From contig PAQS01000001.1 in NCBI GenBank assembly GCA_002709385.1, positions 1-39,495 on the forward strand: a stretch of DNA of 39,495 nucleotides. The letters are read 5' to 3'. The stretch is from Waddliaceae bacterium (GTDB taxonomy: Bacteria > Chlamydiota > Chlamydiia > Chlamydiales > GCA-2709385). The number at the start of each line of letters is the position of its first letter. Position 1 is the stretch's first letter. The notes under the pieces were generated by a model. That model searched no databases. It worked only from the letters and a program-made list of their open reading frames with translations, and was not told the origin of the DNA. Below, piece by piece: positions 1 to 39,495 of the stretch. The position numbers were made by a program, and so were the translations under genes.

Positions 1-63
1 GCAAACAAAGCAAACAAAGCAAACAAAGCAAACAAAGCAAACAAAGCAAACAAAGCAAACAAA
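1..63. repeat. 9-bp tandem repeat, 7 copies, running in from upstream
   Basis: Seven perfect copies of GCAAACAAA run from the first base of the window, so the array is probably longer upstream. The unit is three codons long. Read from base 1 it encodes Ala-Asn-Lys repeats, and this frame stays open to a TAG at 112-114. It could therefore be the C-terminus of a repeat protein ending outside the repeat, or simply a non-coding variable-number repeat. Nothing in the window decides between these. Confidence 0.85.
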
Positions 64-199
64 GTAGACACAGTCCCCCATTCATATCTTGGGAAATTTT
101 TGTTTCGCACATAGCGCACATGATATGCGTAAAACTCGTGTATAAATATAAATTCCACAAAATATGAAAAGAACAAAACCGATTAAAAGATTAATCGCC

Positions 200-1264
200 T
201 TATCCACCACCACCTCTACGGAATTGAGCAAAATCTTCTAAAGAAAATTCCGGTAACTCTGCGGTCTCTCGATTAGTTCGAATAAGATAATGCCTTGCAA
301 ACTCAGCGAAAGGATAGTCTCCACAAGACAAGTGCTGGGACCTCATTGGAACATCTTCAGCACCTAAAGATACTTCTACATCTAGAATATCTCCCTTAGG
401 ACATCGTACATCATTTTTAATCTCATCCCAGGAAATCGATATATCGGAATAAGTCACCCAAATACACTTTCCTGGAGCAAGAGAAATATCCGCTTTTCCA
501 TATAGTTCACCATCATACTTTGTAAACATCGAGTCTAATCCTGAAGGCATCTTCCATGACTGAAAATGTTGATTTTTACTTGTCACACTAATGTATGGAA
601 ATCTTGCTGATCCTCGGCCTGTGTTTCTTATGCCTAATACAACCTGTACTGAAATGCTACGTCCATGTGTCCAACTTCCTCTTTTAATTTTTGCACAAAT
701 TTCCAGTTGAGGATGTGGGCGTTTACCAAATCGATCAGCTATCTCATAATGCTCCATTTTAACAGTAGATTCACCAGAGCGCTTGTAATACCCCTTGACC
801 TTATCGTTTTGCATATTCATCACAGGATCGCCGTCATACTCCGGAACATATACCACCATTACCCCCTGAGTATCATCTTCAGGATCTTTCACAGAGAGGA
901 ACTCTAGCTTTAAATCCGAAGGAGCGAACCAACCATAAACATTTTCACGGAAGTATGAAATATAGCTGTCTACTTTAGGTATTGGAATAATTTCAGAAGC
1001 TCCATCTACCTGACTTTCTTCTGAGGTAGCAATTCCAAATACCAAAACCCCACCCGCAGAATTTGCAAATCCTGAAACCTGTTCACAAAATAATTCTCGA
1101 TCTTTTTTGATTGGTTTTCCTTTGGAGTTGAAATGTTCAATATCTGATTGCTTAAATTCAAGGTAGAGATTTTCTTCTTGTCTTTGCTCTACCCATTTTT
1201 TCAATGTTTCCCACTTTTCTTTCTGTAGCTGTATATAGTAACTTTCTGGTGCATTAACGCTCAT
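200..1264 (-). CDS. Schlafen/AlbA_2-type putative DNA-binding protein
   Basis: 354-aa protein. Residues about 30-175 resemble the AlbA_2 (Schlafen AlbA) domain: an acidic/aromatic entry E36-F-K, then the core V-S-G-F-A-N-S-A-G-G at 63-72 followed by a hydrophobic strand, and a later Y-Y-K-R-S-G segment. The C-terminal half is beta-rich and not recognised. I chose ATG at 1264 because a good Shine-Dalgarno (AGAGGA) precedes it; a longer reading to 1429 would run through the repeat cluster that controls parA and is unlikely. The family occurs in transcription regulators and in defence or nucleic-acid-processing proteins, so the function is uncertain. It is divergent from parA and shares a 182-bp control region with it. 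Confidence 0.75.
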   Translation of the reverse strand: MSVNAPESYYIQLQKEKWETLKKWVEQRQEENLYLEFKQSDIEHFNSKGKPIKKDRELFCEQVSGFANSAGGVLVFGIATSEESQVDGASEIIPIPKVDSYISYFRENVYGWFAPSDLKLEFLSVKDPEDDTQGVMVVYVPEYDGDPVMNMQNDKVKGYYKRSGESTVKMEHYEIADRFGKRPHPQLEICAKIKRGSWTHGRSISVQVVLGIRNTGRGSARFPYISVTSKNQHFQSWKMPSGLDSMFTKYDGELYGKADISLAPGKCIWVTYSDISISWDEIKNDVRCPKGDILDVEVSLGAEDVPMRSQHLSCGDYPFAEFARHYLIRTNRETAELPEFSLEDFAQFRRGGGG

Positions 1265-1353
1265 ATCGTTTCCTCTCGACCTCAAATCATTTAGCAATAC
1301 TGCAACTAATTTAGATTTAATTAGACTACACACCTTCCTTTGTTTAAACAATT

Positions 1354-1425
1354 TATGCCGTATGGCTAATACAGCTCGTATGGCATAGTTGTCAAATATG
1401 GCGCGTATGGCTAATATGGCAGTAT
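1354..1425. promoter_or_regulatory. Heptad cluster (TATGGCT/TATGGCR) between AlbA_2 gene and parA
   Basis: Repeated TATGGC cores, mostly as GTATGGCTAATA or GTATGGC, are spaced closely across about 70 bp and overlap the parA promoter. The same heptads, in both orientations, recur in six further places between 4.1 and 10.1 kb. Arrays of short heptads are the classic binding substrate of RHH partition proteins such as omega and ParG. The likely binder here is the RHH protein encoded just after parA, making this an operator and possibly a centromere. That assignment is inference. Confidence 0.6.
1389..1417 (+). promoter_or_regulatory. Promoter of the parA operon
   Basis: A TTGTCA -35 box at 1389-1394 and a TAATAT -10 box at 1412-1417 are separated by exactly 17 bp. 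The -10 box lies within one of the TATGGCT heptads (GGCTAATATGGC), so a protein bound to the heptads would block RNA polymerase. ParA starts 29 bp downstream, after AGGAGAG. Confidence 0.6.
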
Positions 1426-1446
1426 ACACCTTGTTAGGAGAGAGAG

Positions 1447-2223
1447 ATGCCTGATTCTAAACAAAAGGCTATTGTGGTTTGTTTTAGCAACCACAAGGGA
1501 GGAGTAGGTAAAACCTGCTCAACATGTAATATCGGTGCGGGTATGGCCCGTCAGGGAAAAAAAGTTCTCTTAGTAGATTTAGACCCACAAGCTAACTTAT
1601 CTTTAAGTCTCGGCGTCAGAGACCCCTCACGGTCTATTTATGATGTCCTTATGGGTGAAATGGAAATTTCTAGCACCATTATTTGCGTGAATGAAAACTT
1701 AGATATTATTCCTTCTTCGTTAGATTTAGCTGGAGCGGAAATCGAACTCGCTGCAGAAGCAGGAAGAGAAATGATACTGAGAGAAGCTTTAGAGCCTCTT
1801 TTAAAAAAGTATGACTATATTTTAATTGACTGCGCTCCTACTTTAGGACTTCTCACAACAAACGCTTTGACTGCTGCAGAAGAAGTGTACATCCCTCTCC
1901 AAGCTCAATACTTGTCACTCCAAGGTATAACCAAACTTACCGGAGTTCTAGATAAAATTAAGTCTAGGCTAAACAAGACTCTCAATTTGGGTGGAGTTTT
2001 TCTCACACAGTATGATGGAAGAAAAGTTCTAAATCGTGATATTGCAGATGCCATCCAAGAACACTTTGATTCTTTAGTATTTAAAACAAAGATTAGAGAT
2101 AACATCTCACTAGCGGAAGCTCCTAGTATGGGACAAGATATCTTTCGATATAACTCTAAAAGTAATGGCGCAAAAGACTACGAAGCATTGTGTAGCGAAA
2201 TTCTAACGAAACTAGAGAAATAG
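1447..2223 (+). CDS. parA: ParA partition ATPase
   Basis: 258-aa deviant-Walker ATPase that segregates the replicon. The Walker A motif K-G-G-V-G-K-T is at residues 17-23, with the signature lysine in the deviant position. Walker A' is V-D-L-D-P-Q-A at 43-49 and Walker B is I-L-I-D-C-A-P around 125-131, with D128. It lacks the long N-terminal helix-turn-helix of F/P1-type ParA, so it is the small (type Ib or chromosomal-like) form, whose partner rather than ParA itself represses the operon. The start has a strong AGGAGAG site. The RHH gene follows after 12 bp, and both are probably cotranscribed from the promoter at 1389-1417. Confidence 0.93.
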   Translation: MPDSKQKAIVVCFSNHKGGVGKTCSTCNIGAGMARQGKKVLLVDLDPQANLSLSLGVRDPSRSIYDVLMGEMEISSTIICVNENLDIIPSSLDLAGAEIELAAEAGREMILREALEPLLKKYDYILIDCAPTLGLLTTNALTAAEEVYIPLQAQYLSLQGITKLTGVLDKIKSRLNKTLNLGGVFLTQYDGRKVLNRDIADAIQEHFDSLVFKTKIRDNISLAEAPSMGQDIFRYNSKSNGAKDYEALCSEILTKLEK

Positions 2224-2235
2224 GAATCACTAACT

Positions 2236-2574
2236 ATGGTAAAAAAGAAATTTTCTCAAGGCATCAATGCAATACTCGGAGGAGCAACAACTCCTACCGC
2301 GACTGTAGAAGAAACTCCTCAAGATCTACCTCCACCCCCTCAAAAACCTGCGTCAAAACCAATTTTGGAAACAAAAGTAGCGACGAAAAAAGTTGATTCT
2401 CCTCAAACAAAAGTTACCTTAAGAATCGATTCAGCACTTTTAGACACTGTTAAGGCTGTAGCATATTGGGAAAGAAAAACGATGACCGAAGTTTTCTCTG
2501 AAGCTCTACGTGCTCATTTACAGATCCTCGGAGAGGAATACATTGAAAGTGCAATTTCAGCTCATAAACAGTAA
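2236..2574 (+). CDS. RHH centromere-binding protein (ParB/ParG analogue)
   Basis: 112 aa. Residues 59-98 form a ribbon-helix-helix: a short strand V-T-L-R-I-D, then helix A (S-A-L-L-D-T-V-K-A-V-A), a turn, and helix B (T-M-T-E-V-F-S-E-A-L-R-A-H-L). The first 16 residues (K-K-K-F-S-Q-G-I-N-A-I-L-G-G) closely resemble the N-terminal ParA-activating peptide of ParB proteins (basic, then G-L/I-x-A-L/I-L-G). The middle (20-55) is Pro/Thr-rich and looks like a flexible linker. Seen together, this suggests a ParA-stimulating arm on an RHH DNA-binding core. It probably binds the TATGGCT heptads and represses parA. Position and domain are clear; the DNA target is inferred. Confidence 0.75.
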   Translation: MVKKKFSQGINAILGGATTPTATVEETPQDLPPPPQKPASKPILETKVATKKVDSPQTKVTLRIDSALLDTVKAVAYWERKTMTEVFSEALRAHLQILGEEYIESAISAHKQ

Positions 2575-2591
2575 TTAAATAGCTTATTCAT

Positions 2592-4112
2592 ATGGCCTCA
2601 CATACTCTTGAAAAAACAACGCAGTTAACCCTACACTCAGTGCGCAACATGCTCGGAGATAAAGGACAAACAGAACTTTTCGAGAATCATGACAAAGAAT
2701 TCTCAGAGCATTTTGGAATTGCTTTAAGCGGTAGAATCGAGCGGTTTGGAATAGACCTTTCAGATACCGAATCGAGAATGATCGAAGCTATTTTACATGG
2801 GTTTACTCTTACATCTTATAAAGGAAACCTTGAGTCCAAACCCAAAGAAGAAATATTACAAGAGTCCTATGAGGGAAAACAGCCTCCTACTTTCAAGTAT
2901 ATAGAGCAACTACCACGACTCAGAGCTACTCAATCTGACATATTAGAGTGGGCTGGTATCAATAAAAACAGTATAGCAGCGAAAGTTAGGGCTCTTGAAG
3001 CTCTAACAACACTAGGACGCAAACAATACTGCTTTTTCTACGACAGGCTTGCATTTGATGAGAATCGAATGCCTATGCAAGATCGACATGGAAAATGGAA
3101 AAAAGAAGAAGTGATTGCTGTAGATACCCTGTTTACCATCAAGGAAGTACGTGATCAGGGAAAGGGAGCTCTTCAATACTATGAAATTATCCCAAGTCCC
3201 TTATTTCTAGACCAGAGAGACTCTTATTTTCTCCTCGTACCGAATAACTGGCGTGAAGAGGTACGAACTCTATATGGAAATAAAAAAGCTTCCAGCTATA
3301 CGTTTCGTCTCCTGATGTTCTTGCGGTACCAATATGAAGTAAAAAGGCGAAGTACAAACATCTCCCCTCCCTACGAAATTCGCTGGTCTCCAAAAGAAAT
3401 TGCTACTGCTATTAATATGCCTTCAAGTGTTGTCGAACGCAATCGCAATCGGATGAACACTCTTCTTGAAGATGCTTATGAAGTATCTATTCGATTGGGC
3501 TACTTGAATAGTTATGAGCGCTTAGGCCACCTAGATATTCTCCGTCTACGGGATGACAAATACTATGGATCTGTTAATTCCGTTTTTAACACCTGCGTAC
3601 AGCAACAAAAACCTACAGAAAAACAACATAGCAAAGAAGCTGAAGAACTATTTTCTAAACTCCATGAAAATAAGAAAAAAATAGACCCCAAACACACTCC
3701 TCCCGATGGAAAAGATAAAGAATCTGAAGTATCCACTTTTGATGTGCTCCTCTCAGCTAGGTCCTTTAATGAGATTGCAACATTGATGGACTGGGGATTC
3801 AGTAAAAAGTTTTGGTGCACACGTGTCTCAACTCCCCAAAAAATCCTCAAGAACTTTTCTGATGCATGGATTGAGATGTCTCTAGAAAACTCTCCTGTTT
3901 CTCAAGAAGACAATAAATCCTGGGTCTCTAAAATTCTACAGGACTGTGTGATTTCAAATATTCAAACCAAAGTTGAGGCTCTCAACAATTACCTTGAAAT
4001 CGTCACAGGCCCCCATCAGCCAGTGTGTATCGAATACAACGACAAAGATTTTAAAGAAAAAGTTTTAAAAACATTTAAGCGATACAAGATTTCAATCCCC
4101 TCAAAAATTTAG
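2592..4112 (+). CDS. Probable plasmid replication initiator
   Basis: 506 aa, third gene of the par block. No family is recognised with certainty. The central region (about 190-320) reads like a Rep_3-type winged-helix initiator: an 'L-F-L-D-Q' and 'Y-F-L-L-V-P' strand region, then Y-T-F-R-L-L-M-F-L-R-Y-Q helix, then W-S-P-K-E-I-A-T-A-I-N-M-P, which looks like a recognition-helix segment. The last 150 residues are lysine-rich and less ordered. The setting supports the call: it follows ParA and RHH, and a regular 5-copy iteron array lies about 1 kb downstream. There is no clear Shine-Dalgarno before ATG 2592. It could instead be another plasmid-borne DNA-binding protein. Confidence 0.55.
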   Translation: MASHTLEKTTQLTLHSVRNMLGDKGQTELFENHDKEFSEHFGIALSGRIERFGIDLSDTESRMIEAILHGFTLTSYKGNLESKPKEEILQESYEGKQPPTFKYIEQLPRLRATQSDILEWAGINKNSIAAKVRALEALTTLGRKQYCFFYDRLAFDENRMPMQDRHGKWKKEEVIAVDTLFTIKEVRDQGKGALQYYEIIPSPLFLDQRDSYFLLVPNNWREEVRTLYGNKKASSYTFRLLMFLRYQYEVKRRSTNISPPYEIRWSPKEIATAINMPSSVVERNRNRMNTLLEDAYEVSIRLGYLNSYERLGHLDILRLRDDKYYGSVNSVFNTCVQQQKPTEKQHSKEAEELFSKLHENKKKIDPKHTPPDGKDKESEVSTFDVLLSARSFNEIATLMDWGFSKKFWCTRVSTPQKILKNFSDAWIEMSLENSPVSQEDNKSWVSKILQDCVISNIQTKVEALNNYLEIVTGPHQPVCIEYNDKDFKEKVLKTFKRYKISIPSKI

Positions 4113-4133
4113 GCTTTAAGCAACAAGTCCCCT

Positions 4134-4372
4134 TGCCATACTTGACATACCTGCCATATCAGCCATACATCTGAGGATATTGCAGAACAAGTAGAGCAAG
4201 GATCTTGGATTGCTCCAATTCTAAAATCCCTCAATCAATTACAGGATCCTAAACACTCATCGTTTCTAAAAAATGCAACAAAATGTGACTGGGTGACATA
4301 TTAGCCATACCTGACATATTAGACATACTATATTAATGAGCCATACTAGCCATATCGGACATACCATATGGC
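4134..4372. repeat. Two heptad clusters with one iteron (non-coding)
   Basis: Inverted AGCCATA/GACATA heptads occur at 4134-4170 and 4294-4372, with one full iteron TGCAACAAAATGTGACTGG at 4274-4292 leading directly into the second cluster. This iteron-then-heptads order is the same as at 5368 and 9049. Between the clusters (about 4172-4308) a frame without an obvious start (beginning E-D-I-A-E-Q-V-E-Q-G-S-W) reads like a fragment of protein sequence and ends at a TAG inside the repeat. It may be a gene relic. Confidence 0.65.
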
Positions 4373-4607
4373 AAAAACCACTGAACCCACTAAATATTTG
4401 CACTATGAAGATACAAACCCCACGACCCTCTTATTAACTATGCAACAAAATGTGACTGGAAAACACACTAGCCATTTCGTATGTATGAACCATAGTATAT
4501 GGCTTATACAGCCCGTATGGCGCGTATGGCTACTGCTTATTTTTATGAATTCCAAAACTTTAGAAGAACTGGAATCCTCAATAAGAGAACGTCGAAATCC
4601 GGCTTGA
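4368..4607 (+). CDS. Small hypothetical ORF built partly on repeat DNA
   Basis: 79-codon frame. Residues 9-31 (K-Y-L-H-Y-E-D-T ... L-L-L-T-M-Q-Q-N-V-T-G) match a 24-codon frame just after the 1033-aa gene (8997-9071), and the M-Q-Q-N-V-T-G part is simply the iteron read in one frame. The middle is heptad repeat DNA in translation. Only the last 20 residues look unlike repeat. There is no good ribosome site. It may be a chance frame through repeats, or the end of a mobilised gene fragment, so I hold it at low confidence. Confidence 0.25.
   Translation: MAKTTEPTKYLHYEDTNPTTLLLTMQQNVTGKHTSHFVCMNHSIWLIQPVWRVWLLLIFMNSKTLEELESSIRERRNPA
4441..4536. repeat. Iteron followed by heptad cluster
   Basis: A complete 19-bp iteron at 4441-4459 is followed by ACTAGCCAT, TATGGCT, CGTATGGC and CGTATGGCTA heptads to 4536. 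It is a diverged member of the composite unit seen best at 5368 and 9049. Confidence 0.6.
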
Positions 4608-4619
4608 ATTTTTTTAACG

Positions 4620-5126
4620 ATTTGAGAGCCTCACAAGGTCCTTTTCTCTAGACTATTCTTTTGGGAGTTCAATCCCAGACAAGATGCATAAATGGGTTCT
4701 ACGCCTAAAATTTTTTACTGCGACTAAATAACGAGTCATGTCATTCCTGAAAATAAGAGTGAAATCCTTAAAAGCATTTTAATGGGGTTTGCTTGCGTTA
4801 AATCTGCTTAAGATATGTGAAGGTACCTCTAAAACCGATTTAAACGAACTCAGAGGAAGTATGATGTGTTCTCATTGCTGTGGAACATCCTGAAGAACCC
4901 CGAAACTTTCAGGCTCTTCACTAGCGTGAACTCTTGCTTAGGCTTTTGAGCTTTGCCAAGAAGCGCTAGAAGGACTTGTCTCAAGGCTTTTCTGTAAAGG
5001 GATCGAAAAGCAAAAAATTTTGAAAAATGAAAAATATAGAGTTCTACAAAAAGTAGGGGAGTTTTCTTCTTCTTTTTTCTTTAATTATTATATATATTAT
5101 AGGACCTCGATTTTCCCTCCTAGATC
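4620..5126. other. Gene-free stretch, possible rep-like relic
   Basis: No intact gene is visible. Short stop-interrupted pieces resemble parts of the replication initiator at 2592: around 4761 the frame reads S-E-I-L-K-S-I-L-M-G-F, compared with R-M-I-E-A-I-L-H-G-F in the intact protein, and from 4837 another frame gives D-L-N-E-L-R and later A-L-E-G-L-V-S-R-L-F-C-K. If real, this is a decayed second copy of rep beside the origin. The similarity is weak and judged by eye. At 5040-5100 the DNA becomes T-rich and then A/T-only before the iteron array. Confidence 0.25.
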
Positions 5127-5228
5127 TGCAACAAAATGTGACTGGTTTTGCAACAAAATGTGACTGGATCTGCAACAAATTGTGACTGATTGCAACAGAA
5201 TGTGACTGATTGCAACAGAATGTGACTG
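5127..5228 (+). repeat. Iteron array, probable replication origin
   Basis: Five direct copies of TGCAACAAAATGTGACTGG or close variants start at 5127, 5149, 5171, 5191 and 5211. The spacing of 22, 22, 20 and 20 bp is about two helical turns, so the sites face one side of the DNA, as in Rep-binding iterons. The last three copies are degenerate (AAATTG, then twice CAGAATG). An A+T-only stretch flanks them at about 5082-5100. Four single copies lie elsewhere (4274, 4441, 5368, 9049). Origin function is inferred from the geometry and the nearby initiator gene. Confidence 0.7.
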
Positions 5229-5247
5229 AAAGCCAGCTCTTATGCTT

Positions 5248-5283
5248 TGTATGTATGGTATGGCTAGTATGGCTAGTATGGCT
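5248..5283. repeat. Heptad cluster next to the iteron array
   Basis: Overlapping direct copies of TATGGCTAG (GTATGTATGGTATGGCTAG, then AGTATGGCTAG) follow the last iteron by 20 bp. They are the same heptads as in the parA promoter, which puts a probable partition site right beside the probable origin. Confidence 0.6.
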
Positions 5284-5367
5284 TTTTTATATCTATATGA
5301 TTTGGGTAGATAAGTACTAAACACCAATGAAATAAAAATTCTTTTATTGAGAATAGATTCGGAAAAA

Positions 5368-5480
5368 TGCAACAAAATGTGACTGGGTGACATACTAGCC
5401 ATACCATACATATAGGTAATACTATGTGGCTAGTATGGCTAGTATGGCTGATTACTAAAATAAGCTCTTAATTTGATTGG
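5368..5480. repeat. Composite unit A: iteron plus heptads
   Basis: An iteron at 5368-5386 runs straight into GACATACTAGCCATACC, a GGTAATACTAT core, then TATGGCTAG copies and TGATTACTAAAA, ending with TAAGCTCTTAATTTGA. The order and most bases are shared with unit B (9049-9195) and unit C (9971-10113). Inverted heptads sit left of the GGTAATACTAT core and direct ones right of it, so the unit is a large imperfect palindrome. Confidence 0.7.
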
Positions 5481-5889
5481 AACTCTTACGAAGGACAAAG
5501 ATCGCATAGTTTTTCTATCTTCTCATTTTTTGAGAGGCTAGACCTTTCCATATGAATATTTCCATTAAGACGGTTTTACCGTCAAAGAGTCAAGGTGGTA
5601 TACTATGTAATTGTCTATATGCTTGATTATTAGTGTGTTTGATTGTTAATCGATTTAATTGAATTGCCATTAAGATGGTTTTTCCATTAAGACGGATTTT
5701 TTTGAATTAAAATATTCTTACAACCCTGAAATTAATGATTATATTTCTAATATTATATCATAATAAAAACTTTTTTATTTATAGTTAATTTTTACGGCTG
5801 TGGTGTAAAAAATTAATCGTTAAAAAAGGTTTTATAGTAAAATAATAAAAAAGTTTTTGATTATAATTTTTATATAATTTTTATCTGAT
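5481..5889. other. AT-rich leader of the 1033-aa gene with short repeats
   Basis: No gene is seen. Three copies of CCATTAAGAYGG lie at 5562-5573, 5667-5678 and 5684-5695. The first overlaps a perfect palindrome GACGGT-TTT-ACCGTC (5569-5583). From 5700 to 5889 the sequence is very A/T rich, with several possible -10 boxes (TATAAT-like) close to the ATG at 5890, but no matching -35 stands out and there is no Shine-Dalgarno. The repeats are candidates for operators of the downstream gene. Confidence 0.45.
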
Positions 5890-8800
5890 ATGACTAAAGT
5901 TGTCTATTCCACTTCTCAGCTCCTTGAAGAGCTCAAAAATCAGTCGATGGATGTGCGTGTTGAATCAGTCAAGGTCCATTGGCCAGAAAGTGTTTCTGTT
6001 TGTTCAGATGCAATACACGGCAAGTTAGAACGAATAGTTCGTATCAATGAACAAGTAAACTTATTGTTAAGTAACGGTAAAGAGATTTTATGGGAACGGG
6101 AAGTGATATTCCAAGGAGAAATTGGTCAAAATGACGAAGATCTTGCTGCTAGAGCTTGGCTTAGTACCCATGACCAGGAAAATGAAGTATCGCACCGTTT
6201 GAAAGAACTAAGTAATCGTATTCTCAAAACACCTTCAGACGTAAAAACGGAAAAAAAAATTATTGAGTTGGGGAATTTAGAAACTCAGAAAAAAACTTCA
6301 ATTTTGCCCGAATGGGTTTTGAATCTTTTTTACAAAAGTCCCTTTTTGTATAGAAGTGTTCAAGAAACAGCTCTAAAAAAAATAATACCCTCTAAGTGTT
6401 TAAAAGACTGGGGGGCAAACGATCTCTTAGTGGCATCCCAGGAAATAGGTTCTATAAATAAAAAAAACTCCACATTGAGTTCTCAAGAGAGTTTGCACAT
6501 AGATCGGATTTTGAATCATTTGATTGAAATATCCGTATCTTTATTGGCCGATTATGATTCTTCGATTCCTTATGAGTTTTTGTATCAACCGAATTTTTTA
6601 CTTTATTATGGGAATCAAATTCTTAAAGTTGCGCAAGAAAATGGCTCTATTCAAAATGGAATAAGCTTGAACTCTCCAGATTTGGTCGAGATTTTTCAAC
6701 GAAGGTTATCCAATAGAATACTAATAAGAGATGGTGGAAGAAAAAATCTTTTTGAAAGTAGTAGGTCGCAACAATTAAGCGAAGAACTAATATCCTCTTT
6801 TAAGGTTTTAGAGAAAACTGGGCGAATTCCTGACCCGGATTCTGATTATATGAAATGGAAACACGTTTTAGCGGGTAACTTAGATGCGATAAGCCAAAGT
6901 GCCATTGAAAACTTGGAAGAACTTAGAGGATATTGTTTAGACACCTTTTTTTCTACACAAGATATTTGGCAGTCTATATTTGATGGAGAAGACATCAGCA
7001 CATCACAGTTCGAAGAACTAACTATTGGTTTTTATAAAATCTGGAAAGAAAAAGTAAAAAATACAAATTCGCTAATAAAAAATGAGATAAAGAATTGTAA
7101 TATTTTAATATCTACTGAACTTCCAGGTTTCAGTAAAATGAGCTCTACAGATCCACTACAAGAAATCATTCAAAAAGAGGTTAATGACTTATTAAACGCT
7201 AGAGCTTCCTTTGACTTTCGACAATTCTTCACAATGTCTCTCTCTCCGGAGAAAGAAAAAATATGGGAGAGCTTCTTTGTTCTTTTATTAGAGAATTTGT
7301 GGAAAAGAGGCCCTGAAATAGAGTTGAATGGTGCCATTTCTAATGACGATATCAGTATGTATACGGATCAATATGCAGAGGCCAGAGATTGGATTGACAC
7401 TCTTAGTCAATACAGTGGGAAAAATCAGGAATTCTTTGATCGATTAAATAAGATGGTTCAAATCAACGAGCCTGAAATTGGTGAAGAAGTCTATCGATCA
7501 GCCAACCGAAAGCAGATTCAGTGGGAATGCAAAGGTATCTTCTCCAACGAAGAAGCTGAAGCATTGTATCTTCTATCTCTTTCTTTATCGGATAGCTCTG
7601 AAATCCTCAATAAATCAGAGTTGGAAAGTATACGTATTTTCATTGACGAACTATGTATAGATAATTCGGATTTAAATAAACGCGTCGCTGCAATTCTGAA
7701 TGAAGAGGATGGAGTAAATTTTCTAGGCATCAGCGAGGAAGCATTGCATTTGTGCAGAGCTTTAACCTTTAAATCATCATATTTTAAATATGTTGAAGGA
7801 ATTACATCCAGATTGGAAAACATTGATCGCTTGTTATCCGAAAATAAACCAGCAGAACCTGAAGAAAGAATTAGACACGAAGACCTCCATATTATTAATT
7901 CTTTGAGGGGGCTTTTTTTCTATCGCAGGTACTCCAGTGATTTAGCACCAGTGGAAAAATTAGCTGATTGTGGTTTGAAGTGCTTTCCTGAACTACTTCA
8001 AATTCGAGAAAATTTGCTTACTTGTACAAATGTCATTGACCAGTTGGCTTTTTCTTTAGAAAATGAATCGAAACAAACATTTCGAAACGGTGATTTCTTT
8101 GCTGATAGTTCAATAAATAAACTGATAAAAAAGAAAGATCACGAACTCCCACTTACATCCCTTACTGAAAGCCTAACTCAGCGATACGGTCATACAGGAA
8201 TTATTGTAAATAGAATAGATCAGGATAGATTATCATCTGGTGAGGTTTGCGTTACTTATACGGAAGATCTTCTGGTATTGCCATTCGGTCTTGCTGGATC
8301 TGACTATTTTCGACTTGTTCCCAGTGAACTTATAAAAAAGAAACCTCATCGAGAGATTCTTTCAAAAGTATTCTCTAATGAATCCTGGGAAAAACAGCTT
8401 CAAAGTAGGTACGAAGAAATTATCGAATGGTCCCAATCAGGGGATAATATTCAGGCGCAAGAAGCAATTCGAAACGTTAAACTAGGATTGCAAAAAACAT
8501 GGTTTCTTCACAAGTTACAAAGTTGTAAGGATAAATTGCTTTTCTGGAGAAGGAAGTCTTGGTCAAGAGCTCGAAGAGAAGCTGTTTACCATAAAATTTT
8601 TGATGAGAACAAATCTAATGAGGTGCATATGTATTGCAGTTCTCATTCACTACAGGTATCGCTGAGCGCTCTTCACATACTTAATCAAGAGGTTGCAGAA
8701 AAATATCTCTCTCTACTTCAAGACGAGGGAAAAAAGGAAGAAGCTAAAAAATTTGAAAAAGAGTATGTACTGGGTGATAAGATGCTCATTCAAATGCCGG

Positions 8801-8991
8801 TAAAGTACAGTAAATACATAGATAACGTTCCTCCAGACAGCATGCTGAAAAGATTAAAAAATTCTGGTGCCTTACAAAAACTTCCACGTCTGGATGTTCA
8901 GGAAAGGTATATCGCTCCTCCTCCTAAAAGAAAAGACCTCTTGTTAGATAGAGTCAAAAAGACGCTTAAGAATACCTTTTCAAAAACCTAA
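5890..8991 (+). CDS. Orphan 1033-aa protein, no recognised domain
   Basis: I do not recognise a family. The frame is long, continuous and has normal amino-acid use, so it is certainly a gene. It looks soluble and mostly alpha-helical, with many Leu/Glu/Lys/Ser-rich segments, no signal peptide and no membrane segment. No Walker, nuclease, protease or methylase motif is visible. Residues 1-80 may be a small beta-domain (alternating V-x-V patterns). A separate beta-type segment is around 775-810 (T-G-I-I-V-N-R ... L-V-L-P-F-G-L-A-G). A basic, tryptophan-bearing helix follows near 880-900 (L-L-F-W-R-R-K-S-W-S-R-A-R-R-E), and the tail is Lys/Pro-rich. It stands alone between composite repeat units A and B, in AT-rich DNA. 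A chlamydia-specific effector, a large structural protein or a defence protein are all open; none can be argued from motifs. Confidence 0.85.
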   Translation: MTKVVYSTSQLLEELKNQSMDVRVESVKVHWPESVSVCSDAIHGKLERIVRINEQVNLLLSNGKEILWEREVIFQGEIGQNDEDLAARAWLSTHDQENEVSHRLKELSNRILKTPSDVKTEKKIIELGNLETQKKTSILPEWVLNLFYKSPFLYRSVQETALKKIIPSKCLKDWGANDLLVASQEIGSINKKNSTLSSQESLHIDRILNHLIEISVSLLADYDSSIPYEFLYQPNFLLYYGNQILKVAQENGSIQNGISLNSPDLVEIFQRRLSNRILIRDGGRKNLFESSRSQQLSEELISSFKVLEKTGRIPDPDSDYMKWKHVLAGNLDAISQSAIENLEELRGYCLDTFFSTQDIWQSIFDGEDISTSQFEELTIGFYKIWKEKVKNTNSLIKNEIKNCNILISTELPGFSKMSSTDPLQEIIQKEVNDLLNARASFDFRQFFTMSLSPEKEKIWESFFVLLLENLWKRGPEIELNGAISNDDISMYTDQYAEARDWIDTLSQYSGKNQEFFDRLNKMVQINEPEIGEEVYRSANRKQIQWECKGIFSNEEAEALYLLSLSLSDSSEILNKSELESIRIFIDELCIDNSDLNKRVAAILNEEDGVNFLGISEEALHLCRALTFKSSYFKYVEGITSRLENIDRLLSENKPAEPEERIRHEDLHIINSLRGLFFYRRYSSDLAPVEKLADCGLKCFPELLQIRENLLTCTNVIDQLAFSLENESKQTFRNGDFFADSSINKLIKKKDHELPLTSLTESLTQRYGHTGIIVNRIDQDRLSSGEVCVTYTEDLLVLPFGLAGSDYFRLVPSELIKKKPHREILSKVFSNESWEKQLQSRYEEIIEWSQSGDNIQAQEAIRNVKLGLQKTWFLHKLQSCKDKLLFWRRKSWSRARREAVYHKIFDENKSNEVHMYCSSHSLQVSLSALHILNQEVAEKYLSLLQDEGKKEEAKKFEKEYVLGDKMLIQMPVKYSKYIDNVPPDSMLKRLKNSGALQKLPRLDVQERYIAPPPKRKDLLLDRVKKTLKNTFSKT

Positions 8992-8996
8992 AATAT

Positions 8997-9071
8997 ATGA
9001 AATATCTGCACTATAAAGAAACATCCTCCATAGATCTCTTATTAAATATGCAACAAAATGTGACTGGTTGA
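8997..9071 (+). CDS. 24-codon frame matching the start of the 4368 ORF
   Basis: Directly behind the 1033-aa gene, M-K-Y-L-H-Y-K-E-T-S-S-I-D-L-L-L-N then M-Q-Q-N-V-T-G and a stop. It is homologous at DNA level to 4392-4460. There is no ribosome site of its own. It is better viewed as an extension of the repeat unit than as a proven peptide; it is listed because two diverged copies keep the same frame. Confidence 0.2.
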   Translation: MKYLHYKETSSIDLLLNMQQNVTG

Positions 9072-9195
9072 CATACTAGCCATACCTTACATACAGGTAA
9101 TACTATATGGCTAATATGGTTGATGTGGCTAGTATGGCTGATTACTAAAACAAGCTCTTAATTTGAGCTGAATCGTAACTGTAGCTCTTTTTGGT
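9049..9195. repeat. Composite unit B: iteron, heptads and RHH-gene 3' end
   Basis: Iteron at 9049-9067, then the same inverted/direct heptad block as units A and C. From 9071 it parallels unit C (from 9971) at exactly 900 bp distance with few changes. Its right end (about 9150-9195) copies the last ten or so codons of the minus-strand RHH gene at 10076 (K-E-L-Q-L-R-F-S-S-N-stop), so B is a truncated duplicate of the region now at C. The GAGCT...AGCTC-TTTTT arrangement at 9164-9191 could also act as a weak terminator. Confidence 0.75.
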
Positions 9196-9243
9196 TTAAT
9201 TATTTAATTTAAGAAAGTGAAGTAGACCCAAATAATAATATGC

Positions 9244-9867
9244 CTATTTTTCGAGGCGAGGTTTTATATTCACTAAAGCATCTTCTGAGCTCCAGAATCC
9301 CCCTGAAACTTTTAAGTAATATTTACGGCCAAAAGGAACATCAAACAGTATTATACCTTCTTGGCTTACGTTTGGGTTAAGAGCATCTAATGCATGAATT
9401 GAATTATCAATACGCCATCCGGCACTTGATGAAGAGTACTGATTTCCAGAATCATCAATTAGATAAAAAGGGGGGATAGTTCGTTCTTGACTATCGTTAT
9501 TTCTAACGGTAAGACGAATGAATAAATATTTGCCGTTTGGAGGAGTATCTAAACTATCGCCTCTTATAGAACTAGAATACCATGAATCCCATACTGCATA
9601 AGATGTATATCCAACAGTTACGGTTTCTTGTTGAGAAAACTGTTTAATAGTCTTGGGAGAAGTATTGGATTGAGAGTCAACCTTCATAACAAAATATAAT
9701 ATAATACCTAAAACTAGAACAGTCTTAAATAGACCAGATAATGTGCTAGATAAATTTAAATAAACTTTTTTTAAAAAACTTTTTTCATCAATTTTTATCC
9801 CACAATTAGGACATTTATCAGCTTTTGAGCTGATTTTTGATCCGCACTCTTTGCATTTTACTAACAT
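9244..9867 (-). CDS. Zinc-ribbon, membrane-anchored DUF4352 protein
   Basis: 207 aa. Residues 4-22 hold a zinc ribbon with C-x2-C (5, 8) and C-x2-C (19, 22), typical of zinc_ribbon_2. One membrane segment follows at about 41-63. The remaining 140 residues are beta-rich with the DUF4352 pattern (...K-Y-L-F-I-R-L-T-V-R-N-N-D..., L-I-D-D-S-G-N-Q-Y, then I-L-F-D-V-P), an immunoglobulin-like extracytoplasmic domain. The ribbon would be cytosolic and the DUF4352 part outside. Such proteins are common in Firmicutes and rare in Gram-negatives. It lies alone between repeat units B and C, hence probably a mobile single-gene cassette. Function unknown. Confidence 0.8.
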   Translation of the reverse strand: MLVKCKECGSKISSKADKCPNCGIKIDEKSFLKKVYLNLSSTLSGLFKTVLVLGIILYFVMKVDSQSNTSPKTIKQFSQQETVTVGYTSYAVWDSWYSSSIRGDSLDTPPNGKYLFIRLTVRNNDSQERTIPPFYLIDDSGNQYSSSSAGWRIDNSIHALDALNPNVSQEGIILFDVPFGRKYYLKVSGGFWSSEDALVNIKPRLEK

Positions 9868-9970
9868 AGCAACTCATTTAGTTTTTCTAATTTATTTAAC
9901 TAATTAAGTATAACTGTTTTTTTGTAAAAAATAAAATATTTAACAGGTGTATTCTAATGATGTTATTATC

Positions 9971-10113
9971 ACATACTAGCCATACCTTACATATAGGTAA
10001 TACTATGTGGCTAATATGGTTGATGTGGCAAGTATGGCTGGTATGGCTGGTGTGGCTGATTACTAAAACAAGCTCTTAATTTGAGCTGAATCGTGACTGT
10101 AGCTCTTTTTGAT
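9971..10113. repeat. Composite unit C: heptads plus 3' end of the RHH gene
   Basis: It carries the same block as A and B but lacks the iteron (it begins TATCACATACTAGCC). It has one more TATGGCTGG heptad than B. Its right end is the genuine 3' end of the RHH gene (stop at 10076-10078). It lies about 100 bp before the start of the zinc-ribbon gene on the minus strand, so the heptads may control that gene. Confidence 0.7.
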
Positions 10114-10483
10114 TGGATATTTCTTCCTCAATGAGTTTTTCAAAAATAGCAGACATGATCCAACGTCGAGTAGAAAAAGTATAATTTTTCGTTTTTAGTT
10201 CTTCGATTTTTTTATCTAATAGCTCTTTAATTTCCTGAGAAAGATCTACTTTGATAGTGCGCATTTTAAATTCTCCGTCGGGATCATTTTTCTCACTATC
10301 ACGTTTAAGCTTTTCCTCTATAGCTTCTTGCATCCATCCAGAAACCGAAACATCTTCTTTTTCGAGTAGTTTTCTGACAGATCTTATTTTGCTAATTCTG
10401 TCTGCTGTTGCTCGATCAATAGTCATCGCATACTGGTATATGGAGTCTTTTTGACATCGTTTTTCGTCTTCATCGTTTGTCAT
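10076..10483 (-). CDS. Double RHH protein, TraY-like relaxosome or tra regulator
   Basis: 135 aa. ATG at 10483 follows an excellent AGGAGG site, so a longer reading toward 10972 through the traA promoter region is rejected. Two RHH-like halves are visible: residues about 20-58 (A-T-A-D-R-I-S-K-I-R ... V-S-G-W-M-Q-E-A-I-E-E-K-L) and about 70-120 (T-I-K-V-D-L-S-Q-E-I-K-E-L-L-D ... R-W-I-M-S-A-I-F-E-K-L). F-plasmid TraY is also a 131-aa tandem RHH protein, which binds oriT and the tra promoter just ahead of traA. Here the gene is divergent from traA, 244 bp away. The tandem fold and position are seen; TraY function is inferred. Confidence 0.65.
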   Translation of the reverse strand: MTNDEDEKRCQKDSIYQYAMTIDRATADRISKIRSVRKLLEKEDVSVSGWMQEAIEEKLKRDSEKNDPDGEFKMRTIKVDLSQEIKELLDKKIEELKTKNYTFSTRRWIMSAIFEKLIEEEISNQKELQSRFSSN

Positions 10484-10727
10484 TATACCTCCTCGATTCG
10501 CCGGAATATAAAAGCATAGATTTATGAAAAAATCAATCTGAAACACATACAGATTAGATAAAAATACACTTAAAAGTGGTTCTGAAAGGGTTTTTTCATT
10601 GTTTTCTTTCGTCTCTAAAGTAACAAAAAAATAATTTCGAGAATAGGCAAGAAAAAACTTCAGTTTATAAAATATGTTGTATAAATTATGGAATAAGCGG
10701 TAAAGCTTAAAGTTAAAGGAGAATTTA
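10484..10727. promoter_or_regulatory. Divergent control region between RHH gene and tra operon
   Basis: No gene. AT-rich. It holds an inverted repeat CACTT-AA-AAGTG near 10568-10579 and a TATAAA at 10680-10685 that could be the -10 of the tra promoter, without a convincing -35. A strong AAAGGAG precedes traA. The RHH protein would be expected to bind here. An oriT could be here or outside the window; I see no nic motif I can name. Confidence 0.45.
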
Positions 10728-11042
10728 ATGAAAACATCGATGATCACCGGTGCTATGTTAGCGGCAATGGCTTTTGCACCTTCATTAATCATGGCTAGTA
10801 CTGGAGAGGATTTTGGATTTACTGCGGAAGCTACGAAAATCCAAGATTTCTTATTCGGTCCTGTAGTACGTATTGCAGGGATTGCCGGGGGAGCGTATGG
10901 ACTGATGCAGTCTATTACAACCTCGAGTGTATCTCCGTTAATGATGTACGGAGCAATTGGTGTTGGTGCCAACTTAGTTCCGAAGTTTATTAATGGCGTA
11001 TTCGACGTATCAGGAATGCTAGTTACTGCAATCGGGGGCTAG
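10728..11042 (+). CDS. traA: TraA-like pilin precursor
   Basis: 104 aa, first gene of the transfer operon. The signal peptide (K3, hydrophobic 5-20) ends around I-M-A at 21-23. The mature part has two hydrophobic segments rich in Gly and Ala (about 46-62 and 71-85) separated by a short loop, the layout of F-type pilins. The size (about 80 residues mature) also fits. No separate TraQ- or TraX-type processing gene is seen nearby. Ribosome site AAAGGAG. Identity rests on topology and on position directly before traL. Confidence 0.75.
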   Translation: MKTSMITGAMLAAMAFAPSLIMASTGEDFGFTAEATKIQDFLFGPVVRIAGIAGGAYGLMQSITTSSVSPLMMYGAIGVGANLVPKFINGVFDVSGMLVTAIGG

Positions 11043-11046
11043 TACG

Positions 11047-11346
11047 ATGAGGCAACATGATGAAAGTAGAATCATCAAAACTCTCGACAATCAACCTAGA
11101 GTTCTTTTTTGGGATGTAGATGAATTCCTTGTTCTTTTTCTTCCTCTTCTTTTGGGGATTGGAATAGGGAGTATTCTCATCATGTTGCTTGGTATTCCTC
11201 TAAAGTTTGTTTTCTCAAAGACAAAATCGAAAAGAGGTGTTCCGTTAAAACACCGAATGTACTGGATGCTTCCTTCTGATTTTCTACGAAAAAGAAAAGG
11301 AATTCATAATTTTCCTGACTCTCATATTCGGGATATTGTTCTATGA
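11047..11346 (+). CDS. traL: TraL, pilus assembly membrane protein
   Basis: 99 aa. It has the family's N-terminal signature: ...L-D-N-Q-P-R-V-L-F-W-D-V-D-E-F, followed by one long hydrophobic segment (about 28-55). TraL sits in the inner membrane with TraE and is needed for F-pilus assembly. It follows traA by 4 bp, and its stop overlaps the traE start (ATGA). Confidence 0.85.
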   Translation: MRQHDESRIIKTLDNQPRVLFWDVDEFLVLFLPLLLGIGIGSILIMLLGIPLKFVFSKTKSKRGVPLKHRMYWMLPSDFLRKRKGIHNFPDSHIRDIVL

Positions 11347-11897
11347 ATGAACTAATGATGGAAAGAGATTTAAATAATCTCAGGAAGCAGAGAAACGCAC
11401 TTACTGCTATTTGTACAGTGTTATCTCTTTCTGTAATTTTACAGGGAGTTTTCCTTTTTAAGAAGCAAGATCGAGTTGTTATTGTTCCTCCTGTCGTTAA
11501 CCAGTCGTTTTGGGTAGATAATCAACATATTTCCGTTTCTTATCTTGAACAGATGGGAGTTTTCCTTGGGGAACTACTTCTTTCTAAATCGTATCATTCT
11601 TCTCTTAAGCAAAGAGAAATTCTCTTAAAACATGCCAGCCCAGGTTTTGCAACGAGTTTTAGAAAAAAACTCCTAGAAGAAGAAGCAAAATTAAAGAATC
11701 AAAATTCATCCTATGTTTTTCATCCAGAGTCGGTAAGAGTCAATCAAAATAAGAGACTCGTTTTATTAGAAGGGAATAGAGAGGTGTATGTAAATGGAAA
11801 GCGTATCTCAACACAAAAAGAGACATATGTTTTGCATTTTAGTTACTTAGGAGGACGCCTTCTACTCGATGGGGTGAGTCAGGGAGAAAACAAATGA
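11343..11897 (+). CDS. traE: TraE, VirB5/8-like T4SS inner-membrane protein
   Basis: 184 aa, close to F TraE (188). N-terminal cytosolic basic segment, one membrane helix (about 20-42), then a periplasmic domain with the TraE pattern V-V-I-V-P-P-V-V-N-Q-S-F-W-V and the ending ...Y-V-L-H-F-S-Y-L-G-G-R-L. It overlaps both neighbours by 4 bp (ATGA), so translation is coupled. Confidence 0.9.
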   Translation: MNELMMERDLNNLRKQRNALTAICTVLSLSVILQGVFLFKKQDRVVIVPPVVNQSFWVDNQHISVSYLEQMGVFLGELLLSKSYHSSLKQREILLKHASPGFATSFRKKLLEEEAKLKNQNSSYVFHPESVRVNQNKRLVLLEGNREVYVNGKRISTQKETYVLHFSYLGGRLLLDGVSQGENK

Positions 11898-12583
11898 TCC
11901 GATATATTTTTCTAGCTTTATCTTTGCTTACTTCTAGCCAGCTTTTTTCGACATTGATTCATGAGATTGATACTTGTAAGGCTTTGAATTGTTCATTCAG
12001 CATTAAGCAGCATAATCGAATTATCGTGGATGGAGGGCTTGTAAAAAAGCTTATCTGTCCTGAAGGGGTTTTTAATTTTCGTTTAGATGCTGATAGTGGA
12101 CAAGCCTTTGTATTGGTGGAGAATATTAGTAATGAACCAACTTTAATTTCTGTAATTACAGATGAAGGAAGAGTTCAAGACTTGTCTGTCACTTTAGAAA
12201 ATAAACCATCTGAAGTGATTGTTCTTAAAAGTTCTAATTCTGAAGAGCAAGCCCCATCTGTATTAGAAGAAGACGTCGATCATGAGATGGTATCTATATT
12301 ACTGAGCTTAATGGATGGAACAATTCCGGAAGGGTATAGCCCTAGAGAAGTGAGTTCATCTGATGATCGTTCGCAGAGAAGTTTTCGCTTAAAAGCTAAA
12401 ATCTGTGTAGAGGGACCTTATGAAAAGATCTATGCTTATGAGCTGGTTAATCTTTTAAATGTTGATCTCCATATATCAGAAGAAAGTATTTCGAATACTT
12501 CAGATCTCTGGATCTATCTTGAAAGCAACAAAATTCCTCCTCGAAAGTCAAGTAGAGTGATTATTTCTAGGAGGAAAAATTAA
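11894..12583 (+). CDS. traK: TraK, outer-membrane-complex secretin-like protein (VirB9 analogue)
   Basis: 229 aa with a signal peptide (about 1-19) and a beta-rich periplasmic body. Similarity to TraK is weak but recognisable in the C-terminal region (V-E-G-P-Y-E-K-I-Y-A-Y-E-L-V-N-L ending W-I-Y-L-E-S...P-R-K-S-S-R-V-I-I). TraK, TraB and TraV build the core channel across the envelope. The place between traE and traB is canonical. ATGA overlap upstream, TAATG downstream. Confidence 0.8.
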   Translation: MIRYIFLALSLLTSSQLFSTLIHEIDTCKALNCSFSIKQHNRIIVDGGLVKKLICPEGVFNFRLDADSGQAFVLVENISNEPTLISVITDEGRVQDLSVTLENKPSEVIVLKSSNSEEQAPSVLEEDVDHEMVSILLSLMDGTIPEGYSPREVSSSDDRSQRSFRLKAKICVEGPYEKIYAYELVNLLNVDLHISEESISNTSDLWIYLESNKIPPRKSSRVIISRRKN

Positions 12584-13758
12584 TGCTATCTTCCTCTAAA
12601 AAGAATCTATTATCTCAAAAAAGGCTATTAGCTCTCTCTTCTGTAGGGGCATTTATATTAATAGGAGGACTTTCTTATTTTCTCGTCTTTGACGACGGAT
12701 ATTCTCCAGAAGTTAAAACTAAAGATAGAATGGTTGATTTACCTGGAGATCGTGTAGATGCTCAAGAGATATGGATGTCTCAAGTTCAGAGTGAAAACCG
12801 TTTTTTCGAGCAAAGACTGAAATACATAGAAGAGTTGTTACTTAGCTCAAGCAAAAGAGAAGAAGAAAAAAACAAAGAAAGTGAAGAGCTGAAAAGAGAA
12901 ATACATAGGCTCAGAGAAGAGTTAAGTTTTCGAGAAAAAAACAAGCTTGATAAAGAACACAAAGAAGGGGCTGTTCTTGCTCCTTTCGGTTCTATGACAC
13001 CACCTATAGAAACCGAATTCTCCTCACCTAAAGCTCTTTTGGAAGTTGTTATGGACGAGTCCAAAAGAAACAAGACGAAACATGTTGATGAGGCGATACC
13101 TGCTGCGACGACAGTAAAAGCAATTCTCGTTTCAAGTGTAGATGCTTTGTGTGGTGTTGGAGCAAGTAGTGATCCTCAGCCAATTAAGCTTCGCATACTA
13201 GGTGATGGAAAGCTTCCTAATGGTGTGAGGGCAAAACTAAAAGGGGGGCTTATTGTTGCAAGTGCATATGGTCACCTTTCTTCAGAAAGAGTTTTTATAC
13301 GAATAGAGAGACTAACTCAGACAAAAGCAAATGGTAATTTTATTGAGACAGATGTCACAGGTTTTGTCACAGGTGAAGATGGTAAGTATGGATTAAGAGG
13401 GATCGTAGTGGATCGTTCAGACAAACTCGTAAAAAATGCTTTTATTAGTGGGCTATTTGGAGGTGTAAGTCAATTTCTAAGTACAACACAAAATGCTCAG
13501 GATATTAGAGACGCGACAAGTGGGCTACCGAATAGTTTACGCTACGACATTCTAAAAGACGGGGGATTAAAGGGTGTTGGTGGTGCCATGGATAAACTTT
13601 CAGATTACTACATTAAAAGAGCTGAGCAACTACAGCCTGTGATTCAAGTGGCTGCGGGAAGAATAGTCGATATTACGTTTACATGTGGTGCTGAATTAGG
13701 AGATTTGCACACCAAAGATAAGGTTCGAAAAATAAGAGAGGGCAATCATGAAATATAA
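12583..13758 (+). CDS. traB: TraB, channel scaffold (VirB10 analogue)
   Basis: 391 aa, shorter than F TraB (475). Membrane helix at about 14-35, a strongly charged coiled coil at about 75-125, a variable linker, then the conserved VirB10-like barrel domain from about 165 (A-T-T-V-K-A-I-L-V-S-S-V-D-A ... L-R-G-I-V-V-D-R) to the end. The shorter length comes from the linker. It spans the periplasm and links inner and outer membranes. Its end overlaps the next gene by 11 bp. Confidence 0.9.
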   Translation: MLSSSKKNLLSQKRLLALSSVGAFILIGGLSYFLVFDDGYSPEVKTKDRMVDLPGDRVDAQEIWMSQVQSENRFFEQRLKYIEELLLSSSKREEEKNKESEELKREIHRLREELSFREKNKLDKEHKEGAVLAPFGSMTPPIETEFSSPKALLEVVMDESKRNKTKHVDEAIPAATTVKAILVSSVDALCGVGASSDPQPIKLRILGDGKLPNGVRAKLKGGLIVASAYGHLSSERVFIRIERLTQTKANGNFIETDVTGFVTGEDGKYGLRGIVVDRSDKLVKNAFISGLFGGVSQFLSTTQNAQDIRDATSGLPNSLRYDILKDGGLKGVGGAMDKLSDYYIKRAEQLQPVIQVAAGRIVDITFTCGAELGDLHTKDKVRKIREGNHEI

Positions 13759-14332
13759 AATGATTTTCACGTTTCTTTTTTTCTCTTCTTTTATGGGAGC
13801 TTTGGAAAGGTTGCCTGAGCAATATTGTATTTCCTATGGAAAGAAAGATGCTTCTTTAGAAATCATTGAGTATTTTTCTTTTTCCTGTCCCCAATGCATT
13901 CGCTGTTTTACTCGTGAATTTGAGGGAATCAAAGATAAATATATCGATTCAGGACTTATTCGTTGGGTTTTCCATCCTATGCCAATGGATTTATCTACCA
14001 TTCAAGCAATGCATTGCTTGTCTCTTCTGGATGGCGATAAGAAAAAGATATTTTTGGAAGCAATATTACCAGAAATGGATGGGCAGAGACCAGATCTCGC
14101 AGTTGCTCTTATGAAACGAGCTATGGATTTCTTCTCACAAGAAGTCATAGATCTTGAAAACCTTGAGCTTCTCGGTGAGACGAGTACCTTTCAAGATGCT
14201 TTTTCTTATGTAAATCAAGATAACACAGTAGAAGCTGTTCCTTCTTTAGAAGTAAACGGAAAGCAACTCTCTGAGATACCCACAGAATATACGGTAGAAC
14301 GTCTATGGAATCAAATTAAGGAGACACTATGA
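13748..14332 (+). CDS. DsbA-like periplasmic thiol oxidoreductase of the Tra operon
   Basis: 194 aa with a signal peptide (1-18). The thioredoxin-type active site is C47-P-Q-C50 in F-S-F-S-C-P-Q-C, and the cis-proline is in E-A-V-P-S-L near 265-275 of the DNA-coded C-terminal third (residues about 160-165). The DsbA/thioredoxin fold is typical of the DsbA_2/Thioredoxin_4 group. The likely substrates are the cysteine-rich TraN, TraU and TraH encoded downstream. Its placing inside the operon, between traB and traV, resembles DsbC/TrbB carriage in other F-type systems. Overlap ATGA with traV. Confidence 0.8.
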   Translation: MKYKMIFTFLFFSSFMGALERLPEQYCISYGKKDASLEIIEYFSFSCPQCIRCFTREFEGIKDKYIDSGLIRWVFHPMPMDLSTIQAMHCLSLLDGDKKKIFLEAILPEMDGQRPDLAVALMKRAMDFFSQEVIDLENLELLGETSTFQDAFSYVNQDNTVEAVPSLEVNGKQLSEIPTEYTVERLWNQIKETL

Positions 14333-14724
14333 GACAGATATCTATTTATCTATGTTTTTTAGCTTTTCTCCAAGGTTGTGCTACTTACAAAAACCGTTTT
14401 GATTGTCCTACACCGACAGGAGTAGGATGCCATTCTGTATCTGAAATAGAATCAATGATTATTGAGCGTGAAGGTGAAGAAGATGTTTTCTATCCAGATG
14501 AAAGTAAGCAGGTTTTTTCTAATAAAGATGAGCGTAGCTGTTGTAGAAAAGCAAGTAATGTACTTTCAAAGGATCCTTCTATTAATTCAGGTAAAGTTAA
14601 ACGTATATGGGTTGCTCCTAGAAAGAAAAAAAGCGGGATATCAGTAGGAGCTCATTACGTACATTTTACTGTTGATCCTCAAGACTCATGGTTGCTCTTA
14701 ACTCAAGGAGAAGATCATGAGTAG
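14329..14724 (+). CDS. traV: TraV, outer-membrane lipoprotein (VirB7 analogue)
   Basis: 131 aa. Lipoprotein signal with the lipobox L-Q-G-C17, then the family cysteine motif (F-D-C-P ... G-V-G-C-H-S-V-S-E). It anchors the TraK/TraB core in the outer membrane. F TraV is 171 aa, so this is a short member. ATGA overlap upstream and 8 bp overlap with traC. Confidence 0.85.
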   Translation: MRQISIYLCFLAFLQGCATYKNRFDCPTPTGVGCHSVSEIESMIIEREGEEDVFYPDESKQVFSNKDERSCCRKASNVLSKDPSINSGKVKRIWVAPRKKKSGISVGAHYVHFTVDPQDSWLLLTQGEDHE

Positions 14725-17191
14725 TTTACAATTCCTTAGTCAAATTGGGGCGAAGATCCTTTCAATTTTCGGAGAAAAAGAAGAATCCCCTAGAGAGCAT
14801 TATGATTTTTCAGAAGTGTTTTCAGCAGACAAGATTTCAGATCTCCTTCCTTATCAATCTTATGATCCTGAGACAGAAATCTTTTTTTGTAAGAATAGCT
14901 TAGGTGTTGTTTTAGAGGTTCTTCCTTTAGTAGGTGTGGATAATTGTATTCACAAAGAGATGCTTAGTCTTTTTGAAGAAGTCATGAAAGAAGAATCAAA
15001 CTTACAATTTCTTCTATGGGCAGATCATCGTGTTGCTCATTCTTTAGATCTATGGAAGTCTTCTCGAGAAAAAGGAGGCGGGATATTTCAGGATCTAGCA
15101 AAAAAGCGATCTGAGCATCTTTTATGCTCAAAAGACGTCAATCCTCGGATGTTTCGTTTGATTATTTCTTATTCGGAAAAATCGAAAAGGTCTGCCATTT
15201 CTCAGCAAATCCAAGAAATTGCTTCGATTAAAGATCGCATGATGAAAATTTTTTCTAGTCAGAGTCATTGTTTTTTTTGGACTGCTGATGATTTTGTTCG
15301 CTCTTTAAGTTCTTTGGTGAACTTTGATACAGAGGATAAGCACCCTCCTAAAAAATCGTGGGATTCAATGAATCTTCTTTCAGAGCAGCTATCTGGAGAG
15401 GGGGGAATTTCTGTAAAAGAGGACGGGTTAAAATGGGGAAAGAACTGTCATTTTAAATCATATAGAGTTGCAGATTACCCTGATTCATGGTCTTTAATTG
15501 GGATGTCACAACTCATTGGTGATGTTTTTAAAGACTCCTATCGAATTCCTTGTCCTTTCGTTTTGCACTATGGAATACATTGTTCAAATCAAGATGAGGC
15601 GAATAAAAACTTTCGTCGTAGGATGCATCTCGTTGAAAATCAGGGAAAGTCTTTAACTCTAGTCCGCATGATACCTGATTTAGTCACAGAACTTGAAGAG
15701 TGTGACTTTGTACGAAGGAGAGCATCTGAGGGAACTCGTTTTGTACAAGCTCAGTTCGGGGTGGGGATATGGTCCACAGGTGACTTATTAGCCGATGCAG
15801 ATCAGAGTGTAAAAAGCCTATTTAGAATCAATCGCTTCTCTTTAATTGAGAATACTTTTTTACATTTACCACAGTATCTTTCTTTTTTGCCTCTTACATG
15901 GGGAGAGTACCAGAAGGACTTGGATAAGCTTTCTTTATTAAAAAGTACGCTTTCTTGTGAATCAGCGAATTTACTGCCTATTCAAGGAGAATGGACAGGT
16001 ACAAAAAGCCCAGGAACTCTTCTTCTTGGAAGAAGAGGACAGATTTTAAATTGGAATCCATTTGATAACCAAAAAGGCAATTATAATGTTGTTGTTGTGG
16101 GGAGAAGTGGTTCGGGAAAATCCGTATTTATGCAGGAGGTGCTTGTTAGTACCTTAGGTGTTGGGGGAAAAGTATTCATTATTGATGTAGGGAGAAGTTT
16201 TGAAAAAACAGCGGAAGCTTTGTCTGGCCAACAAATTGAATTCGCTCAAGATAAACCTGTCTGTTTGAATCCTTTTAGCCAAATTCCAGATGACCCTCAT
16301 GAACGTGATCAATCCTTAGGTATGATTAAATCCATTGTTGCCACTATGGCAGCCCCGAGTAAAGGAACCAATGATTTTGAAAATGCTCTCATTGAAAAGG
16401 GGGTTCGATATGCTTGGGAGACGAAGGGACGTAGTGCAACGATTAGCGATATATCTAAGTATTTAGAAAATATAGATGATGGCCGAGCAAATTCCTTGGC
16501 CATTATGTTGACTCCTTATATCACGGGAGGAATCTATTCTAAGTATTTTGAAGGCGAAAATAACGTCAGTTTCACGAACCCTCTGGTATTAATCGAATTA
16601 GAAGAGCTTAAGGAAAAAAAAGATCTTCAATCTGTTGTTTTACAGATGTTTATCATGACGATTACAAACCATACTTTTCTTGGGGACAGAAAAACTCCTT
16701 TTCATATCTGCATAGACGAGGCTTGGGACCTTTTAAGAGGGGGGCAAACGGGAGAGTTTATTGAAACTTTGGCTCGTCGCCTAAGAAAGTACAATGGTTC
16801 TCTTGTAATTGGAACCCAGAGCGTGGATGATTTTTATACTACTCCAGGAGCATTAGCTGCTTTTGAAAACAGTGACTGGATTTGTCTTCTTACACAGAAA
16901 AAAAGTTCGATTAAGAGACTCGCTGAAAGTGGAAAAATAGATTTAGATGCTGGAAAGCAAATTGCTTTAGAGAGTGTTACCACTCAGCATGGAAAATTTA
17001 GTGAAGTGATGATTTGTGATGCTGATGGAGGATACGCAATTGGGCGTCTCATTTTAGACCGTTTTTCCCAACTACTCTACTCTACTCAAGCTAATGAATA
17101 CGCTCGTATTCAAGAATTACGAAATACCGGAATGAGTACAAGCGAGGCAATTACGCTAATAATCCAAGAAGAAGGGAAAAAAAATGCTTAA
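14717..17191 (+). CDS. traC: TraC, pilus assembly ATPase (VirB4 family)
   Basis: 824 aa, near F TraC (875). The N-terminal 400 residues are the TraC/VirB4 N-domain; the C-terminal RecA-like motor has Walker A G-R-S-G-S-G-K-S at 462-469 and Walker B with I-D-E at 666-668, followed by the D-E-A-W-D-L-L pattern common to VirB4. It drives pilus assembly from the inner membrane. Overlaps both neighbours by 8 bp. Confidence 0.95.
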   Translation: MSSLQFLSQIGAKILSIFGEKEESPREHYDFSEVFSADKISDLLPYQSYDPETEIFFCKNSLGVVLEVLPLVGVDNCIHKEMLSLFEEVMKEESNLQFLLWADHRVAHSLDLWKSSREKGGGIFQDLAKKRSEHLLCSKDVNPRMFRLIISYSEKSKRSAISQQIQEIASIKDRMMKIFSSQSHCFFWTADDFVRSLSSLVNFDTEDKHPPKKSWDSMNLLSEQLSGEGGISVKEDGLKWGKNCHFKSYRVADYPDSWSLIGMSQLIGDVFKDSYRIPCPFVLHYGIHCSNQDEANKNFRRRMHLVENQGKSLTLVRMIPDLVTELEECDFVRRRASEGTRFVQAQFGVGIWSTGDLLADADQSVKSLFRINRFSLIENTFLHLPQYLSFLPLTWGEYQKDLDKLSLLKSTLSCESANLLPIQGEWTGTKSPGTLLLGRRGQILNWNPFDNQKGNYNVVVVGRSGSGKSVFMQEVLVSTLGVGGKVFIIDVGRSFEKTAEALSGQQIEFAQDKPVCLNPFSQIPDDPHERDQSLGMIKSIVATMAAPSKGTNDFENALIEKGVRYAWETKGRSATISDISKYLENIDDGRANSLAIMLTPYITGGIYSKYFEGENNVSFTNPLVLIELEELKEKKDLQSVVLQMFIMTITNHTFLGDRKTPFHICIDEAWDLLRGGQTGEFIETLARRLRKYNGSLVIGTQSVDDFYTTPGALAAFENSDWICLLTQKKSSIKRLAESGKIDLDAGKQIALESVTTQHGKFSEVMICDADGGYAIGRLILDRFSQLLYSTQANEYARIQELRNTGMSTSEAITLIIQEEGKKNA

Positions 17192-17651
17192 GAAGTATCT
17201 CTTTGGAATATTTGCGTTAATATCTACTTACCTTATTGCTGACTCTTTTCTTCCTAATTCAGTATATGGTTTACGCATCAATAGAACAGATAGTCTACCG
17301 CAGACAGTGTTCATTTCTTACCCTTTAGGAAAAGAAATACAAAAAGGAGACTACGTTACTTATTCTCACGAATATTCTCTTGTTCCGTTAGCAAAAGTAG
17401 TTGTGGGGGTTGCAGGGGATACTATTGATGTCTCACACGATTCTATTTTTATTTCTGGAAAAAAATATGGAAAGGTACAGCCTCGTACTCTTGATTGTGG
17501 AATCAACCTACACCCAATAAAGAAGCAAAAAATACCTGAAGGATATGTATTCCTACACGCACCTCACGCAGATAGTTTCGATTCTCGTTATCAAGAATTC
17601 GGTTTGATTAGAATAGAAGATTTGGAGGAAAGCCTGTGGCCCGTACTCTAA
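17184..17651 (+). CDS. S26C signal peptidase (RP4-TraF/TrhF type)
   Basis: 155 aa with an N-terminal membrane anchor (about 3-20). The catalytic serine lies in N-R-T-D-S37-L-P, matching the T-x-S-x-P motif of conjugative S26C peptidases, and the lysine in L-A-K71-V-V-V-G-V-A-G-D. Family members mature or cyclise pilins (RP4 TraF) or occur in R27-type operons as TrhF. F itself lacks this gene, so the operon is of the R27-like branch of F-type systems. Not to be confused with the thioredoxin-like traF at 21372. Overlaps traW by 16 bp. Confidence 0.85.
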   Translation: MLKKYLFGIFALISTYLIADSFLPNSVYGLRINRTDSLPQTVFISYPLGKEIQKGDYVTYSHEYSLVPLAKVVVGVAGDTIDVSHDSIFISGKKYGKVQPRTLDCGINLHPIKKQKIPEGYVFLHAPHADSFDSRYQEFGLIRIEDLEESLWPVL

Positions 17652-18250
17652 TACTTCTTACGATCTGTTTATTTGCAAAAATTGAATCTCAAAATTTAGG
17701 CACTTTTTCTGAAGTTTACCCTGTTGAAGAAGAAAGCTTATTAGATTTGATTCACAAAAAGTTGCGAGCACTTTCGAAAGAAGACTATGACAGTTTCATG
17801 CTCGATATTCAGTCACAGATTGAAGGTGCTATTCGCTCTCCTAAGGCAGTTCCCTTAATTCGTGAAGCAAGCAAGTATCAAGCCACTTACTTTGATCCCA
17901 GTATTTATTTGCATGAAGATATTCATGATTTGGATGGAAAATTGCTGATGAAGAAAGGAGAGAAAGTAAACCCCCTTTATTCTACTTCTATGAAACAGAG
18001 TCTTTTATTTTTTGATGGGAGTAAAGAGTCTCACTGTAAATGGGCTTTAGAGAAAGAAGAAGAAAGCAAATGGATTTTAGTTAAAGGGCGTCCTCTTGAT
18101 TTGGAGGAAAGATTTTCTCGACCTGTTTACTTTGATCAAGGAGGGGTTCTCTGTAAACAGTTAAGTATTGTTTCTGTACCTTGCCGTGTATCTCAAGAGG
18201 GATATTTATTAAAGATTGAAGAGATCCCTTTGAAAGAGGAAAGGTCATGA
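17636..18250 (+). CDS. traW: TraW, pilus assembly protein
   Basis: 204 aa starting with GTG after a GGAGG site. Signal peptide about 1-18. TraW signature in the middle: Y-F-D-P-S-I-Y-L-H-E-D-I-H-D, then D-G-K-L-L-M-K-K-G-E-K-V-N-P-L, matching the family's 'DP...di.D..G.v...aGt.vNPL'. TraW is periplasmic and works with TrbC and TraU. The gene ends in an ATGA overlap with trbC. Confidence 0.9.
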   Translation: MARTLILLTICLFAKIESQNLGTFSEVYPVEEESLLDLIHKKLRALSKEDYDSFMLDIQSQIEGAIRSPKAVPLIREASKYQATYFDPSIYLHEDIHDLDGKLLMKKGEKVNPLYSTSMKQSLLFFDGSKESHCKWALEKEEESKWILVKGRPLDLEERFSRPVYFDQGGVLCKQLSIVSVPCRVSQEGYLLKIEEIPLKEERS

Positions 18251-18744
18251 AACAGGTTTTGATCTTTCTTCTCATTGGAAACATGTTATTCGCTGATGAG
18301 TGGATAGACTCTGTAGCAAATCGTGTAGACGAAGATGCGGTAAATTGGGCCAATAACTTACTCAATAGTCAACTAAGAAATAAGTCTCCATGTGGTAACT
18401 GTATAAGCCCCTCTTCTTATGAAGGAGAGAGCAATAAGACTTTAATTCTCATGTCTTTTTCTATACCTGAAGATATTTGGCTTTCTTTGTCTCTCGAGGC
18501 AGAAAAGAAAGGAGCAAGTTTTGTTATTAAAGGTCTTCCTGAAAATAGTTTTTCAGAACTTGCTTACAGAATTGCAGAGATGAAGAAAAGGGGTCTTAAT
18601 ACTCCTATAAGATTAGATCCGAATCTTTTTGATGAGTACGCAGTTTCTCTTGTTCCAACATTCATCTTAGATGGGAGAAAAATTTCAGGGACGATTAGTC
18701 TCGACTATGCAGAAGAAAAGCTAAGGGAGGGAAAAAGTGTTTAG
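18247..18744 (+). CDS. trbC: TrbC, periplasmic pilus assembly protein
   Basis: 165 aa, signal peptide about 1-16. Family pattern L-I-L-M-S-F-S-I-P followed by F-V-I-K-G-L-P-E-N-S-F and V-P-T-F-I-L-D. A C-x2-C pair (P-C-G-N-C) sits before the domain and is not usual for F TrbC. In F, TraW and TrbC act together, and in some plasmids the two genes are fused; here they are separate and overlap by 4 bp. Confidence 0.88.
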   Translation: MKQVLIFLLIGNMLFADEWIDSVANRVDEDAVNWANNLLNSQLRNKSPCGNCISPSSYEGESNKTLILMSFSIPEDIWLSLSLEAEKKGASFVIKGLPENSFSELAYRIAEMKKRGLNTPIRLDPNLFDEYAVSLVPTFILDGRKISGTISLDYAEEKLREGKSV

Positions 18745-19726
18745 AATCCTTTTCCTCTTCTTACTATTGCTTTCCTCTCCTCTCCGGTCATCTGAGGGAA
18801 AATGGATCAACCCTTTTACTGATGTATGTTGGGAATGTGTTTTTCCTTTTACAGTAAGTGGGGTAAATGTCAGTGGAGGATATAGCGATTACACAACATA
18901 TAATCAGGCATTATGTTTTTGCGGAGGTTTCCCTCCAAAAGCGGGTATCCCTCTTTCTTTTTGGTCTCCAGAAATTTTAATAGATGTGACAAGGCATGCT
19001 TATAAGCTTTTAGGCCTTGGTGGAATGTCTATAGGCTCAGCAAATGTTAGAAATAGAGGAGCTGTGAGCGTTACATCCTCTGGATCATCTGAAAATAGCT
19101 TTTATCACGTTCATTATTATAAGTTTCCATTACTTTCTATTTTAGGTCTTTTTACAGATTTCGAATGTATTGAGTCAGAAGAGGTAGATATAGGCTATAT
19201 GTCTGAATTAGACCCTCTTTGGAATGATGACCAATTATCTTTTATTCTAAATGCTGAAGCAGCTCTATTTTCGCAATCAGCAGCTCAAATAGCATGTGCA
19301 GCAGATTGCACTCTCTCGACAATGGATAAACCAAACGACAAACTCTTTTGGTGTGCAGGTTGCTTAGGTTCTTTATATCCATTTACGGGATCTGTTGCCC
19401 ATCATCAAGGTGGTATTCAAGCAAGCTCTCTTCTTGTTCATCGCTTACTGGCAAAAATGCACAGAAGCTACTTCTTAAAAGGGTATGAAAATAAAAACTT
19501 TTGTGAAGCGAAGTTTATGCCTGTCATTAAAAAGACTCTATATAAGACACAGCTAGCTTATCCAAGGGCGCAGACCAAAGGTCCATGTAATGCTTTAGGT
19601 AAAAGTACCGTGATGTGGGGGGCAGGTAAAAGCTATCCAAAAGGAGGGGAAGACTTCGTTTATTTAGTTTGGAGAAAGAAGCAATGTTGTTTGGATGCAG
19701 TATCAAAGGCTATTGGGGCACAGTAA
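18737..19726 (+). CDS. traU: TraU, mating-pair and DNA transfer protein
   Basis: 329 aa (F TraU 330), GTG start preceded by GGGAGGG. Signal peptide about 1-20, then the very conserved W-I-N-P-F-T-D-V-C-W-E-C-V-F-P-F and many cysteines (including P-F-T-G-S-V and the C-terminal W-R-K-K-Q-C-C). The cysteines are expected to form disulfides with help from the operon's DsbA-like enzyme. Overlaps trbC by 8 bp. Confidence 0.93.
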   Translation: MFRILFLFLLLLSSPLRSSEGKWINPFTDVCWECVFPFTVSGVNVSGGYSDYTTYNQALCFCGGFPPKAGIPLSFWSPEILIDVTRHAYKLLGLGGMSIGSANVRNRGAVSVTSSGSSENSFYHVHYYKFPLLSILGLFTDFECIESEEVDIGYMSELDPLWNDDQLSFILNAEAALFSQSAAQIACAADCTLSTMDKPNDKLFWCAGCLGSLYPFTGSVAHHQGGIQASSLLVHRLLAKMHRSYFLKGYENKNFCEAKFMPVIKKTLYKTQLAYPRAQTKGPCNALGKSTVMWGAGKSYPKGGEDFVYLVWRKKQCCLDAVSKAIGAQ

Positions 19727-21375
19727 TGATTTTATCTACGGCGTTCTCAAACATTTTCTCTACTAATTGGGAGAAAGAAGCCCACGCTTTTGGGAAAATA
19801 CAAAATATTCGAGCGATAGCTTCTATAAATGAAGAGTCTGTAGATGGTTTAGGCGAGTCGAATTTTGATGGAGAAGCAGCTCGATCGAAAATGGATTCAG
19901 CAGAAGAAGAGCATAATGAGATCAGATCTTTCGTTACAAGCAAAGAGCACAGAGATAATACATTAAAGAATAAAGGCTTCGATTTAAATGAAGGGTTTCT
20001 ACATGTAGATCCAAAGGTAGACGAGAAAGGAAATTTGATATTTTGGGAAGAAGGGATGGCTTTTCAAGAAAAAAAATGCATCCAATCAGGAGAGCCATTT
20101 CTTATTGATATTACACGGAATTTACATGTTGCTTTTGAAGAAAGACCATCTGTAAGGAAAGTACGTCGTTGTGAGGGGCATAAGTATTCAGAGAAACACC
20201 ATAAAAAAGACTCCGTAAATAAGAGAAAGAAAACTTGGGAGAAAGAGCTTTCAGAAGATAGGGAAATCAAAGAATTTTCTGTTGTAATTAGTAATGGAAA
20301 AGCTTTCTCTAAGCATAAAGTAAAGAAGGCTTGGTCTCATATAGATGATGCTACTTCCTGTGATTCATTTCATTCTGTAGAAGAGTCATTTTTAGAATTT
20401 ATAGAACAAGATTCATGGGTTTATAGCTCTCAAGAGGAGTCTCATCTTTTAAGCTCTATAGATGGGACCTTATTTCGACAAGAATGTGTAGATGGAAACT
20501 CTTATAGAGTCATTGAAGGAAAAGAGGTTTACCGTCCTTGTTGGAGAGAGAGACTCATCTTTTTATACCGCCAACCTGAAAGAAATGATTGCTCCTATTT
20601 AGAGGCTTTTAAGTGTACTTTAGTTAAGAAGTTTTGCTTAGAGAAAAAAGAAAATTCCTGCGCCCTTTGGGAAAAAACATTTAAGTGTCGAGATAAAGGG
20701 CATGAAAGAAAGGTTTCAGGCTTAGATTTTGATTCGGGTGAATTGATAGAGAATGATTTAGCTTTACCAGAGTCAGAAATTCGTTCTTCTTTTGCAGATG
20801 TTAGTAGCAAGATTGCTGTTTTTTCAGACATACAGTCTGAGCTTCAAGAAAGCGGTAAAGATGCTCGAGATGCGAGTGTTTTTCCGGGTAAAAAGCACCA
20901 ATGTAGCAAAAACGTTTTAGATGGGGTGATGTATGATTGTTGTTTCAGTTTCCGAGGTGCTGTTAAAGATATAGGATTAGCTAAATGTAGTGCTGAGGAA
21001 ATCGCTTTAGCTGAGATGAGAGAGCGTGGTCAGTGCTACCACGTTGGAAAGTTTTCTGAAACATTTTTAGGAATGTGGAAAAGCCGAGATGTCCATTCTT
21101 TTTGTTGTTTTCCCTCCAAGCTTTCACGCGTTTTTCAAGAAGAAGCTAGAAAGCAACTAGGTTTAGATTTTGGAAAGCCTCAAAAACCTGACTGTTCGGG
21201 CTTGCATCCTGATTTACTTTCGCAAATCAACTTCAATCAATTAGATCTTGGGGAACTATATTCTGATCAGATGGCATCAACGCAATCTGATATAGAACAG
21301 CGCTTGAGTAACTTTGAAGTTCGATTAGGGGATATCCAAGAGAAAATGAAACAAGGAAAAGGGGCGCAGAAATGA
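19684..21375 (+). CDS. traN: TraN, cysteine-rich mating-pair stabilisation protein
   Basis: About 563 aa (F TraN 602). Cysteine pairs run through the whole second half, as in TraN, and the C-terminal block reads M-Y-D-C-C-F-S-F, H-S-F-C-C-F-P-S-K-L and R-K-Q-L-G-L-D-F-G, the conserved end of the family. TraN is an outer-membrane adhesin that recognises recipients. The start is uncertain: ATG 19684 has a GGAG site and overlaps traU by 43 bp, TTG 19669 is also open, and ATG 19726 would give a TAATG coupling with traU. A signal-like hydrophobic run (about residues 10-27) is best kept with the longer starts. Confidence 0.85.
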   Translation: MLFGCSIKGYWGTVMILSTAFSNIFSTNWEKEAHAFGKIQNIRAIASINEESVDGLGESNFDGEAARSKMDSAEEEHNEIRSFVTSKEHRDNTLKNKGFDLNEGFLHVDPKVDEKGNLIFWEEGMAFQEKKCIQSGEPFLIDITRNLHVAFEERPSVRKVRRCEGHKYSEKHHKKDSVNKRKKTWEKELSEDREIKEFSVVISNGKAFSKHKVKKAWSHIDDATSCDSFHSVEESFLEFIEQDSWVYSSQEESHLLSSIDGTLFRQECVDGNSYRVIEGKEVYRPCWRERLIFLYRQPERNDCSYLEAFKCTLVKKFCLEKKENSCALWEKTFKCRDKGHERKVSGLDFDSGELIENDLALPESEIRSSFADVSSKIAVFSDIQSELQESGKDARDASVFPGKKHQCSKNVLDGVMYDCCFSFRGAVKDIGLAKCSAEEIALAEMRERGQCYHVGKFSETFLGMWKSRDVHSFCCFPSKLSRVFQEEARKQLGLDFGKPQKPDCSGLHPDLLSQINFNQLDLGELYSDQMASTQSDIEQRLSNFEVRLGDIQEKMKQGKGAQK

Positions 21376-22142
21376 GTAATAAATTTCTGAATATACTCCT
21401 TACCGTAATAATTTTTATCTATACATCAGAGCTTCAAGCATCATGGCATGATCAAAAAGCGAGAGGATGGTCTTGGTATGAAAAGATAGAAGAGGGGGAA
21501 GAAGAGGAAGAAAATCAAGAAGAGAAAATACAGTCTCCTTCTCAAATCTTGAAAGCAGAGCAAGCTCTTTTAGAAGAGAAAATGGCAGCAGCTCTTCTTG
21601 TTCCTTCTCAGGAAAATGTTTCATCTTATATGGAAGCACAGCAAAAGTGGATCAATCAAAGCGCTTTATTTGCTAATTCATGGATGAAAGCACTTTTAGA
21701 GTCTCCTAATCTTGACCCTAGGGTTATTCATCCAGTTTCTCAATATGGTAGCCAGATAAGAAAAGAGGAAAAAAGAAAAGATAGGAAAAAGCTCCTTGAG
21801 AACTTATCTAAAACACACGGTCTTTTTTTCTTTTTTGAAGGGGAAAATCCTTATTCTCAGGCAATGGGTAAAGTCGTAAAGGTTTTTGCTTTGAGATATG
21901 GGTGGGAAGTTTTTTCCGTCACAGTAGATGGCCATGGAGTCCAAGATTATCCTAAACCAGAAAGAGATAATGGAATGGCTGAGAGCCTAGGCATTTCTCT
22001 TTATCCAGCTCTTTTCGCAGTAAATCCTATCAATAAAGAAATGACTCCACTTGCCTTTGGATTAACAGCTTTAGATGTATTGGAGTCGAATATAGAAATG
22101 CAGTTTGGGTCTGATCTGGAGCATGATTATGTTGTTAATTAG
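21372..22142 (+). CDS. traF: TraF (F-type), thioredoxin-like pilus assembly protein
   Basis: 256 aa with a signal peptide (about 1-23) and an acidic Glu-rich stretch at 36-52. The C-terminal domain has the TraF pattern: H-G-L-F-F-F-F-E-G-E-N-P-Y, then R-Y-G-W-E-V-F-S-V-T-V-D-G, then L-Y-P-A-L-F-A-V-N-P and A-F-G. As in F TraF, the thioredoxin-like domain lacks a C-x2-C pair where one would sit (N-P-Y), so it is not a redox enzyme by itself. ATGA overlap with traN. Confidence 0.9.
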   Translation: MSNKFLNILLTVIIFIYTSELQASWHDQKARGWSWYEKIEEGEEEEENQEEKIQSPSQILKAEQALLEEKMAAALLVPSQENVSSYMEAQQKWINQSALFANSWMKALLESPNLDPRVIHPVSQYGSQIRKEEKRKDRKKLLENLSKTHGLFFFFEGENPYSQAMGKVVKVFALRYGWEVFSVTVDGHGVQDYPKPERDNGMAESLGISLYPALFAVNPINKEMTPLAFGLTALDVLESNIEMQFGSDLEHDYVVN

Positions 22143-23484
22143 AGTGATTCTTCTTTCTTTTTTACCTGGGATTTTGTGTGCGTCTTTAAACAAGGAAATG
22201 AATAAGTTTTTTAATAATTTTGGATCTTCTTCCCAGGTTAACTCTGCAGATATCTATAAAGGGCAAAAAGCTGGACATTTGACTGCTGGTGGACTTGTGA
22301 TTCGAAATCGAGTGATTAACTCCAGTTTAGTCAGTATGAAGCTTCCGCGTTTTGACGCTGGATGTGGTGGAATTGACATTCATACGGGTGGATTTTCTTT
22401 TATCAATACAGATGAGCTTGTTAACTCTCTTAAATCTGTAGGTTCTGCATCGATCGGTTATGCTTTTATGCTTGGTTTGGAAACCGTTTCTCCGCAAATA
22501 GCAAGTACAATCAAACAAATGCAAACGTGGTCAAATGATGTAAATCAATTTGGAATTAATAGTTGTGAATTAGGCGCGCAAACTGTAGGTGCTGTGTGGC
22601 CTCAAACAGTGCAAGCAAAGCAGTCACTATGCCGAGCGATAGGAACAAAAGATAACCTCATTCACGATTATGTAGCAGCTAGACAGCACTGTTCTAGTCC
22701 GTCTGGATATGAATCTGAACAAGATAAAATTCGAACAAATGAAAAATACAAAGATATTCTAGCTGATGAATGTAACATTGCTTATGAGGCACTTAAAAAA
22801 CAGAGCCTTTTAATGAATGATCAAGAGCTTCTTGAGATGTTCATGACCTTAACAGGCACGATTATTGTTAAAAACACAGATCAAAGCACTGAAGTAGAAG
22901 TACATCTTCCTGGGATTCGTCAAGAAAGCGGTGTACTAGAAAAACTTTTGAATGGTGGAGACTTAGAGTTGATTTCTTGCAAAGACAAGAAAGACAATCG
23001 CTGCATCAACACTTTTAAGAAAAAGCATTATATCGCCAAAGAACAAGGGTGGATGAGTAAGACAACACAGAAGCTTGATTCGATCCACAGAAAAGTTTTA
23101 TCGGATACAGAACTCAACCAAGAAGAGATAGACTTTCTCGGTAAAAGCAGTCTTCCTTTGTACAAGATTGTAAATGTTCTCACAGCTAAAGAAGGTCGTT
23201 ATGCAGCTGAAAGTTTAGCAAACGTATCAGACCTCGTAGCTATGGAGTTTTTGCTTCAATATCTAAATGAAGTTGTCAGTTTGGCAGAGGCCGGAGCAAC
23301 TCAAATTCTCAGAGGACAATATGAGTCTTCAAATGTCAGAGAGTACCTTAAGAATTTAGAGGAAACGAAAACTCTTATCCGATCTTACGAACACAGAAGT
23401 TTACAGAGATCGGAAAAAGAATTTTATCTCATACAGAAAATGAAATTGATTGAAGATGAACTTGCTAAAGGCTTGTGCTTGTAG
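22129..23484 (+). CDS. traH: TraH, periplasmic pilus assembly protein
   Basis: 451 aa (F TraH 458). ATG 22129 is chosen because GGAG lies 7 bp upstream; ATG 22123 is too close to it. Signal peptide about 1-16. TraH core is unmistakable: the R-F-D-A-G-C-G-G-I-D-I-H-T-G-G-F segment near 75-90, then N-S-C-E-L-G-A and long helical parts. It acts with TraF and TraG in pilus assembly. Overlaps traF by 14 bp. Confidence 0.93.
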   Translation: MLLIRVILLSFLPGILCASLNKEMNKFFNNFGSSSQVNSADIYKGQKAGHLTAGGLVIRNRVINSSLVSMKLPRFDAGCGGIDIHTGGFSFINTDELVNSLKSVGSASIGYAFMLGLETVSPQIASTIKQMQTWSNDVNQFGINSCELGAQTVGAVWPQTVQAKQSLCRAIGTKDNLIHDYVAARQHCSSPSGYESEQDKIRTNEKYKDILADECNIAYEALKKQSLLMNDQELLEMFMTLTGTIIVKNTDQSTEVEVHLPGIRQESGVLEKLLNGGDLELISCKDKKDNRCINTFKKKHYIAKEQGWMSKTTQKLDSIHRKVLSDTELNQEEIDFLGKSSLPLYKIVNVLTAKEGRYAAESLANVSDLVAMEFLLQYLNEVVSLAEAGATQILRGQYESSNVREYLKNLEETKTLIRSYEHRSLQRSEKEFYLIQKMKLIEDELAKGLCL

Positions 23485-23492
23485 GGGGATTG

Positions 23493-26261
23493 ATGGAATT
23501 AACGATATATACCTACGGTGGTACTGGAATAGCAGAGTCTGTATTGAATGCTGTTGCCATGCTCATGAATAGCAAGACAGGTTCTCTTTATCAGCCTCTA
23601 ATGTTCATGACGGCTTCTATAGGAGGTGCTTGGGCGACAGCAAAAGCTCTATTTAATCCTTCTTTTCAAACTTATATAGGTCAGTATTTTTTACCGATGG
23701 TTGCTTTAGTATCGGTTCTTATGGTTCCTAGTATGACAGTGCGGATCGAAGACAAGCTTATTGAAGGTGATGTTGCTAGAGTAGATCATGTTCCTTTTCT
23801 ATTAGCGAAAGTAGCTGGGATGGTGAGTACTACAGGTCATTATCTTACGAGGGCAATGGAAAAGGTCATGCATACTCCTAATGACGTTAACTATAACTCT
23901 ACTGGGATGATATTCGGTGCTCAAACTTCCATGGAAATTTCTAATTACCAGATAACTAACGCTAATCTAGATAAAAACCTAAGAAAATTTTGTAAACAGT
24001 GTGTCCTTTATGACATTCACCTAGGACTCTACAATCAAGATGAACTCATGAAAACGACAGATCTTTTCTCATTTTTAGAAGAGAAAACATCAAAAGTGCG
24101 TCTCATTGACTATTACGACCCATCGAAAGGAAACGAGAGAAACTTAAAAAGTTGTAAAGATGCGATGAAAACTATGAAACAAGAGTTTTCAGAAGAGATT
24201 GAATACTACAGTAACCATAACCTCCTTAAGCACCTTCCTTCTGTATACGAGTCTTTAACGGGAATGGCAGCAGAATCAAAAAATATTATCTCACAACAAC
24301 TTATGATGAATACTTTCCGAAAAGAGTATACAGGTGAAGGGTTTGCAAAATCTCGATCTCGTATGCAGCAGAGAAGTACATATAGGATTTTGGGAGGGTT
24401 AGCAGCTAATAGTCTGGTTGCCATGCGCAGTGTATTTGAAGTACTGATTTACGCATCATTTATTTTTGTGATGCCAATGATGATGCTTCCTGGAGGGGTT
24501 GGTTTTTTTGGTAAATGGGCATTTCTTCTTGTATGGATACAGATGTGGCCACCGTTTTTTGTCATTCTGGATTACATTATGCAGAGCATTGCTCAGGGTC
24601 AGTCTTCCAGTATATTTCATGGTTTAGCTCAAAATGAAGCTGGTTTGAGCTTATTTACATCGATCGGATTAACTTATTTGCAAGAAGATATTTATGCTCT
24701 TGCAGGTTACCTTTCTGCCAGTATTCCTTTTATTTCCTATGCACTGGTTCAGGGAGGAGCTGGATCATTTGTACATTTAGCGGGAGCAATGATGACCCCT
24801 GCTCATACAGCAGCAGCAGCGGCAGCTTCTGAGCAGGTTACAGGAAACTATTCATACGGAAATACAAATTGGGGAAATACGCAGTTTGAGAATGCTACCA
24901 CCAATCAAAGAAATGTTGCTGCCAGTATGACTGGTGGATACATGCGCTATGACAATGGAATGTCCTCGCATACACAGACATTTGAGGGGGATTTACAAAC
25001 GATAAACAGCTCTTCTGGGAGAGATATGTTTCAAGGCATTAGTCAAATACAACATAGCATTAGCAGAGCTAAGGCGGATGCATATTCTCGACAAGAGACA
25101 GCTAGCGAAAACTTAAGTCATAATCTCCAGGCTGGATCGAAGACTTTGATAGATGGAATATCTACTTTATCTAACTCCAGCAGTGTTAATGGAGGAATAT
25201 CAGAAAATACCTCTTCCCAAGTTTCTGAAGCAGCGAAAAAATTGCAGGCAATGAACGACACTATTTCGGATGCTTACAACGTTGATTCTAAAGTGGTCAA
25301 TGAGATTGCATTCGGAGTAAAAGCTGGTTACAAGTCAGGATTTATTGCGAAAGTTATAACGGGCGCTTCTCTTGAAGGTCATATGGATGCTAGTAGAAGA
25401 TCTACTGGGTCTTGGAATGACATTGTTTCTGATATAGAAACCCTGGTATCAGGGGAAGATTATCAATCTTGTTTTCAAACAGTTGCTGACTACGGTAAGT
25501 TTAATCGTTACACAGAGAGTAGCGAGAATGGTGATCGTGATTCTCTAAGCATTAATGAGTGTGTTGATCGAGTGAGAGTCAATGCTCAATCACTACAGGA
25601 GGCAAACTCTCACTTAGAAAGAATAGAAAAAATAGAATCTCTAGTGAAAAACAATTCTGAGGGGGTGACTCGTACTTATAATCAAGAGTTTTCAGACTTT
25701 GCAGCTAAAGAGTATGAGAATATAGGGGGCCTTAGCCGCGCTATGCAGGTAATGAAAAGGCCTGATGGAGACCCTGAAAAAGAAGCTATCAACAAAAAGT
25801 TTCTCGAGAAATTTTTTCAAGATTCCAACATTTTTGCAGAGACTTTTGAATTCAAGAACTCTGATTTCCAGTCTAGGCAGGAAAAACAATTAGATGAATC
25901 GAAATCTCGTTTAGAGAGCATTCGTCAAATGGATAATTATACTGAGATGTCAAACGATCTAATGAAAGCTCACAAAGCAGAAGAAAGAAAAAGAATAATG
26001 CAAATGAGCCAAGAAAAATTAACGTTAGATCATGGATATTCGAAATCAAAAAGTAAAGTGAGCTCTAGATTAGAGGAGTTTAGAGATGAGGCTCGCATAA
26101 AAGAGTTGAAGATGAGTAATTCTTTGCAATCAAGAGAACAAAAGTCGGGGATAATAGGAGCAGGGGCCTCTTTTATTGGTCTTGGGAAAGGTAAAGAAAA
26201 AAATTACTCAGAGAGATCGTCAATAAATTTTAAAAACAAAAACCCTCTTTTTGGGGGATGA
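23493..26261 (+). CDS. traG: TraG, mating-pair stabilisation and assembly protein
   Basis: 922 aa (F TraG 938). ATG 23493 is preceded by a GGGGG site at 23484-23488; a GTG at 23475 is less likely. The first residues M-E-L-T-I-Y-T-Y-G-G and the following membrane segments match TraG's N-terminus. Further membrane segments lie at about 320-450, including M-P-M-M-M-L-P-G-G-V-G. The last 470 residues are a Ser/Asn/Gln-rich, coiled periplasmic or cytosolic domain without membrane segments, as in F TraG, where this part contacts the recipient or binds TraN. An Ala run follows the last membrane segment. Confidence 0.93.
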   Translation: MELTIYTYGGTGIAESVLNAVAMLMNSKTGSLYQPLMFMTASIGGAWATAKALFNPSFQTYIGQYFLPMVALVSVLMVPSMTVRIEDKLIEGDVARVDHVPFLLAKVAGMVSTTGHYLTRAMEKVMHTPNDVNYNSTGMIFGAQTSMEISNYQITNANLDKNLRKFCKQCVLYDIHLGLYNQDELMKTTDLFSFLEEKTSKVRLIDYYDPSKGNERNLKSCKDAMKTMKQEFSEEIEYYSNHNLLKHLPSVYESLTGMAAESKNIISQQLMMNTFRKEYTGEGFAKSRSRMQQRSTYRILGGLAANSLVAMRSVFEVLIYASFIFVMPMMMLPGGVGFFGKWAFLLVWIQMWPPFFVILDYIMQSIAQGQSSSIFHGLAQNEAGLSLFTSIGLTYLQEDIYALAGYLSASIPFISYALVQGGAGSFVHLAGAMMTPAHTAAAAAASEQVTGNYSYGNTNWGNTQFENATTNQRNVAASMTGGYMRYDNGMSSHTQTFEGDLQTINSSSGRDMFQGISQIQHSISRAKADAYSRQETASENLSHNLQAGSKTLIDGISTLSNSSSVNGGISENTSSQVSEAAKKLQAMNDTISDAYNVDSKVVNEIAFGVKAGYKSGFIAKVITGASLEGHMDASRRSTGSWNDIVSDIETLVSGEDYQSCFQTVADYGKFNRYTESSENGDRDSLSINECVDRVRVNAQSLQEANSHLERIEKIESLVKNNSEGVTRTYNQEFSDFAAKEYENIGGLSRAMQVMKRPDGDPEKEAINKKFLEKFFQDSNIFAETFEFKNSDFQSRQEKQLDESKSRLESIRQMDNYTEMSNDLMKAHKAEERKRIMQMSQEKLTLDHGYSKSKSKVSSRLEEFRDEARIKELKMSNSLQSREQKSGIIGAGASFIGLGKGKEKNYSERSSINFKNKNPLFGG

Positions 26262-26273
26262 TTAGGTGAAGCT

Positions 26274-26852
26274 ATGTGTAGATTATCAAAAGACTATCTT
26301 GTGTTGTTTGTTTTCATTATTTTTAACCTGCAGGTTTTTGCTTCGGACAGTGAACAAATTGTTAATACTCAGTTGTTTGGTCTGAATTTTAAAAATTGCG
26401 ATATTGATGAAATGAGAGAAGCTATTATTAGCTATGGTGGAGTAGCCAAGAGCGAAGCTGGTTTCATTGTTCAGTATTTTGATTCAAAAAAAATACTAGA
26501 GGAATCGCGTGATTTGAAATTGCTTTCAGATGAAAAGGGACAGTTGTCTGTAGCGATTTATGAAATGCCATCAAAGATGGATGTCGATCAGATTACACGA
26601 ATTCGTAAAATGGTCGAACTCAAATATGGGCCACCAAGTTTCAGTACAGGAAAAGAGTCCTTAGGATCAGTTAGGCATGTATGGAATCTCTCAGATGGAG
26701 TAAGAGTTTTCGTGGAGAGGTTGTGGCCTCAGACAACGACTTGGCTTGGTTTTATCGATCCAGATGCAGAAGATCGTAGAATTGCTGAAATGGAAGAAAG
26801 TAAAAAGCGTAGAGAAGAAGAAAAACTTAAGTCGATATACCACGCCATTTAG
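26274..26852 (+). CDS. Exported protein of unknown function in the tra operon
   Basis: 192 aa. Signal peptide about 1-24 (V-L-F-V-F-I-I-F-N-L-Q-V-F-A-S). The mature part is a small mixed domain with T-Q-L-F-G-L-N-F-K-N-C-D and later V-R-H-V-W-N-L-S-D-G-V-R-V-F-V-E, ending in a Glu/Lys/Arg-rich helix (about 165-188). Not recognised as any F tra product. Its place between traG and traD, with an AGGTGA ribosome site, makes it a probable periplasmic accessory of the transfer apparatus. Confidence 0.75.
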   Translation: MCRLSKDYLVLFVFIIFNLQVFASDSEQIVNTQLFGLNFKNCDIDEMREAIISYGGVAKSEAGFIVQYFDSKKILEESRDLKLLSDEKGQLSVAIYEMPSKMDVDQITRIRKMVELKYGPPSFSTGKESLGSVRHVWNLSDGVRVFVERLWPQTTTWLGFIDPDAEDRRIAEMEESKKRREEEKLKSIYHAI

Positions 26853-26862
26853 AGATTTAGTC

Positions 26863-27243
26863 GTGATTCAAGAACAAATAGACAGAATAGTGAACGAAGT
26901 GGAGCCCTCTTTTATCACAAAGCCTTGTGTTATAGCAGTAATCGCAGTGTTTGCATTTCTTGTCTTTGTAGGAATGGACGTATTAGATTTCCTCATTAAC
27001 CAATTGTGGCGAGTATACGTCATTTTGTGTCTTGGATCATTCCTATTATTTCTGCTTCCTAAAAGTTGGGAGCGCTCGAGCACTGTGCCTATAAGTTACT
27101 GGTCTAAATACTACCTTTGGGTTTCTAGAATGATTCTCTTTGTTTGGGTATTCGGTAATTACGTAGGCATAATGTTCATGCTAGTTTACCCAAGAACAAC
27201 CCCAATAGAGACTATTTTTGGTGTAATTAGGAGAAAGATTTGA
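26863..27243 (+). CDS. Small membrane protein before traD, unknown
   Basis: About 126 aa, probable GTG start at 26863, 10 bp after the preceding stop; an earlier TTG would overlap that gene by more than 100 bp. Three hydrophobic segments (about 20-40, 44-60, 80-105) make it an inner-membrane protein. It is unrecognised. The end overlaps the TTG start of traD by 4 bp, so it is translated together with the coupling protein and may act with it. The start is not certain. Confidence 0.65.
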   Translation: MIQEQIDRIVNEVEPSFITKPCVIAVIAVFAFLVFVGMDVLDFLINQLWRVYVILCLGSFLLFLLPKSWERSSTVPISYWSKYYLWVSRMILFVWVFGNYVGIMFMLVYPRTTPIETIFGVIRRKI

Positions 27244-28958
27244 GTACGGTGCTTTCTACTTTAGCAGAAGGGGGACAAACCTGGGCACACCGTGTCCGTA
27301 TGATACGCCAGGTTATAAAAATTGCTCTTTCAATTTCACTCGTTGTTGGTCTGATCAATTTTTCGTACCAAAATTACATGGTAGATTCTAACTACCATAT
27401 GAGTATGTGGTACTATCTGAAAGCTTTTTTGGGATCACTTTTATCAGACGAGATATCTGTAAATTGTGCTTTTTGGTCTCAAGCATCTCATGAATATTTC
27501 GCAGGAAATACTGTTAATTTACCTACATCAAAGGTTTTACGGGTTACATCTCCTTATTATGAGAGCTGGATCCAATTTGAGATTTACGCTTTCAGGAAAG
27601 CACTTACTTTTTCTATTTACACGCTTTTCATATCCATGACTTTCTTTTTCGTTAGGGGAGGAGCATCGAAGAAAAAGAAGCATATTTCTGGCCAGAAGGT
27701 AGTTTCTGCGTGGGTTTTACGAAACAAACTGCGACTATTCGGCAAAGCAAGCTCTATCTATATCGGAAATGTACCTATGTTAAAAGATTCAGAAACTCAG
27801 CATGTTCTAATATCTGGAGGCACGGGAACAGGGAAAAGTACTTGTATCCATCAAATGCTCTCTCAAATTAGGAAGAAAGGGCAACGTGCTGTCATACTAG
27901 ATGCTACAGGAGAATTTGTATCGAAGTACTACAGAGAAGGAAAAGATATTATACTCAACCCATTTGATGATCGTAGCTCTGATTGGCATCCATGGGCAGA
28001 ATGCAAAGAATCTTACGACTACGATTCTATTTCAGAATCTTTTATTCCATCTTCCAACAACGAAAGTGAAGGCTACTGGAGAAGTGCTGCACAGTCAGTT
28101 TTTTCAGCTCTCTTGCAGAAAACAGAATCTGCCAAATCTATATCTGGACTCGTTCAGATCCTTTCATATGAACCATTAGCAGGTATGGCTTCGTATTTGG
28201 AGGGCACACGGGCATATGCTCACATAGATCCTAACTCAGAAAGAACAGCTTCATCTATTCGATCTGTAGCTTGTTCATTTGCACAGTGTCTTGAATTCAT
28301 TAAAGATACAGAAGATCCATTTTCTATTCGTGAATGGGTTCAGAATGAAGATGATGACAGCTTTCTATTTATATGCTCTAGTGTAGCTCAAAGGGATACT
28401 CTTCGTCCTCTAGTATCAACATGGATATCTGTAGCGATCAAAAGTCTTATACAAATGAAACCAGACCTTCATAGAAGACTTTGGTTTATAATTGATGAGA
28501 TGCCTTCTTTACAGAGAATCAAAGGACTAGAGACGTTTGTTGCAGAGGGGAGGAAGTACGGAGGTTGTGGTTTATTCGCTATCCAAAGCCCTGCTCAGAT
28601 AGAAAATATATATGGATGGAAACAAGCCCAAGTGATTATAGCAAACTGCTTAACAAAAGTAGTTTTTGCAGAGCAAGATCCCAAGATAGCGGAAGATTTA
28701 TCTAAGATGTTTGGGAATCGAGAGGTTAAAGAGTATCAAGAAGGGATCTCTTATGGTGCACACGAAATGAGAGATGGAGTGAATGTTTCAGGACAGGTTA
28801 AAACTCATCCTGTAGTCTCTCCTACTGATATTCAGAGCTTAAGAAAGTTAACGGCATATATCAAATATCCAGGAAATTTTCCGGTATCAGTTCTATCGTT
28901 TAAGAGCATGCGAGCAAAAAGAAAAGGAATATTATCAACGCAATTGAACTGCAAATAA
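27240..28958 (+). CDS. traD: TraD, type IV coupling protein
   Basis: 572 aa, TTG start with AGGAGAAAG upstream. Two N-terminal membrane segments (about 25-45 and 118-138), then a RecA-like motor with Walker A G-G-T-G-T-G-K-S at 193-200 and Walker B I-I-D-E at 417-420, followed by the coupling-protein pattern E-G-R-K-Y-G and F-A-I-Q-S-P-A-Q. F TraD is 717 aa; the shorter length reflects the absent C-terminal extension that binds TraM. It links the relaxosome to the channel. The window shows no traI, so the relaxase must be elsewhere or missing. Confidence 0.95.
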   Translation: MSTVLSTLAEGGQTWAHRVRMIRQVIKIALSISLVVGLINFSYQNYMVDSNYHMSMWYYLKAFLGSLLSDEISVNCAFWSQASHEYFAGNTVNLPTSKVLRVTSPYYESWIQFEIYAFRKALTFSIYTLFISMTFFFVRGGASKKKKHISGQKVVSAWVLRNKLRLFGKASSIYIGNVPMLKDSETQHVLISGGTGTGKSTCIHQMLSQIRKKGQRAVILDATGEFVSKYYREGKDIILNPFDDRSSDWHPWAECKESYDYDSISESFIPSSNNESEGYWRSAAQSVFSALLQKTESAKSISGLVQILSYEPLAGMASYLEGTRAYAHIDPNSERTASSIRSVACSFAQCLEFIKDTEDPFSIREWVQNEDDDSFLFICSSVAQRDTLRPLVSTWISVAIKSLIQMKPDLHRRLWFIIDEMPSLQRIKGLETFVAEGRKYGGCGLFAIQSPAQIENIYGWKQAQVIIANCLTKVVFAEQDPKIAEDLSKMFGNREVKEYQEGISYGAHEMRDGVNVSGQVKTHPVVSPTDIQSLRKLTAYIKYPGNFPVSVLSFKSMRAKRKGILSTQLNCK

Positions 28959-29289
28959 CTTTAAATGGTGTACCCGTTATATCGGTAACATACGGGTCAC
29001 CATGCCGCTCAGAATCTTTTAGTCTCTCTGAAAACTTTCTACGAAGTCGATAACGATGAGAATCTAGTGTTTCGAATAAACTCCATCCATAATACTCTTC
29101 TTCCTTGAGCTTTTTTTGTATTGCTCCACGAGAACCACTTGCGAACCTAAGTATTTTGTACTCAAAACCTTCTTCTAGGTGTAGGGAATTTTCTTCTTCT
29201 TCCTTTTGGATCCTTTCCATCTCCTTACGTCTGTCATCATCGCGATCCCTCATTGAACCACTATAGTGCGTATCGTAAATTCTACTCAT
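28900..29289 (-). CDS. Small protein with C-terminal membrane segment, convergent with traD
   Basis: 129 aa, unrecognised. Charged N-terminal half (D-R-D-D-D-R-R-K-E-M-E-R), then a compact domain with Y-K-I-L-R-F-A-S-G-S-R-G and E-Y-Y-G-W-S-L-F-E, which resembles small DUF4177-like folds (G-W-E-L), and one membrane helix at the very end (about 112-127), so it may be tail-anchored. Its last 59 bp overlap the 3' end of traD on the other strand. I think it is real, because composition and domain layout look natural, but the evidence is moderate. Confidence 0.55.
   Translation of the reverse strand: MSRIYDTHYSGSMRDRDDDRRKEMERIQKEEEENSLHLEEGFEYKILRFASGSRGAIQKKLKEEEYYGWSLFETLDSHRYRLRRKFSERLKDSERHGDPYVTDITGTPFKVICSSIALIIFLFFLLACS
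28967..29001. terminator. Inverted repeat at the end of traD
   Basis: GGTGTACCCGT and ACGGGTCACC pair over 10 bp with one bulged base and a 14-nt loop, 9 bp after the traD stop. No T-run follows on either strand, so it is not a standard intrinsic terminator; it might still end or stabilise the tra mRNA. It lies inside the coding end of the minus-strand gene. Confidence 0.35.
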
Positions 29290-29331
29290 AGAAATATAGC
29301 CAGGTAAAAATATATGATTTTCTAAGATAAT

Positions 29332-29342
29332 TCCCTAAGGGA
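29332..29342. promoter_or_regulatory. Palindrome TCCCT-A-AGGGA, possible operator
   Basis: A perfect 5+5 palindrome with AT-rich extensions (ATAATTCCCTAAGGGATAAT), about 40 bp upstream of the minus-strand 129-aa gene and about 200 bp before the MarR gene. MarR proteins bind such palindromes, so it could be an operator for that regulator; no further copy was noticed. Confidence 0.3.
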
Positions 29343-29382
29343 TAATTTTAAAGTGTGAGATTTTTTGGAGTTATCTTTGTGA

Positions 29383-29547
29383 ATGGACTACATCATCCAA
29401 AATCTTCTTTGCAAATTCGATACAACACGTGCCTTTTCATTCTCTCATTATTTAAAAAGCTGGGGAATGAAGTTGCGCTTTGGGCTATTCGAAATCTCCG
29501 AGCAAGACTTTAAACTTATTTATAGCAAAATGTGTGGTGTTAGCTGA
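29383..29547 (+). CDS. Small 54-codon frame coupled to the MarR gene
   Basis: Starts ATG after a GGAG that is 12 bp away, and its TGA overlaps the marR ATG (TGATG). The peptide (M-D-Y-I-I-Q-N-L ... F-S-F-S-H-Y-L-K-S-W-G-M-K) looks partly protein-like but has no known relative. It may be a short leader peptide, or the remains of a gene truncated when the island was inserted next to the tra region. Confidence 0.3.
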   Translation: MDYIIQNLLCKFDTTRAFSFSHYLKSWGMKLRFGLFEISEQDFKLIYSKMCGVS

Positions 29548-30002
29548 TGGCCGAATCCTTTCCTTCTCAATTCTCTTCACCGGATCATAGTCCGGGTTTT
29601 CTGCTTTGGCAGCTCAGCAACTTATGGCAGCGCGCTCAACGAGAGGCGCTTTCTCCATTGGGACTAACACATGTGCAATTCGTTCTCTTAGCTGTAACTG
29701 CATGGTTGGATAAGGAGGGGGTCGAGATCACCCAGGTTAAGCTAGCGGAGCAAGCAAAGACCGATCCAATGATGACCTCTCAGGTTATGCGAGCTCTAGA
29801 GTCTCGCGGTTTGGTCGAAAGAGCAAAGCATCCGCGAGATACCCGAGCATTGGTACTAAGTATCACGAAGGAGGGACAGGAGCTTGTAAAGAAGGCGATC
29901 CCTCTAGTGGAGCAGGTGGATCACGAGTTCTTTTCTCGACTAAGCGCAGGAAAGCAAGGGTCTCTAGTGGAAATGTTAAAAGATTTGGTTTCAGAGGCTT
30001 GA
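29547..30002 (+). CDS. MarR-family transcriptional regulator
   Basis: 151 aa. Typical MarR build: helices around 20-45 (L-L-W-Q-L-S-N-L-W-Q-R), a winged helix-turn-helix at about 60-105 (T-Q-V-K-L-A-E-Q-A-K-T-D-P-M-M-T-S-Q-V), then the wing with R-A-K-H-P-R-D-T-R-A, and C-terminal dimer helices. The D-x-R wing motif is intact. It heads the cargo region, just upstream of a promoter that would drive the acetyltransferase genes, so it probably regulates those genes or itself. G+C is clearly higher than in the tra operon. Confidence 0.9.
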   Translation: MAESFPSQFSSPDHSPGFLLWQLSNLWQRAQREALSPLGLTHVQFVLLAVTAWLDKEGVEITQVKLAEQAKTDPMMTSQVMRALESRGLVERAKHPRDTRALVLSITKEGQELVKKAIPLVEQVDHEFFSRLSAGKQGSLVEMLKDLVSEA

Positions 30003-30027
30003 TTTTTGACCAAAAACGTGTTACAAT
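29999..30027 (+). promoter_or_regulatory. Promoter for the acetyltransferase/nitrilase operon
   Basis: TTGATT (29999-30004), a 17-bp spacer, and TACAAT (30022-30027). The first box overlaps the marR stop codon. It would transcribe the dead NUDIX gene and the five coupled genes behind it. Confidence 0.5.
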
Positions 30028-30060
30028 GCACGCTTATTATTTTTAGATTTTGTAATTGCC

Positions 30061-30372
30061 ATGACTATTTTAAATACACCTTATAAAGCTGAAGTTTACC
30101 GTGTACGGCCTAAGGATTTTGCTCCTTAGGTTGAAGTCGCGGCTTGTTACATTCGCCATGGCAATCGTTATCTCCTACTTCTCCTTTAGAAAAGTTAAGT
30201 GCAGTCCGATTCAGCGTGCGCAACAAACTAAAGAGCTGATGCTGGATGGTTTCCTCTAGATCAACTTAAAGAGTTAAATCTAGTTCCTCCATTTATGAAG
30301 AAAGCCCTGCAGGCGATTCCTTCTCAAACGGAGCATGTCATTATCAATGAGCTTGAAGAGGAGAAACAGTGA
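30061..30372 (+). pseudogene. NUDIX hydrolase pseudogene
   Basis: The reading starts with ATG (M-T-I-L-N-T-P-Y-K-A-E-V-Y-R-V-R) and gives V-E-V-A-A-C-Y-I-R-H-G-N-R-Y-L-L-L, the usual first strand of NUDIX hydrolases. It is broken by TAG at 30127 (probably from CAG) and more stops from 30187 on. The last part (W-F-P-L-D-Q-L-K-E-L-N-L-V-P-P) is the C-terminal end of the same family and is back in the starting frame. Only about 70 bp lie between the two parts, where an intact gene has over 200 bp including the Nudix box, so the catalytic centre is deleted. Its former stop overlaps the next start (GTGA). Confidence 0.75.
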
Positions 30373-31481
30373 AAGTAGATAGCCGTATGCTTACATTTTC
30401 TCGAGCTGAGGAAAAATATGAGTCACTAATCCTTGAGTGGTTGCACAAGCCGCATGTTAACGAGTGGTATCACGGGCAGGGACTCCAAAACACAATAGAA
30501 GGACTGCGTCGCTTCGTTACGGGAAATCAACCAAGATTCGATGCGTGGATAGCTTTTTGTGACGGCAAACCATTTGGATATCTGATGACTTCTGTTGTCG
30601 AAGAGAATGAGGCGCATTCTGACTCTCAATATGCTAAGTGGGTCGAGCCAGGAAAGAAAATGTATACCCTCGATCTCTTGATCGGAGATACAGAGTTTCT
30701 TGGCAAGGGCCTGTCGACTCCCATGATTAAGCAGTTTATCCAGGAAATACTGTCTGATGCTGATATCGTTTTCATTGATCCAGAGGCTTCTAACGAGAAG
30801 GCCATTCACGTTTATGAGCGCGCCGGTTTTGAAAAGTTGGAGCAGTTTGTCGCGAGTTGGCATCCGGTATCACATTGGCTGATGAAACTAAACGCAAAGA
30901 ACTCTAAACAACTCGTCGATCCGCAAACAATCAGGACTGAACGGCTGATTCTGCGACAGTGGCAGAAGAGTGATTTTGCGCCTTTCGCAGAGCTAAATGC
31001 TGATCCAACTGTTAGAGAGTTCTTTCCCTCTATCTTAAATTCTGCTGAGAGTGACGCACTCGCTGAGCAAATAGAGTGTTTGATTAACGAAAAAGGTTGG
31101 GGATTCTGGGCGGTTTCTTGCCCTGGAGTTTCTGATTTTATCGGCATGATTGGACTTGAGCGAGTGAATTTCGATGCTCCCTTTACGCCCGCTGTAGAGA
31201 TCGGCTGGCGTTTGGCTCGTCCATATTGGGGCAAGGGATATGCAACGGAGGGAGCAAAAGCTGCACTTCGATTTGCTTTTGAGGAACTTGGGCTGAACGA
31301 AGTCGTTGCTTTTACTACGATGGAAAATATGCGATCCCGCTCGGTCATGGAAAAACTGGGGATGACCCATGATCCGAATGATGATTTCGATCACCCAAAG
31401 GTTCCAGAAGGTCATTCACTGCAACGACACGTCCTTTATAGAATAAGTCGTAAGCAATTTGATGAGGGCCTAGATGAATGA
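30369..31481 (+). CDS. Tandem GNAT acetyltransferase, AAC(6')-like plus RimJ/RimL-like
   Basis: 370 aa, GTG start with GAGGAG upstream. Residues about 8-165 match the AAC(6') aminoglycoside acetyltransferase group: E-W-L-H-K-P-H-V-N-E-W-Y, then L-D-L-L-I-G-D ... L-G-K-G-L-S-T, and I-D-P-E-A-S-N-E-K-A-I-H-V-Y-E-R-A-G-F. Residues about 185-365 are a second GNAT of the RimJ/RimL type: T-E-R-L-I-L-R-Q-W, then W-R-L-A-R-P-Y-W-G-K-G-Y-A-T-E, and N-M-R-S-R-S-V-M-E-K-L-G-M. Both have the acetyl-CoA loop. The first suggests aminoglycoside modification, the second a ribosomal or small-molecule amine substrate; neither is proven. It overlaps the next gene by 8 bp. Confidence 0.88.
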   Translation: MKVDSRMLTFSRAEEKYESLILEWLHKPHVNEWYHGQGLQNTIEGLRRFVTGNQPRFDAWIAFCDGKPFGYLMTSVVEENEAHSDSQYAKWVEPGKKMYTLDLLIGDTEFLGKGLSTPMIKQFIQEILSDADIVFIDPEASNEKAIHVYERAGFEKLEQFVASWHPVSHWLMKLNAKNSKQLVDPQTIRTERLILRQWQKSDFAPFAELNADPTVREFFPSILNSAESDALAEQIECLINEKGWGFWAVSCPGVSDFIGMIGLERVNFDAPFTPAVEIGWRLARPYWGKGYATEGAKAALRFAFEELGLNEVVAFTTMENMRSRSVMEKLGMTHDPNDDFDHPKVPEGHSLQRHVLYRISRKQFDEGLDE

Positions 31482-32034
31482 GCCTGAAGTGAGCTTGTCA
31501 CCGACAGAGGACCTTTGTTTGAGGTTCTTAGCTTTAAAAGATGCTCCTATTCTTTTTGCTCTTGTCGATCAGAACCGCGAGCACTTGAGAGAGTTTTTGG
31601 GATGGCTTGATCACAATCAGTCCGTTGAAGATACCGAAGTCTTTATTCGCCGCGAACGCGAGCGGCTAGAGAAGAAAGAGGCTCTTACTCTGGCAATTGT
31701 TTTCAAAGAGCAGATTGTTGGATTGGTCGGGTTTCACAATATCGATGGACTAAACCGTTCTGCTTCGGTTGGTTACTGGTTAGATAAGAATCACGAAGGC
31801 CAAGGTATTATGCGGCAATCAGTCAATGCTTTGATTGACCACGGCTTTTCCACACTGAGCTTACATCGAATCGAAATACAGTGCGCTGTTGAGAACCTTC
31901 GAAGCCAGCGCATTCCCCTTGCTTTTAGCTTCAAACAGGAAGGAATTCTTCGAGAGTCGATCTGGCATTATGGAGATTTCTTTGACGCCATCGTTTATAG
32001 CAAGCTTGCTGACGAGTGGGAGGGGGGTGAATGA
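31474..32034 (+). CDS. RimL-like GNAT acetyltransferase
   Basis: 186 aa. Pattern of the RimL/YdaF ribosomal-protein-serine acetyltransferase group: L-C-L-R-F-L-A-L-K-D-A, L-G-W-L-D-H, then V-G-Y-W-L-D-K-N-H-E-G-Q-G-I-M (acetyl-CoA loop, with G-I in place of the usual G-I/L-M), and L-H-R-I-E-I-Q-C-A-V-E-N-L-R-S. The substrate may be an amine on a peptide or a drug. It starts inside the previous gene and overlaps the next by 4 bp. Confidence 0.85.
   Translation: MNEPEVSLSPTEDLCLRFLALKDAPILFALVDQNREHLREFLGWLDHNQSVEDTEVFIRRERERLEKKEALTLAIVFKEQIVGLVGFHNIDGLNRSASVGYWLDKNHEGQGIMRQSVNALIDHGFSTLSLHRIEIQCAVENLRSQRIPLAFSFKQEGILRESIWHYGDFFDAIVYSKLADEWEGGE

Positions 32035-39495: not shown

Follow-up and report, generated by a model that had tools for sequence, protein, structure and literature searches.

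The delta/omega partition system of plasmid pSM19035 (type Ib) consists of a small ParA and an RHH-type adaptor with an N-terminal tail, which acts on several dispersed sites made up of contiguous direct and inverted repeats, one of them over the parA promoter (PMC9499535, PMC5016525). Six such parS sites, built from 7-10 contiguous repeats, overlap promoters; one omega dimer binds to each 7-bp repeat irrespective of its orientation, and activation of the ParA ATPase needs at least four contiguous units, whereas three plus three units with a gap fail (PMC9499535). In addition, omega controls copy-number genes (PMC9499535). The ParF-ParG-parH system of TP228 likewise combines a ParA-RHH operon, repeats upstream and an adaptor with an N-terminal tail, its centromere parH being one continuous site (PMC5016525). 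Further systems to be compared are PrgP/PrgO of the enterococcal plasmid pCF10 and RepB/RepC of pAD1. RepC of pAD1 binds 8-bp TAGTARRR repeats near its rep gene. In a survey of chlamydial plasmids parB homologues were lacking (PMC7846284), and for Pgp6, action together with ParA is only presumed (PMC7143637).

Here, we describe a parA-adaptor-rep operon and eight arrays of a 9-bp repeat in a 39,495-bp stretch (the window) of a 60.6-kb contig from a Waddliaceae bacterium, an environmental relative of Chlamydia. With a probability of roughly three in four, we read them as an omega/ParG-like type Ib partition system, in which the adaptor binds the arrays as a dispersed centromere and represses parA. 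Since chlamydial plasmids have been reported without parB (PMC7846284), the locus is valuable in offering a concrete candidate adaptor, a predicted centromere and an exact repeat unit on a plasmid backbone equipped with a conjugation system as well. The operon and its upstream neighbour are arranged as follows:

200-1264, minus strand: Schlafen/AlbA_2 gene, divergent from parA
1389-1417, plus strand: promoter-like TTGTCA-17-TAATAT, 9/12 matches to the sigma-70 consensus
1447-2223, plus strand: ParA ATPase, 258 aa, KGGVGKT Walker motif near residue 17, PF13614 at E=2.5e-58
2236-2574, plus strand: predicted RHH-type partition adaptor, 112 aa, starting 12 bp downstream of parA
2592-4112, plus strand: Pgp2-like replication protein (Rep), 506 aa, C-terminal part weakly like DnaD helicase loaders

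In ParA, PF13614 covers residues 10-180 and an N-terminal DNA-binding domain is missing, in keeping with the small size of type Ib ATPases. Together with the adjacent downstream adaptor and the repeats over the parA promoter, this is the composition of a type Ib ParA system, of which the locus is likely a further member. In contrast to pSM19035, parA and adaptor share their operon with rep.

The adaptor is likened to omega of pSM19035 by its features, not by direct sequence comparison. Its profile matched only two PDB entries, E73 (E=0.007) and SvtR (E=0.15), both RHH-type proteins. A low-confidence fold model contains two helices (residues 66-79 and 83-99), as expected for RHH, and a fold search with this model gave weak matches only, several of which are RHH proteins. 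Sequence and model weakly suggest an adaptor of the RHH type. The sole NCBIfam model matched is that of the DNA segregation protein PrgO (NF041284; E=4.5e-4, residues 45-101), which connects the protein to PrgP/PrgO of pCF10; however, the score of 20.4 bits is well under the curated cutoff of 100 bits, and host phylum and 9-bp repeat also set the locus apart from pCF10 and from RepB/RepC of pAD1. Pfam gave no match, and the canonical ParB nuclease and HTH domains are absent from the 112 residues, of which only the N-terminal peptide is ParB-like.

As established for Spo0J, the N-terminal peptide of ParB activates ParA. The adaptor N-terminus, KKKFSQGINAIL, resembles this peptide, and its pattern KKxFxxGxxxxL recurs in related adaptors and resembles the N-termini of 17 chromosomal ParB proteins encoded next to related parA genes. 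Scored against the ParB peptide, the adaptor of the related contig L078 reaches 20 bits (0/2000 shuffles as high), and the window adaptor a modest 2.5 bits (13/2000 shuffles as high), a value attained by 2 of 64 ORF N-termini, one of them the adaptor itself.

Between 1361 and 10059, the repeats are grouped into eight arrays of 4-10 units that each keep a single 9-bp register, with 56 units in total when at least four of six core matches define a unit (F, forward; R, reverse; dash, slot without a scored unit):

A1, 1361-1423, plus strand: seven slots, F F F - F F F, on the parA promoter
A2, 4135-4170, minus strand: four units, all reverse
A3, 4295-4375, mixed orientation: nine slots, R R R R - R R R F
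A4, 4471-4533, mixed orientation: seven units
A5, 5232-5285: six units
A6, 5389-5451, mixed orientation: seven units, R R R R F F F
A7, 9070-9141, mixed orientation: eight units, R R R R F F F F, duplicate of the A6 block
A8, 9970-10059, mixed orientation: ten units, R R R R F F F F F F, duplicate of the A7 block without the iteron

The unit is the nonamer NNNTATGGC (consensus TAGTATGGC). The initial annotation had described heptads, a reading ruled out by the 9-bp register, because exact copies lying less than 90 bp apart form 34 pairs, every one of them spaced by a multiple of 9 and only 2 by a multiple of 7. Clusters in both orientations are present at or near all seven additional coordinates that this annotation had listed, and the core TATGGC is enriched over shuffled sequence, with 33 copies in the window versus 11.4 +/- 3.4 (0/100 shuffles reach 33). 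Core positions carry 0.9-1.7 bits compared with 0.1-0.9 bits in the spacer. Most arrays contain both orientations, forward and reverse units sharing a common register within the array, and in the later arrays the orientation runs from reverse to forward. Contiguous scored units in register number six or more in A4-A8 and reach four in A2 and A3, while A1 is made up of three plus three units split by the -35 slot. The repeats differ from pSM19035 in their 9-bp unit with a TATGGC core (7-bp WATCACW there) and in their eight arrays, most of them near replication iterons, and from TP228 in the longer regular 9-bp arrays and in a dispersed centromere instead of one continuous parH.

These arrays are specific to this region. 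In a leave-one-array-out scan of the 60.6-kb contig, with the profile learned from the other seven arrays, each array scores 28-47 bits and other sequence at most 7-11; for A6, A7, and A8 this test is not independent, since these three are duplicates of a single block. Across the 3.15-Mb genome, TATGGCNNNTATGGC occurs nine times, always on contig 1 between 1397 and 10047, while the reversed control pattern gives 0 occurrences and phased TATGGC pairs are found nowhere outside the arrays. The shared block of roughly 150 bp is present in three copies (5363-5506, 9044-9196, 9944-10114) that flank two accessory genes; identity is 87.8% between 5363-5476 (A6) and 9044-9166 (A7) and 85.1% between 9071-9193 (A7) and 9971-10111 (A8), and indels between the copies, where they fall inside arrays, are multiples of 9 bp. 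The copies possibly mark insertion of cargo by recombination.

A1 lies directly upstream of parA, across its promoter, where the -35/-10 pair placed within the repeats by the initial annotation was found at 1389-1417. The -35 element fills the sole degenerate slot of A1, the fourth (GTTGTCAAA at 1388-1396), and the -10 element extends from the spacer of one unit into the core of the following unit. Judged from this geometry, a protein filling A1 would cover the parA promoter.

The remaining arrays surround a region that resembles a replication origin. Rep (2592-4112) is related to Pgp2 of Chlamydiaceae plasmids and gave no meaningful match in a PDB search; its weakly DnaD-like C-terminus and the adjoining iterons conserved across Chlamydiota suggest that Pgp2 relatives are replication initiators or helicase loaders. 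The iteron is 18 bp long, TGCAACAAAATGTGACTG, and occurs in five tandem and four single copies:

4275-4291, plus strand: iteron GCAACAAAATGTGACTG, starting 20 bp before A3
4442-4458, plus strand: iteron, starting 20+9 bp before the first scored unit of A4
about 5127-5228, plus strand: five tandem iterons at a spacing of 20-22 bp, the last starting 20 bp before A5
5369-5385, plus strand: iteron, starting 20 bp before A6
9050-9066, plus strand: iteron, starting 20 bp before A7

About 1 kb downstream of rep, the five tandem copies constitute a candidate replication origin, with the ~22-bp tandem iterons near rep that characterize iteron replicons. From the start of the GCAACA... iteron to the start of the array, the distance is exactly 20 bp for four arrays and 20+9 bp for a fifth. 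Related iterons are found near Pgp2-like rep genes in L076, L077, L078, L082, and L084 without TATGGC arrays; thus, the iteron goes with Rep, and the nonamer with another component.

The order parA-adaptor-rep recurs in three other Chlamydiota contigs (L076, L077, L078). When repeated 6-mers in the 250 bp upstream of parA were compared with shuffles, the window stood out (z 4.5), as did L077 (z 5.3) and L078 (z up to 6.8), whereas 11 control parA genes, taken from relatives with ParB after parA, showed no repeat excess (z at most 1.4). The L077 repeats are units of the ACATAT type and keep a 9-bp register (z about 8-9). Two of four relatives, L077 and L078, thus carry repeat arrays of their own upstream of parA; the other two, L076 (z 1.0) and L079 (z 0.8), are without clear repeats in the same 250 bp, which counts against the partition reading. 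Position and register are partly common to the relatives and the letters differ, as would be expected for a site that changes with its protein. The layout proposed in the initial annotation, an RHH protein serving as both partition adaptor and repressor, agrees with gene order, RHH-type domain, ParB-like peptide, A1, and two of four relatives; its omega-type heptad does not hold.

The TATGGC motif itself is not common to relatives across the phylum: phased pairs in other Chlamydiota genomes are at background (0-2 per genome), with the exception of four in G215. The long TATGGC run of G215, the only one in another Chlamydiota genome, was rejected as a homologous array, three of the four pairs being a coding repeat in an ORF encoding MASMASMAS, unlike the intergenic, mixed-orientation arrays of the window. 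Three viral contigs contain a TAGTATGGC pair and none of them an array, relatives of the adaptor and Rep were not found in viral contigs, and a DNA search with the parA upstream region against plasmids returned no match. The closest plasmid relatives of ParA (60-62% identity over about 95% of its length) come from Tenacibaculum, Lawsonia, Flavobacterium, and Adhaeribacter. There, too, a small hypothetical protein with the same N-terminal KKxFxxG and C-terminal domain follows ParA; these adaptors are only about 25-28% identical to that of the window, and the 6-mer test revealed no strong array upstream of their parA genes, a simple AT-rich repeat in Lawsonia excepted.

Further along the window, a gene at 5890-8991 encodes a 1033-aa protein without a match in Pfam, NCBIfam or PADLOC. 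A gene on the minus strand (10076-10492) encodes a 138-aa RHH-like protein with relatives in 18 other Chlamydiota genomes, some of them beside conjugation genes. An F-type conjugation system (TraE, TraB/TrbI-like, TraC, TraU, TraN, TraF, TraH, TraG, TraD-like) extends from 10728 to 28958.

The placement of the arrays bears on another explanation, in which they are mainly transcriptional operators of a plasmid regulon and the adaptor represses parA together with several accessory or transfer genes. In line with this, A1 covers the parA promoter, omega of pSM19035 controls copy-number genes too (PMC9499535), and A8, which alone among the arrays other than A1 precedes a gene start, lies 103 bp ahead of the 9244-9867 gene and encloses a promoter-like site with 9/12 matches (minus strand, 10031-10002); control of this gene through A8 is possible. 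However, A2-A6 are located in non-coding DNA downstream of rep, 439-1720 bp ahead of the next gene, which starts at 5890, A7 is located between the ends of two convergent genes, and promoter-like sites are not enriched in the array region (23 versus 30 expected from shuffles). Only one array sits at a gene's promoter. With five arrays in non-coding DNA and one between convergent ends, the initial claim that several non-par loci come under the same control is mostly unsupported as it was put, and we regard a regulon as unlikely.

It is also quite improbable that a different protein binds the arrays. Rep, for which the nonamers would be secondary iterons, is suggested by the spacing of 20 bp (four of the eight arrays) or 20+9 bp (a fifth) from its type of iteron, but that iteron is a separate motif, kept with Rep in the five contigs without TATGGC arrays listed above. 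As for the 138-aa RHH-like protein, its gene adjoins A8, and this second RHH-like protein likewise counts against the adaptor; yet the 18 other genomes of its relatives contain at most two chance-level phased TATGGC pairs, and the genomes of L077 (G206) and L078 (G171) yielded no relative despite the arrays upstream of their parA genes. The descent of A6, A7, and A8 from one block with accessory genes between the copies might finally indicate tandem or dispersed repeats that lack a function and spread as that block was duplicated. We consider this very improbable, as A1-A5 are separate arrays and A1 lies on the parA promoter, units of both orientations stay in one register with most information in the core positions, and related operons carry different repeats at the same place upstream of parA.

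In the favored partition system, the RHH-type adaptor would bind the nonamers cooperatively, each 9-bp unit, whichever way it points, taking up one dimer. On A1, it would cover the promoter and thereby repress the parA-adaptor-rep operon, while on the other arrays, with their 4-10 units, it would build partition complexes around the origin-like region. Its basic N-terminal peptide would then stimulate the ParA ATPase, so that plasmid copies move apart. By analogy with pSM19035, the three plus three units around the -35 element suggest that A1 probably serves above all as an operator, most of the centromere work probably falling to the strong arrays located downstream of rep and farther along. 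If this holds, RHH-based plasmid sorting can operate on dispersed arrays of a 9-bp unit beside Rep iterons. More doubtful is the idea that the pairs of iteron and array, at their fixed spacing of 20 bp, are composite elements coupling replication and partition, where iteron-bound Rep and adaptor filaments on the adjoining array would contact each other. The arrays might in that case also set copy number or release paired origins.

The element in the window is plasmid-like, and the same 60.6-kb contig contains a second plasmid gene set at 41-48 kb (L081 1603-8520), comprising parA, a 119-aa RHH-like adaptor, an integrase, a Pgp1-like helicase, four 22-bp iterons, and a 581-aa protein weakly similar to the window Rep. 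Possibly, the contig represents a plasmid fusion or an element that has integrated. At its end (1-64), the 9-bp repeat GCAAACAAA is present in seven copies.

Follow-up and report, generated by a model that had tools for sequence, protein, structure and literature searches.

A putative iteron origin of replication beside a long Pgp2-family gene on a chlamydial contig

What is the function of a regular array of short direct repeats that lies about 1.0 kb downstream of an initiator-like gene, on a contig from the order containing Chlamydia? The stretch of DNA analysed here (the window) comprises the opening 39,495 bp of the 60,581-bp contig C1, part of a 3.15-Mb genome, and its features are collected in Table 1. 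A preliminary description of the window had proposed a vegetative origin, and that reading is supported by homology of the nearby gene product to the chlamydial plasmid protein Pgp2, by the co-occurrence of repeat and protein across the phylum, and by a switch in skew. With a probability of about 0.9, the array is regarded as the putative origin of vegetative replication in a chlamydial plasmid replicon of the Pgp2 type.

A sequence scan confirmed five copies, starting at 5127, 5149, 5171, 5191 and 5211, and thus the spacing of 22, 22, 20 and 20 bp described previously. The repeats do form a direct array, and the unit, previously given as 19 bp, is shorter: the portion common to all five copies is 18 bp. 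Copies 1 and 2 are exactly TGCAACAAAATGTGACTG, and copies 3, 4 and 5 are each one base off, a drift that had been correctly noted. The graded initiator affinity that had been read into this drift was dropped as unsupported. The drifting bases (A/G at position 8 and A/T at position 10) are those that vary naturally among relatives, the G/T form being the commonest in one of them (G090). Since copies 3–5 differ at the R and W positions of the core, drift need not mean lower affinity.

Four isolated exact copies, overlooked in the earlier description, sit in intergenic blocks, and all nine copies are on the plus strand. Allowing up to three mismatches, the window has nine matches against 0.06 expected; the maximum in shuffled sequence was one, and 0 of 100 shuffles reached nine. 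The remainder of the 3.15-Mb genome has only two matches, both with two mismatches. A block of about 120–150 bp with GTATGGC-type sites occurs three times between cargo genes (5350–5500, 9030–9190 and 9950–10115); two of the three copies begin with an iteron, and the block may be a recombination or regulatory cassette. Adjoining the putative origin, a 1033-aa protein (5890–8991) has no Pfam, NCBIfam or PADLOC match. Further along the window, at 33275–34520, two neighbouring genes correspond to PDC-M04A/B, a candidate defence pair in PADLOC (5.2e-94 and 1.1e-56).

Table 1. Features of the putative origin region, in window coordinates.
Feature	Position	Strand	Evidence
GTATGGC-type sites immediately before parA; candidate operator/parS	1360..1411	+	sequence scan
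ParA-family ATPase (Pgp5-like)	1447..2223	+	PF13614 2.5e-58
Weakly RHH/PrgO-like protein of 112 aa; candidate partner of ParA that binds the centromere	2236..2574	+	PrgO 4.5e-4 (below curated cut-off); RHH_1 0.038
506-aa long Pgp2-family protein, proposed iteron-binding initiator	2592..4112	+	homology to Pgp2
C-terminal DnaD/O-like domain, proposed helicase-loading; best matched at about residues 340–440	3582..4109	+	phrog_2514 2.1e-5
GTATGGC-type sites, minus orientation, around the isolated iteron at 4274	4132..4363		sequence scan
Isolated exact iteron, then GTATGGC-type sites	4274..4291	+	sequence scan
Isolated exact iteron	4441..4458	+	sequence scan
AT-only tract, about 25 bp ahead of the array; candidate DNA unwinding element	5080..5101		sequence
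Iteron array, TGCAACA[AG]A[AT]TGTGACTG x5	5127..5228	+	direct repeats in sequence; core kept in relatives
GTATGGCTA x2.9, 9-bp period, candidate RHH/partition sites by the array	5258..5283	+	tandem-repeat scan
Isolated exact iteron, then GTATGGC-type sites	5368..5385	+	sequence scan
Convergent GTATGGC-type sites by the isolated iteron at 5368	5391..5449		sequence scan
Second AT-rich stretch (85% AT), alternative candidate unwinding region	5700..5889		base composition
Isolated exact iteron within a repeated intergenic block, 3.7 kb beyond the preceding copy	9049..9066	+	sequence scan

The gene upstream of the array was rightly singled out as initiator-like: its product is a divergent homologue of chlamydial Pgp2, and it co-occurs with the repeat. 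The 506-aa protein matches Pgp2 of a Chlamydiifrater plasmid by tblastn at 3e-14 (26% identity, residues 34–311), and the window protein is recovered in turn when the canonical-type protein encoded on C1 serves as query (E 1.0e-9). For Pgp2 of C. trachomatis, a role as initiator of plasmid replication was published only in 2025, on the grounds of a predicted structure and a single deletion: the fold is reported to resemble those of R6K pi, RepE and RctB (DALI Z above 10), and transformation was lost without an 11-residue beta-hairpin (residues 108–118), reported as essential (PMC11895440). Matches to the window protein were found in 26 of 232 Chlamydiota genomes. Nine of these carry the long Pgp2 (the window genome and eight others at 43–53% identity), sixteen others carry a Chlamydiaceae-type Pgp2 with 25–31% identity to the window protein, and one (G066, locus L050) matches the C-terminus only and was not counted as Pgp2. 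When the canonical-type protein was the query, 34 of 232 genomes had a match, a third, short group among them.

The whole 506-aa protein matches no Pfam or NCBIfam family, and Pfam scans of its two halves (one of them the N-terminal 330 residues) gave nothing at E up to 5. A PDB sequence search gave nothing meaningful, with one match at E 2.2; close DNA relatives among PLSDB plasmids, relatives in viral contigs and RNA families in the window were sought and none was found. The full-length structural model is weak (mean pLDDT 51, pTM 0.32, built from two sequences). The best Foldseek match of this low-confidence model, RepE54, is not significant (E 0.04, probability 0.80). By VIA-align it gives Z 8.9 with RepE (2z9o, residues 50–328) and 8.6 with pi (2nra, residues 102–324), at an rmsd of 12–17 Å, and unrelated winged-helix proteins score equally high.

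The repeat core TGCRACARAWTGTGA, with up to two mismatches, was sought in the nine long-Pgp2 loci, including the first 12 kb of the window. At each of the nine, at least three core sites share a strand and lie no further than about 2.2 kb from the gene, the core being kept beside homologous genes in eight other genomes. The window has nine sites (one further off), and the other loci have 7 (L043), 8 (L044), 17 (L045), 9 (L046, plus one stray on the other strand), 15 (L047), 3 (L048), 4 (L049) and 19 (L051; this and L009 appear to be the same record and were counted once). The reversed-sequence control gave no core sites in each of the 13 stretches examined. Across whole genomes, the exact core occurs at least three times in 7 of 232, all seven of which carry the long Pgp2, while the remaining two long-Pgp2 genomes (G160 and G193) have diverged cores. 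None of the 223 genomes lacking the long Pgp2 has three exact cores (the highest count is two, in G228), and the reversed exact pattern is absent from 232 of 232. The linkage of Pgp2 family and repeat across the phylum provides independent comparative evidence for an initiator role of Pgp2.

In G228 the two long-type cores (C1:108262 and 108283) are separated by 21 bp and lie close to a third-group Pgp2 gene, on a contig of 132,038 bp; they are perhaps a relic or the site of a second initiator. At L049 (G098:C1:1704–1706 kb), in a 2.44-Mb single contig, a broken long-Pgp2 gene is left with four iterons, probably a decaying chromosomal insertion.

Other branches of the family have their own repeats. 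Canonical replicons carry 22-bp units, such as TATGCAACTCTAGGTGGTAGAC in L013, and third-group units include TGCTACACATATACCGGTGATT (L090). A tandem repeat of 18–24 bp was found in 10 of 13 short-type loci, two of them short or weak (L083, L089), and none of that size in L084, L085 and L087. Chlamydiaceae plasmid pieces (L023–L038 and L053–L068) were left out of the array and neighbour counts because most of these stretches end short of the place of the repeat in L013 and L092; a tandem-repeat scan of L023, L053, L054, L055, L058, L061 and L066 gave none of 18–24 bp.

The AT-only tract reported beside the array is real, and AT content is 80% across 5020–5101. No exact DnaA box (TTWTNCACA) is present near the array, at 4–6 kb, where every match has one mismatch; within 1–12000 exact boxes occur only at 689 and 7298, among 40 matches in all when one mismatch is included. 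GC skew had been suggested as a check, and the origin reading survived it. The cumulative skew over the 60,581 bp of C1 is lowest at 4747 and highest at 36095, values that describe an open contig and not the full replicon, because the far end of C1 lies inside an IS copy that is also present at L010:735. Skew at codon position 3 was used to separate the replication signal from gene direction. It is −0.20, +0.04 and −0.18 in plus-strand genes before the array, and +0.07 to +0.28 in nine sampled plus-strand genes from 5890 to 31481, a switch across the array within genes of the same strand. The minus-strand gene at 200–1264 gives −0.26 when read on the plus strand. One sampled plus-strand gene at 32031–33278 (−0.24) counts against a clean switch, and values are mixed in five minus-strand genes beyond 34 kb. 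The start of C1 (window 1–64) consists of GCAAACAAA x7.1, probably an assembly break point.

A second complete plasmid module lies at C1:41098–47971 (L010:1699–8572). It encodes an RHH-like protein, ParA, an integrase, DnaB and a canonical-type Pgp2 of 581 aa, together with a further gene that we take to be PDDEXK-like, and carries a 22-bp x4 array at C1:47884–47971, on the same plan as the canonical replicons. ParA, the RHH-like protein, a Pgp2-family protein and a 22-bp array are shared with the window module, whereas DnaB, the integrase, the beta-hairpin and GTAGAC-type iterons are particular to the second. The presence of two modules suggests that C1 is a composite or cointegrate replicon. 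Because the second module is complete and has its own array, the five-copy array might not be the origin in use; it could be a Pgp2-binding control (inc-like) or relic site, with the working origin in the second module. The array there is the more regular (98% matches), its DnaB and Pgp2 genes are in tandem as in Chlamydia plasmids, and relics of the long-Pgp2 system do exist, as in G098. However, the cumulative skew reaches its minimum by the first array rather than at 47.9 kb, the Pgp2 gene of the first module is intact, and it shares an operon with parA and the RHH-like gene in an order found in three other genomes. A control or relic site is considered unlikely, and the five-copy array is retained as the putative origin.

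The three genomes with the same gene order (ParA, small protein, long Pgp2) are represented by L043, L044 and L048, in which parA homologues 70%, 67% and 56% identical are found in the same operon. The partition-type heptads described beside the array are present, as GTATGGC cores every 9 bp, and 21 of the 22 GTATGGC sequences of the window fall within 1360–10041. Exact runs of GTATGGCTA do not exceed 2.9 copies; at 10005–10060 there is also a degenerate run, 18 bp x3.1 with 76% matches, equivalent to about six units of 9 bp. The ParA and weakly RHH-like genes by the putative origin, flanked by GTATGGC-type sites, fit a candidate partition role. The RHH-type ParB of pSM19035 is reported to stimulate ParA fully only with four or more contiguous 7-bp sites (PMC9499535), and competition for iterons by an RHH antitoxin is reported from a different plasmid (PMC7848731). 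As the GTATGGC sites are 9 bp apart and adjoin iterons, either partition or iteron competition is possible.

These neighbours, together with the F-type T4SS genes that follow within the window, are what would be expected if the 20–22-bp repeats were themselves a partition centromere or conjugation-region sites (oriT or relaxosome). Such a role is extremely improbable: the core tracks the Pgp2-like gene, both in L044 and L048 (fetched stretches without tra homologues) and in L045 and L046 (with tra genes), and the look of a partition site belongs to the 9-bp GTATGGC repeats rather than to the longer ones. Transcription control (autoregulation or silencing) by repeats acting as operators, in place of an origin, is somewhat less remote, although still very unlikely. 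It would account for the isolated copies in intergenic blocks, the interspersed operator-like GTATGGC-type sites, and one core copy in L046 about 26 bp upstream of the pgp2-like gene, as expected of an autorepressor site, but the five-copy array is about 1 kb downstream of the operon, away from its promoter, and the skew switches there. Iteron initiators commonly serve both replication and transcription control, so that operator function would complement, not replace, the role of the array as an origin.

Beyond about residue 330, the window protein matches families of DnaD-like helicase loaders and O-like phage proteins. The C-terminal domain scanned alone gives the phrog_2514 match listed in Table 1, and phrog_2514 is matched by five of eight family members, at values up to 0.01 and of 2.5e-6 at best. 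In G066, a 347-aa protein is matched by the window C-terminus at 2.7e-7 and itself matches phrog_2514 at 1e-26. Related C-terminal stretches occur in 9 of 232 genomes; the domain is found in eight of the nine long-Pgp2 genomes, the one exception being G169 (the long Pgp2 of L048). The C-terminal model is of good quality over no more than about residues 340–430, and a PDB fold search with it returned nothing at E ≤0.001 (best VIA Z 2.7), solved DnaD structures not being among the matches listed. As the fold searches gave no clear match, the predicted DnaD/O-like relationship is drawn from sequence alone.

Long- and short-type loci also differ in their neighbours. A helicase gene is present in the fetched stretch of one of nine long-type loci (L047, DnaB) against 13 of 13 short-type loci (Fisher 2.8e-5, kinship and contig size ignored; L044, L048 and L084 are short contigs). 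The short-type helicases comprise ten DnaB matches and three AAA_25 matches (L082–L084) that overlap the start of the pgp2-like gene; the DnaB match of L086 spans only about 110 codons. No DnaB match was found in the 39.5-kb window, the nearest being at C1:45331–46092, inside the other module. A long Pgp2 that usually has no helicase neighbour and appears to carry its own DnaD/O-like domain is new relative to the papers searched.

In an alignment of 17 Pgp2-family proteins, only three canonical members (P0001, P0002 and L092) have the beta-hairpin insert, and the repeats of these three carry GTAGAC. Six long-type and eight third-group proteins are without the insert (the window protein shows a 9-column gap), and GTAGAC is absent from all repeat units listed for long-type and third-group loci. 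As the hairpin occurs in this alignment only with GTAGAC repeats, it may read the GTAGAC half of the iteron; this correlation, of three against fourteen related proteins, suggests that the left half, TGC.AC, may be read by a part common to the family. A long Pgp2 predicted to be without the hairpin reported as essential in Chlamydia Pgp2 is likewise new relative to the papers searched. Within the parts of the open-licence literature covered by the search, the long Pgp2, its repeats and the link between hairpin and iteron are not described.

Two designs may be envisaged: a short Pgp2 working with a plasmid-encoded hexameric helicase, and a long Pgp2 with a fused phage-type DnaD/O-like loader that recruits host DnaB. 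Independently, the hairpin would be specific to GTAGAC replicons, reading the GTAGAC half-site, and would not be needed for iteron binding generally. Taken jointly these proposals are tentative, at a little below even odds; the loader and the half-site reading are both hypotheses, backed by comparative evidence. Two questions become open to direct tests: which iteron half the beta-hairpin reads, and whether a DnaD/O-like tail takes the place of a plasmid helicase.

In the mechanism proposed for the five-copy array, the 506-aa long Pgp2 would bind the repeats through two winged-helix domains, oligomerise on the in-phase array and open the AT-only tract just upstream, after which its DnaD/O-like C-terminal domain would deliver DnaB helicase. 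The four isolated copies on the same strand would probably take up or pair with the initiator and so restrain copy number. The GTATGGC-type sites around the origin and ahead of parA would be the targets of ParA and the small RHH-like protein, through which these two would segregate the plasmid and keep the operon repressed. An origin and initiator pair from a chlamydia outside the Chlamydiaceae could help to build vectors for environmental chlamydiae.

Overall, there is a strong case that the array is an iteron origin of a Pgp2-family replicon, and that the long Pgp2, itself little studied, is related to Pgp2, the initiator of chlamydial plasmids. The Chlamydiaceae plasmid replicon is described as having Pgp2 with 22-bp x4 iterons (PMC11895440, PMC7259575); the evolution of these plasmids is treated in PMC7846284 and iteron diversity in PMC7259575. 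Shared with that replicon are homology of the initiator, direct repeats of about 22 bp in tandem with TGCAAC in their left half, and a ParA gene on the element. The window module differs in that its initiator has an additional, predicted DnaD/O-like C-terminal domain and is without the 11-residue beta-hairpin, and in that the right half of its iteron is TGTGACTG and not GTAGAC. It also has no Pgp1 DnaB, and the RHH-like protein stands in place of Pgp6, for which there was no match in the window at E 1e-5.

Replicons of the Rep_3 or two-winged-helix type (F RepE, R6K pi, pPS10 RepA) likewise have direct iterons by an AT-rich tract, and by its low-confidence model the window protein may resemble their initiators in fold. 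Unlike them, the window protein has no Pfam match in its N-terminal 330 residues (E up to 5) and carries the extra loader-like C-terminal domain, and its array is without an exact DnaA box. A further parallel is the staphylococcal RepA_N initiator pSK41 Rep, a plasmid initiator reported to be related to DnaD and suggested to assist helicase loading (PMC5703833). There, the whole protein is described as DnaD-like by structure, whereas in the long Pgp2 an added C-terminal stretch is similar in sequence to DnaD/O-like phage proteins.
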